Shown piece by piece: positions 1-64,000 of a DNA stretch of 64,000 nt. Position numbers and translations under genes: made by a program. Origin of the DNA: Norana najaformis (taxonomy: Eukaryota; Annelida; Clitellata; Crassiclitellata; Hormogastridae); the NCBI GenBank assembly GCA_964023275.1, contig OZ029914.1:50856530-50920529 (forward strand). The letters run 5' to 3'. The notes below the pieces were generated by a model. That model did not search any database. It worked only from the letters and a program-made list of their open reading frames with translations, and was not told where the DNA came from. The first letter of the stretch is position 1, and each line of letters opens with the position of its first letter.

Positions 1-2020
1 GTGGCTGCAAAATGTAATTTTTGAGCAATCTAATAAATGGGCAGCATGCAAAATAAGCAGCATTGATTCATGTATTCCATAATATGGCTCGATGTCTCTT
101 GAAAGCGGAGAAGCTCTCAAAACAAAGCTCATATAACTGAGGTATCCGTGTCCAAAAAAAAATTCTTTCACTCTAACATTTGCCGTTCGAATACACCAAC
201 TGAATTTTTCGGAAAAATAACGGTCGATAGATTTAGGTTTTTTTGCTTCACGGGCTTCACATGTGTATAAGATGCACTCATTTATAGATCCTTGTCCCTC
301 CCTCAACTCGTTCATAGATTTAGGTTTTTTTGCTTCTCGGGCTTCACACGTGTATAAGATGAACTCATTTATAGATCTTTGTTCCTCCCTGATTTCGTTC
401 ATAGATTCTGGGCCCTCCCAATAGTCTCTGGTACTGTTCACCGTAACAGAAATTGGTTGCATATAATGCAGCGCAAACCAAAAGGTTAAATTGTCAGAAT
501 CGCAAAATTTGACCAATATCTCGGCAGTTTCATCAACGGCCTTTCGGTTAAAGTGCTTATGAAATAAATTTGCTTCAGGAATAAAATAGTTTGGGCATTT
601 TGTCCTTCTTAGCCATTCAGCCAGTCTTTGTAATAATTTACAGCATATTTCAATAACAGAAGATGAATTCCACAATTCCGGTGACATTTCTTCACAAGTC
701 CATAACACCAATGTCTTTAAATGGTATGTGCAGAGAACCTCATCCTCCTTTGGACAATCCTTCTTGATCAATTCCTTTTTGGCGAAGAATCTGAGCATAT
801 GGTAGACAATCTGCTGAACTGAAGTCCAGCTTTGAAGTAAAATTACTTCCGCAACTGAAAATGACAACCTGCACTGGTGAATATCATCTCTACAAGCTGG
901 ATGAGTAGTATACACAACATGGCATCCATTCTCTACCACCTCGCGAATCGTGGCAGTCGTTGGCCATCCGTAATTTCTTTGTCGAAAAGGCCAATTTCTA
1001 GCTTGTTTTGGCCACTGAGGGCAACACATGCCTAAAACTACATCCATTACACCTTGCTTACCTGGCCCACAAATCTTATTCGCTGGACCAGTCATGACAA
1101 TTTCTAGAGAATTTTCCCATCTATCATCATCAAAACTGACTGTTGGATCTGGTTGTAAGATATCTTTGCGGATAGCATGCTTAACTTCGAAGATCTTGAG
1201 TTCCCAGTTGTATATCATTTCTCCCAAACGGCGAAGTTGTACAAATGCCGGATAATCATGGTATGGCTCAATCACGAAGCAGTGAATTTTGTCAGTAATA
1301 TCATGAACCTCATACGGCATAAGTGGACTTTCATTTGTGAAGGCTAGTTCATGCGGTTCGAACTGCATGATATCAATGTCGCCGATGCATGAATGTAACG
1401 GCTGAATAAAGAACTCAGCAGTGCTGCCACATACAATTCCACGAGAATCATAAGGGTGTCTATAATGCACATGTTTTGCTCGAAAACTGTTAGTGTCAGA
1501 CTTTGGAAGCACTCGACATGTACGGACGATGAATTTGGACACATCATCTTCCATGGATCCTACGCTCAAATTTAAAATAAAAACGGGATCATCACCATGG
1601 TTTTCATTGTCATCTTGTTCACGCATGTGTTCAATGGCATCCATAGTTGGGAAACTTAGTTGTTCGTCAATAGATTCTCTGATCTGCAGGTCCGTAGGAT
1701 TCTCAACAGATCCCTGAGTTTTGATTTTATGGTTTACCGGGTTAGAGCAGTTCTTGTCGAACAAGGATTCGTTCGACCTCAATTCATCTGTCCTCAGAGC
1801 TGCATCCAATGCTGGATGCGAAGGCCTCTGTATTTTCCTCTTCTTGACAATATTTTCCGAGTTTCCAGCGATCACACTACAAACGTTGTCTCCTTTTAAG
1901 CCACCTTTAAGACATTTTTCACACTCTTCCACCAGCTTCGGCAACATGTATTTCCGGGCTGCCTGCTTCAGTGACTGTGCTGTATCACACGTGACAGTTA
2001 CGCTCTCGTCGTAGATGAAC
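1..2020 (-). CDS. BTB/BACK-Mab-21 nucleotidyltransferase fusion, copy A (main exon, C-terminus beyond window edge)
   Basis: Read by hand on the minus strand, one frame stays open from a splice acceptor (TTTCAG at 2026-2021) to position 1, about 670 codons. Order: end of BTB (FIYDESVTV), BACK-like part (LPKLVEECEKC, then NPTDLQIRES and SFPTM), an acidic linker, then a Mab-21-type nucleotidyltransferase: GSTAEFF followed by GDIDIMQF, the C-lobe signatures ARNWPFRQRNYGWP, RLSFSVAE and CTYHLKT, and the start of the helical C-terminal region. The G-S ... D-x-D pattern is the metal-binding motif of cGAS/Mab-21 enzymes (family knowledge). Downstream helical and TPR-like parts, present in copies B and D, lie beyond the window. 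Residues near 227-400 are duplicated in frame. No BTB first exon is visible upstream, so the true 5' end is unknown. The gene may be intact, but I cannot see its last third. Confidence 0.72.
227..400 (-). repeat. 87-bp in-frame tandem duplication inside copy A
   Basis: The segment starting at the ATAGATTTAGG near 227 recurs at 314, a period of 87 bases (29 codons). The encoded stretch with EAKKPKS and CILYTCEARE is therefore present twice. Copies B and D carry it once. The period is a multiple of three, so the frame is kept. It lies in the linker between the nucleotidyltransferase C-lobe and the helical C-terminal region. Confidence 0.8.
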
Positions 2021-2183
2021 CTGAAATGCAAGTTTCCATATATTACAACTGAACTGAAAATTTTATTATCGATCAGCTTGTGTTGCCAGCTATTTGTCAT
2101 AACTTAACAAAACAAAACGTGTGCTTTCCAGGCCTTTTCCATGCTGGCTCAATCCTCTGGAATTCACTACCACTAGCCTTGAA

Positions 2184-3441
2184 ATGTTTAAAGCAATTGG
2201 ACCTGATGGCATCGAATGACTATACATAATTTTAAACGCCTTTATGAAACAAGAAAGGCTGCCACAAGAAGGAAAGTGAAATAATAGCAATATATAAACA
2301 AAAAGGAGACGTACTGGAATGTAGTAACTACAGAGGAATTAAGCTGCTGAAAATTGGACTGAAAGTGTACGAAAGGATGACCGAAGAGCGCATTAGTGAA
2401 CGGGTTAAGCTACATGATAACCAGTTTGGCTTTAAGACGGGTAGAGGCACAATAGATGCATTATTCATATTGATACAGGTGCAGGAGAAAATACTAGAAG
2501 GAAACAACAAGATATATCAGGCTTTTGTACATCTGGAGAAGGCTTTTGATAGAGTACAAAGAGAGGTCGTATATTGGAGTCGAAGGGAAAAGGGAATATC
2601 AGAGAAAATAGTGCGACTGGTGAAATCAATGCACGAAGATGTACAGACTTCAGTGAGGAGTAATATAGGAAACACAGTAAAATTTGAGATTCGAGTGGGT
2701 GTACATCAGGGATCCTGCCTGAGTCCTCTGCTGTTCATCATAGTAATGGATGCCATATCGGAAAATGTGAGAAGGGAAGTACCATGGGATATGTTGGATG
2801 CTAATGACCTTATAGTGGCAGACGACGCAGCGACAAAGATACAAGGACGTTTCACTGATTGGCAGGGAGCACTGGAGAGCACTGGAGAGCAAGGGTCTTA
2901 AAATAAATATCAATAAAACAGAGACCATGGTATGCTCCAAAATAGATGAGACACTTGTGGTCAAGAACGTTGCAGGAAATGCATTGAAACAAGTAGAAAT
3001 CTTTAAACAATGATAAGACCAGTGATGATATATGGAACAGAACCCTGGACATTGACGAAAGAGGAGGAAAAGCTGCTGGGGAGAACGGAAATGAGAATGC
3101 TGCGATGAATACTTGGAATCTCACTGAAAGACGAGAAAAGGAATGAGTTGATCAAACAGAAATTGGGAGTGGCATGTATATCTGACAAAGTACAAGAAGC
3201 CAGGCTGAGATGGTTTGGTCATGTGACGAGGAAAAGAGGAAAACTGCATCAAAAGAATTATGACAGCAGAGGTTTACGGACGCCGCAGTCGTGGACGACA
3301 AAAGAAGAGATGGGGAGACATGATTCAGCAAGACCTAAATCTCATCAGACTGAAGAAAGAAGATACTGGAGGTAGAAATAAAGGGAAAAGAAGGATTCAT
3401 GTGGCTGACCCCTTCCCTAGGAGGGATTAATTCCAGCCAAA

Positions 3442-3472
<31 letters not shown>

Positions 3473-3474
3473 GT
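2184..3474 (+). mobile_element. 5'-truncated non-LTR retrotransposon with (GAA)n tail
   Basis: Reverse transcriptase motifs on the plus strand: KAIGPDG near 2190, QFGFKTGRGTIDALF from about 2420, FVHLEKAFDRV near 2525, GVHQGSCLSPLLF near 2698, and DDLIVADDA-like residues near 2805. The catalytic box reads VADD rather than YADD. A second part holds LGVACISDKVQEARLRWFGH near 3165, typical of the segment downstream of RT. It ends in a GAA-rich tail (about 3445-3473). Frame changes and stops separate the parts, so it is dead; no endonuclease is seen. It interrupts sequence that is continuous upstream of copies B and D. Family not assigned beyond LINE. Confidence 0.8.
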
Positions 3475-3584
3475 TCTTCACCCTTCTCTTTCTCTTGCTT
3501 CATTTCGCAAACAATTGAAGACTTATCTACCAACGCTTTTGCAGTGAAATAGTAAATTAGCGTGTTGCAAGTATTGATCAGTAA

Positions 3585-3631
3585 TTATAATAATAATAAT
3601 ATTAATAATAATAATAATAATAATAATAATG

Positions 3632-3664
<33 letters not shown>

Positions 3665-3665
3665 T
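3585..3665. repeat. (AAT)n microsatellite
   Basis: Nearly pure AAT/ATA triplets. Similar trinucleotide tracts sit at the matching place upstream of copies B and D. Confidence 0.9.
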
Positions 3666-5774
3666 CATGCTACTGTGGACTCAACACCATTTTGCCATTA
3701 TTGATGTAGAAAAATATATCGAATGTAAGAAATGACGAGTTCTTTGCCTACACTTCAAGCCATCAGGTAAAAAAATTCGTTCTTACTTTGATGTGTAATT
3801 TTCTTTGTTTCCCTTGGATTTCCGGCTTTCTCACCACACTCGAAATTAAACTAAGTTGTTCAGCGAATGAACTTCGGCAGTTAATAAAATATGGGAGATT
3901 GCATTACTAGGCACACAGTTAGAAAACCGGAGACAATAAATGACGGCTTACTATAGACTGACTCTAGCCGCTGTTCACATCACGCTATCACTCTTATTTT
4001 CATGAAACTGTCCGAATGCAAAGCAAAACAGTCGTCCTGCCTAACTTCCCGGACAATTAAGTTCTCAGCTGCACAACTCATGAACTGAAACATGAGTTGT
4101 AAACCGGACAAAATTTACATCCATAAAATTTATGCTCATCCGAACTGGTATAATTATTTCCTTTCACATTTCACAGCAACGCAGTCAGCTGACAATTATC
4201 AAGATGCGAAAGTCAGGAGAAACAAAATCGGACATATAAATTTTATGTTCGGAGGCGACGTTTTGTTAAAAGCAAATTTATAAAGACCATGCGCAGTTTA
4301 AACCACTTTTCTGGAAACACCGGCTATCAATTTAAAATAATATTGTGGCCAAAAAGATTACTAAGCATGGCATAAAAATATTTAGATGTACGCGCATCGC
4401 TAATGGCTGCCTTAAGCAGCTTCAGCCGAGGTGGCCAGCTACCGGCCTAAAGCTTCCTCCAGTTAACTAATACTACCACTAGTTAGAGTGAATCACAACC
4501 ACGTTGTAGAAGATAATTAATTTTATATCACAGAGTGTCAGTATTATAACCCCGGGATTTTTTTAGCTGGCACATAATTAAGAGGCAGTTGATGTTCAGT
4601 AAAGAATTAGAACTCTAACTCTATTTGTTATGTTTTAATTCACATTCCATTCAACAATATAAACAATGATACAACGTTTAAGGAACTGGAATAAAGCTTA
4701 AGGTTAGACTGTGACTGTATGAACAAGTCCACCTTTAACAATTTGCCCGTTTACCCGTAGGGATCTTGAATGGAGTTGAATCCATCGCTTGTGGCATAAT
4801 AATTTTTTTTGTGAAGAACGACTTTGGCGATCACAAAATTTCAATATGAGCTTCTTGTCTGTTTGATGTTTGGAAAAATGATTCGTGATATTTATTTGAA
4901 TTAAATTCATTTATCAACGTTTTAGTAAATTGGCTTTCTCACCTGATGAAACGTAAGAGTGCGGGGTCTTCGCAAGACTAGATCATAATGTGATCATAAC
5001 CAACAATATTTAAATTTGCACAATCACAAAGTCGCTCTCTTCCGTATATCAAAACGATTGTCATAATACTTTCTATAGGCCTAATAGTACTTGACTATAT
5101 TCTCAAATGAAATCATGCAGTAAGCAAGCGGGGCCTCGGCTTGCAGAAGCCTCCGCGACCGCGACATACGCATTAGAAATTGAATAGAGATCGCAATGAA
5201 TTAGCTTTGAATACCTTATGATTAAGTCAACATTTTGGTTTCAGAATATCTAGGAGATAGCTTAAAGTATCAAAGTTGATACTGAATGGGCGCCGTGTTC
5301 TGCTTGAGGTAGGAACCATTCTCTTTTTCGGTTAAGTCTCACTGTTTCCATCTAGATAGCAATCGTAATCGCAACGAAGAAAAGGGTCTTACACTAGGCA
5401 CTAATCCAGTTCGCATTACCGTGGACGTATGAAGACCACAGGCAATCAACAACTGCAAATCCAGTTCGATTCCCGTATATGAAAATTGTGGTTCAGTGAC
5501 AAGCCATGTGTTAGGGACTTTTAATAGTTGACAGATGTGCATTTCGTGCCTATGCCAATGCGGCTGCATGACTTCTGTAAAGACACAAATTCCGCTATAG
5601 CCTAGAAAATACTTAGCTTTAGAGTCGTCGCAAGAGTATCGTGAGTGAAGAGGTTTCTACTGATTAATATTTTTTCCTGATTAGGGTGTGGATATTATCA
5701 TGTATTATTATCCATTGGTTTGTTGGCCATAGTTTCCTCCTAACATTTGATAACCTCTCAACATTCAAGAACAA

Positions 5775-5835
5775 TGTGTGCGATAGTATAGTGAGTGTTC
5801 GTCTGTCAATCGTTAGATTGCATTGTTAAATTCCG
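5775..5835 (+). repeat. Degenerate tRNA-Asp-like relic
   Basis: GCGATAGTATAGTG resembles a tRNA A box of the Asp type, and a TCTGTCAATCG resembles an anticodon arm with GTC. The T arm is poor. The same tRNA-like unit recurs at 7205 and 20578 inside the repeated blocks, so this is a relic of a duplicated pseudogene or SINE, not a working tRNA. Confidence 0.4.
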
Positions 5836-7202
5836 CAAGAGGAGAAGTTGGTTTCGAGACTTCTGCTCCACTTTCGCCCCCTAGCGTACTCACCTGTAAT
5901 GAGTAAAGATAGTCAGTGTAAAGATAAGGCGGCGAGCGAGAGGACTGGCCAGCTGCCATCATATTTCGACGCTAAGAAAACTGAAGTCGCTCACACTTGA
6001 TGCTGCGTATCGGGATTAGTTTAACAGTTTGCTTTTCTCTTTCTTGTCAACACTCAGAAAAAACAGTTTTCACAGGTTACTATTAGCGCTGCGTTTTCAT
6101 GTTTCATTTCAAAATCATTTACAGGCGTAAATACAATAATTGTCGCATAGATCTGTATGGTATTATCATAAATTAATAATACGTTTTTTTATTATTTTTA
6201 GAATTATAAGGGTGTTTTCTGAATCGTTCTCTTGATGATGTGGTTCTTAGTTCAGGGAATCTTACCCGACAGCAGGGCAAACCATCTGTCCTGTTCAGCT
6301 TCCTGGAGAATTAAGTTCTCAGATATCTAAGGCACTCATGACCTGATGCATGAGTAGTAAATCAGGTCAATACTTGCGACTGCTAAATTTATGTTCGCTC
6401 GAACTGGCACACGTAATTCCTTTCCCTTGAGCAGCAAGTCTGTCAGATGACAATCATCATTTATGCATACTGGTCTTGTCAGAAGAAATAAAACGTACAT
6501 ATATATTAAATGTTAGGAGGCGAAGTTTTGACAAAAGCAAATTTTTTTAAAGACCTTGTAGAGTTTCAACCTAATTTCTGGAAACACTAGGTATCAGATG
6601 GAAATTGTGTCTGAAAATAATACTAAGCTACCACTCAACAACCTGAATATCATTTGGACTTATTCTGTAAAATGTCATATTATTTCGCCTCCGATTCGCA
6701 TTTCTGTGTAACTCTGCGCGCGTTAAAAATTTTCGTAATATTTATTGAATAAGCGACTGATTGTAACTATTTTGCATATTTGTTTTGCCTAACCAGCTGC
6801 GATAAGCTAGAAGAGCTACGGGTAATATCGTGTTTGGAATACTTTTCGTATGTCTCAATTTCTATCAAACATGCGATCAACATAACTCATGGTAATAAAT
6901 AGTATTATCATAATTTATGCTTATCCAATGTGTCTCACACGGTGTCCATACGCTGCTGAGAAATACTCGTATCTGCGCGCGAGGAGGTATTCTAGCTTCA
7001 TCTGTACCTGCCTGGGTTGTCTATACATACACCCAAGAAAATCAAGGGAATTCCAGAAGCCAGGAAAATAAAGTCGCACAACTGAAAGGCTGCTCCTTGA
7101 AATTGAAATAATGGACCGATCTTCCTACTATAGAGATTTGGTTGAAGCCACTAAGGTAAAGTGTTGATGACTCTTAGCATTCAGGAAGTTGATTGCGCGA
7201 TC

Positions 7203-7270
7203 GCGATAGTCTAATGGTTAGCGTGATGGAACGTCAATAGTGAGATTGTATTGAGAATTCCACCGGTCCA
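7203..7270 (+). repeat. Degenerate tRNA-like relic
   Basis: Begins GCGATAGTCTAATGGTTAGC, a near-perfect A box, but has no convincing B box. Homologous to the better-preserved copy at 20578. Confidence 0.4.
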
Positions 7271-7974
7271 TCAATTCCACAAGTCTACAATCTTGCACTG
7301 GCGAATATAAAAGGTTTATTTGGGGCATTGTGCCGTCACACACATTAGCACCAAGGCAATATTTTGCATGCCATTAAAGTCCTGCAACGCATTTTAGTAT
7401 GACTTGTGTTTCCTGACTGTGCGATTTCAAACAGTGGGCATGATTAATGGTAGTCTTTAGCAGCTTCAACCGTGATAGACGGTTAATGGCATCAACCTTC
7501 CTCGAGTTAAACAACGCGACCGTAATATGAATCATAGCTACTTTGTAGAAGATAGGCCTACTAAGTTACTAATATATCAGCCTGTATTCATTGCACAGAG
7601 ATGTATGCACGACGACGGCGTAAGTCCCAGAATAATGAATTAAATCGTTATGCATGAAGCGGACTTGCGTGCTACGCCAGAACTAGCCCTAGTCCCCTTC
7701 TGAATCAAGCGCAAGTGGACTAATCCCAGCTTCGGGAAAGAAAGCAAAATGGCGGCTGGCACGATTCGTCGCCTTTGACAAAGTTTTCGACGTCAAAGAG
7801 TGTTTAAGGACCATAAAAATCCACTCGATTTGTTCAAGGAATTTTGAACTTAGTATGCTCTTCGTTTTCGCCGTCATGAGATACTTTTTGTCAGTGAACC
7901 TTGCAAATTGAACTGTATGGCCTCCTCTTGACCTATCTCCCAACATGTACCCTCTGTACATGTGCGTAATTCTG

Positions 7975-8205
7975 TATAGCGACCGTGTGCCATCGACTCT
8001 GTTCATTTTCCAATGAATTTATCAGGATAGATCCTTCACCACCGCTGCCCGTTTGTATGAGTACCATGTCATTTAAGGTCCCCGTGTACGGACTGTCTTA
8101 GCCCGAGATTCAAAACTCTGAAAAATACCCACGATCGGTATTTGGACCGGCATCCTCACGCGCTCAGTCCCTTTGATGTACGCTTTAATCAAATTAGAGA
8201 ACCAG
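7975..8205 (-). mobile_element. tRNA-derived SINE copy (family 1), degraded
   Basis: Shares GTTCATTTTCCAATGAATTT and ACCACCGCTGCCCGTTTG with copies at 44095, 48310 and 49570. On the minus strand the better copies start with a tRNA-like head (A box TGGTTAGCTCAGTGG, B box GGTTCGCATACC). The A box is decayed here. It sits inside a duplicated block, so its insertion predates the duplication. Confidence 0.6.
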
Positions 8206-11200
8206 GGAAATTATCTGTAATGATGGGAAAAAATGAATTACAACTTCCTATCTGCTCAATAAGTGCATTCTTTATCTCCAAAAAAGCACTTCATTCTTTT
8301 TTGGACATAGAGGATTCGACTTCTTGAAATTTCCTTCATTTTCATGTGTACGCGATAAAATCTCTTAATCCGCAACTTGCATAAGAATCTATAATATTAT
8401 GAGAATTCAAAAAAATTTTGACAGTTTTCGTCTGTCATAAATGCTGGCCATTTGCGAGCTCACAATGCAGCAAAGATTCTGAGGCAACATTTTTAAAAGG
8501 TGAACTGCCTTCAAAATTGATGTACGAGAATAATAATTAAATTGAAAATATTAAAAAGCGGTTGAACTATATTGAGCCCAGAGGTCGGCACAATTTTAAC
8601 TAATTTTCCATTATTAACTATTTTTGGCACGGGAACAATACTTCGGGGATTCATTTATTTTCTGCTTCAGATGTAATATATCGAAGTATGGATTGTAATT
8701 TGCAAATATTGGGAAAACCCGCAGATCAGGATTAAAACGTATTTCCTTGTTGATGCCGTTCAATATAATGTTTCTATTTGTTTCGATTCGCCATTTTTGA
8801 TGTATAAAAATATTGTGAATGTACGAATTGACAAGATTTTAGTTCATGTTTCATAGAGAAAAATAACAAAGTTTATCCTTACTGTGATTTGTGTAATTAA
8901 CTTCGATTCCCTTGGATTTTCGACTATCCCACCAGACTCTAAATTATACTGAGATGTTCCGCCTATGAACTTCGGCAGATAATAAACTAAGGCACACAGA
9001 TGAAAACGGAACACAATTTATGACGGCTTTTACTGTAGGCTGACTAGAGCTGTTTCACTTTCGTCCAGTTTTTTTTAGCCTAATTACAATCGTCAGTCGA
9101 CGCCGCTTAGCGACTGTGAGTAAAACATTTGCTGTAAGTCCTTATGCGAAGTGGTTTTTTCAGACGATGCTCAAAATGTGGGTTTACATAGCACTTTAAG
9201 AGGCAAATCAGTTAACGTGTGACGCAGAAGCAAAAAAGGAGACGACCCTTACGATTCGAGTCAACCCCATTTAGGGCAAAAGAAGTCAAAATTATACTGT
9301 GAAATTTGGTTCACGTAGCGACAGAAGCGGTAGTTGTCCTGAATCGATGGCATTTAGCAAATGGGAGAAGACTTTATTAAGCACAAATCCACTCTCTAAA
9401 GACAAACTTTGTTGAAAGATTAGCAGTGGATATGAATCGGCCATTCCTTCCAGCATTGAGCTTTCTTCAACGCTGTAGTCTCTCCAGAGTGAATTATTTT
9501 CCTATGGAAAGGCAAATTGGCTAGAAATACCAAAGCGGCTCTGAAAATAACCCCTTTCCAAGCAGAATAAGAGTGAATAAAAATCTAAAATATGTTTGAA
9601 AAAGGTATTCTTGAATTAAATCCCTTTGTCAACATCTTAGTAGTCCAGTTCGCATAATTTAACATTATGCAGGCGTATGGCATTTCACCGTTGCAACTCC
9701 ATCTCGATTCTCGTATACGAATCCAGCTTCTCGGAGAAGTGCTGTAAGTTCTCGGGTACGCACCATTCGTGACTTGATAGGCCTACATGAATTGTAAATC
9801 CGGATAAAATTTACGACTGTTAAATTTTTGTTCGCACGAACTCGTATAATCATTTCCTTTCACTTGTAGCTTTCAAATGATGAAAGGAAAAAAGTACATA
9901 TACTTCATGTTAGCAGGCGAGGATTGACAAAAGCAAATTCTTAAACACCCCTGAAATTTTTCTAAATGGTATATAGTATACTGGCTATTTAATTAAGAGA
10001 CAGATGATGCTGACTAATGAATTCGAACTAATATTCTTTTTTAGTGCGCTTCAGTCACCAACACAAACACAGATGCAGCTTTGAAGACCTTGACACAAAT
10101 TAAAGCTTAAACTAGACCCATCATGGGTCAACTTCATCAATATCCGATTACATTTTTACATATGAAGAAAGATGAGAACAGTGGACTAAACACTTTCTTA
10201 ATAACGTTGAACTATGCAAGGATAAAGATGAGTTGTAGCACATATAGCCAACAGTTCCCCAAGCTGTGGGCCGCGATCCAAAAGTGAGCAGCTGGATCTT
10301 AAAATCATATTTTGTATTAATTATGCAGAAGTTAAAGTACAAAAGTGCATATAGACTCATTGAGTCTCTGTGTGAGTATTACATACATTATACCTCCTAC
10401 GCCTACCTTCTCACTATTCCTAGACGTAAGCTGCTTCAAGGTAACTAGGGTCGAGCCCCCCGTGATTCAGCTGTTAGGTATTGTTCTGAGTTAAGACACT
10501 TAAATATGTTTTTATCAGCTACCTTCAATAGCGAGTTGGATGTATAACTTCTTTACTTTAAAGACTTTTGCAGAATGAGAGTTTCAGAGGAGGCTCGTGG
10601 GTCAAGGCGAGTGCTCAACTTTTTAATTTGAACATAAGAAAGTCATCACAAAGCAAAAAGCCGTTGAAAGTACGGGTGTGTACATGCAGTTATATCACAT
10701 TATGCAAATCTTAAAATACTTCTTACTAGAATAGTTAATACTTTACACAGGTCAGTATAAGATTCCGTAAAGCAAAGCAACACAGTAAATGGTAAATTTG
10801 CATGTTATTCAATATAATGGCAATTCGATAATAAAAATTACAGCTTCAAAGTGTAACTAAGCAGATTGATTGCACTATGGTATATTCCTTCACTGTGCTC
10901 AAATTATTCTCACAAATAATAGTTTAGCTGAAATAGTCGAATCATGGCTTAATAAAACAAATATGGGCTTTGCCTGACTGCGTGAATTTGTAGGATTAAA
11001 AAATATGCGTATTCTGCAGGAGACATAAAAGTGCCATATTTTCTAAGTTCCGTCAGAGTGTTCCGCCGATTCTAAAAAGCTTTCTATTTCTACTTGGCGG
11101 CGCATAGCAGAGAAGGTTATTTAGAATGTCTTCTTAGATTGTAAAATCAGCCAACTGGGAAAAATTCTAAAACAAATTTGTGCTCTATGTTAGTGACTTT

Positions 11201-11245
11201 TAAAATACTAGGCGACGCTTAATTTTTGCTCTTCTACGAGCATCA

Positions 11246-11251
11246 TTTATT
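11246..11251 (-). promoter_or_regulatory. Candidate polyadenylation signal of copy B
   Basis: AATAAA on the minus strand, about 25 bases beyond the stop codon of copy B. A single hexamer in AT-rich DNA is weak evidence. Confidence 0.35.
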
Positions 11252-11275
11252 TTTTTGTTTCTATCGACATATGTA

Positions 11276-14212
11276 TCAACCTGTAACGTATTTTACATTC
11301 TGACGTTTCTTAAGTTTTTGTTGAAGGAAGCAGCGTATGATGTGCTCAAATGGAAGATTGCTTTTCAGTTTCATAAATTCGAACATTATTTCTGAGCGTG
11401 AATGGCTACAGTCCAGCAGGCATCTCAGTCTCAAATATCTTGCCAGGAAATGTCTTCCGAGAAAATAATTGCGTTTCATCATGTAACACCGCGAAAGAAC
11501 TCTTGAAAGTGAATACTCTTTAAGGCGAATGACTTGAGCAATATAGTGCGGAAAAGTCGACTCACATGTCTTTTCTGTTTCGCACAAAACTTCACTTAGA
11601 GGCGATAAAAAGTAAAATAATGTGTGGAATCCAACCAAACTTTGAATATCTCTGCCAAAATAAGAGTCAAGCGGTGGCAACACCATTACATTTGCAATTG
11701 CAAGTTTCTTCAAATCGCACCTTACATCAGGCTGACTGAGAATCCGTTCACATAAATGCAAAACTTCAGGATATTTACGACACTTGTAGAGATACGCAGT
11801 ATGATAGCAGTCAACTGTATTGCAACGAATGCCAAAGTCTTTGCAGATTGCATTGTAAAACGATGTCATATTTTCCAAGGAATATTCCATGAGCGTTGGA
11901 ATTAATTCATCATTTAGAAAAGAACCTTCATTCGGCGCTTCTAATTCATGAACTAGTTTATTTCTCTCATATACGCGTAAAAAATTGTAAGTTTTCTTGG
12001 ATATTCCACAAAATTCTGATGTATTGATCACTTTCGTAATAGTTATTAACATTTCATCCAACGGAAATTTTGGAGTTTGCCAATCGCAGTTCAGTCGAGA
12101 AGCCCCAGGTTTTGTTTTATTCGATAAAATTATTAAATATTGAGCAAACACCTCTGGAGTTAGACGCAAATCGAGAAGAAATCTTCTCCAATTGCATCGA
12201 AAATTATCTTGAATGTGCGTGAAAAGCAGATGAAATCCAATGATTCTCACTATGTCGTCAATATAGAACAAGCAGCCTGCGTTCAATGTTTCACCATTTC
12301 CCTTTCTGTCCTCAAGCGTTTGATTTGTGATCACTCTCTGGCAAAGGCTTATGGCAGTCTGGTATTCTGTTGCCGCAAAATGGAAAGCTGCCATGTAGGT
12401 CAAAGTTGCACTGGCAATGGTGTTTATTTCAGAGTCGTCACATTCTAATGCTTTCCTTAGAAGGTCTTTTGACATTTCAGACACAAGTTTAAATTCTTGG
12501 CGGCCATTTGATCCAGTTAAACATTCCATCATCTCTTGAGCGCTTAGGAAGTATGAATGGCTTCTATTAAGATTTTTTTCCCATGGTTTTGGAAAGTTGT
12601 GATGCTTGGATCTTACAAATTTTGGTTTGCTTGAAACCTGTCTGACTACATCAAGAAACCATTGGCTGTCATATTGCACTTCTGAACAATCTAGTAAATG
12701 GGCAGCATGCAATGTACGCAGCACTGATTCATAGAGCCCCCAATATGATTCAATCTCCATAGATGGCGGAAATTCTCCTATTTGCGGTAAAATTTGGCGA
12801 CTTCTCAAAACATATTTGGAAAAATTGAACACTCCATATCCGAATAATTTTTCCTTTACTTCCTCATTTGCGTAGTGAATATCATAACGGAATTTTTTCG
12901 AAAAATACCAGTCGATTGATTTGTATTTATCTGCTTCCAGTGCATCACAAGTGTACAACATATACGCAGTGACACACCTTGAAAGCTCCCAAGTCCGTCT
13001 TGCATGGAACATATGAACAAACATTGGTTGCATATAATGCATCACAAACCAAAGGCTTAAAATGTCCGCATTACAATATCTGATCAATACCTCCACAGAT
13101 TCGTCAACGATCTTTCGGTAAAGGTGCTCATGAAACAAATTTGCTTCAGGAATAAAGTAATTTGGACATTTTGCCTTTTTTAGCCATTTGGCCAGTTTCT
13201 GTAACAAATTACAGCATATTGTAATAACGGAAGATGAATTCCACCATTCCGGTGACATCTCTTCACAACTCCATAGCATCAACGTCTTTAAATGGTATGT
13301 GCAGAGAACCTCATCCTCCTTTGGACAATCCTTCTTGATCAATTCCTTTTTGGCGAAGAATCTGAGCATATGGTAGATAATCTGCTGAACTGAAGTCCAA
13401 CTCTGAAGTAAAATTACTTCTGCAACTGAAAATGACAACCTGCATTGGTGAACATCAGCTCTGCAAGCTGGGTGTTTAGCATACACAACATGGCAACCAT
13501 TCTGTATCACTTCGCGGATCGTGGTAGGCGTTGGCCATCCGTAATTTCTTTGTCGAAAAGGCCAATTTCTAGCTTGTTTTGGCCACTGAGGGCAGCGCAT
13601 GCATCTAACGACATCACGTACAAAGGGAAAATTATCCGTGGCTAAATATTTCATCGCTGGACCAGCTATGACACATTTTCCGTCATCTTCAAGTTCATCT
13701 GGTACTTTGAACAATTGTTGGCTGTTGTCTTGTTTAAATTCAAAGATTCTGCGTTCCCAGTTATATATCATTTGTCCCAAACGTCGAAGTCGTACAAAAG
13801 CCGGATAATCATGGTATGGTTCAATCAAGTGGCAGTCGATTGTTTCAGTGATATCACGGGCATCATATGGTAATACTGGAATTATTTCATCTGTAAAGGC
13901 TAGTTCATTCGGTTCGAACTGCAAGGTATCAATATCTTCGATGCATGAATGTATCGGCTGAATAAAGAACTCAGCAGTGCTTCCACATACAATTCCTTGC
14001 CACAGCACAGAGTTCCTAAAATGGAAATGTATAGGCTGATAAACGTCAGCGTGACACTTTGGAAGCATTCGACATGTGCCGACGATGAATGCCGACACAC
14101 TGTCTTCCATTGCTTTGTCCAAATGAGAAATTAAAACGTTACCACCAACATTACGATCATTCCCATGGTTTTCGTTGACAAAATGATCATACATGCACTC
14201 ACTTGAAGACAT
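11276..14212 (-). CDS. Mab-21/cGAS-like nucleotidyltransferase with helical C-terminus, copy B
   Basis: 978-residue open frame starting MSSSECMYDH. The nucleotidyltransferase core begins near residue 40; G77-S78 of GSTAEFF and D93/D95 of EDIDTLQF form the expected G-S ... D-x-D metal site of the cGAS/Mab-21 superfamily. C-lobe signatures follow: ARNWPFRQRNYGWP, RLSFSVAEVILL, CTYHLKTLMLWSCEE and EWWNS. After about residue 390 comes a long helical region with TPR-like character, holding TLTYMAAFH, NAGCLFYIDDI, HCNTVDCYH-like and YFLGRHFLARYLRLR segments shared with C and D. Such proteins are animal relatives of cGAS-like receptors; whether this one makes a nucleotide product is unknown. The BTB/BACK exon part just upstream is broken by a frameshift and stop, so if expressed this copy probably acts as a free Mab-21 protein. 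Confidence 0.85.
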   Translation of the reverse strand: MSSSECMYDHFVNENHGNDRNVGGNVLISHLDKAMEDSVSAFIVGTCRMLPKCHADVYQPIHFHFRNSVLWQGIVCGSTAEFFIQPIHSCIEDIDTLQFEPNELAFTDEIIPVLPYDARDITETIDCHLIEPYHDYPAFVRLRRLGQMIYNWERRIFEFKQDNSQQLFKVPDELEDDGKCVIAGPAMKYLATDNFPFVRDVVRCMRCPQWPKQARNWPFRQRNYGWPTPTTIREVIQNGCHVVYAKHPACRADVHQCRLSFSVAEVILLQSWTSVQQIIYHMLRFFAKKELIKKDCPKEDEVLCTYHLKTLMLWSCEEMSPEWWNSSSVITICCNLLQKLAKWLKKAKCPNYFIPEANLFHEHLYRKIVDESVEVLIRYCNADILSLWFVMHYMQPMFVHMFHARRTWELSRCVTAYMLYTCDALEADKYKSIDWYFSKKFRYDIHYANEEVKEKLFGYGVFNFSKYVLRSRQILPQIGEFPPSMEIESYWGLYESVLRTLHAAHLLDCSEVQYDSQWFLDVVRQVSSKPKFVRSKHHNFPKPWEKNLNRSHSYFLSAQEMMECLTGSNGRQEFKLVSEMSKDLLRKALECDDSEINTIASATLTYMAAFHFAATEYQTAISLCQRVITNQTLEDRKGNGETLNAGCLFYIDDIVRIIGFHLLFTHIQDNFRCNWRRFLLDLRLTPEVFAQYLIILSNKTKPGASRLNCDWQTPKFPLDEMLITITKVINTSEFCGISKKTYNFLRVYERNKLVHELEAPNEGSFLNDELIPTLMEYSLENMTSFYNAICKDFGIRCNTVDCYHTAYLYKCRKYPEVLHLCERILSQPDVRCDLKKLAIANVMVLPPLDSYFGRDIQSLVGFHTLFYFLSPLSEVLCETEKTCESTFPHYIAQVIRLKEYSLSRVLSRCYMMKRNYFLGRHFLARYLRLRCLLDCSHSRSEIMFEFMKLKSNLPFEHIIRCFLQQKLKKRQNVKYVTG

Positions 14213-14595
14213 CGTTCGGAATTTTATATTAAAAAGTAGTTCATTACCCAGCGGACGTAATTCTCGTTGACCAAAGATTCAATCGACATCAGTTCATCTG
14301 TCCTCAGAAATTCCCCGAATTGCCCCAATGTGTGATGCGAAAGCACCTGTAATTCTGCTCCCTTGAGAATCACTTCGGAGTTTACTACGAACAGCTTGAG
14401 GCATTCGGCCGCAAGAATTTTCTCATCGACAAATAAGCGCTGTTCCAATAGACTACAAACGTTGTCCACTTTCAAGCTATCTTTAACATAATTCCACAGT
14501 CTTCCACCAGCTTGGGCAACATATATTTCCTAGCTGTATGCATCAAAGACAGTGTTGCATTACACATGACAATTACGCTTTCGTAGTAGATGAAC
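14213..14595 (-). pseudogene. Broken BTB-end/BACK segment of copy B
   Basis: Starts at a splice acceptor (TTTCAG) followed by RFIYYESVIVM and ARKYMLPKLVEDCG. A one-base loss relative to copies A and D then shifts the frame. The BACK-like continuation (VDNVCSLLEQRLFVDEK to VNENYVRWVMNYF) runs in the next frame to a stop before the nucleotidyltransferase ORF. The two parts cannot form one protein as they stand. Confidence 0.75.
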
Positions 14596-14599
14596 CTGA

Positions 14600-14956
14600 A
14601 ATGCGATTTTCCACATATTGAAACTGAACAGATAATTTTAATTCTACATCAGCTTTCTGTGCCAACTACTTGTCCCAACAGACCAAAACAAGACGTGTGC
14701 TTTCGGTGGCTTTTCTGACACTGGCACACATCTACGGAATTCAGGACCACCAGCCTTGAGGGACAATACACTTTCTTTTGTTTCATTTCGCAAACAACTG
14801 AAGACATCATTTTTTCCAGCTGTCCCCGCTTTTGGAGGCGAATTCATAATTAGCACAATATAAGTATCTGACTTATAGCAAAAATAGTAATAGTAATAAC
14901 AGTAATTATTTTACTAAGAATAATATTGATACTACCTACTACTACTACTACTACTG

Positions 14957-14990
<34 letters not shown>

Positions 14991-15007
14991 AACTACTACT
15001 ACTACTA

Positions 15008-15038
<31 letters not shown>

Positions 15039-15400
15039 TCTGCTGCTACTACTACTACTACTACTACTACTACGAATAATAATAATATAATAATATTTAC
15101 AATAATAATAATGTGTTTTATTTTATCATATTGACAAAAGGTAAAATTTACATTAATGAGAAAAAACAATGGATGACAAAAGGAAAACGATTACATATGA
15201 GTAGTCAGATAACGGGTTTCAGCATCGTTGATGGTCCCTAATCGACGCACTATGAATTCCGAGATCCATACATACATCTCCAAGTTTGAGGATCAACGTC
15301 TTTTGCTTACCTTCATTTCATAGAATGCAGAGTATTTCTAATCAGTTAAACCACATAATAAACGGATTATACTCTTTCGGATCAATGATTATCTAGCTTA
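14600..15400. repeat. 5' flank of copy B with (ACT)n microsatellite
   Basis: 14620-14880 matches the flank upstream of copy A (2050-2180 joined to 3475-3590) and of copy D (34470-34720), sharing a TTTCATTTCGCAAACAA-like core. About 14935-15085 is a (CTA)n/(CTG)n tract followed by AAT repeats. 15240-15400 resembles 36870-37000. No gene seen. Confidence 0.6.
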
Positions 15401-16930
15401 AAACACTTCTTAATCCACACCAGTCTGGTTTCGCCACTGGTAAATGCCACTCAACTGAAAACCTTCTCATTGCTCTCAACAACAAGCTTGTTTCCGCCAT
15501 CTCTCATCGTCAGGTTTCTTGCCTCTGTCTCCTTGATATTTCAGCAGCCTTCGATACCCTTGATCACAACATCTTACTCCAAAGACTGTCAACCTGGTTT
15601 GGTTTTACTGAGACTGCTGTCCTCTGGGTACAGTCCTATCTTTTCTCCCGCTCTTTCTCGGTTAAAACATCGGAAACCTCTTCTCAATCGCGTCCTCTCA
15701 CTTGTGGAGTTCCACAAGGCTCCGTTCTTGGATTTCTTCTGTTTATCCTCTATACTACCCCTCTCAGTTCACTCACTAAAGCATTCTCAGTTGACCATCA
15801 CCTCTATGCTAATGGCACCCAATTATTCATCTCATTTTCTCCGCATTGTTTCAATGACTCTATAAATCATCTTCTTTATGTGGTTAAACAAATCTTCTCC
15901 TGGATGACATCTAATCTCTTGTGCCTGAATCCATCTAAGACGGAATTCATACTTATTGGCCTACATGACCAGCTGAAGAAAATTTCTGACCCTTCTAGCT
16001 CCCTCTCCCTGGACTCTGCCTCCATCCACACATTCAATACTAACTCTCCTGTCCGTAATTTAGGTGTAATGTTAGACCAATACCTCTCCTTTTCTGATCA
16101 TATCACCCACCTTTCCCGCTCTTGCTTCATGCATATCCGTGAACTCAGCGGAATCCGCCCTATGCTTGACTTCAAAACTACATCTACCATAGCAAACATC
16201 CATAGCCCATGCAAAACTTGATTACTGTAATTCACTTTTCCTCAATAAAGACAAAACCCAGATAAAACGCCGTCAAGCAATTCAGAATGCTCTTACTCGT
16301 GCCGTCACCAATTCTGCCAAATACCATCACATCACTCCTGTTCTGAAATCACTTCACTGCCTAAAAAACCTGAACGAATAGAGTACGAAGTCCTATCACT
16401 TACCTATAACACACCTCAATCCTCCCAACCCTTATACCTACGCCAGCTATTTACATTCCAACCACTCCGTTCAACCCGCTCCTCGTCTGCCCTAACATTT
16501 CTCGCCCTTACTGTCACTTCAGCCTTAAAATTTGGAAATTGCTACATAGCCATAGCTGCGCCACCTCTCTGGAATAAGCTCTCGCCAGAATTACGACAAT
16601 TATCTGATCCATCTTTTGAACTCGCCATCACTTCACCCCTTGCAATCTCTCCGCAGGTCTTTCACTCAAAACTGAAAACACTCCTGTTTCGCAGATCTTA
16701 TCCTGATTCCTCTTCTTCCCCTTATCTGTCTTGTAGTTCCGATTGCAAACATCATCCACCGTAGCCGTCTGACTACCTGCCTGCCTGACTCTCGGATCTT
16801 GACCTGGAACCGGACCCTTTTACCTATCGATTTTGTTTTGACTGAGCGCCGCCTGTGAATAATCTGGTTCCCGTGACTTAGCTTTCGTTGGGCGCTGTAG
16901 AAATCTTGCGATTACGATTACGATTTTCTT
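15400..16930 (+). mobile_element. L2/CR1-type LINE, 5'-truncated, with (GATTAC)n tail
   Basis: Plus-strand RT motifs: HSTENLL-like start near 15445, CLLDISAAFDTLDHNILL near 15520, LTCGVPQGSVLG near 15705, NPSKTEFILIG near 15930 and RNLGVMLDQYLSFSDHI near 16055, then PLWNKLSPELRQ near 16563. This is the pattern of the L2/CR1 group of LINEs. The tail is a GCGATTACGATTACGATT microsatellite at 16898-16926. Several frame changes and stops. Two more 3' ends of the family lie at 29270 (+) and 61330 (-). Confidence 0.85.
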
Positions 16931-17268
16931 TCATATCATGCATTTAAACCTCCCAAAGGACAACATAGTAAATATGGTGTCTATAGGCTTTCTTGCTAGC
17001 TTATACTTCTGAGGCTTGTAGCCAAAATAGCCTGAGAGTTTAGTCTGTTTGGCCTAATTCAGGGCTTATGGACTATTTCAAGATGCGCATAGAGATGCCA
17101 CTCACAGAAATACCGGTGTGCCTCTAAATAGAGAGAGAACATAAACGAAAAGCCAACATGAAATAAATTATTAGAGCTTCTTAAGCTTGTACAATATGTT
17201 TATGGTGTTTATCTTAGAAAGAAATTTTAGAAGCTTTTAAACTTATACAACGTAATGTCCTGTTAATA

Positions 17269-17846
17269 TAGTGTGATTGGAAAAAAGCGACCCCCTGCAA
17301 CTGTTGTTTATATAACTACGAAATATTCATAAATTCAAGGGTGTTCAAATAAAGTTTAATCGTGACTGTTACTGCTAAAGATATTTCAATCTTCGATGGT
17401 CCCCCGTTAAATATGGTGTCACTATGACGTCAAATGTGAAACCGTCGAACTGCTGATGAACGAAACTCCAGATTTCATACCTCATGCACTTTGGCCTTCA
17501 AACAGTCCAGACCTAAATCCTGTGTTGGATTATAAAATCTGGAGAATAATGCCAGGAAAATTCTATAGAGCAAAAAAATTTGGAATGTCGATGAGCTACG
17601 TCAACGTATCAGACAGGCATGGGATGAATTCGATCAGCGCATAATTGACGCTGCAATCAGATAGGGGCCGGAGTGCCTTACTGTCTGCGTCAAATCCAAA
17701 GGACAGCACAAATTATAGTTTAATGCATCAAACAAAACAGTTAAATTGGTTATTTTCCAAATTTGATTAGAAATTTAATTTAACTGTTATTAAATTCAAG
17801 TTATTGTGAAGTTTTCCAGCTGTCGTTTTTCCCAATCAGCGTGTAG
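17269..17846 (+). mobile_element. Mariner-type DNA transposon remnant
   Basis: About 17456-17660 encodes a transposase C-terminus: HALWPSNSPDLNPV (catalytic-region signature of Tc1/mariner transposases) followed by NVDELRQR-like and IIDAAIR-like residues in another frame. Degenerate terminal inverted repeats flank it: GTGATTGGAAAAAAGCGAC at the left and, reversed, GCTGATTGGGAAAAACGAC at the right, each next to TA-containing sequence. The N-terminal two thirds are missing and the rest is frameshifted, so it is dead. Confidence 0.75.
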
Positions 17847-17849
17847 TCT

Positions 17850-20120
17850 ATATTTATATTAACGTAAAAGTCTACGCATTACCATATATATGAATAAACC
17901 AACTACAATCATAACAGCGATTAAACACCTAATGTATTAAATAACTTCATTGTTTCAAATAAATATTTTTATCTATTGTTTTATACATATATATATATTT
18001 ATTTTAGACTTAAATTTAGAATCAGTGTGCGGTACCTTACTTATGACCCAAAATTTCGGTGTCGTTTTTACCACGACCCAAAATTTAAGGATGTTTTGCA
18101 TCAGTACTGTAAATCCTATGGTTCTAAACTAAAGACCCAGCATTGTGTATATATATACATACATACATATACATATATATATAATCGGTGATATATACAA
18201 GGCATTAAACGATGACGCATATTATTTTGTACAATTAAAGTATAAAATTCTGAGATCAATGCAGGAAAAAAGAACATTAATGAACACAATTACTGCAAAA
18301 GCTGCACATTTTAAAGGACAACAGAATGCAAATGACACACGTAAGACAGCAAATATTCCACGCCAAAACCTTTCACACCTTGTGCTGGTCATGTGCTCCA
18401 GCAGTTAGGTTTAGAAAGATATGCTTATAATTTGGCAGAAAGAGATCTATAATCACGAGATCAGCTCTTTCAACAGTTCTTATTTGCAGAGAATTTGGTC
18501 TCTGAGAATATGGACTGCTGGAACAGCTGAAGTTGATTGCTTCCCTGGGTAATGCTTTAGAACATCATATGCAAATATGTTCGAAGCAATTAGCATGCCA
18601 CTAAATGAAGCTGAGTTGGGATTATTAAACCCCACATCTATATACTGAAAAAAACACGCATTAGAATAAGTTCAGGTATGAACTGAGACTGGACCAGGAT
18701 TTACCTCCATATCCTTTGCCAGTGGAATGAGAAGGAAAACGTGAAATTTTAGTAAGAATCGAGTACGTAAGCCAGAATGTGCACTGAAAGTGAACGATAA
18801 ATTTCTTGTCGTCCACTACTTTCTTTTTACCGGTGGCCAACTGTCAAAATTCGATACAGATCAAATTAATAGAATATTTTCTTACTGTCGCATATGTTGA
18901 ATCGCCCTTTCCTGACAGTTTTCCTGTTTCAGTAACTCTACAGACTTCAATTCAAATAGAACTTCCCTGTCTACAGACGTGCAATTAGGTTCTCCGCTAA
19001 CCAGCTTTAACCAGACCGGACCAGCCACTCGTGTAGAAGATGACTGGTACATAGGTGACAAAAACCTCTGCACGTATGTAGATTTTGACTCACCCAAGCA
19101 TAATATTTGCATAGGTGATATTGTGGCTTTCTTGATCTGGATTTAACTGAGGGGGTGGGATTGACTCAGAGCTACTCGCCTCACTGCCCTCTGCTTCTTT
19201 CGACGTAAAATGGCCGTTCCATAACATTTCTGTCCATAGTGTCCGTTTTTTTGTAAGGAGGTTTAGAATTGGTCGCTTCCTTAAAAGAGGCAATACTGTA
19301 AAGCTCTGCTTCTCGGGATCCAATTGCGCCTATCTGCGGTCGCCGAATGGGCAACGCCCTGAGGATGACCTTTTCTCTTAACAGTATTCGTTCGTTTACC
19401 TGCAATAGTCGGTCGCTTTTCACATCTCGTAACTCTAGAACTACCGTCATTAATATGTAACACCAGTCTTTGTCTTAGTTTTTGGGAGAGAGGGCTCTTA
19501 TGACGCATCTCTCTGTTTGACTGCGAAGATCCTCTCTTTATAACTTTCGCTAATTGCACATAGACCTACGTCCCTACCTACGCACGAGTGGCTCGTCCCC
19601 GTACTTCAGTCAATTCACTGAACTGTGTGTTGTGACAAGTATATGTAGAGTCGATATTAACGATGTAAACTTCTATTCTACTTGGGTTACCCGATCCGGA
19701 CCCTGACGTGTCGGTTTTTCACCTTGTCTGATTAACCTCTCTTTTAGCTGACCTCGTTTAGTAGGTGTGGAGTCTCTAAGTCTTCATGTTGAACAATGCC
19801 CCGTTATATCTTCATGCAGCCTGAATTGCGACAAGGAGACTTAAATTTCTCAAAATTGCAGTTATATTAAACGTACACTAGTAATTTACAGGCGGGGAAT
19901 TTTTTAGAGATTACACGTAATTTAATACTGCGTAGGCCTATACTTGGAAACATATGATGCAGCCTATCCCCAGATAGCATTCCAATGCTATGACTCTCGT
20001 TTTATTCCCGTTTAAGAAACCAGAAATTAGTTGTCATGCTGTTGCAAAGATTTTTTATTAGCTGATAAATGTCTCAATTTGACGAAAAGTCTGCCCAGTT
20101 GTATGGCTTCTATGAAACCA
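17850..20120. other. Intergenic sequence without a recognised gene
   Basis: About 17975-18190 is (TA)n/(ATAC)n-rich. Several short ORFs at 18145-18400 and 18880-19560 resemble broken coding DNA, but I recognise no domain or family. 19680-20120 shows nothing definite. Confidence 0.4.
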
Positions 20121-20129
20121 TAAATGCAC

Positions 20130-20375
20130 TATACGCGGACGACAGAGAAAATGGATCGGCCACATCCTGAGAGGGGACACCCTATTAAAAGACATCATCG
20201 AAGGAAGAATGGAGGGAAAAAGAACACGTGGAAGACCAAGAGCAATGCTACTGGACTGGATGATGACAGAGGAGGGATACAGTGGACTGAAGAGAGAGGC
20301 ACAGAACAGAGAAAGATGGCGTCATTGGACATACGAACCTGCCGAGGGGCAGAGAACATAAAGAAGAAACCATAA
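20130..20375 (+). mobile_element. LINE 3' coding fragment
   Basis: One frame reads [19 protein letters not shown] followed by [16 protein letters not shown], the well-known tail of non-LTR retrotransposon ORF2 proteins that follows RT. It ends near AAGAAGAAACC. 5'-truncated and isolated. Confidence 0.7.
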
Positions 20376-20399
20376 ATAAGTTGCCCGATAGTCATGAAG

Positions 20400-21900
20400 A
20401 CTTCTTAACAATAGAGGTATGAATAGGCGTCGCAAGAGTATTGCGACTGAAGAGATTTCTATTAGTTTGTAGTTTTTGCTGATTTGAGAGTGTGGATATT
20501 ATGCATGCATTATAGATTTGATTTTTGGACTTAGTGCTCTCGAATCATTTTAAAACCCCTCACCATTCAGGATGGGGTGAGCGATAGTCTAATGGTTAGC
20601 ATGCTGGACTGTCAAACGTATGGTTAGGGTTCAAATGCCCACCAGGGCAAACATTTTTTTGAGAGATCACGGCTGCACTTACGACGCCTAGCGAACTCAA
20701 CCATCATGACCGTAGAGCAGTGAGAGGGCGGGATACCTGCTGTCATATGCAAAGGTTAAAAAAGTCGAAGCCCGCAACACTTCTGACTCTGTGGCTGCCT
20801 ACTGGTGATTGCTTAAAGGGATCGCTCCTCTTTTCTTCATTTTACATTCAAAGAAAACAATTGTCTCAGGCTACAATTAGCAATACTTTTTTTCATGTCG
20901 AAATCAATGGCCGGCAACGATGCAAGAATTGATGAGTTTCTTCGCATAGACCTGTTTTGTAGCATCGTAAATTTAAAAAATCATATTTTTTAGTTAAAAG
21001 GGTGTCTGAGTCGTTCTCATCATGCTGTCGCTCTTATTTCAGGGTCTCTTACTCGACTGCAATCCATGCTGTTTTGCCTAGCTACCAGGACAATTAAGTT
21101 CTCGGGTATGCGCCACTCATGACTGATACATGAGTTGTAAATCCAGACAATATTTGCGACTGTTAAATTTATGTTCACCCGAAATGGTATTCTCATTTCC
21201 TATCACTTACGGAGCAATGCTGTCAAATGATAATCATCGTTACAAGACAGAAGAAACTTAAATGCATATATGAATTTTATGTTAGAAGGCAAAGTTTTGA
21301 CAAAAGGAAAGGTTTCAATCCAATTTCTTGAAACAACAGCCATCAATTCGAATTGTGTCTGAAAATATTATTGAGCTATCATTGAACAATCTAAACATCA
21401 TTTGGGATTATTTTGTGAAAATTGTCTGTGCGCCTTCATTCCTTCAAACAGTAGGCAAGACTAATGACTGGCTCTTGGGGCTTTGCCCGCGGTGGCCGAT
21501 TAACAGCCAAACACTTCCTCTTGTTAAATAATACGACCGTTCGTTAGCGTGAGTCACAACTGCATTTCAGCAGATGAAATTGTAATATCATAGGCCGTCA
21601 GTATTACATCCCCAGAACTTTTGTAACAGGATTTAGCACAATGAGTTAAATTATATTAAATTAAGAGGCAGCCGATGATGAGTGAAGAATTAGAACTATT
21701 GCTCTTTTCTATTTTTAAAGTTTTATTGCACAGAACCACTATCGAGTCATCAACAAAAGCAGTCATGCAGCGATAAAAGAACTGCATAAAAGCTCAAGCT
21801 AAAACAATTAAACATCTCTATTTCTACTTCATCAACCCAGGACTACATTTGTGCATGAAAAACAGACAACAGCACAGAATTAAGCATTTGCTTAAGCACT
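20400..21900. repeat. Duplicated flank before copy C
   Basis: 21010-21700 matches 3975-4650 and 6200-6620 block by block, and 21690-21910 matches the 3' flanks of copies B and D. No gene seen. Confidence 0.55.
20578..20650 (+). repeat. tRNA-Asp(GTC)-like pseudogene or SINE head
   Basis: A box TAGTCTAATGGTTAGC, a CTGTCAA anticodon-loop-like stretch, and B box GGTTCAAATGCCC in correct order and spacing. Stems pair poorly and the 3' acceptor strand is not clear, so a functional tRNA is unlikely. The best preserved of three such copies. Confidence 0.5.
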
Positions 21901-21909
21901 GAAGAATAA

Positions 21910-23195
21910 AACGATACGCGTCAGATAATAATGGCATTTCGTTGAATATAAGTAATGAAACTTAAGAACTGTTGAAAGTACTTTTTATCCGAGTAAATCG
22001 CTTGAGCAAAGAAGTGTTGAAACGTTGACTAAGTAGTTACTTCGATTTCCCGAAGATCCTCATTTAAAGGCGATAAATAGCAGACAGGTGTGTAAAATCC
22101 AACCAAACATTGTCTCTGTCGAGTAAGCGTGAATTGGTGGCATCACCATTATATTTGCAAATGAAGGTCCATTCAAATCTCTCTGTAAATCTGGCTCATC
22201 GAGAATCCGTTCACACAAATGCAAAACTTCAGAATAGATACGACACTTGCAGAGATATGCAGCATGATAGCAGTCAACTGTATTGCAATGAATGTCAAAG
22301 TCCTTGCAGATTGCACTGTAAAATGATGTATTATTTTCTAAGGCACATTTTATGAGCGATTGAACCATTTTTCATCTAACAAAGTATACTGTGTTGGGCT
22401 CCTACCGTTTGTAAACATTATCGGTTCGTTGATAGACGATTACAATACAACGTGCCTTATGTTCTATTGCAGAAGAATTCTGAGCTGCTATAGTCATCAA
22501 AATTTCATCCAACGGAAATGTTGTCGCTTGGAAATCGTAATTTAGTTCAAAGGCCCTTGTTTTGGTCACTGTGGGCACCATATGCATTGAACTGCATCAT
22601 AGCTAAAGAGTAAAGGTCGCTTAGGCCTATATATAAAATCGCTGGACCAGCCATAACGCTTTCTGATTCATTGCCAAGTTTGTGACTTTCATGCGCCCTT
22701 CGTGCTCTGAACATTTGTAGGCCATTATCTTGCTTAAATTCTAAGATTTTACTATCGCAATTATAGCGCATTTCCCCCATAAATCTTAGGCACACGAAGC
22801 CTGGATAATTATGGTATGGTTCAATCACTAAGCAATCAAATGTGTCAGAGATGCCACTGACATCATGTGACAATACTGGATTTTCATCTGTAGATTCCAG
22901 ATCATACGTTTTGAACAATAACAAATCAATGTCGTCAATGCATGGATGTAGCGGATGGATAAAGAACTCAGCAGAACTGCCACATGGAATCTGATACGAC
23001 GGAAATACGTCTGTAGATACGGCTCGTAAATATATGGACTGAAAGACGTCAGTGTAAGACCTTGGAAGCATTCGACACGTACTGACGATGAATGCCTACA
23101 CAACTTCATCCATAGCTGCGTCGAAACCAGAATAAAAAATTAACCATCATCATTATGATCATCAGAATCGTTGCTGTCAGTGTGGTCCTCACGCA
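21910..23195 (-). pseudogene. BTB/BACK-Mab-21 fusion, copy C, internally deleted pseudogene
   Basis: Two recognisable parts remain. 22590-23195 encodes the nucleotidyltransferase N-lobe with GSSAEFF and DDIDLLLF, and a CLVIEPYHNYPGF segment aligned to copies B and D. The homology then jumps to the C-terminal region (FPLDEILMTI, CALENNTSFYSAICKDF, CNTVDCYHAAYLCKCR, LHLCERIL). Roughly 470 codons of C-lobe and helical region are missing between. Frame changes and stops separate the parts. Upstream it runs into the (ATGT)n tract and inserted elements. Clearly not functional, although the G-S ... D-I-D motif survives. Confidence 0.85.
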
Positions 23196-23356
23196 TGCAT
23201 ACATACATGTATTTATGTATGTATGTATGTATGCATGCAAGCCTGCTTGTATGCATATATGTATGTATGCATGTGTGTATGCATGTGTGTATGCATGTGT
23301 GTATGTATGTATATATGTTTGTATGTATGTATGCATGCAAGCATGCGTGCATATAT
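23196..23356. repeat. (ATGT)n microsatellite, left part
   Basis: ATGT/ATGC tetranucleotide repeats. The tract continues after the inserted Gypsy element at 26648-26805 and again at about 27215-27290, so one ancestral tract was probably split. Confidence 0.9.
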
Positions 23357-26300
23357 TGTTAGAGTCGGCCCACATGGAAGACCCGAATGTAAGGAGTGAC
23401 TGAAGGATGAAAAAGAACAGAATGTTTGAATGGTCGCAGGATGCGGAAAGAGCTTTTGTGGAAAATGCTTTGGGCGATCTTGCAAGAGTGTTGGAAGTCT
23501 TTAAACAAGAACAATTCGTGAACTGTTTACCTTTGGAATTGCATAGATGGATAGTAGATAAGAAACCAAAGTTTCTATCCGAAGCTGCGAAATTGGCTGA
23601 TGAATATGCTGTTTTATATCAACCGTTTCGCGTAGATACAAATGGAGGTTCCAAGGTTGAGGAAAATCGTGGCCTTGTTGGTGGAAGGAATTCGTGGAGG
23701 CAGGATTCAAATTCGGGCTCTAGTACAGTGGGAAAGAAAAAGGAATATCCAAAAGGGTTCAGTTCGCCAGTTAGATGCGTATCCTGTAGAAGGATTGGCC
23801 ATACGGTTTCAAGTTGCTTTGCATTGACAGACAGACCAGGAATGGGAAGGGCAGATAATGAAAATACTGTTCCTAAATCTTGTGGGTTGGTGCAAACGAG
23901 GTCAACAGGGTCGGGTGAGACTTTGGTTGATAGCTGTAAGAACACGATAGATGAACGGTATTTACCTTTTTGTTCTGACTTAATGTTGCTGGATGGTAAT
24001 AACGCTAGGCGCAGAGTCGTGTGTTTGCGTGATTCTGGGTCACTTCAAAGTCTTGCTAGTCGGGAATTACTTAGACCTACGGAATATAAAGACACGGGTG
24101 ACATTATACTCATTCAGGGGGTGAGTGGTACGGTAATACAGGTGCCTTTGGTTGAACTGCAGGTAGAAGGTGATAAACTGCACGGGACAATCCTTTGTGG
24201 ATTAATTCACAAATTGCCAGCGGGTATTCATGTCCTTACTGGAAATGATTTGGTTGCGCAGGTTGTTCCACAGGGTGTGGCTGTTGTTACGCGGGCTCAG
24301 ACTATGGCTAGCGGTGACCTAGATGAGAAGCGAACAGGTGTGAATGGTGTGAAAACTGTTGCTTTTGAAAAATGGGATAAGGTGTTGCTCTTGTTGCCAT
24401 TTATTGGAAAACCTTTACAGGCGAAATGTTGTGGACCGTATGTGGTCTTGGAAAGGTTAGGCGAGGTCGACTACGTGGTTAGTACACCAGATAGGCGAAA
24501 AAGTCAGAGAATTTTGCATGTCAATTTGATGAAAAAGTACATTGAAAGATCGAATTCTTCTGATATTGATAACCTTGTGAATACTGTTTTGCCAGTACAG
24601 GTCACTTGCGATGGTGAAAACTTGGTTGTTGCAAAATGTCGCTTGGATGATGTCGTTGCATTTCATTTAGAATCAATGCAGACTAATGTTTTAATGAAGC
24701 TTTTGTCTGATTTTGAGTGTGTATTTAGTGACACTCCGGGAAAGACGACTTTGGTAGAGCATCACATCGAGTTGGTTCTGGGATCTCGACCGGTGAGGCA
24801 AACGGCATACCGTATGAGTCCGGATAAGCTGAAGAGGGTGAATGAGGAAATTGATGATCTCCTCAAAGCAGATATCATTGAGGAATCTGATAGCCCCTGG
24901 GCAGCCCCTATAATTATGGTGCCTAAGGCAGATGGTTGAAGCAGATTGTGTGCGAATTTCAGGAAATTGAATGCGATGACAGTACCTGATCCTTTTCCTA
25001 TGCCTCGAGTCGAGGATCTTATAGATAAAGTGAGGAATGCGAAGTATCTATCTAAACTTGAAATGACGAAAGGCTATTGGCAAATACCTTTAGATAAGGA
25101 TTATATTCCTTTAACTGGATTTGTAACTTCACATGGGCATTTTCAGTGGAAGTTTAATAAGCCGTCTGGTTTGCGAAATGTACCTGCTACTTTTTCACAG
25201 TTAATAACGAAGCTATTTTCTGGGTTGGAAAGTTTTTGTGATGCTTATCTATATGATACAATAATTTTCAGTAAAACCTGGTGGGATTATTTAATGCATG
25301 TACGAAAGGTGTTGGTTCTGATTAAGAAGTCTGGTTTGACTTTAAATGTAAAGAAATGTGTTTGCGAATGCGGAAATCGACTTCCTGGGTCACCATATCG
25401 GCCAAGAATTCAGAAGGTGGAGGTGTTTCTGAACTTCCCCAGGCCCAGAAATAAGAAACAAGTACAATCTTTGTTAGGTCTGGCGGGGTATTATCGTCGC
25501 TATTTGCCCCATTATTCGGAAATTACTTTGCCCTGACTGCTTTATTGAAAAAGAACAGAATGTTTGAATGGTCGCATAATGCAAAAAGAGCTTTTGTGGA
25601 ACTTAAATCGAGGTTGTGTCTCGTCCAATTCTAAAGCCACCTGATTTTAATAAACGGTTTTTGATGGCTGTTGACGCTTCTCCTTTTTGTATGGGAGCCT
25701 GTCTGTTTCAGATTACTGATGAGATGGAACATACGGTGTTACCTCAGTCGTAAACTCAAGGTGCATGAGATCAACTACTCGACGGTGGAGAAAGAGGCCC
25801 ACGCTTTGGTGGTGGCCGTGATAGCATTCAGCGTTTACTTTGGTTCGGCGCCTGTCACTGTATTTACGGATCATAGTCCGTTACAGTTTATCAATACAGT
25901 GGCTAATTCTAATCAAAAGTTTCTTCGCTGGAGTCTGGAATTGCAACAGTACTCCTTGAACATTGTACATCGACCTGGACGGTTTAACCTGTTGCCCGAC
26001 CTTTTGAGTCGGCCTTCTTTAAATTGACTGTGCAAGGAACTATTGTATAGTGGCTTTGTATTTTTCTATTGTTTTGCGTTGTTTGCATATTCAAGGTATA
26101 TTCTGTATAGTTAAGTTATTGTTTGTGTAATATAGTTTTTCTTACATTTTGGTTTATGTTGTGTGGGTTTTTAATATGGTATTTTCTTTGGTCGGAAACC
26201 CAAGGATTTCCTCTCTTCGTGGTGTTGGGGGTATGTTAGAGTCGGCCCACATAGAAGACCCGGATGTAAGGAGTGACTGAATGATGAGCCGTCTCTTTGG

Positions 26301-26648
26301 GGAGCGTAACCCCAGAATCCTTATAAAAGGGGAAGTCTCTTTCAGTTGACTGAGCTTGGCTAGTTAAGATAGGCCGAGTCCTACTTGGCTCTGTTTCTGT
26401 TAGTCCCCAAGACTCCTTTTTACGAGCTGATGTAAAGGTCCTCCGTCTGTTGGAGGAACCTGAGAGGTTTTTGTGTTCAAGTTGTTCGCTGATGTGAAGA
26501 CTTCGACTTGTGGCTTCAAAACAGCCGCCGACGTTCTGTCTGATGTCACGTATTTTTTTTATGTGCTATAACCTCTTGCAAGTGTAAATATACATTTTAT
26601 CTCAACCCAAGCTAGTTTATTTCCTTTCCCTAGGATTAGCAAGTAACA
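23357..26648 (+). mobile_element. Broken Gypsy LTR element, Gmr1-like domain order
   Basis: Fossil LTR retroelement. Matching repeats lie at its ends: TGTTAGAGTCGGCCCACAT at 23357, recognisable for about 50 bases, and again at 26234, where the LTR runs about 415 bases to GTAACA at 26648. Parts in order: gag-like region with a CCHC knuckle (CVSCRRIGHTVSSC, about 23776), aspartic protease (RDSGS, about 24030), an integrase-end GPY/F-like segment (CCGPYVVLERLG, about 24428), reverse transcriptase (about 24740-25500) and RNase H (about 25660-26010). It is broken, with several breaks and internal rearrangement. Age unknown, though the end repeats differ at only a few sites. Placing GPY/F before RT is the Copia-like order known from Gmr1-type Gypsy elements. 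Confidence 0.85.
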
Positions 26649-26805
26649 ATATGCATGTATGTATGTGTGTATGTATGTATGTATGTATGCATGTATGCAT
26701 GTATATACGTATGTATGCATGTATGCATGTATGTATGTGTGTATGTGTGTATGCGTGTGTGCGTGTGTGCGTGTATGCGTGTATGTGTGTATGTATGTAT
26801 GTATG
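26648..26805. repeat. (ATGT)n microsatellite, middle part
   Basis: ATGT, ATGC and GTGT tetranucleotide repeats directly following the 3' LTR. Confidence 0.9.
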
Positions 26806-27215
26806 TTGCTACATATGGCATGTAAGGTAGGACCTTATGGGTTATGCTGTTGTAAGTTGTACGCCTTCTGTACATTTTGGTGGGAAAGCCGACCGTGTAT
26901 GAAGGCTCAGACTTGGTAGTGGTGGTTGGTCCTATGTGACCAGTTTGTTGCCAATCTCTGATGTAGCTGTGTTTACTCTCCCTGCTTGGATGACCAATTT
27001 GGTTCTTCGGAACCGCTTAGTTTCTTTCTTAGCCGTTTTTCGTCACCGTCTGTTGGTGGAAGTTGAGTTTTATCTTCAGAAGGCTGTTCGTTGGTTTCGT
27101 CGCCGCTTGAGGGCGACTTCTTGTAACTACGTCAGTTCTATTCCGTTGGTAATAGCTTAGGAAATAAAATAGTTTTAACCTAGGCCTTGTATCTTATTCC
27201 ATATTCCAAAGCAAC
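26806..27215. mobile_element. Possible solo LTR or similar insertion in the microsatellite
   Basis: About 410 bases of complex sequence interrupt the (ATGT)n tract. It starts TGTTGCTACATATGG and ends near AAAGCAACTTGCAGCC, with AATAAAATAG near its 3' part, as in LTRs of Gypsy elements. No coding potential and no second copy in the window, so the call rests on position and structure only. Confidence 0.35.
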
Positions 27216-27299
27216 TTGCAGCCATGTATGTATATGTGTACGCATGTTGGTATGTGTATGTAGATGTGTGTATGTAGGTATTACAATGGCGCTACATAA

Positions 27300-29270
27300 G
27301 TTCCCAGATTAGATTAGATTACAAACTAATGGTCGAGGCATGGGAATTCCACCTGTTGAAAACCAGTAAATAAATGAAAATCAATGGGAGGGTTATCTTC
27401 ATCGTCATCATCATCGTCATCACCATAAGCATTAATAATGCGGACAAAGCGATTTTGTTCCAACAACATCTATTGAATTTAAACATAACTTGCTGGTTCT
27501 CAACACCCGTGTCAAAGACAGGTTAGGCCTATACACATTAGATAGCGGCTGATTAAAATCAGAACGTGAAAATAGTTTAATATAATCCCAACTACTTCAT
27601 TTTTACCTCGCTACTCTGGTCCAGTTCAGTGAAATCTATCTAACAACTTTTATGCTGGATGCATCGTCGTCTAAACTGGGGAAATGTGTCTTCCGAATTT
27701 CAAGGAACGAAAAGGTCGATTTTATTTGGAAACAAAGACTTTGAGGCAACATTTTTAAACGGCGAGTTGCTTTCGTTTATTGATGCACGGCAATAATATT
27801 TAAATTGAAAGTAGTCAAAAGCAACTAGATATAGGCAAAGTTTTAACTAATTAACTATTAATTATTTCGGAGCGTGGACAATATTTCCAGGATTAGCGAT
27901 AATTTACCAAAGTTTGGACTGTAATTTGCAAATACTAGGAAAACCCACACATCAGGGTTAAAATGTATTTCCTCATTGACGCATTTCAATATCATGACTC
28001 TATGAACTCAACCGATTCGCTATTTTGATGTTGAAGAAAGTATAGTTCTTTGCATACGTTTCATACCGTAAGATAATAATTTCTTTCATACTGTGGTCTG
28101 TGTAATTTTCTTTGATTCTCTTCGATTTCCGTCTATCTAACCAGACTCTAAATTATACTCAGACGTTCAGCGTATGAACGTCGGCAATTAAAAAATTAAG
28201 AAAGGCATCATGGATTAGCACACATGTGTATAACCGGACACAATTTATTACGGCTTAATGTAGGCTCATTCTAACCTGTATGCTTCTGTCAGATATTTAG
28301 CGCAATTACAATCGTCAGTCGACGCCGCTCAGCGACTATGGTTAAAACATTTAATCCAAGTCCTTAGGTGAAGAGGTTCATTCACACGACGCTCAAACGT
28401 GTGGAGTTATATTGCACGTTAAGAGTCGAATCAGACAACATGTGACGCTCCTGCAATAGCGTAATGGAGACGACCCTTGCGATTCTTGTCAATCCTATTT
28501 AAGGCAAAGGATTTCAAAATTATACTGTGAAAAATCTCTTCTGTAAAGATAAACTCGGTTGAAAGTTTAGCCATGGTTACGATTAAGGCCACTCCGTCCA
28601 GCACTGGGCTTTCTTCAACCTTAGTAGCCTTTCTATCAAAGGCGCGAAATAAGAGGAAATACTGAAAAATCTCTGAAAAACTCCTTTCTAAAGAGGATGA
28701 AAGTTAACAGAAATCAAAAATCTATTTGATATTTGGTAATATAACTCATAATATTCCTCTGAATCAACAGCCTTTTAGCAAACTTGTTAGTCAATTGGTT
28801 TTCTTACCTGAAGAAACGTTAGAAAGCGTCCCTTCGCAAGACTAGAACATCCCGTGTTATGAACAATAATTAAGCGGCTCTTTTCCGTGTATCAAAATGA
28901 TTGTCTCTTTACTTTCTGTAATAGTACTTTACCATAGTTTCATATGAAATCATGCTCTAAGCAAGCGTGCCCGCTACCTGTTATTTCCATTTTAACAGAA
29001 GCCTACGTGGCCGTGGTTTTCGGATATGTCGAAGCCAAGAAAACTGATGTCGATAGCACTTGATACCCATGGCTGCGTATTGGGGCTAGATTAATGGATT
29101 GTAATTCTCCTCCTCCTCCTCTTCTTTACAATGAGGAAAATTAATTGTCTCAGGCTACAATTAGCGTTGCGTTTTCATTTTTCATTTGGAAATTATTGGC
29201 TGGCGCAGATCCAAAAATTTAGGAGGTCTTCGCATAAACCCATCACACAAACTACACTAATTTCTGCATT
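27300..29270. repeat. Duplicated flank before copy D
   Basis: No gene seen. 27640-28990 aligns with 8400-9700 and 38900-40500 in the same order. 28980-29200 resembles 5930-6130. Confidence 0.55.
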
Positions 29271-29482
29271 GGCCTTTCACTCAAAACTGAAAACACTCAT
29301 CCTCACATATCCTATTATAACTCCTCTTCTTCTTCCTACCTCTCTTTCCGCTGCAATCACAAACATAAACCACCGTAGCCGCCACGCTGTTTCTCTGCCT
29401 GACTTTTGGATCTTGACTTGGAACAGAACCCCTATTGCCTATCGAATTGGTTTTGACTGAGCGCCTGTGAATAAGCTGGTCC
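29270..29482 (+). mobile_element. L2/CR1-type LINE 3' fragment
   Basis: Shares CTTTCACTCAAAACTGAAAA and TTTTGACTGAGCGCC with the 3' part of the LINE ending at 16926. 5'- and 3'-truncated. Confidence 0.75.
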
Positions 29483-29499
29483 CCTGATGTGACATACAG

Positions 29500-30425
29500 T
29501 CCTTGTATCGTTTTAACCCAATTCCTGGAAACGTTGGGTACCAGTTGGCAAATTGTATGAAAATATTACTAAGCTACCACTGAACAATATGAAAATCTCG
29601 GGCTTATTCTTTAAATATTGGCACTTATGTATGCTCCTCCAAACAATAGGCACGGCTGATGGCTGCATCACTTGTCCTAGGGTTTAGCTGCGGTGGCTGG
29701 ATAGCGGCCTAAAGCTTCCTCTAGTTCAATAATACGATCAGTCTTTGGTATGAATCATAACTACGTTGAAGAAGATGAGTTTTTATCATAAGTTGTCAGT
29801 ATAATGTCCATGAAAATTTGTAACTGACAAACCATGTAATAGTTATAGTAATTATATTATATTAAGAGGCAGTTCAATCTCTGTTTTTAAAGTTTATATT
29901 GTACAAAACCACTTTCAAGTCTGCAACACAAAACAATGATATAGCTTGAAAGGAGCTGGATAAAATTTAAAGGTTAAACTACTAAACATACCTCTATTCC
30001 TACTTTATCAACACAGGACTATATGCATGATATGAAAATAGATGACAACAGCGAACATTCTTTAAAACACTGAAGAATAAATAGATAAATATGAGCTTTA
30101 TCACATATAGGCAACTGTTCTCCAAACAGTTGTTCACCACCAAAACGTGAGCAGCTGGATCCCACTATCATACTTTGTATCAATTATGTAAAATTTAGAG
30201 CAATTAATTGTGTGGGACTCAGTGGGTAGCCGTGTGACCTCTACAGATATTATCACTCCCACACGTAACAACTCAATATTCACGGGCGTAGGCTACTTCA
30301 AGGTAATGAGTCTAGACCCCTCGATAATAAATGTGTCAGGTTATTCAAAACATTCGCAACTCGATAATAATCTTCAAGCTTAATTAAGAAAACTCATTGC
30401 ACATTAACTTTGATTGATTAAACTG
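29500..30425. repeat. Repeat block and 3' flank of copy D
   Basis: 29500-29870 matches 4300-4650 and 6560-6680. 29870-30400 matches 9980-10500 upstream of copy B's 3' end. No gene seen. Confidence 0.5.
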
Positions 30426-30429
30426 TAAC

Positions 30430-30730
30430 ATGTGCGACAAACTATATTGTAATTGTGATTGTAAAAGAATATTTGTAAAGCGCCACTTAGGAAACAGTGG
30501 CGCTCCCGACTTGAACAAACAAAAAGGATTTCAGGCGTTTGTGAGACTGGGTAGGAGAGAGACTAAGTAACTGAAGCCTCAGTTCAAGAGGAAGGCAGTT
30601 CCAACTGGAAGGGCCAACAAAGGCAAAGCTCCTGGACTGGGCAGTCGTAGTGCGAACGCGAGGGACTACCAAGAGACCACGGGTAGCTGAACGAAGGGAG
30701 GCATGGGCAGGCAACAAGGAAACTATCTAG
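30430..30730 (-). mobile_element. LINE 3' end, second family, with ATTGTAA-type tail
   Basis: Minus-strand frame reads SRSFAFVGPSSWNCLPLEL then KRLKSFLFVQ, the C-terminal end of a LINE ORF2. The 3' tail on the minus strand is ACAATCACAATTACAATATA. The same ending is seen at 45905 and, weaker, at 58990. Confidence 0.75.
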
Positions 30731-31107
30731 CGGCAATAGCCTGATCATCAATTGATGATGGCCAAATAGTGCAAATATGTGCTTTGTTTGAGTTGGCGTG
30801 AAATCTTAAAATGGAAAATGTGTGTCAGCATCGGAACATATAACAGTGCAACAATTATTAGTATTCTTCGCAGTTTTTCGCCGAGTGTGAAAAGTTTTGA
30901 TCTTGGCGACGCAAAACCGAGAGCCTATTTAGAATTTTTTATAAGATTTTAGAATCATCCAACTGGGAGAAAATTCTCATAACAAATTTGCACGCTATTT
31001 CAAAATGTTATTCGACTAGATAAAAACAATAGTAAGAAATGCAGTCACGCCTATTTTTGCCCACAGTGGATGAATCATTTCTGTTTTGTCACTATCGACG
31101 CATATTT

Positions 31108-34100
31108 TTAGTCTGAAACGTATTTCGCGCTCTGATGATTTTGAAGCTTTTGTTGAAGAAAGCAACGTATAATGTGCTCAAATGGAAGATTGCTTTTCAA
31201 TTTCATAAATTCAAGCATTATTTCTGAGCGTGAATGATTGCAGTCCATCAGGCATCTTAGTCTCAAATATCTCGTCAAGAAATGTCTTCCAAGAAAATAA
31301 TGGCATTTTATATTGTAAGCACGTGAAAGAGCTCTTACAAGTGAAGACTTCCGCGAGTAAATCTCTTGGGCAAAAAAATGCTGAAACGTCGACTCAGTTT
31401 CATCTTCAATTTTCAGCAATTCTTCATTTAGAGGTGACAAATAGCAAAAGAGTGTGTGGAATCCAAGCAAACTTTGTATGTCTCTGTCAAAATAACAGTG
31501 AAGCGGTGGAATCACCATTACATTTGCAAATGCAAGTTCCTTCAAGTTGTTCTCTAGACCTGGCTGATCGAAAATTCGTTCACACAAACTCAAAGCTTCA
31601 GGATATTTACGACACTTGTACAGATATGCAACACGATAGCAGTCAACTGTATTGCAATGAATGCCAAAATCCTTGCAGAGTGCATTGTAAAATGATGTCA
31701 TATTTTCTAAGGCATATTCCATGAGCGTTTGTATAAATCCGCCACATAGAAAACAACTTTCAGTCGGCGCTTCTAATTTATTAACTGGTTCGGTTCTACG
31801 ATATACGCAAACCCCACATGTCTTCTTTGGCATTTCATAAGATTTCCGTTTTGTAAGAGTCGTTAAAATTTCATCCAGCGGAAACTTTGGGGTTTGCCAA
31901 TCATCAGTTCTTCTTTCATTTGATGAAATTATTAAATATTGAGCAAATACCTCTGGTGAAAGACGCAGATCTAGAAGAAATCGTCTCTCACTGTATTGCA
32001 AATTATGTTGAATATGCCTGAAAAGCAGGTAAAATCCAATGATTCTTACAATGTCATCAATATAGAACAAACAGCCAGCATTCAGAGTTTCGATATCTTT
32101 CTTGTCGTCCTCAGGTGTTGGATTTGTGATCACTTTTGTGCAAAGTTCTATGGCAGTTTGGTATTCTGATGCCGAAATATGGAGAGCCGACAAGTAGGTC
32201 AAAGTCGCACTTGCGATGGTGTTTGAGTAAGAATCCTTAAATTCTAAAGCTGTCCTAAGAAGTCGCTTTGACAGTTGAGACACAAGTTTAAATTCTAGAT
32301 GACCATTTGATCCGGTTAAATTGTCCATCAGATCTTGAGCTAATAGGAAATATAACAGGCTACCTTCAACAACTGTTTTACCTGGTATTGGAAACTTATG
32401 GTGCTTCGATCTTACATATTTTGGTTTATGTGAAACCTGCATGGCTAAATCAACAAGCCATAGGCTGTAAAATGACATTATTGAACAATCTAAAGAATGG
32501 ACAGCAAGCAACGTAAGCATCATCGAATCAAAGATTCCAAAATACGGTTCAATGTCTCTTAGTGGCGAAATAATACTCAGAACGAAGGTACCAAAATTAA
32601 AGAATCCGTATCCGAAAAATCCATCCTTTACTGAATTATTTGCATATTGAATGTCCGAACTCAATTTTTTTGAAATACAATTGTCTATAGATTTAGGTTT
32701 ATCTGCTTCCCGGTCTTCCAATGTGCACGAGATCAACTCATTCATAGTTTTTGGACCCTTCCAATTGTCCCTGGTATTGAACACTTTATAATAACTTGGC
32801 TGCATATATTGCATTGCAAACCAGGATCTTAAATTCTTAGAATCGCAAAATTCGATCAATATCTCGGCAGTATCTTCAACATTCTTTCGTTTCATGTGTT
32901 CATGAAACAGATTTGCTCCTGGTATAAAATAATTAGGACAGTTTGTCTTTTTTAGCCATTTTGTCAGTTTCTTTAATAATTTACAGCATATTTTAACAAC
33001 AGACGTAGAATTCCACCATTCCGGTGACATCTCTTCACAACTCCATAACATCAACGTCTTTAAATGGTAAGTGCAGAGAACTTCATCCTCCTTTGGACAA
33101 TCCTTTTTGATCAATTCTCTCTTGGCGAAGAATCTGAGCATATGATAGACAATCTGCTGAATTGAAGTCCAACTCTGAAGTAAAATTACTTCCGCAACTG
33201 AAAATGACAGCCTGCATTGGTGAACATCAGCTCTGCAAGCTGGGTGTTTAGCATACACAACATGACAACCATTCTGTACCACTTCGCGGATCGTGGCAGT
33301 CGTTGGCCATCCGTAATTTCTTTGTCGAAAAGGCCAATTTCTAGCTTGTTTTGGCCACTGAGGGCAACTCATGCCAGGAACAATATCTTGTGAAAGGCTA
33401 AAATTGCCTGATATACAGATCTTTTCCGCTGGACCAGCCATGGATATTTCTATTTCTACAGAGGTGTACGGTTCAACACTCTTATCGATGGCTGCTGGAT
33501 CTGGTTTAAAAATTTCCCGGACGTTAGCAGGCGCAAATTCGAAGATCTTGAGTTCCCAGTTGTATATCATTTGTCCCAAACGTCGAAGTCGTATAAAAGC
33601 CGGATAATCATGGTATGGCTCAATCACGAAGCAATAAATTTTGTCAAAGATATCACGGACATCATATGGCATAACTGGAATTATTTCATCTGTTAAGACG
33701 AGGTTATTCGGTGTGAACTGTAAGACATCAATGTCGCCGATGCATGAATGTAGCGGCTGAATAAAGAACTCAGCAGTGCTACCACATACAATTGAACGAG
33801 AAGCGTAACGGCGGTGATAACAAACATGTTGGTCTCGAAAATTGTCAGTGTCAGACTTTGGAATTACTCGACATGTACGGACGATGAAATCCGACATCAA
33901 CTCTTCCCCTGATCTGCCAAAATCAGAATTAAAATCGGAACCATCAACATTAGGGTCATCACCATGGGGTCCGTTGCGATATTGATCTTGAATGTATTTA
34001 CCAGCAGCCGTCGTTGGGAATCTTAGTAGATCGCCACAAGATTCTCTGCTCTGCAGGTCCATAGAATTCTCAAGACAGCCCTGAATTTCGATTTGATGGT

Positions 34101-34464
34101 TTACACAGCTGATGCAATTCTCCTTGACCAAGGTTTCATTCGACATCATTTCATCTGTTTTGAGATTTGCCCCCGATGTCTGATGTGATGACATCTGTGT
34201 TTTCCTTTTCTTGAGAATCTTTTCCGAGTTTTCAGCGATTCTGAGGCATTCGCCCGTACGTTTGTTCCCATTAAAGAGAAAGCTCTGTTCCAATGAACTA
34301 CAAATGCTGTGCCCTTTTAAGTTATCTGTAAGACATTTTTCACACTCTTCCACCAGCTTCGGCAAAACGTATTTTCTGGCTGCGTACATCAAAGGCAGTG
34401 CTGTATCACTCGTGACAGTTACGCTTTCGTAGTAGATGAATCTGAAATGCGATTTCCCACACAT
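31108..34464 (-). CDS. BTB/BACK-Mab-21 nucleotidyltransferase fusion, copy D
   Basis: 1,118-residue open frame. It reads through a splice acceptor at 34441 (TTTCAG|A-TTC-ATC) that matches exon 2 of the BTB-BACK-PHR genes; the upstream in-frame ATG gives MCGKSHF. Residues 8-45 are the end of BTB (FIYYESVTVTSD, MYAARKYVLPKLVEEC); 50-155 are a worn BACK ending at RFPTTAAG. An acidic linker leads to the nucleotidyltransferase (about 185-365) with G228-S229 and D244/D246. The C-lobe (366-530) carries NWPFRQRNYGWP, RLSFSVAE, CTYHLKTLMLWSCEE and PEWWNS. Residues 560-1118 form a helical, partly TPR-like region ending in YFLGRHFLTRYLRLR and NLPFEHIIRCFLQQKL. Known Mab-21/cGLR proteins sense nucleic acids or act in development; a role here is inferred only. 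Exon 1 is missing or broken (see 42822-43390). Confidence 0.85.
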   Translation of the reverse strand: MCGKSHFRFIYYESVTVTSDTALPLMYAARKYVLPKLVEECEKCLTDNLKGHSICSSLEQSFLFNGNKRTGECLRIAENSEKILKKRKTQMSSHQTSGANLKTDEMMSNETLVKENCISCVNHQIEIQGCLENSMDLQSRESCGDLLRFPTTAAGKYIQDQYRNGPHGDDPNVDGSDFNSDFGRSGEELMSDFIVRTCRVIPKSDTDNFRDQHVCYHRRYASRSIVCGSTAEFFIQPLHSCIGDIDVLQFTPNNLVLTDEIIPVMPYDVRDIFDKIYCFVIEPYHDYPAFIRLRRLGQMIYNWELKIFEFAPANVREIFKPDPAAIDKSVEPYTSVEIEISMAGPAEKICISGNFSLSQDIVPGMSCPQWPKQARNWPFRQRNYGWPTTATIREVVQNGCHVVYAKHPACRADVHQCRLSFSVAEVILLQSWTSIQQIVYHMLRFFAKRELIKKDCPKEDEVLCTYHLKTLMLWSCEEMSPEWWNSTSVVKICCKLLKKLTKWLKKTNCPNYFIPGANLFHEHMKRKNVEDTAEILIEFCDSKNLRSWFAMQYMQPSYYKVFNTRDNWKGPKTMNELISCTLEDREADKPKSIDNCISKKLSSDIQYANNSVKDGFFGYGFFNFGTFVLSIISPLRDIEPYFGIFDSMMLTLLAVHSLDCSIMSFYSLWLVDLAMQVSHKPKYVRSKHHKFPIPGKTVVEGSLLYFLLAQDLMDNLTGSNGHLEFKLVSQLSKRLLRTALEFKDSYSNTIASATLTYLSALHISASEYQTAIELCTKVITNPTPEDDKKDIETLNAGCLFYIDDIVRIIGFYLLFRHIQHNLQYSERRFLLDLRLSPEVFAQYLIISSNERRTDDWQTPKFPLDEILTTLTKRKSYEMPKKTCGVCVYRRTEPVNKLEAPTESCFLCGGFIQTLMEYALENMTSFYNALCKDFGIHCNTVDCYRVAYLYKCRKYPEALSLCERIFDQPGLENNLKELAFANVMVIPPLHCYFDRDIQSLLGFHTLFCYLSPLNEELLKIEDETESTFQHFFAQEIYSRKSSLVRALSRAYNIKCHYFLGRHFLTRYLRLRCLMDCNHSRSEIMLEFMKLKSNLPFEHIIRCFLQQKLQNHQSAKYVSD

Positions 34465-34469
34465 TTAAA

Positions 34470-34858
34470 CTGAACTGATAATTTTATTATCGATCAGCTT
34501 CCTCAGGTCATCAACGGTCCCAACCTACCAAAACCGGACGTGTGCTTTCCGTGCTTTTTCGGACGTTGGGCCACACTTAGGGAATTCACTAACACCAGTC
34601 TTGACGGAGCCTCTCCTTTCTTTTGTTTTATTGCGCAACAATTGAAGACTTGTCTTTTTTTGCAAAACCCGCGCTTTTGTGTGAACTTTTAAATTAGCAT
34701 GATACAAGTATCTTAATTATAATTATTATTGTTAGTAGTATTTACATATGGCTTTATTGTTGCGACTATTATTTATTTTGTACTTATAATTTCATTATTT
34801 TATTATTATTATTATTGCGATGAATATTGCCTTTATTATTATCATCATTATTGTTATA
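34470..34858. repeat. 5' flank of copy D and (ATT)n microsatellite
   Basis: 34480-34720 matches the flanks upstream of copies A and B. 34720-34858 is ATT/TTA-rich low-complexity DNA. No gene. Confidence 0.6.
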
Positions 34859-34972
34859 ACATTCTGCCAGCGTTTAATCGATGGACGGCGAGGACTTCCG
34901 GTGCGGATCCGGAGGACGTCCGCCCGCACCGGAGGACCTCGTGGTCCATCGAAGAAACGCCGGCAGAATGTT
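34859..34972. repeat. Long imperfect inverted repeat (hairpin)
   Basis: Left arm begins ACATTCTGCCAGCGTTT and right arm ends AAACGCCGGCAGAATGT. Inner parts CGATGGAC/GTCCATCG, CGAGG/CCTCG and CCGGTGCGG/CCGCACCGG also pair. Arms of about 52 bases surround a short centre, with few mismatches. GC-rich, unlike its AT-rich surroundings. Confidence 0.85.
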
Positions 34973-35440
34973 CTACACTTACGCGACCGCTGACTCAAGG
35001 TAGCTTTTTCACCACTGTGCTTAAGGACAAGACCACGAGATTTGAAGGTGCACCTAGTGGACCAATTGCCAGCGTGCCAGCCAGGACGCCACCAGCTGCT
35101 CTAGTTCCACCACCACCAGCACCATCTGCTTTTGGCCAACCAAGGGAGGTGGGTCTGCTCGCACAAATTGCCGCAACTGTCGCAGGTGTTGCTGTTGGAT
35201 CAGCTGTTACTCACACAATTGGTGCTGCGATGAGAGGCAGTGGTTGACATGCAGAGCCTGCCCCTGCCGCCAGGCAGAACAGGCGTACAGTCAACCCCAA
35301 AGCACGCGGAACCAGAAAAATCTTTACCAATTTGAACTGAGAAATTTCATGGACTGTGCACAGAACCCGTAAGATATCACTCTCCACCAGGGCTTCAACG
35401 AAGGACTAAATGACTGTTGGCTCTATTTCGGCGCGCCTAT
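34930..35440 (+). pseudogene. CHCHD2: CHCHD2/CHCHD10-like pseudogene, probably a retrocopy
   Basis: One frame holds GLLAQIAATVAGVAVGSAVT, the conserved central hydrophobic segment of the mitochondrial proteins CHCHD2/CHCHD10, preceded by a Pro/Ala-rich stretch (PPAALVPPPPAPSAFG). After a stop and frame change, about 35318-35405 reads LYQFELRNFMDCAQNP then DITLHQGFNEGLNDC, the CHCH domain with its FxxCAQN signature. The second cysteine of the first CX9C pair is lost and an internal stop is present. No intron interrupts the parts, suggesting a reverse-transcribed copy. CHCHD2/10 proteins act in mitochondrial cristae and stress signalling; this copy cannot make an intact one. Confidence 0.8.
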
Positions 35441-35502
35441 GTGATGTGCCAGGATATAGCACCGCGGATTGGAGAAAACTGAAGAGCGTCTAAGCAGTGA
35501 TA

Positions 35503-35507
35503 GATGC

Positions 35508-35579
<72 letters not shown>

Positions 35580-35580
35580 T
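35503..35580. repeat. (AAT)n microsatellite
   Basis: Uninterrupted ATA/AAT triplets. Confidence 0.95.
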
Positions 35581-35849
35581 CTTGGATGGCCTTTCGTTCC
35601 AGGTGGCGGTATTTTTCCTCTGCTAGTACTTGATTTTATTCTACCATCATACTCGCACGTTTTTTCGCCGAAATTCTTGTTTTGAGTTGGTAAGAGTTTT
35701 GTCTTTCAACTCCCGCTATAGGATTTGCAGGTTGCAGTTTCTTTTTACATAATTTCTAAAGTTATACTCACACACGCCACGTTTAACTACGCACGCGGTG
35801 ACCCGCTCCGCCCCCTTGTTCACGTGTATCATGGCCATACCTTCTAGCC

Positions 35850-36880
35850 ATGTTAGTCGGACTTTGTAGCCTGCTTTTTGATCATGTCATGTCTTTATCA
35901 CAAGGTCAGTCTTGGCCACTTTCACAGACTTGCCAGAAGGCTAAAAGCATTTGTAACCACTGCCATGCCATTAGACAGATGCACCGGGGCGATGGGTTGG
36001 TCCATAAACACGGCCCTCGTGATAGTCCATGCCCGGGATCTCGTAAACCACCGTTGTCCATCCTCCGTTCAGACACTCCATGCGGGAAAGACGGGCTTGT
36101 TGCCTCGGATCAGTCTTTGGGTGCGCAGGGAGGAGGGGCGCTGCCAGACTCTTTGGGTCCTGCCCCAAAGGGAGAGCCCCCTGTCACTTCAATGGTGAGT
36201 CCTTCCTTAGCTCACTCTAACCCTGCATGCCGGCTGATAAAATACATTCCCAAGGCCGCTCGTTCCTCTTTGGGCCATCTAGTCTCAGACTATAGATCGC
36301 ATCCTGTCTGACCCGACTAACCCAGATACTTGGCATACTCTTCTGCTTTTTAACAGTTTCATCGTGGTTCCCCAGCCAGATGGGGCAGACGCCACAATGC
36401 AATCTCTATTATCAAAAAAATTGCCATTTTCACCGCCGAGATGAAGTCTAATGCCCAATTTTCGGCACCGATTGCTTTTGTCAAGCGGAATGGGCACCAC
36501 AATGAGGGACCCCAAGGTCCAGAAGCCATAGCATCAGCTGTGACCGCTAAATTGGAAGATGGTAACATCAGAGCAGCGGTGCGGATTTTGTGCTCGGAGG
36601 AACAACCAGTCCGGGCAGACCCGACATACTTTGCAGACCTTCAGGGCAAGCACCCTATTCCCTCTAAACACAGATAAGGACTTACCACCTTTAAATCAAA
36701 ACCTCTCAGCTTTTCAGGTTACAGAACAGGACATTCTGCATGCGGTCCGTTCCTCTCCAGCTGGTTCTTGGGGTGGCCCTGATGGGTTGCGACCAAAACA
36801 TATCTTGGACCTGATTACATGTAACGAAACTGGCCCTGAGGTTCTTTCCTCTATTACCTCTCTAAATAATCTATGAATTC
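35850..36880 (+). mobile_element. LINE N-terminal/pre-RT fragment, third family
   Basis: A zinc-finger-like start (CNHCHAIRQMHRGDGLVHKH, about 35953), then KYIPKAARSSLGHLVSD near 36240, DPTNPDTWHTLLLF near 36316, KLEDGNIRAAVRILCSEEQP near 36550 and SSPAGSWGGPDGLRPKHILD near 36755. The last is the start of the RT domain. Several frame changes; the catalytic RT half is absent. I recall this layout from LINEs common in marine invertebrates but do not assign a clade. Confidence 0.75.
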
Positions 36881-37440
36881 CCAGATCCATTAATACATCC
36901 TACTTTTCCTAATTGCAGGATCCCCGCCTTTTGCTGATCTTCATTTGATATATTGCACAGAGTCTTTAAAATCATTAAAGCACAAAATTTTCTGAAAATT
37001 AATGCATTTAATACCCGCTTTCTTCCAGTGCCATAATTATAAATATTTACGCCAACACACGTCCATAACTAGAGCAAGTACATCCAGCAAAAGACTTTAT
37101 AATAATCTTTCTCTATTCATAATATATCCGCTTTATTACAAATTACACCGTGTAACACAATTTCTGTTCCTGGGTATTAAGTGTTGTTTCTTACTTATGC
37201 CTGAAAAGTATAGAAAATGGCTGTTATTCCCTTTAAACTTTGCTTTTGTGACCAGAATAATGATGTTCCGAAATTTACCTATTTTCAATGAAGAAACAGG
37301 CGAATTTGCGTCTTTACGTGTCAATAAAATTAAACAACAACGCATGAATCAATATTCACATGAATTTGCACTACAATTATACAAAAATGACCAAAAAAGA
37401 TTTAGAAGTGAGTAGTGTTTCGAGATTTACGATTATACTA
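36880..37440. other. Intergenic stretch with one unexplained ORF
   Basis: 36880-37000 resembles 15245-15400. An open frame at 37002-37415 (137 codons) has basic and hydrophobic stretches but no motif I recognise; composition and position suggest chance or repeat origin. Confidence 0.3.
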
Positions 37441-38190
37441 TAAATCACTTTCACGAATCAGCCCCTAAATGTAGTCTACCATCATGTTCTAATTATACTG
37501 TCCTTGGTAGCGACGTTCAAAGTTCAGTATATCCTGGTGGAAGCGCTCGCCTTGCTCCTGCGAGTGCGTTCCCATGTTCTCCTTGAAGTTATCAGGATAA
37601 ACACCAAGGATATGAACTTTGAGTGAAATCTTGCAGCCAATTTAGCCGTAGTTCTTCACCAGAGTCTCTATCAGCTCCACATATTTTTCGGCCTTGTGAT
37701 TACCCAGGAAACCCCTAACCACTGCAACAAAGCAGTTCCAAGCCGCTTTCTCCTTTCTAGTGAGCTTTTTGGGGAATTATCTGCACTCCAGGATCTTCTT
37801 TATTCGTGGTCCGACAAAAACACCGGCTTTGACCTTTGCTCAGACAGCTAAAGGAAGAAGTCTTGAAGTTATTTGAAGGCTCCCAACTCCTTACGTAGAG
37901 CTGTGCCAAATTGTTTCATAACGCCAGAGTTGATGTGCAGTGGTGGCATAAGCACCCTCTGGGGTTCCATCAGTGGATCCCAGATGACGTTGTTCCTCCC
38001 CACAGAGAACTCGGACCGCTGCGGCCGGATCCGCGGGTGATAGTGCATCTTGTCCCTGCTGTCCCAATGGCAAAGATAGCAGGGAAACCTGGTAAAACCA
38101 ACTTGAAGACCCATCAGGAGTGCTACCATTTTGAAGTCTCCAATGACCTTCCCTCCTCATTATACTTCAAGGCGTCTATCAAGTTCCTGG
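37440..38190 (-). pseudogene. Broken copy of a repetitive uncharacterised animal protein family
   Basis: Minus-strand fragments in order: LIDALKYNEEG, VALLMGLQVGFTRFPCYLCH, WDSRDKMHY, EPQRVLMPPLHINSGVMKQF, VFVGPRIKK-like, AAWNCFVAVVRGFLGNHKAE, and near the end ERFHQDI followed by ERRYQGQ. This pattern (CxLC-WDSR ... PPLHI ... FLGNHKAENY ... GERFHQDI) recurs in high-copy predicted proteins of arthropods and other invertebrates, likely from a mobile element. Multiple frame changes and stops. Confidence 0.6.
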
Positions 38191-38199
38191 CTACTATAT

Positions 38200-41100
38200 G
38201 GGAGCTACAAAAATATGATTCCTAATGATTGTTGTAAAGGACCTTGCTTTAATGATGAACTCTCAGCTCTTTGTCGTAACTATGATATTGTGATACCTTG
38301 GATGTATCCTAGATTGGAGCAGTTTATGTTTGATGATTTTGCTTCTGGCTGTGTTTGAGCATACCCAATTTTTTATTTATGGTTTGGTATTTCTGTATTT
38401 CTTTTTCTTTTTCTACCTTCGTGGTGAATAAACGTATATATTTCTCTGCATTCATTTTGCAACTAAGTCAACTTCCAACCTTTTCTTTTGCTTTCCACCT
38501 GCAATTAATCCTCTGTACTACGTTACTAATATTTCAGTCTGTTTTCATTGCACTGGGTCGTATGCACGACGACGGGGTGAGTTTTAGTTCCAGACTAACT
38601 TCGGCTTACGGCCGACTGGTTAATTAACTCATTATGCATGAAGCGGACTTAGCTTGCTACGCCTGGGCTAGCTCTAGTCCACTTCTCAATCAAGCGGGAA
38701 GTGGGTTTCCTCCGGCTTAGGGAAAGAAAGTAAAATGGCGGCTGGCACGGTTCGTCGCCTTTGACAAAGTTTTTGACGTCAAAGAGTGTTCAAGGACCGT
38801 AAAAATCCACTCGACTCGTTCAAGAAATTTGGAATTTAGTATGCTCTTCGTTTTCGACGTAACGAGCTACTTCTTAAACCAATTTATCTAACCAGGCAAA
38901 TGATGAAAACAAAAATCAATTACAACATCCTATCTGCTCAACAAGTGTTATACTTTACTTCCGAGAAAGCACTCAATTAGTTTGAACATAAAGGCATCGC
39001 TTTCTTTAAATTTCCTTCCCATTCAATGTACGCGATGAAAACTCACACCGCAGCGTTCAAAAATCTACGAAAGTATGGGAATTTTTTAAGAAGTGAGCTG
39101 CCTTAAGAATTGGTGTACGAGAATAATAATTAAATTGAAAATATTCAAAAGCGGTTGAACTATATTGAGACCAGATATACATGTAGGCACAATATTAACT
39201 AATTTATCATTATTAATTATTTTTGGAACGGGGACAATACTTCCAGGATTAATTTATTTTCTGCTGTAGATGTAATATATCGAAGTATGGACTGTAAATG
39301 ACAAATATTGGGAAAACCCGCAGATCAGGATTAAAACGTATTTCCTTGTTGATGCCCTTCAATATAATGTTTCTATTTCTGTTTCGATTCGCCATTTTCG
39401 ATGTATAAAAATATTATGAATGTACGAGCTGACAAGGTTTTGCTTATGCTTCAAACAGAAAGATAAGAAAATTGATTCTTACTGTGATTTGTGTAATTTT
39501 CTTCGATTCCCTTGGATTTTCGTCCACTTTACCAGACTCTAAATTACACTGAGACGTTCCGCCTATGAACTTCGGCAGATAATGAACCAAGGAAGCAAGA
39601 ATTGTTTGGCACAAAACCGGACACAATTTCTGACGGCTTTCACTATAGGCTGACTAGAGCTGTTTCACTTTCTTACAGTTATATAGCGCAATTACAATCG
39701 TCGGCCGACCCCGCTTAGCGACTGTAGGTAAAACATTTGCTCTAAGTCCTTATGCGAAAAGTTTCAATCAGACGATGCTGCAAATGTGGGTTTTCATTGC
39801 GTGTTAAGAGGCAAATCAGATAACGCAAAAGCAAAAGCGTAAAGGGGACGAACCTTTATGATTGGAATCAACCACATTTAGGGCGAAAGAGGTCAAATTG
39901 TACTGTGAAAATGGGTTCATGTAGCGACAGAAACGTTAGATGGCCTGAATCGATGGTGTTGTCCATGTCGGAGAAGATTTTATTAAGCGCATTATTTCAA
40001 GTGAAAGTTAAAGAACCATGCAAATCCACACTCTAAGATTATCTCTCTTGAAAGATTTGCCTGGAGATTATTCGACCATTTCGTCCAGCATTGAGCTTTC
40101 TTCAACGTTGTAATCTCGAGTGAAGTCTTTTCCAAGAAAAAGGCACAATGAGAAGAAAGTGGATATGTAAAAAACCACTTTCAAATTAGAATATAAGTTT
40201 ATTAAAGTCGAAAATCCATTTGACGTTTGAAAAATAATTCGTAATGATATTTCTTTGAAATAAATCCCTTTCTCATCACCTCAGTGAATTAGTTTTCTCA
40301 CCGATTGAGAAAACGCAAGGGAGCGCCCCTTCGCAAGACTAGAACATGCTGTTTTATTCTACAATGATATGAAAATTCCGAATATCACAAAATGGCTCTT
40401 TTCCGCGTATCAGAACGATTGTCCTATTACTTCTGTAACAGTCTTTATCATATTCTCAGTTGAAATCACGCAGTGAGCAAGGGAAGCCCCTGTTTGTTAG
40501 TACCATTTTAAGAGAATCCTCCTTGACCGTGGTTTAATCTTAACGGATTTAACGAGATCGTAATTATTAGCTTTTAACACCCTAACATTAACTTTAGAGT
40601 TCAGTTTAAGAATATGGACGAGGTAATTTAAAGTTACAAAGCTACTGCTGCATAGGCGCCGTGTTCTGTTGCAGCAGGTACTATTTCCTTCTTCGGTTAA
40701 GTCTCGCTGTTTCCATCTAGGTGATATTCGCAATTATGTAGATTCGCTTTATCACTATGAATTATGTTGATAGCATGTTTGCTAGAAATTGAGAAATAAG
40801 AAACGTGTTCTAATAACGGTAATACTGCCTCACCTCCTAATATGAAATTAAGTAACTCCTCTAGTTTATAGTAGCTGGGTAGGCAAAACAAATATACTGA
40901 AATAGTGACAATGAGTGGCTTATTCACCAAATATGACCAAAATATTTGACGCTCAAAAAGTCACACACGAAAGCTAATCCGATGAGAAATAATATGACAT
41001 TTTCACAGTCTAAATGATATTCAGGTTGTTCAGAGATAGTTTAGTAATATCTTCAGACACAATTCCCATCTGTTACCTAGTGTTTCCAGAAATTAGGTTG

Positions 41101-42110
41101 AAACCTCATCTCTTAATATGAAATTAATATGTGCCTTTATGTTTCCCCTGGTTAGGCTACTTTGCACAACGATGATTGTCATCTGACAGAGCTGCTGTTT
41201 AAGTGAAAGAAAATAATTATACCAGTTCGGATGAACATAAATTTAACAGTCGTAAACTCTTGTATCAGATCATAAGTGGTGCATACTTCGTTGTCCGGGA
41301 AGCGAGAAAGGACCGACTGGTTGTCCTTTGCAGTCGGATGAGATTCCCTGAAATAAGAACGACATCATGACGAGAACGACTCGCAAAAACTATTACAACT
41401 CTAAAAGTGAAAACAAATGTTATAAATTTATGACGATAAGACACATATCTATGCGAAGATCTCGTCACATATTGCATCCGCGGCGACCAATAATTTTGAA
41501 ATAAACAATTAGCAACAATAACTGTAGGGTAAGGCCACTGATTTTCCTGATTATGAGGAAGAAGAAGAAGAAGAAGAGCAGAGAGCGGACGAAGACGACA
41601 AGAACCGATCTAGACAGTAGAATTTGTGTTGAAGCTAGATAAACACAAATGCATTAAGAATTAGATTAGATTAAATCGAGTGCTGTTGATTCATATACAG
41701 TCTCTGTATGGTTGTATAATCTGTGAAGGTAAGTGCATTAAATCATTATTTTTATAAGAATCTGATTGTCTCATCTATTCATTCATTAGACCAACTACAT
41801 AGTGCCTCTTGAAGGTATAACCACAATGTGATTAACAACCTCTAATGCGCTAGTGTTTAATGTTCAAGCTCGAATTGACGACACACAAATTGTGAGTCCA
41901 GTTCACCCATAAAAACCAGAGCACAGGAAAGAACCTGGTCACATCAAAACTAACAGACAATTTAAATTTAAATTAGCTTCCTCTTCCAAATGTTTGTCAC
42001 GACTTACCAAAACAAGACGTATGGTTTTCCTGACTGTTTTGGTTTTCACGAATGCCAGGACGGAAGTTACACGTTCGAGCCCGAACTGTCAGAACCACAG
42101 GAACCAAAAG
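38200..42110. repeat. Duplicated non-coding blocks, including an inverted one
   Basis: 38520-38880 matches 7565-8000. 38900-40500 matches 8270-9700 and 27780-28960. 40640-41380 matches 6180-6880 in the opposite orientation. 41550-41580 is a (GAA)n tract. No gene recognised; short ORFs at 38131-38627 have no known domain. Confidence 0.55.
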
Positions 42111-42850
42111 CCTATTAACGAAGATTATTAAAAGTGAATAATAAATTTAGTAATAATAGTAATAATAATAATAACAACAACAACGACAACAACAACAGTA
42201 ATAATTATAATAATAATAAATTAATTTATACTTCTAACTTAAATGTTTAGTTCCTGAGAGATTATTTCTACTTAGAGTAAAATAATGATAGTGATGATGA
42301 TGATGATCATAATAATAATAATAACAATAACAACAACAAAAACAACAAAAACAACAGCAATAACATTGTCTTACTTTGACTTTCGAATACTGGCAATAGG
42401 TAAAATTTGCATTAAAACAACTGATTTGAATATGTCAGCATAAATAGGCCTATCTTCGATTTGTATCTTCTCGAAACCAAAGTGGCCTATTAACGAAGTT
42501 TATTAAGAGTGAATAATAAATTTAATAATAATAATAGTAGTAATAATAATAATAACAACGACAACAACAACAGTCATAATTATAATAATAATAATCAATT
42601 AATTTATACTTCTAACTTAAATGTTTAGTTCCTGAGAGATTATTTCTACCTAGAGTAAAATAATGATAATGATGATGATCATGATCATAATAATAATAAT
42701 AATAATAACAACAACAACAAAAACAACAACAATAACATTGTCTTACTTTGACTTTCGAAAACTGGCAATAAGTAAAATTTGTATTAAAACAAGTGATTTG
42801 AATATGTCAGCATAAATAGGCCTATCATAGATTTGTATCTTCTAGTCTGG
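42111..42850. repeat. 375-bp tandem duplication rich in AAT/AAC repeats
   Basis: CCTATTAACGAAG occurs at 42111 and 42486. Each copy contains the same series of (AAT)n, (AAC)n and (GAT)n tracts and GAGAGATTATTTCTAC, and ends with the minus-strand 3' end of a BTB exon 1 (TTCGATTTGTATCTTCT near 42465 and its match near 42830). Confidence 0.85.
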
Positions 42851-43390
42851 TCTAAACCCGATACTGAATGCAGTAAAGAGGTTCGATGAAGGCTGCAAAT
42901 GGACAAGCAGTAGCGGCATGCGCTACGGAGGAGTGGAGACTGCTTAGAGAAAGAAATCATCCAAGGAAGAATTCCTGGATACCCGGGTTCGGAGAAGATC
43001 CGAGATGACATGAATCGATAACATCTAGTCGTAGACTGAATTATCGTTCGAACAGTTATTACAGGAAACAAGGGGCAGAAGCAGATGGCACAAATTGTCC
43101 GTAGTGCAGCCAATCTTCCGCTCGAGGACGGTTGAAGACAAGACAAGACAAGGCCTCTGGTCCGAACCGAAACTCAGCCGTTCCCTGCAGAACATCTCTT
43201 CAAAGAGAGGCCTTCGTGAAATTAGCATGTACTTATGAGCACGGATAACGACTGTGACGTCATCTGGTGGTCCGACTTCGAAGCAGACGTCCGTTGCTAT
43301 TTCGTTGTCCAACATGTACCGGTTGCATTCCAACACAGTCTTCCCCGACTGCCATCCAGTTTCGTCACGCGTAGCCTTGTCTTTCAGATA
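42822..43390 (-). pseudogene. Orphan BTB exon 1, disrupted by a LINE fragment
   Basis: 43175-43390 encodes a BTB N-terminal half: DETGWQSGKTVLECNRYML, DNEIATDVCFEVGPP, VIRAHKYMLISRRPLFEEMF. Homology then stops at an inserted LINE 3' end and resumes at 42822-42850, where KIxI residues of the exon end are seen with a stop. In the five intact genes this exon is continuous (266-344 bases). The nearest exon 2 downstream on this strand belongs to copy D, 8.4 kb away, so this could be copy D's former first exon. That link is inferred from order and strand only. Confidence 0.75.
42852..43155 (+). mobile_element. LINE 3' end inserted in BTB exon 1
   Basis: Plus-strand fragments: GRIPGYPGSEKIRDDMNR-like, then VITGNKGQKQMAQIVRSAAN and LPLEDG followed by a stop, as at the end of LINE ORF2 proteins, then an (ACAAG)n tail at 43136-43151. 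TCTGGTCTAAACC at the left edge and TCTGGTCCGAACC at the right edge (two mismatches) are the target-site duplication. Confidence 0.8.
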
Positions 43391-43399
43391 TTACGCTCG

Positions 43400-45249
43400 T
43401 GTTCTTTATTGTAAACAAGACCACTCGAAGTTTGATTACATTGTGAAACATTTGGAACTTCAGCATGTCTAGATAAAGATATCTAACAATATCATTTCAT
43501 ATGCATAATTTTTAACACAAAAACGGAAACTGACCGCAACCGTTAGATAAATTGACCTTCTCGTGAATTTAAATTATAATTTATTCACGTTGCATTCATA
43601 AAATTAAAAAATATTTCACTTCATTCATTTTCCAAACAAATCAACTTGCAATCTTTTCTTTTGCTTTACAGCTGCAACTAATTCTCTAAACAAATTTATT
43701 AATATATCAGTCTGTTTTAATTGCACAGGACCGTATGCAAGAAGAGGTCGTAAGTGCTAGACCCAGACGAACTCCGGTGTACACCCGACTGGCGAATTGA
43801 CTCTTTATGCATGAAGAGGTCTTAGTGCACTACGCCTGGCTAGCCTTAGTCCACTTCTCAAGCAGGCATAAGTCGACTAGTCCCAGCTTAGGGAAAGAAA
43901 GGAAAATGGCGGCTCTCACGATTCGTCGCCTTCGACAAACTTTTCGAAGTCAAGGAATTTATAATTTATTTTGGTCTTCGTTTTCGCCGTCACGAGTTGC
44001 TATTAATTTGTCAGTGTACCTTGCAACTTAAACTGTATGGCCTCCTCTTGTCATATCGCCACAACATATCACCTCATGTACATCGACACGGTTTTGTATA
44101 GCGACTGTATGGCTGTATGGCCTCGACCCTGCTCATTTTGCAATGAATTTATCAGGTGAGATCTTCCACCATCGCTGCCCGTTTGAATGAGCGCCAAGCC
44201 ATTTAAGGTTCCCGTGCACTGACCGTGTTAGCCAGAGATTATATATATTGAATATAGCCACTACCGATATCTGAACCGGCATCCTCACGCACAGAGGCGC
44301 AACTCCCCACTGATAAAGTTTAGTTAACGTTATCGTTTTATATGCAAATAAAATGTCGAATTTGCAACAGAATTGCAGCTTGAAATTATTTTAACTACTG
44401 TCTCTGTTTAATGTGTTTTTGTCTAAAATAAAACTAGGAAACGGATGAAAATGGCCGCCATATCTTATGTGAACGTTGCATCAGTGATCACATACATGTG
44501 GAAACATATGGTCGTTGATAAATTAATGTAGGCCTAACGTAAATAGTTGTGAAGATCATCGACTGGTGACATATATTCGAAATTGAAATAATCAGTCTCG
44601 TTGGTTCTTCTGTTTGCCACCTTTGTCTATTCGATGCTGCTTGTACAGGCGAAACAAAACAGATAAATCCATAAATGGGAAAACATGCAAAGCATTTTTC
44701 GGGAAATAATGACCTTAAAATTTGTTCCTGGAAAAGCGTGGTGTCAAAATTCCGGGTTTCTATTTTTAGGAATCATTATAATGAGACTGCATGCGAGTAC
44801 TCTGCCTATTCTTCTGGCAGCTAGGGGAAGGCTTCGTCTTCAGAAGGTATCTCTGGACAACTCCTCTGATTTGACGCAGCGCTCGATAATAAGCTGATTC
44901 TTTGCGCTTAGCTTTTAAGTAGCGATTTGGAATTTAAAATACGAGGTAAGTCATTCATGGAACCACATACACACGTCTATGCAGGTTGCTGGCCCTTACG
45001 CAACGTTAACTGTGCTCACTCTAGCTGCATATTAAACCTGTCTGTAAGAACAACTTGCAACGAATTTTGGAAACTTGAAGTCAATTACTTTCTGGTGTTA
45101 ATTTCATTTGGTATGAAATTGCACAGAATTAGTTTTTATTCACAAACTTAACAGCTTTATGCTCTGCAATTTGCTCAACCTTAATTCAGTTTTCAGTTTT
45201 GCTTTTGCGGATTCCTAGAGTCCAACATGTCATTACTTCTATATTTAGA
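43400..45249. other. Intergenic repeats before gene E
   Basis: 43690-44060 is a third copy of the block at 7565 and 38520. 44095-44310 is a family 1 SINE copy (minus). 44320-45249 shows no recognisable gene or repeat; the promoter of gene E is expected near its end but no clear signal is visible. Confidence 0.5.
44095..44310 (-). mobile_element. tRNA-derived SINE copy (family 1)
   Basis: CTCGACCCTGCTCATTTTGC, ATGAATTTATCAGGTGAGAT and CCATCGCTGCCCGTTTGAAT shared with copies at 48310 and 49570; tRNA-like head at the right end is partly lost. Confidence 0.65.
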
Positions 45250-47749
45250 ATGGAAAAGCTAAAGCGACAGCGCAGCAAACTAAGCGAAAGTGCAAGGGAG
45301 GAAAGAGTCAAAGAAACTGACTGGAGAACCAATAAATCAGCTTTAGAGTGCAACCGTTATATGCTGGAAAACGAAATAGCAACAGATGTCTGTTTCGCAG
45401 TCGGGCCTCCAGGTGGCGCGACAGTCAAAATTCGTGCTCATGTATATATGCTGGCGTCAAGGAGCCAAGTATTTGAGACTATGTTCTTTGGCGGATTTTC
45501 AAGAAGTCACTTTGCAGCTAAGAAAGAGATTTCACCAAAATCAGAAATCAGAATCGATGATGTTGATGAGGAAACTTTCGAGGAGATGTTGAGGTAGGCT
45601 ATTACTTGTATATTTATTATTATTTTTTGCCTCGAGGTAGATATGATCCCTCAGGATTTCAGAAATGAGAAATACACGTTAAAGGAAAGTTTTAAAAAAT
45701 TACTACTACTACCGTTATTAGTATTACTACTACTTCTACTGCTATTGCTAATCTAGGTCTAATCTTATGTAATCTAATTACTTCTACTGCGCCATTATCG
45801 TATTACCCAAGGCATCAATCGATGGTCGCTTCAAGTCAAAATTGCAATCCAAATTCATAGTCCGTTGAATAAGTCAGGTAGAATTCCGATAGTTCAGCAA
45901 ACCAGAATTGTAATTGTATTTGAGATTTATAAAGCGCCTCTTAGAGGATAAACTCAACAGAGGTGCTTCCGACCCAAAAAAGTGAAATCACTGTTGAACA
46001 GTACAGTCTTCAGGCGCTGCGGAACACTGAGAGGGGAAAAGAAAGAAGCTCAAGTCGCAATCAAAATCGCAAAAGCCATCGATTGGTGGACCATCACAGA
46101 AGTCAGGTGACGGTGGCTAAGCAAGTTGAAACAGAAGAATCTTAAGTTTAAACCTGAGTGACATCACAGAACTAAAAGAACGAATTGAACTCGGCAGCGA
46201 ATTCCAAAGCCCTGCCCAGTAACAGAGAATGCTCTAGAGCTAGTATTAATACTACCAACACTACTGCTGTTGTTAATGTCACCATCACTGCCACTAATAC
46301 TACCATGTTTATTATGGTCAACGTCATTATCGTTATCATCGAAATCATTATCATGTGTAAAAGGCAGTTTGTCTGGATGTAAGAAATTATAAAGCAACCC
46401 GTTGTGTATTTTTCACTAGGTTCATATATTACGAAGATAGCACCATGGTCACGTTGAGTTCCGCTCCGTCGCTGATGTATACCGCAAAGAAATATATGCT
46501 TTCACAGCTGTATCAGCAGTGCTGCAAATGCCTTCTGGAAGGTGTAAATGTCAATAACGTTGTTTTACATCTTGAGCTCAGTCTGCTTTTTGATGTCAAA
46601 GATCTAACGGAAAAATCTCTCAAGCTCATAGCCGATAAAGCCGATGTTATTTTGACTGGAAGCATGTTGAACAGCGTCTCCCGTGCTACCCTCGAACTCA
46701 TACTTGGTCTTGATAAGATAGCCGCCGATGAATCGCTGGTCTACTATGGCTGCATCAATTGGGCGAAACATCAGCTACGAACCGAACAATCTATCGAGAA
46801 TCCGACCAATCAGCAAATCAGAAAAATCATTGGTTCTCTCATCTACCTTATTCGATTTCCAGCGATGAATCCCAAAGAGTTTGCTGAACTTGTAGCTGAG
46901 AGTGAAATTTTGACCGCAGAAGAAAAGTCGTCTATTTTCTGTTATTTCGTCACCAAGAACAAGACCGATGTACCGATGTTCAGTGTTCAGCAAAGAAACG
47001 AGTTCGCAGTCGAACGTTTTAGCCAAGTGAAAACATCGCCGCATTTGTGTTACACTGGAATTCCATTTACCTGTGAAACCAGCTTCATCTCAGACCAGGA
47101 CATCGCTTTGACGGCTGTGGCTCTGTACGCTAGTGAAGACTCCCCGTCTCCAGTCGACCTATTGGTCCTCCGAGAGTCGAAGATTGTGTCAAAGAAGTCG
47201 ACTGTTGTTCCAGTAATGGAAGATTCTACTTACTTCAAAGTTTCCCTGGAAGAACCAATCAGCATTTCTAAAAATGTGAGGCACACAATAACTGTCCATT
47301 TTCATGGAAATATTAGATATTATGGCTGTGAAAGTCAAAGCAAATGCACAGTTCAAGATGTTACATTTTCGTTCCCAGAATCATCTACAACAAGTTCAAG
47401 TGTTACAGTTCTTGGGCAGATTCCCGTGATATATTTTCAAGTTGTCAGTTCGTCGTCAAAAGCAGCCAAAAACTACTTTACAATTATGCAACACAATTGC
47501 AGACAACTTGTCAGTTCGTCCTCAAAAGCAGCCAAAAACTACTTTACAATTGTGCAACACAATTGCAGACAACTTGTCAGTTCGTCGTCAAAAGCAGCCA
47601 AAAACTACTTTACAATTATGCAACACAATTGCAGACAACATCATAAACGATATCTTGTTTTCATGACGATAATTGGTGTATTGTGTTTCCTCGTTATGAT
47701 ATTTATACAGAAAGAAACCAAAAGATATCCTGAAAAATGGATAAGGTAA
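45250..47749 (+). CDS. BTB-BACK-PHR protein E with repeats and a C-terminal membrane segment
   Basis: Exon 1 45250-45593 (ATG of MEKLKRQR; donor GTAGGC), intron 826 bases, exon 2 46420-47749 (acceptor CACTAG); 557 residues. BTB: ECNRYMLENEIATDVCF, VKIRAHVYML, then FIYYEDS across the junction. BACK: WAKHQLRTEQSIENPT, LIYLIRFPAMNPKEFAEL. PHR: from about residue 280, ending GQIPVIYF. Such proteins (BTBD3/BTBD6 class) act as Cullin-3 ubiquitin-ligase adaptors. Unlike its neighbours, it continues past PHR with three 22-residue repeats (456-521; SSSSKAAKNYFTI, QHNCRQ) and a hydrophobic helix (about 526-544; YLVFMTIIGVLCFLVMIFI) followed by a basic tail, like a tail-anchored membrane protein. The intron holds a LINE 3' relic and (AAT/ATC)-rich sequence. 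The PHR part is the most diverged of the five. Confidence 0.88.
45905..46030 (-). mobile_element. LINE 3'-end relic in the intron of gene E
   Basis: AATTGTAATTGTATTTG followed by TAAAGCGCCTCTTAGAGG matches the 3' end at 30430-30560 (TAAAGCGCCACTTAGG). Only the terminal part remains. Confidence 0.55.
47441..47638 (+). repeat. Three in-frame 66-bp tandem repeats in gene E
   Basis: Units at 47441, 47507 and 47573, each 66 bases, nearly identical. They encode [V/L]VSSSSKAAKNYFTI[M/V]QHNCRQ with three scattered nucleotide differences, which suggests recent expansion. Confidence 0.92.
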
Positions 47750-48300
47750 ATGTAAAGATATAACAATTGTTTCGCGAATCTCTACACAATCTGCAGAAGC
47801 GTGGTCTTGGTTTTTGAAGGATCAGTCAACTGCTTGCGCAAACAAATAACAGGACACCTTTTAACCGACCATTTTACGCTTGAACTTGTCGACAAAACCC
47901 GAAAGGATGGCTGGCTGAGTTGGCCACGTCATTTTATTCTGAAATACTAGATTAATAGAAGGCAGGTGTTTAATTTCTTTTAAAAATTTCCAGAAATTTA
48001 GCCATAGTACTTTTTTGAACAACTAATATTTATTTCATGATAACATTTTATAACTTTTATATTAGTTAAACTATTTTAGAAATATATATATAAATATGAA
48101 AATTATATATATATTATCAAAGACACTTCATATAATATTTATGCTTGTACATATTTGCTAAATAGTTTTAAAATATTTTGTGCAAACGAGCAAGAAAATA
48201 TTTTATATCGTACAAAGTTAGATTGTTCTTATTTTTGAAAAACTCTAAACAAAATACGACTAATCTTATTTTCCATAGGGCATGCTTTGGAACCAAAATA
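47750..48300. other. 3' flank of gene E
   Basis: AT-rich; nothing recognised apart from a TATATA tract near 48080-48115. Confidence 0.4.
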
Positions 48301-48304
48301 AATG

Positions 48305-48565
48305 TGAATGTACACGGTTTTATATAGCTAGGTATGACCTCGAGCCTGCTCATTTTGCAATGAATTTATTAATCGAGTGAGATTCTTTACCACCGCTGTC
48401 CGTTTGAATGGATGCCAAGGCATTTCAAGTCACAGTCTACGGACCGTGCTAGCTAGATTTTAATCTCTGAAATAATAGCCACTATCGGTATGCGAACCGG
48501 CGTCCTAACGCACGGAGGCGCCTTGACGTACACTTTAGCCACTGAGCTAACCAAACCAAGTTGGG
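48305..48565 (-). mobile_element. tRNA-derived SINE (family 1), best copy
   Basis: On the minus strand the head reads TTAGCTCAGTGGCTAAAG (A box) and CGGTTCGCATACCG (B box) about 35 bases later, a Pol III promoter of tRNA type. The body contains AGCACGGTCCGTAGAC, AACGGACAGCGGTGG and AATTCATTGCAAAATGAGC, shared with the other copies. Confidence 0.8.
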
Positions 48566-48597
48566 GTTAAGACAATTTGTTTTGTGGTGAGTGACTT

Positions 48598-48985
48598 CTA
48601 GTTGTTTAGGGAACGTGTTAGTGTAGTGGTATGGTCGGTGCCTCGTAACCTAAGCGGAGGGCCGTGGGTTCGAATCTGCCTCAAGCCACTGCGTAGAGAT
48701 CTTGCACAAGTTACACACCCATAATTGTCTGTGAGGAAAGTAACAGAAACCGCCTCACTCATCTCATCCCCGGGTGGCATAAAGCCAATGGACCAGTGGC
48801 GGCTCCAAGATTGCTTGCGTGGATGGGTAAGAACAGTTCCAGAGGGGCGCCACATTCTGGCAGTCCACCTTGCACGGGTCTGGTCTGAGGGGAGCCGGGA
48901 TATAACCGAGAGGGGCGCGGTGGAACCGCCCCCACGCCTATAGCTAAAGCCGCCACTGCAATGGACCTACCTTCGGGCAGAGAAC

Positions 48986-49036
<51 letters not shown>
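48598..49036 (+). mobile_element. tRNA-derived SINE (family 2) with (ATC)n tail
   Basis: A box TTAGTGTAGTGGTATGG near 48618 and B box GGGTTCGAATCTGCC near 48667. The body runs for about 320 bases and ends GCAGAGAACTCATCATC at a long pure (ATC)n tract (48987-49034). Only one copy in the window. Confidence 0.75.
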
Positions 49037-49559
49037 GTTGTTTAAATTGCAATTTAGAATGTAGTTATTGCTTTTAATCAAAACAAATTCCTTTCATTTC
49101 ATGATTATTTAAACAAAAATATGTTCAGGTTTGTAGATTTTTATGTATTCATTCTGTACTTGTACTTAATGGGCGGGAGTGAAATACTGTATGCTAATTC
49201 GGTTGAAGTCCATAGGTTTTATTGTGTCAGTGTTCACATTAATGTGGGCGGTACCATATGCAATATGGAAAGCTGTTTCACAGCATAAATGCTATATTAT
49301 TTTTGCTTTATTTCTGTGTTTTGCACGACGTCGCGTGCTTGTAAAATTTAATTATAGAAATTCAATCATTTATTCGTAACTTCTAACCAACTGTAATTTG
49401 CAAAAACTGAAATCCATGCTATCTGCAATCCCCAATATGGAGTTAAGCTTAAACAGCAACTAAAGAAAGTGTAGATAAGAGAGATTTACAGTACATAGGC
49501 CTACATAGATACGCTAAAGCCAAAGTATGGGGCCTGGATCGTCTGCGAGAACTGTAAAT

Positions 49560-49800
49560 GTAAATGTAAACGTTTCTGTGTAGCAAATGTATGGCCTCGA
49601 CCATACTAATTTTTCAATGAATTTATCGGGTGAGATCCCTTACCACCGCTGCCCGTTTGAATGGGTATCACACCATTTAAGGTCCCTTGTTCGGACCGTG
49701 CTAGACCGAGATTCAAATCGTGGCGATTGGTATGAGAAGCGGCATCCTCACGCACCGAGGCGCCTTGACGTACGCTTCAACCAATGTGACTAACCAGGAC
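49560..49800 (-). mobile_element. tRNA-derived SINE (family 1) with TTTACA-type tail
   Basis: GGTGAGATCCCTTACCACCG and CATCCTCACGCACCGAGG match the other copies. The 3' tail on the minus strand is TTTACATTTACATTTAC (plus strand 49552-49569), giving the family's tail unit. Confidence 0.75.
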
Positions 49801-50587
49801 AGCAATCTATAATAAAGAAAATGAAAATGAATTACACTATTCTATGTGCTAAGTATGTGCTCTCCTTTGGTTTATAAACACTTGATTCCTTTTAAACATG
49901 AAACACTCGCTTTCCTGAATTTCCTTTTTAATCATTGTACGCGAACAGAACTCTAAAACTGCAACTTGCGTCAGAGCCTATAATATTTTGAGGATTCAAA
50001 AACATTTTGGCACTCTTGGTCTATCATACTTTCTGAGCGCGCAATACGTTTGCACAGAGTTAAGAGCTCAGTCTAAATAAACAGAGCATGAAGTACTTAA
50101 GCGATGAACCCGTCATGGTTATCAATAGCAAGACGTCCTTAAGTAAACAAAAGGATTAACGCAATAAAAGACCCATGTACAGTAGCTTGACAAAGCTTTC
50201 TGCATTATAAAAACTCAACGTATGTTCTTTCGGAGTTGCTCGGATTTAAAGTTAAAAGAAGTTTAGCAACGTATCCATTAAATATTAAGTTCTGTATTCG
50301 CTATTCAGCAAGCAAGTGTTAAAAGTTTTTTGTTCAGGAAATGCCGCGAATCTATGAATAATTTCATGTCGAAAATAGACCTACGAAAGAGGAAGCTAGA
50401 ACCATGAGGCTCTATATCTTCATGCTCATACTATTCGTCATTCATCACAAGTATGGCCATCATCATCACCACATCATCATCACCACCACCACCATCATCA
50501 TCATCACCAGCAACGTTATAATTATAATTTTCTTCATCTAAATCGTGGTTGTATTCGCCAGCGTGTTCTCATTTGTGATTTCAGATC
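49800..50587. other. Intergenic, upstream of gene F
   Basis: 49810-50080 resembles 8220-8460 (a shared block beyond the SINE). 50455-50515 is an (ATC/ACC)n tract. Possible promoter region of gene F, with no distinct signal. Confidence 0.4.
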
Positions 50588-52539
50588 ATGGCAAGCCGAA
50601 GCGAGATTGGATGGCAGTCAGGAAAGATATTGACTGAGTGCCTACGGTACATGTTGGACAACGAAATAGCAACGGACGTCTGTTTTGAAGTCGGGGCACC
50701 AGATGGACCAACTGTCGAAATTCGGGCTCATAGGTTTATGTTGATATCACGCAGCCCAGTCTTCGAAGCCATGTTCTCCAGTCAGATGTCGGAGACGAAG
50801 TGCGAATCAGAAGCCAAGATACGAATTGTTGATATCAACGCAGAAGCATTTAAGTTGTTGTTGGGGTAGGCGTACAATTCAGTTTTGGTTTTTCAAAGCA
50901 ACAGATTGGTTGATTTACACAAACGTCTTATATTAACAGTGTAAGTTGTTGGTTTTTGAAGGAGCCCTGTAAATGGTCATGTTCATAATTGTAGGAAGGT
51001 GTTTATATGTGCATCGTTGTATAAAATACCAGAGCCATTCGCATGTTCGTTTTTTGGTGCATTTGTATGGATTTTTGTTTTGAAAAATGACATACTGCTG
51101 CTACAAATATGTATTATAAGTGAATTTGTGTGTAATGTACCTGGCTTAGAAAACAAATTGAAATGGATCACTTAGTAATAGGCTAATAAGTATGTAGCCT
51201 AAAATAATAAAAGGGATTTCTTTGTACATGCCTGTAATGTATTCCTTGCTAAATGCTATTTTTGCTATTTTTTGCCTCATTAGCTATGTGTAATGAATAA
51301 CATTTAAAGGCTTGCAGTTTATATGCGATTTGATTAAAATTGATGAGTGAAGTAATTTATTCTCTAACTATGGCCATCTCTTTTTCAGCTTCATTTATTG
51401 CGATTCGGTCAGTGTAGACTTTGGATCAGCTCAAACTCTTCTCTATGCCGCAAAGAAGTACCTTCTTTCCACGTTGACGGTTTCCTGTTCAACATATCTT
51501 CAAAGCATTTTGAATACCAACAATGTCTGCGAAATACTAGAGTTGAGTCTTACTTTTGAAATCGACGATCTGAAAAGTCGATGTCTCGGATTTGTTGCTG
51601 ATCACTCGGAAACGGTTCTAAATGGAAACGAATTCCTTACTCTTTCTCGTCAGTCTTTTGAAGCCATATTAAAGTTGGATAGGATGATGTCAGGACCATC
51701 AACATTGTTCCAGAGCTGTGTAAGATGGGCAAAGCACCAAATTCAGAGCCAGCTATCTGTCGAGGATCCAACTGACCTTCAGGTTAGAGAAATTCTGGGG
51801 AGTCTTCTATACGAAATACGTTTTCCAACAATCAATGTAAACGAGTTTGCAAATCTCGTCGGTGAAAGCGACGTTTTAACAACCAAGGAGAAGTCAGCTG
51901 TTTATTATTACTTGGCGTCTAGAAAAGGGAAAGATAAGCTGAAGTTTAGTACAGAGAACAGACATGAACATTTGGTTAATCGCGCCATCAAAAGTACCAA
52001 AGGTTTGTGGCCTCATTCACAATGTCCTTCATGTAGCAGTATTAAGAAAAGCTCGTTCGAATTCAGTTTTAAAACAAACAAATGCATTCTGTTAACTGGA
52101 CTTGGTCTCTATGCAGGACACAACGGATCTGACTACCCTGTTGACATACAGGTTAGCCAGGAGAAAGTTTCTCTTCTACAGAAAAAGCTCATAGTTCAAG
52201 AAAAAGGAAATTCGACAACTTTTAAAGTTTCTTTTAAGGAATCAATTGGGATTACCCAGGGAAAAGTATATAGGATACGTGCGTTGGCTTATAATCCCAT
52301 CGGTTATTATGGTGAACTTTGCAACGAAATACAGGTCGAAAAAGTCACACACATTTGTGTCTGGGTCGCCAAATATGTCAGACGTCTATCGCTGCGTCCA
52401 GTGTGGTGTCCTGTCAAACACGCCAGGCTGTAACAAATGCGGTACGCGATCAGGATTGCAAAGAATAAACCATGCATTGTGTAATCAGAATGCAACGTAT
52501 GGTCAGATTCCTCAGCTGTATTTTATCCACATATCTTAA
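50588..52539 (+). CDS. BTB-BACK-PHR protein F with zinc-ribbon-like insert; one apparent frameshift
   Basis: Exon 1 50588-50865 (MASRSEIGWQ; donor GTAGGC), intron 523 bases, exon 2 from 51389 (acceptor TTTCAG). BTB: LTECLRYMLDNEIATDVCF, VEIRAHRFMLISRSPVFEAMF. BACK: VRWAKHQIQSQLSVEDPT, LYEIRFPTINVNEF. PHR: GLGLYAGHNGSDYPVDIQV, then IGYYGELCNEI. In the main frame the protein ends at 52433 with an unrelated tail. The next frame encodes the expected remainder, with two CxxC pairs (CVQC ... CNKC) and the canonical GQIPQLYF end at 52539. The switch lies in a CACACACA run at 52346-52353, so it is either a real indel or a sequence error. A further CPSC pair opens the PHR domain. Probable Cullin-3 adaptor. 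Confidence 0.82.
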
Positions 52540-53245
52540 TGCATATGTTACTCGACATGTCTTGTCATAATTTTGAAACAGCAAGACAGTAGACCGCGCA
52601 TTATAAAAAACAACTTTGCTAGTTGTTTCATATGCATGCAACGTTTGCAGTAAATGCGGTTCGATGATGCTACCGCGATTGGTGTTGTAGTGACAGTTAG
52701 GTTGCAATTTTTAAAGGAAAGGCAAATTTTCTCTACTGTTTCTGACAATTCACTTTTTAAGATATTTGTGTCTTATTCATTTCGTTTCACTTTCAGTAGT
52801 TTTCTCGCTGCTTCCAACATCAAATCGCATCCTGATGTTGGTGACCAGCTATTAGAAGTAAGTTATATCGATGAAATGAGTGTGAAACAGAAGATCATAC
52901 TGTTCCAAATCACGAATGCATCATAAACATTAGCAATAATCTTCAGTTTTGATGTTCTTAGGACATAAATTGGAAACTGGTTGACAACTGTCAACCTCAA
53001 ATTACGATTTTGAAGGCAGTTTTGGTTCTTGTAATGAATGATGCACTTAAAAAAGAAACAGTACCAAAATTACAAAATACCAAGATGCATTTCTCTTTTT
53101 GAAGTAGCTACTTGTTACTCACGAACGATTCATTGGTAAAGCTTTATATATAAATGGGCACTTTGTAGTTCTTAACTTTTTCGAAGACAAGAATAAATTT
53201 CTTCAAAGCTTAGCCTTAACTTCGCCCCGGATATCGCCTGAGTCC
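52540..53245. other. Space between convergent genes F and G
   Basis: No gene recognised; the short ORF at 52654-52926 has no known features. Holds the 3' ends of both transcripts. Confidence 0.4.
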
Positions 53246-55088
53246 TTATTTGGAGAAATACAGCCGCGGAATCTGGCCAATTGTTTCACTGGTGGAATTG
53301 GCCGCGAGACGTGGACACTTGGGTTTCGAAAAGTGAAATGTAACGTTCCCACTTTTACACGACGCCTGACAACAATTCCCGTAGTAACCTATGTAACCGT
53401 GTGCGAACGCAATTATCGTATAAACCACTCCGGCTTTGACGCTAATCGACTTGTCCAGCGAAACTCGGAAAGGCACCGAACATCCCGTTTCAGGAACTGT
53501 AACCGTTTTCTTGGCAATGCAGTCGCCGGATTCCAGAACTTCCACATCCACGACGTATCCAGAAGAATTTTGTCCAGGGAAAAGTCCAAGTCCAGTCAAC
53601 AGAACAGCATGATCCGTTTTGAAATCAATTGCATCAGCAGTGGGAGAAAGGTAATACCAACTGTGGGCGATACTCGTAAGAGCCCTATCGACCCAAAGCT
53701 CATCGACGTGTCGTCTCTGGGTTGGGAACAAGAATTCATCTGTCTTTTCGTTCGTTATGAAATAGTAGTAGATTGACGATTTCTCATCGCTGCTTAGTAG
53801 ACCACTGCGTCCAAGAAGTTGCGCAAATTCCTTGGCGGTCATGGTTGGAAAACGTATCAGGTATAGAAGGTTCCCCAGTGTTTGTCGAGTTTGTGTGTCG
53901 GTGGGATTTTCCACGGATTCCTCAGTGCGGAGCTGAAATTTTGCCCAGTTGATGCAGCTCTCCAAGATGGAAGTCTCATTTGACCAGAGCTTATCCGTCT
54001 GAAGTATTGCTTCAACTACCTGTCGAGACGAACACTGGAGCTCTCTACTCTTCAAAATGTGTTCCGAATTGACAGCTATGAATTTGAGGCAGTTGGCTGA
54101 AAGTTCTTCGTCTCCAAAGAGCAGACTTTGTTCTAGAATTTGGCAGACGTTTTCGGTGTTCAGGTAGTTACGAAGACATTTTCCACACTCCTGAACGAGT
54201 CTTTGAAGCATGTATTTCCTTGCGGCATACATCAGAGGCAGGGCTGTGTCGTATGTCACTGTCGCGGTCTCACAGTAAATGAAGCTACGCAGATGAAAGC
54301 AAAATTTGAAATGGACAAAAGGGTTAAAACACAATGAAACATTTATAAAAATCAACAAGTTTTAAACCAAACAACAAACTTAAAATAACTCTTGAGCAAA
54401 AATGGGAACACGCATAAAATTAACCAACTAAAGTACACTGTAATTCCTACTGCAATCAAAATACTGGAAGACTGTGTTCGCCTTTCAATACGTTTGTCGA
54501 CGCAGACGAGCTCACCAACAAATCATTCTTCCAGCACACTATCCGTACTTCTATTATTATTGTTTGTGTTCAAACAAATCATAAGGTATTTTAGCAACGT
54601 TACGCAATAATAAACAAATGATGGCTAACACAATAATGGGCTTTGATATACAGATCATTTGAGGATATGACTCGATTATCTGAATTTTAATTAAGCAGTT
54701 TTAGTTTCATTACTCTTGCTAGGAAATGCTATACTAAACAGCAAACTAAAGAACTGATGCGAATCCACGAGTAAAGTAACGCAGACTTACAAAATCAATG
54801 TCTAGCTTACTTTAAGACTTCTCTGAAGACAAGAGGGTTTATATCTTCGATTTTTATCTTCTCCTCTGGTCCATTTCTGCACTCAATCATTCCGCTGGAG
54901 AACATGGCTTCGAAGACTGGAGTTCGTGAGATCAACATGTACTTATGCGCCCGGATGTTGACTACTGTGCCATCTGGTGATCCCACTTCAAAACAGACAT
55001 CCGTTGCTATTTCGTTGTCCAACATGTAACGGTTGCATTCCAACACCGTCTTCTCTATTTGCCACCTGTTCTCTCCTCTTGCACACAT
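53246..55088 (-). CDS. BTB-BACK-PHR protein G (BTBD6-like)
   Basis: Exon 1 54811-55088 (MCARGENRWQ; donor GTAAGC), intron 526 bases, exon 2 53246-54284 (acceptor GCGTAG); 438 residues. BTB: TVLECNRYMLDNEIATDVCF, VNIRAHKYMLISRTPVFEAMF, joined to FIYCETATVTYD. BACK: NWAKFQLRTEESVENPTD, LLYLIRFPTMTAKEF. PHR: VLLTGLGLFPGQNSSGYVVD, GVVYTIIAFAHGYIGYYG, and the usual end GQIPRLYF. Complete with no visible defect. Expected to recruit substrates to Cullin-3. In this window its exon 2 is the closest match to the BTB/BACK part of the Mab-21 fusions (shared ALPLMYAARKY and a SNET motif). Confidence 0.92.
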
Positions 55089-56794
55089 CTTGTATTATCT
55101 GTAAGGCCTGTTGCAACTTGAACAAGCCGTAACCTTTAAGAACACGGTGGTATTATCAATTGTTAATGGCTCCAAGTTTATAACAATTACTAACGTCATG
55201 CACATCCTTATTTGCAAAACATTCTCTTAAGAAATATATAGTTTGCATCAGTTAATTAGTTCATTTTTCTATATATTTACCTTATCCTTTTTCATGTTGG
55301 TTCTGATGTTTTTTAAAACTCTGGTTGATAATTAAGTAAGTAATTAATCTGATAAATTTTCAATTAGTAAATCTGTAAGGAACCTCGTCAATATTTCTAC
55401 TGGGAAGTCCTTCAAACCAATTCATACACCGTTCGATGTATTCACTCGTATGGCTCTCCTTCAGTCCATTTATGTCTCAGTTTTTTCTTCCCTGCTTCAG
55501 TTTCTTCATGGCGGTCTGAATTCGGGTCAACAATAAACTCAGTGGTAGTGTTCTCTTCTCCAGTGCTGCCAGAGTATCCTTCATAATTACAGAAGCTTCT
55601 AAAAACCGTATAGTAGCCAGAATGTTGTTACTGCACTGGTTAGTGTTAAGTATACCAAAATTATCTCAGAAAAACTTAAGTTATATTAAAGAATCACTCA
55701 CCAACTGTAGCCCGACGTCACTTGGAGTTTAGGGTATGTAGTTGAGTTGCTAAAGCATCGATGAATCTTAAAACTAGAACGCTGTGTGTTTATACCCTTT
55801 GACCTGTCATGTGTGTCATAGTCAGTCTTTTGGGGCTGAGAATATGACCTTTGACCACAAGGCGTGTTAAGACAAGCCAGGTTACGAGTAGTCTGTGTTA
55901 GACGAGTAACGTATAGCAGTCGGTTAACGATGACTAATCGTTAACGTAATATTTATATCTATAGAACCAGTTCAAGAAGAACTTCTCAATTATGCTTCCG
56001 ATTTGATGACATAAACCACGATCGTACATAACGATTTTCAACGATTGGCAAAATAGTTTAAATGGTGATAACTTTCTCTTCGGATGCGTCTGCAATTTCA
56101 TTAAAATATCAGCTTCTCGAGTATTAATTTTGATTGATCTCTGCTCCAAGTTTCGTTTCACAGTTACATTAACAATTGGATCCAGTTGGGTCAGAAAAAA
56201 ATAAATAACGGTCGAATCTGCGTCATTTTCTGGTTGTGACAGCTGCTTTCACTTTCGAATTTAGTAGCCGGGGCAACAATTACAACAAGTTGAATATTAT
56301 GCGAGTGTGCATATCCGAATGCGAACTTTCCTCCACTATGGACAGTCGCTACGTGAAATCAATGACGTTATTTTGCCCGTCATTTGCTGCTTTTATAGAA
56401 TGCGATTATTATAGTTGTTCACAACAACTTCTATCAGAAATGACTAGCCTAACAATTTGTAAGATTTTCACATCATAGTCTACTTTATGTTTATTCTTAT
56501 ATTATTATACTTTATGAGCCTGGCGCCAGACACACTTGTAAAGCAGCTTAAGACCCACTTGTATCGTTTTGCTTTGGTTGTCTGACCGCTGTAACCCACC
56601 CACGCCTACTATTCCTCGCTCAGTCGATAGATAAATACCGTCTTAACAAATGTATTGCTTACTTACTTGTAACAAATGAAAAATTAATTTACTTTAATAT
56701 TTAGAACGTAGGGCTTCCCAGCTGATCATATTTAAATTGTGCCAATGAAGTAATGAGTTTTAATTGCTGCCTAAAACGCTAGAAATGCAAACTC
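55089..56794. other. Intergenic between genes G and H
   Basis: No gene recognised. 56515-56640 reads LVKQLKTHLYRFALVV on the plus strand, resembling the C-terminal end of a LINE ORF2 (weak). The rest shows nothing definite. Confidence 0.4.
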
Positions 56795-58765
56795 CTATTT
56801 CAAGAAGTAGAGTTGAGGAATCTGGCCTCGAGTCTCGTCATTTCTTGTGACAGTTTCAGCATATCTTGAGAATGTAAATGTCACATCGTCGCATTTACAA
56901 ATGGCTTGACATGGTTCTCCATAGTATCCTATGTTGTCTTGAGCAAAAGCAATTATAGTGTAAGTGATTCCGGCTCGGATCGGAATTGGTGAATCAAATG
57001 AAATTCTAAAAGGCGTTGAGTTTGCTGTAAACGGAATGGTGAATCGCTTCTTGTACTGGGGTAGGACTTCAATGTCGACATCGTATTGGTTTCCATCCGT
57101 TCCAGTGAATAAGCCCAAGCCACTAAGATGTATGTCTGTGTCAACGGTGAAGTCAATGCCTTCTCTAACTGGTCCGTAATACCAAATTCCCTTTTTAACA
57201 GTGATGGCTCGATCAACCATTTTTTCTACACGAAGCCTTTCATTCGTTTTAAACCGTAGAGATCCCGTGTTCTGTTTTGTAATGAAGTAAAAGTAAACGC
57301 CTGATTTTTCCTCTGCAGTTAAAACGTTCCCGTTGCCGACAAGGTTAGCGAAATCTGTTGGATTCATCGTCGGAAAACGAATATCATACAATAAACTGCC
57401 AAGAGTCTCTCTGATCTGCTCATCAGTTGGATTCTCAATCGACTTATGAATTCGCAACTGGTGTTTCGCCCAATTCACGCAGCTCTGGTAGACGACTGAT
57501 TCACTTGACCTCATTTTCTCAATCTTCAATATGGCGTCCATTGCTTGACTGGAGGAATCCAGGAGTTCTTCGCGTTTGAGAACCTTGTCAGAATTGTTGG
57601 AAATAAACTCAAGGCAGTCGTCCCTCAGAATTTCCTCAGAAAACAGAAGACTCTGATCCAATAGAAAGCAAACATTCTCAACCTTCATACTGATTTGAAG
57701 AAGTTTGGTGCATTCTTTCAACAGTTTGGGTAACATATACTTTTTCGCGGCATACATCAACGAAGGTGCCATTTCTGGAGAAATGTAGGCGTTGTCGCAG
57801 TACACGAATCTACGAAGCATATTAAAATCACCGAATAATTGTTATTGCTCAGAAAACGTTAAGGATATAGCCAAGTCCACACATCTCCGCAAAACCTCTT
57901 TAGTAACCTACGATTCTTCACTCAGCTAATGGACATATGGCGTTTTAAGTATCGTGTTACTTACTTACTTAGCAGGGATTCGGGATATGAAGAATTTCTC
58001 GACTGAATCTTTTCGACGACGAAATCTAACCAAAATACACCCCTAAACCTCTTAGCTGCGAGGAAGAGCAGCTAAGTTGACCCAGGTGACCTGGTGTTCC
58101 ATGAATCTAACCATTAACTGAGCAAGTGTTGCTTAGCTCTACTGTGCTTACAAGTGACGTATGCGCAGCTAAATGCCGACGTAGGTAATTATAAAAATAT
58201 ATTCATCTTTAATCTCAAGATCATATTCTATTATAACTTTATATGATGCTTGTTGAGAAACCCCTTTACAAATTCAACGTTTGTTTGCGGTAATTTAGCA
58301 CAATGTAAGCAAGTAGGTAATGCATTCGTTAACACGCCATATGTTCATCGGCTGAGCAAAGAATCGTAGGTGTGGACAAACACCACAATGGAAAGGAAAC
58401 AGCACATAATGTCCAGAGAAAACGGCCTCTTGTTCATCATTTACGTTTAAGCGAAGTTTGATCTGCCTATGACCTCATAATTGTTACCTCAAAAGAGCTC
58501 GGAAATTATCCGCATTGATATCATCAATTCGTATCTTTTCGTCTTTTCTCCTCCTCCATTTAGCCATTCCGCTGGCGAACATGGCTTCGAAAACAGGGCT
58601 TCGTGCGATCAACATGTACTTATGAGCCCGGATGTTTACCACTGTTCCATCTGGTGACTCCACTTCGAAGCAGACGTCCGTTGCTATTTCGTTGTCCAAC
58701 ATGTATTGCATGCATTCCGCCAAAGTCTTCTCCGACTGCCATCCAGTCTCATCTCGTGTAGCCAT
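56795..58765 (-). CDS. BTB-BACK-PHR protein H (BTBD6-like)
   Basis: Exon 1 58488-58765 (MATRDETGWQ; donor GTAACA), intron 678 bases, exon 2 56795-57809 (acceptor TCGTAG); 430 residues. A longer frame to 58777 starts with TTG, so the ATG at 58765 is preferred. BTB: LAECMQYMLDNEIATDVCF, VNIRAHKYMLIARSPVFEAMF, then FVYCDNAYISPEMAPSL. BACK: NWAKHQLRIHKSIENPTD, LLYDIRFPTMNPTDFANL. PHR: LSGLGLFTGTDGNQYDVDIE, GITYTIIAFAQDNIGYYG, end GQIPQLYF. Complete; the cleanest BTBD6-type member here. Confidence 0.92.
57810..58487 (-). other. Intron of gene H
   Basis: AT-rich, no element recognised. TAACTTACTT-like and GGTAATTATAAAAATATA stretches give no call. Confidence 0.6.
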
Positions 58766-58796
58766 TGTCAATATCAAGCTATAAGCAGAAAAATCA

Positions 58797-58828
58797 ATTA
58801 AATCAACGAAATAGCAACGGATGTCTGA
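58797..58828 (+). pseudogene. Tiny relic of a BTB exon 1
   Basis: AACGAAATAGCAACGGATGTCTG is identical in type to the NEIATDVC codons of the BTB first exons, on the strand opposite to gene H and about 30 bases beyond its start. A TGA follows where the Cys codon should be. Nothing else of the exon remains. Confidence 0.6.
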
Positions 58829-60234
58829 CTAGAATTCGCCTCTTATTGTTTCTATATCATCAGCTTTTTCTGGAGAAGATGACTTCGAAGTGATTAGTCC
58901 AAGTAGCTATGTTGAACCCATCTTAGGTTGATGGTTCGAAACGTTTTGAGGAAATCAGTTAAGGAATGTGTAACTGTCAATGAAGTAAGCATATGTCTGT
59001 TTATATAGCGCCTTGTAAGAGCCTCATAAACGCGCTGAAACAATTCAATCTAACAGGACTAAAAAGCTGCATTTTAATGTGAGTTGGAAATGTTTCTTGA
59101 GCCCTCTCATTTGGAAAAGTAGACCTACTTTTTGAGGGGAAGATTGTTCCAGAAGAACTGTCCGCTAGCTTGCACTAGATGTGCTCGCAGTGTCGTACTA
59201 ATTCTAAATGAAAATTCATAAGAATTCTAGAGTGAGATTTTGGAAACTATTTTACTGAAAGAAGTTTCACATGACGTTACATTTTCCAAACTCAACCAAC
59301 CTAAGTACGTTTACAGATCATAATTTTCTTTCTTTCGAATGTAAACTACGAGCTGAATTTTCAACAGCAGATGCGGTGCTTTCATTTTCGTTTTTCATTT
59401 AATTTTTGTTTAGCTTGCATGTGAATTAGGAAAATTTTCACAGAGAAAACCTAGTTATTTATAACGAACTCACTTTTAGGCAAGACCAATATTAGGTCTT
59501 TATCAACATGACATCACAAAATCTTATCCTAATGAAAGAGTCCAATATAGAGCTATATAATTGGCCTAATCAATAAGCCAGACAACTAATACAGTTAAAT
59601 CAATCTGAAAATAAAATCAATCAGGCAGGCCACCTTCGTTTTATCTTCTAGCAAAGACTCAGCTGGTATCCATAGGATACTCCGAAGACGTGTTCCTAAT
59701 CTGGCTAAAATCGCAGTCAAAGACAATTTCTCAGTTGCCTGGTATTACCAGCGAATAGGAAACTGTCCAATCCGGTAAAGCATCCACTTCACGCATGTGT
59801 GACAGGTGCAAATCTATAAATCCATCCGGAAAATTCCAACAGCGTGGAATTTTGACATAAGATTCGTCTTTCTTGCTCGTAAGTAAGCGATTAAATGTAA
59901 ATGTAAATACACGCGGCTTTCTATAGCGACTGCACGACCTCGACCCTGCTCGCAGAACTAGCTTACGGTGCTAATTGGTTAAACTACCTCTGTAGAAAAT
60001 GTTTTCAACTGCTGCATTCCGTCCCATGCGATTTCTACTACCCTGAAAACCGACTGGTCAGTTAATATCTATGTCAGAGTTTCTGAGAAGAAACGGGTGT
60101 ACAACAGAAACATTTCCTCTTCATTCAGCAGGTGGCAGCAACGGTACCCAATGAATCAGCTGAAAATTCAAAAGTGTCTTTATCAACATTTGTTAAAAGA
60201 TTTATAACTTAACTGCACACTGAGACTTGCACGT

Positions 60235-60375
60235 CCGTACCTTAACTGGCTTGGCGCCAATTCAACAGAACAGCGGTGGTGATGATCTCACCCGATAAAT
60301 TCATTATAAATGCGCTGGGTCGAAGTCATACGGTCGCTATATAAAACCGTATACATTTATATTTATTTACATTGT
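60235..60375 (+). mobile_element. tRNA-derived SINE (family 1), 3' half
   Basis: ACAGCGGTGG, ATCTCACCCGATAAATTCAT and the TATATAAAACCGTATACATT end match the minus-strand copies at 48305 and 49560 in reverse orientation; tail ATTTATATTTATTTACATT. Confidence 0.7.
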
Positions 60376-61329
60376 ATCACAAAAATTACATCAGCGAATG
60401 TCTAGCATACTTCTGCACTGCAAGTAACACAGTAGGCCTATTAGGGCTTCACTACGCTGGGCGGAGCTAGGATTGGTAATAAATTTCCCCGAAATTATTT
60501 TAAGAAAGTTATTTTAAGAAAGTTATTTTAAGAAAATTATTAGTAATGGCGCTTATAAATTGTGGTCCTGAGATATCTCGGAGAGCGACGCTAATGGACA
60601 TCGGTCAGTTACACGTCCTATCCATAACGTTGTTGTCGTCTTAGCAACTCGTCAACAAAAGTCGCTATCCAGTTCGTAATTGTGACTTTTCCATGTTAAG
60701 ATTGATTCTAAGATTTGTTACAAGAGGACTAGATTGTTATATTCGGCGTTTTATCATTGAGAAAAATTTTTATCAGAGGATCTAAATGTTTGAATCAATG
60801 TTTTATTATTCATATAATTCAAATTTTTTTTATCAGAAGAATAAATGTTATATTTAGCGTTCTGTTATTCTGAAATTGTATAATGAGCGGCGTCATTAGA
60901 TTAAGTTTCACCTGTATTGTTACCTGAGCAGTCTGACTGACTCTAAATAGGACATATCTTATGTGTTAAAAGAAAAACCGAAAGCGGCCTACGAGACGTT
61001 CGAAAAGGCCTACTGCTCAGTAAGAAGAATGTTCCTAATTAAACTATTTAGTTTGGACTTTGATCTAACTTAAGATAAATAATCGAAGTCTAATTTTTCG
61101 CACACATAAACTTCTATAGCGCCTTTTGTAATGACGCAAAATTCATTAATCGATGGTCTCTTATAAGCAAAACCGCATTTACTAGAACCACAACTTTCAT
61201 TGTATTTTGTCGAGATCCGTATGGCGGAGAGGAAAGAGAAGACGGCAGTTGAGCAAGATAAACTGAACTTTTTTGTTCGGCTGTCCCTTCTGTAATTTAT
61301 GTCTAAGCTCAAGACTTTCCTTTTTCAGA

Positions 61330-61545
61330 ATGTTAATCGTGATCGTAAACTCAAGATTTCTACTGCGCCCAACGAAAGTTAAGCCTCAGCAACCAGCTTA
61401 TTCTTCAAAAGAAAATTGACATACCCGTCTTGGGTTAGGTTTCTGGTGAAGAGCCAATAGCCAGGCAGGCAGACAGTCAGACGGCTACGGTGGGTGGTGT
61501 TTGGAATTGAATCTGCAGGATAGATAAGGGGAAGAAGAGGGACCA
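61330..61545 (-). mobile_element. L2/CR1-type LINE 3' fragment
   Basis: Minus strand reads CTTCTTCCCCTTATC, CACCGTAGCCGTCTGACT, then AACTTTCGTTGGGCGC and GTAGAAATCTTG, as at the 3' end of the LINE at 16700-16920. The terminal GATTAC-type tail is decayed. Confidence 0.75.
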
Positions 61546-61725
61546 ATAGGCTGTCTCTCTGTCTCTGTGAAACGACCTTCTTGGTATTGACCTTAGTATG
61601 GCATTGTTTTCGGACGCCGTCGTTTGGTGCCTTGTACATTTGACACCGGCGCTGTGCCAGTTGCTAATCAATAATAATACTTTCATTTGGTAGAACTGCA
61701 CACTGTACATGTAGGATTGCCAGCA

Positions 61726-63460
61726 ATGACCCACAATGACTGGCAAACTAAGATGACTGCGTTGGAGTGCAACCGTTATATGTTAGACAACGAAATAGAG
61801 ACAGACGTGTGTTTTGAAATTGCTTCCGAAGATGGCGACACTGTCTACATCCGGGCTCATAAGTACATGTTGATATCACGCAGTCCGGTGCTCTGGACCA
61901 TGCTCTGTGGAGAATTTGTAAAGAGGAACGGAGCAGAGACGAAGATCATTATCACTGATATCCAATCAGCTATTTTCAAGGAAATGTTAAGGTTAGTAAC
62001 AACCTATCTGTCTTTTGTCGTCTTTCGAAGTTTGCAAAGAACTGCATTTTGTAGAAAATGATTGTTGTACGTTTTGTCTCAACAAGCTTGCGAAAAATTA
62101 TCCTCTAAAAGAACAGTCGTTTAGATGTTTTTCAAACTGACCACAGTAAGGTCCAATTAAAATAATTATGTTAAGACATGGACCTTATAGCTTTTATTTG
62201 CATTTTACAAAAGCAGATGCATCAAAATTTGATCAGTAGAATCTGGGTTTTAATGCAGTACGAAATCTAACTCTGCCGTTTAACTTAAAACGACACTATT
62301 TAATATTCATAATTGCTGTGGGAATTCGACCCATTGACGCGCCATTGTTTAATGGTTGCATCAGTGTAATTACACGGTGATTTTAACTTCTTAGGTTCAT
62401 ATATTGTGAGAAAGCACAGCTGGCATTTGATTCCGCGCAGTTGATGCTGTATGCTGCGGAAAAGTATGATCTACCAAGACTGGTTCAACTTTGTACTACA
62501 GTCCTTCAGGATGGTTTGGATGTCTCTAACGTCTGCTATGTTCTAGACCTGAGCTTTCTGTATAACGACAGTGATCTGAGAGAGGCCTGCTTGAACTTTA
62601 TTGCCGATAATTCAGGTGCAGTTCTGAGTAGCGATGAATTTGCAACAATTTCGTCTGCAGCTCTAGAATCTGTACTTAAGATGGACAGAATAAAATCAAG
62701 TGAATCGACAATTTACCGAAGCTGCATTTCATGGGCAAAGCATCAACTGAAAAGTGAGAAGACAATTGAAGATGCGACAAATGAAGAGATCAGACAAACA
62801 CTTGAAAGCCTGTTTTATGAAATACGTTTTCCAACAATGGATATTGCGGAGTTTGCAATGCTTGTCGGCAAGAGTGAGATCCTTAGCACTGATGAACTTT
62901 CAAAGATTTACTATCACATCGCCACCAAGCAAAATACCGACGATATTGGATTTCCCACTAAAAACAGACAGGAGTTCGTAATCAGTCGCTTTACCCGTTC
63001 TTGGAAGTCGATGTATGAGAGCACCTGTTCAACCTGTAGTTCAAAGTTGCCAGCCCTTAATGCGGTAAATGTTGTTGTCGATAAAGATATTCTGCTGACA
63101 GGTCTGGGAGTTTACACCGGATACAATTGCATCGACTACGAGGTCGAGATTAAAGTGTATCCATCCAGGTTTTCAACTCCAAGCTACTCTCTTAAGGCCA
63201 CAGTTCCAGGCATCAGAAAGAACTCAAACATATATCACGTGCTGTTTGAGAAACCGGTAAAACTGTCGAGAGATAATGTGTATCAGATAGTTACTCTGTC
63301 GAACGGTGCTATCGGCCATCAGGGCCAAACTAATGAGCCCAGCAATGAGAAAGCTGGCGTTAAATTTAAGTTCTCCATATACACAGGACAATCGAAATCC
63401 AACTTCACAACTGAAATAAGTGGCCAAATTCCTCAGCTGCATTTCATGTTGACGCATTAA
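61726..63460 (+). CDS. BTB-BACK-PHR protein I
   Basis: Exon 1 61726-61991 (MTHNDWQTKM; donor GTTAGT), intron 403 bases, exon 2 62395-63460 (acceptor TTCTTAG); 443 residues. The ATG at 61726 is the first in frame. BTB: ALECNRYMLDNEIETDVCF, YIRAHKYMLISRSPVLWTML, then FIYCEKAQLAF. BACK: SWAKHQLKSEKTIEDATN, LFYEIRFPTMDIAEFAML. PHR: LTGLGVYTGYNCIDYEVEI, and end GQIPQLHF. A CSTC pair stands at the start of the PHR domain, as in gene F. The IGYYG turn of the other PHR domains is IGHQG here. Complete and probably functional as a Cullin-3 adaptor. Confidence 0.9.
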
Positions 63461-64000
63461 ATTTACTGTGTCAATTAGATGCAAGTGAATGTAGACCTAG
63501 GTTTGTCTCGTTTAAGCAATGTGTTTGTTAGCAAATGCAGATTCTGGCAAGTTTTGACAGGGCATTTTTTGACTGTTTTTGAATGTTCACGTTGATGCAT
63601 ACGTGTTCCTGACATGATTAGTATTACTGTTTTGCGCAATTTAGCTTAAGCTAATTTAAAATACATGAATTTTAAATTAATGCTAAGATTTGGAAATTAA
63701 TGTTTTACACCATTCATTCCGATGGTATCACCGTTAGTACTAACTTAAGCGGTCAGTCTAAGTTCAGTCAGTTGCAACACATGACAGCAAATGGAACAAT
63801 ATGACACCGTAAGCAACTTATTAAACTTTAGAACCATAGAGAATTCTTTTCTTTTAGCTCGAATACCAGTTAACTATGTCCCAAAACCTCCTCCCAGTGT
63901 CCTACGCGAGCTGCAGTAGGACATTTGGTCATTTTAGATCCCCTATTTTGGCCTCCAAATCCGCCCCGACCTCTTTATTATATCGTGACCCATTGCAAAC
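63461..64000. other. 3' flank of gene I
   Basis: No gene or repeat recognised. Confidence 0.4.

Follow-up and report, generated by a model that had tools for sequence, protein, structure and literature searches.

A Mab-21/cGAS-like nucleotidyltransferase frame joined to BTB- and BACK-derived sequence in a tandem gene array of the annelid Norana najaformis

We analysed 64,000 nucleotides of the Norana najaformis genome (GenBank GCA_964023275.1, contig OZ029914.1, positions 50,856,530 to 50,920,529), and this whole stretch is referred to here as the window. It belongs to an array on a contig designated C2, in which Mab-21 units are interspersed with BTB-BACK-PHR genes. At 31108-34464 on the minus strand, a single frame runs for 1,118 codons without a stop, as an earlier note on this DNA had described. 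The parts of this unit, u11, are the following.

31111..34464, minus strand: u11, comprising BTB tail, BACK-derived part, linker, Mab-21 nucleotidyltransferase and C-terminal region, 1,118 codons
34442..34443, minus strand: splice acceptor AG of u11, of the form TTTCAG/A or TTTCAG/G
34321..34443, minus strand: BTB tail, residues 8-48, PF00651 positions 69-109 of 110
34000..34314, minus strand: BACK-derived part, residues 51-155, homologous to the BACK of the adjoining BTB-BACK-PHR genes
33910..33999, minus strand: linker, residues 156-185
33175..33909, minus strand: Mab-21 nucleotidyltransferase core, residues 186-430, with GS at 228-229, D244, D246 and D360
32785..33174, minus strand: Mab-21_C domain, residues 431-560
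31111..32784, minus strand: C-terminal region, residues 561-1118

Around u11, the window holds three further Mab-21 units and five BTB-BACK-PHR genes, which we take to be BTBD1/2/3/6-like.

1..2103, minus strand: u8, a second intact fused frame of 1,152 codons, which starts inside the window and ends just past its edge, at C2:50855177
11276..14278, minus strand: u9, an intact Mab-21 frame of 1,000 codons
14245..14639, minus strand: decayed BTB tail/BACK of u9, in two other frames
21916..23140, minus strand: u10, decayed Mab-21 fragments
45313..47749, plus strand: P1, BTB-BACK-PHR, exon 1 at 45313-45594 and exon 2 at 46361-47749
50603..52433, plus strand: P2, BTB-BACK-PHR
53246..55073, minus strand: P3, BTB-BACK-PHR, with BACK at E=4.1e-8 and PHR at E=4.1e-20
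56795..58750, minus strand: P4, BTB-BACK-PHR
61738..63460, plus strand: P5, BTB-BACK-PHR

The earlier note had read the beginning of the frame as the end of a BTB domain followed by BACK. Profile searches recovered the BTB tail, weakly, and not the BACK domain. In the full frame, the tail matches Pfam at E=0.0034, under the Pfam cut-off, and a 146-aa piece by itself reaches a score of 20.9 (cut-off 20.5). The frame holds just the final ~37% of the BTB profile, and the remainder should derive from an upstream exon; the acceptor form is common to u7, u8, u9 and u11, and the true second exon of u11 would start at 34441. For BACK there is no Pfam match at E<=10 in u11, and the part is known through its homology to P3, the nearest of P1-P5 to the fused BACK (48% identity over a 170-column alignment including the BTB tail, E=1.9e-37). 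Compared with the BTB-BACK-PHR family, the fused units share the exon structure, a phase-2 splice junction, BTB and BACK-derived sequence, and differ in carrying Mab-21 and a long C-terminal region in place of PHR, with a degenerate BACK. In u11 itself, the BTB is a tail whose first exon is broken, and neither BACK nor PHR is recognised by Pfam. The direct BTB-BACK-PHR neighbours are evidently the donors of the fused BTB/BACK part. We also considered insertion into a PHR exon, and found no PHR remnant 3' of the Mab-21 part at E<=1e-4; PHR gave no Pfam match in u7 or u11, and none at E<=1e-4 in the fused units.

The nucleotidyltransferase assignment of the earlier note is borne out. Both Mab-21 (PF03281, E=2.4e-10, profile positions 100-196 of 197 only) and Mab-21_C (E=4.6e-16), the most constrained part of the frame, match above the Pfam cut-offs, and PF03281 is matched in 11/11 relatives at E<=1. 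G228, S229, D244 and D246, the G-S...D-I-D pattern of that note, are invariant in these 11 relatives, which were drawn from three arrays, as is D360, the third catalytic acid that it had singled out for checking. Among structures in the PDB, the sequence matches are cGAS-like receptor 1 (8gjy, E=1e-18 with the single sequence and 1.4e-27 by profile), MB21D2 (7lt1, E=9.7e-13), MAB21L1 (5eog, E=3.5e-7) and cGAS, and the third acid of u11 aligns with Asp in 8gjy and in MB21D2. Pfam and PDB matches to this part start at residue 336-339, so that the N-lobe is assigned by its motifs alone. MB21D2 and MAB21L1 are sequence relatives with solved structures; we take them to be other branches than the fused units and know of no BTB or ~560-aa C-terminal extension in either. 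The C-terminal region, a putative TPR, is helical in a predicted model of very low confidence (mean pLDDT 30.6, pTM 0.23, from an alignment of four window sequences only), and TPR_2 matched in 1/11 relatives at E=0.09.

The cGAS-like receptor (cGLR) superfamily is defined by clade and by Pfam Mab21 PF03281 in the available part of PMC10732462, and the PF03281 match of u11 agrees with the Pfam part of this definition. The available part of the preprint PMC9980059 describes high-confidence cGLRs more narrowly, by the motif h[QT]GS, X8-20, [DE]h[DE]h, X50-90, h[DE]h together with structural homology predicted by AlphaFold2. Of that motif as worded there, the middle is present in all 14 aligned rows, with 14 residues and then D-x-D (DIDV in u11), taking h loosely, as the second D is followed by T or S in some rows. 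The flanks deviate from it: GS is preceded by C in 13/14 rows and by S in the other, and the third acid lies 102-114 residues on (in the 12 of 14 rows correctly anchored; two were mis-anchored), with Q before D360 in u11. The fused units thus resemble animal cGLRs in belonging to the Mab-21 family, as judged by sequence matches in Pfam and the PDB, in having GS, D-x-D and the third acid, as well as in tandem expansion and in the presence of STING-domain matches in the same genome (C3 and C17), and differ in their N-terminal BTB/BACK, in Cys for Gln/Thr before GS and in the longer third-acid spacing. In two other arrays, at C2:47.18-47.62 Mb and C1:1.6-3.6 Mb, the matches listed begin at residue 184 of u11 or later, i.e. 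these loci lack BTB/BACK (starts read in five loci). A further long Mab-21 frame at C2:36.32 Mb was read for 888 codons, beginning after a stop, and no BTB was visible in them by eye. The haemocyanin beta-sandwich, looked for as a molluscan marker, gave no match, which is no proof of its absence.

The complete layout is found in u7 only, among the units read. This unit (C2:50826171-50835959) lies outside the window, ~61 kb from u11 start to start, and is intact, with a start codon, a BTB exon 1, a donor AG/GTACGT and an acceptor TTTCAG/A in matching phase; its predicted protein has 1,208 aa, with BTB at E=1.6e-19 (Pfam). Exon 1 of u7 lies at C2:50835682-50835959, and its fused exon begins at C2:50829516. 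For u8 and u9, no BTB first exon was found in about 11 kb and 16 kb upstream, respectively. In u11 the exon is present and broken: it is rearranged, its donor is lost and its start codon reads AAG.

43190..43378, minus strand: first half of u11 BTB exon 1, with AAG (43378-43376) at the position of the siblings' start codon
42416..42472, minus strand: displaced remnant of the second half, with no splice donor (E=0.043 alone, weak; recognised by place and sequence)
42788..42841, minus strand: second copy of the second-half remnant (E=0.51 alone)

The first half is 91% identical in nucleotides to the matching part of u7 over 230 bases, and the remnant sits in a duplicated segment of about 370 bp (~91% identity). 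The ancestral Mab-21 start codon, directly after the linker of u11, reads GGG, and an in-frame ATG follows four codons beyond it, at residue 190. Because the upstream exon is broken and this ATG is available, a u11 transcript that starts or splices 3' of the BACK part is quite possible. Given the broken exon, u11 is probably a 5'-damaged member of the family, whose product, if any, would be a Mab-21 protein that is initiated internally and lacks BTB.

Since u8 and u7 repeat the layout of u11 intact, and given the sequence relatives and profile matches, a chance open frame is ruled out as its origin. Nine units form one clade (support 100/100, in a tree holding units of the Norana najaformis genome only), suggesting one fusion event. 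Repeat-rich tandem arrays are prone to assembly misjoins, and unrelated pieces might have been brought together in the genome sequence. This is hardly credible here, because diverged members of one clade (u7 72% and u8 66-70% identical) have the junction, linker and acceptor in common, and the same BACK remains stand, out of frame, in other units. Of the 15 units located, four carry BACK in the Mab-21 frame and four carry it out of frame (u9, u3, u0b and u5), and in the remaining seven it was not seen; the fusion therefore decays readily.

We consider it a real, if clearly secondary, possibility that the BTB/BACK sequence is a fossil. A Mab-21 gene would have landed beside a BTB-BACK exon, its descendants, u7 included, would all use an internal ATG, and the open frame ahead of it would in each unit be fortuitous 5' leader or intron sequence. 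The frameshifted units and the absence of a first exon upstream of u8 fit this account, as do the substitution patterns. Omega for the BACK part is 0.94-1.03 among u7, u8 and u11 (intervals about 0.6-2.0); it is 1.7-1.8 when u1 is compared with u7 and u11, and an unweighted count gave about 0.74 for the pair u8-u11. Substitutions are spread evenly across codon positions, so that amino-acid selection on this part is unsupported. However, the complete BTB exon of u7, with its start codon and matching splice sites, speaks against a fossil, and so does the open frame itself. The BTB tail/BACK stretch is free of stops in u7 (155 codons), u8 (18 fewer, in frame) and u11, an outcome reached under neutrality in 36/20,000 simulated runs with dS-based branches and 2/20,000 with flank-based ones (substitutions only, hand-set branch lengths, three units picked for being open). 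The start codons point both ways. The ancestral Mab-21 start, of (A)MEDSVSAFIV, is retained in u8 and in all nine array units that could be read and lack BACK in frame, as internal initiation would predict; it is gone in the other three of the four in-frame units (u1 ATC, u7 AAC, u11 GGG). The difference, 3/4 against 0/9, has a probability of 4/286 = 0.014 by hand, for units that are not independent, with u5 and u10 dropped as broken and with a new ATG four codons on in u11.

We give somewhat better than even credence to the following account as a whole. A Mab-21/cGAS-like gene, of the type filling the two other arrays, would have been joined in a single event, at the DNA level, to exon 2 of a BTB-BACK-PHR gene, its Mab-21 part taking the place of the PHR domain, and the chimera would then have spread by tandem multiplication, leaving a BTB-headed cGAS-like enzyme in u7 and a 5'-damaged copy in u11. 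As the enzyme core (GS, D-x-D and third D) is kept, the fused units most likely synthesise nucleotide second messengers and stand upstream of the STING proteins encoded in the genome. In u7, the whole BTB heads the predicted protein and most likely drives dimerisation or clustering, and the BACK part would now be barely more than a fast-changing spacer. The fused layout proposed in the earlier note thus recurs with its catalytic triad kept; its suggestion of Cullin-3 coupling or BTB oligomerisation fails for u11, which has no exon of its own that could supply a BTB N-terminus.

For the family as a whole, Cullin-3 coupling is likewise weak. BTB and BACK would recruit Cullin-3, the nucleotidyltransferase would bind nucleic acid or a danger signal, and the ligand or a partner would be ubiquitinated. 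The full BTB of u7 is compatible with such an adaptor, and the BTB of BTBD6 (2vkp) is a weak PDB match to the u11 frame (E=0.019). In known adaptors, BACK with its 3-box supports Cullin-3 binding. Here BACK is degenerate, without a Pfam match at E<=1 in u7 or u11 (vs E=4.1e-8 in P3); this and its omega of about 1 leave the coupling unsupported, and we regard it as quite improbable. For u7, we find it a better guess that the BTB drives a cGAS-like enzyme to associate with itself.

In the open-licence literature, judged by titles and abstract openings, we found no paper on a BTB-Mab-21 fusion. The available part of PMC9980059 states that 87% of animal cGAS-like receptors stand alone and that cGLR numbers are very large in some bivalves, and it names fusions with TPR, ankyrin and death domains and multi-cGLR proteins. 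Architectures below 0.5% are grouped there as 'Other', and its Table S2 could therefore contain a BTB fusion.

The array may also offer exons for exchange. Of 14 BTB first exons whose ends were read by eye, 13 end at GT in the same splice phase, u11 being the exception, and second exons in the array end either in PHR or in the cGAS-like enzyme, so that one and the same BTB head could acquire different tails by read-through splicing. A unit whose own first exon is broken, as in u11, could make use of that of P3, ~20 kb upstream. It is a speculative and rather unlikely extension that the array works as a set of interchangeable parts, in which a BTB joined as in u7 would either bring cyclase molecules together in the absence of nucleic acid or determine how much ligand is needed to trigger them. 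If true, a built-in BTB would control the oligomeric state of a cGAS-like sensor. Complete, headless, frameshifted and BTB-free stages are all present in the array, and the effect of a BTB head on the cyclase is therefore testable among near siblings. A cGLR branch with a BTB at its N-terminus would demonstrate that such sensors are able to acquire a module dedicated to self-association.

A cGAS-like enzyme headed by a BTB domain is, as judged from sequence, a real and recurrent variant in Norana najaformis, and we found no published description of a BTB-Mab-21 fusion in the open-licence literature. The fused frame, unit u11 of a Mab-21 array on contig OZ029914.1 (C2), runs uninterrupted, as the earlier note had claimed, and spans 1,118 codons on the minus strand (window 31108-34464). 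Its reading of that frame as a BTB end and BACK joined to Mab-21 held in part in a Pfam profile search: Mab-21 and Mab-21_C both exceed their cut-offs, the BTB end (41 profile positions) scores slightly under its own, and BACK has no match in the frame. Yet the region aligns with BACK of P3, a neighbouring BTB-BACK-PHR gene (Pfam BACK E=4.1e-8; PHR E=4.1e-20), at 48% identity over 170 columns including the BTB tail (E=1.9e-37), and because of this alignment u11 residues ~51-155 are evidently BACK-derived.

In the enzyme half, the G-S ... D-I-D motif noted earlier was borne out and a third acid is present: all 11 of 11 relatives share G228-S229, D244, D246 and D360 without change, and array units u1, u3 and u7 also show D-x-D and the third D. 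Among u7, u8 and u11, omega is 0.88-1.12 for the whole nucleotidyltransferase, 0.37-0.74 for Mab-21_C and 0.67-0.77 for the C-terminus, a pattern that may reflect rapid change around catalytic residues that stay fixed, of the kind known from immune genes. The nearest solved sequence relatives are cGLR1 (8gjy), MB21D2, cGLR1 (8gjw), MAB21L1 and cGAS, in alignments that stop short of the GS and D-x-D part. The high-confidence cGLR motif of PMC9980059 is missed in two details, so by Pfam domain we place u11 in the Mab-21/cGLR superfamily, not with cGLRs of high confidence or confirmed catalysis. Mab-21_C matches number at least 150 (of 264 candidates, 150 scored) and, together with STING ligand-binding-domain exons (ten tandem matches at C3:48636082-48746202; two at C17:6049508-6050814), therefore mark a genome that holds a large Mab-21 family, resembling that of some bivalves, for which PMC9980059 describes very large cGLR numbers. 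Over-long Mab-21 frames occur at C2:36255863 (1,134 aa), 36318472 (1,156 aa) and 5179988 (1,123 aa); no BTB was visible by eye in the piece read of one such frame.

Within the assembly (608 Mb, 17 contigs), we read C2:50656530-50930529 (274 kb) and surrounding pieces, where minus-strand Mab-21 units alternate with BTB-BACK-PHR genes of either strand. At least 15 units lie at C2:50.6-50.96 Mb (41 of 398 candidates scored in the genome search; a lone C-terminal fragment at 50743915 excluded). BACK is in frame with Mab-21 in four of the 15 (u1 in part, u7, u8, u11), out of frame in four (u0b, u3, u5, u9), and was not found in seven: u0a, u2, u4, u6, fragment u10 and a pair of units at 50.950 and 50.958 Mb (for this pair and u0a, the flanks were read in part). 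The BTB-BACK-PHR genes themselves form a big tandem array on both strands (window 45313-63460 and C2:50.657-50.930 Mb), some open throughout and others frameshifted. In one of them, P1, exon 2 (window 46361-47749) closes with a run of three ~22-aa repeats that are nearly identical (QLVSSSSKAAKNYFTI..QHNCR), then a hydrophobic stretch; the other four PHR exons in the window lack this ending. Mobile-element-like coding pieces (reverse-transcriptase-like and others, by eye) sit between or beside units at window 2248-2901, 15397-16221, 23404-25536 and ~34723-36876, the last upstream of the u11 frame.

Mab-21 relatives with frames of about 940-990 aa also occur in two arrays at C2:47.18-47.62 Mb and C1:1.6-3.6 Mb, and, among the matches listed, those of both begin at u11 residue 184 or later. 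An acceptor-like AG lies 1-2 bases 5' of the start ATG in 9/9 BTB-free units read across the three arrays (from u4 and genome-search loci L032-L039: five loci in the other two arrays plus u4, u0a and the 50.950- and 50.958-Mb units), which suggests an upstream exon. A tree of 14 rows, with u5, u10 and two eastern units left out, places u0b, u1, u2, u3, u6, u7, u8, u9 and u11 in one clade (100/100); u7 pairs with u11 (98/98) and u8 stands beside them (100/100), while several other forks lack resolution. Seven of the nine members carry BACK, whether in frame or not, and this together with the single clade points to one fusion followed by copying and decay, the joining probably having occurred at the DNA level rather than by retroposition.

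By eye, exon 1 of the local BTB-BACK-PHR genes holds most of BTB and exon 2 the BTB tail, BACK and PHR, with a phase 2 junction; the u11 frame corresponds to exon 2, its acceptor (TTTCAG/A) intact. Exon 1 of u11 (window 43378-43190, 8.7 kb upstream of the frame) is 91% identical to that of u7 over 230 bases. Because this exon is broken three ways (AAG at the siblings' start-codon position; rearrangement after ...FEEMFC; second-half remnants displaced, duplicated and without a donor), u11 encodes no complete BTB domain via ordinary splicing of its own exons. Its sister is as follows:

C2:50826171-50835959, minus strand, outside the window: u7, a BTB-BACK-Mab-21 gene that is complete, keeping its start codon, its splice sites and an open frame

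Exon 1 of u7 begins MAERCETGWQ... and ends at donor AG/GTACGT; a 6.2 kb intron and 1,115 codons follow, and Pfam matches BTB in u7 at E=1.6e-19 over profile 5-109. In unit u1, exon 1 is open and retains both its start and its donor, but exon 2 opens with what reads as low-complexity sequence; u5 retains exon 1 and BACK, with a broken Mab-21 part.

The open BTB tail/BACK stretch and lost Mab-21 starts count for a coding fusion; omega and the codon-position pattern count against it. The stretch is stop-free in u7 (155 codons), u8 (18 fewer, in frame) and u11; neutral substitution simulation, with branch lengths set by hand and these units picked because open, keeps it so in 36/20,000 runs (dS-based branches) or 2/20,000 (flank-based). 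The ancestral Mab-21 start was lost in u1, u7 and u11, each by a different codon, and kept in u8 and 9/9 readable units without in-frame BACK (association of loss with in-frame BACK 4/286 by hand, the units not independent and the broken u5 and u10 excluded); u11 carries a new ATG four codons past the ancestral position. On the other side, BTB tail/BACK omega among u7, u8 and u11 is 0.94-1.03, the intervals being wide; comparing u1 with u7 and u11 gives 1.7-1.8, and an unweighted count gives about 0.74 for u8-u11, with changes spread evenly over codon positions. Some constraint is possible, since dN in the u8 pairs (0.29, 0.25) is about half to two thirds of the flanking intron JC distance (0.43-0.57, alignment partly doubtful); for u7-u11 the two are about equal (dN 0.16; intron 0.165-0.19). 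Exon 1 of u7 gives omega 0.23-0.40 against five PHR genes, whose long branches may dominate; the values with u5 (0.49), u1 (0.63) and the half-exon of u11 (0.60) have intervals extending past 1. The BACK/Mab-21 linker (window 33910-33999, 30 codons) shows omega 8.5 (interval 3.3-9.7) for u7-u11, changes being mostly at the amino-acid level, and 0.84-0.85 in the u8 pairs, a hint of either diversification or misalignment.

In our reading, the fusion would be translated in u7 yet not conserved as a BACK domain. On present sequence, u11 is a damaged member and u7 its intact sister; the intact u7, rather than u11, is the copy worth studying.
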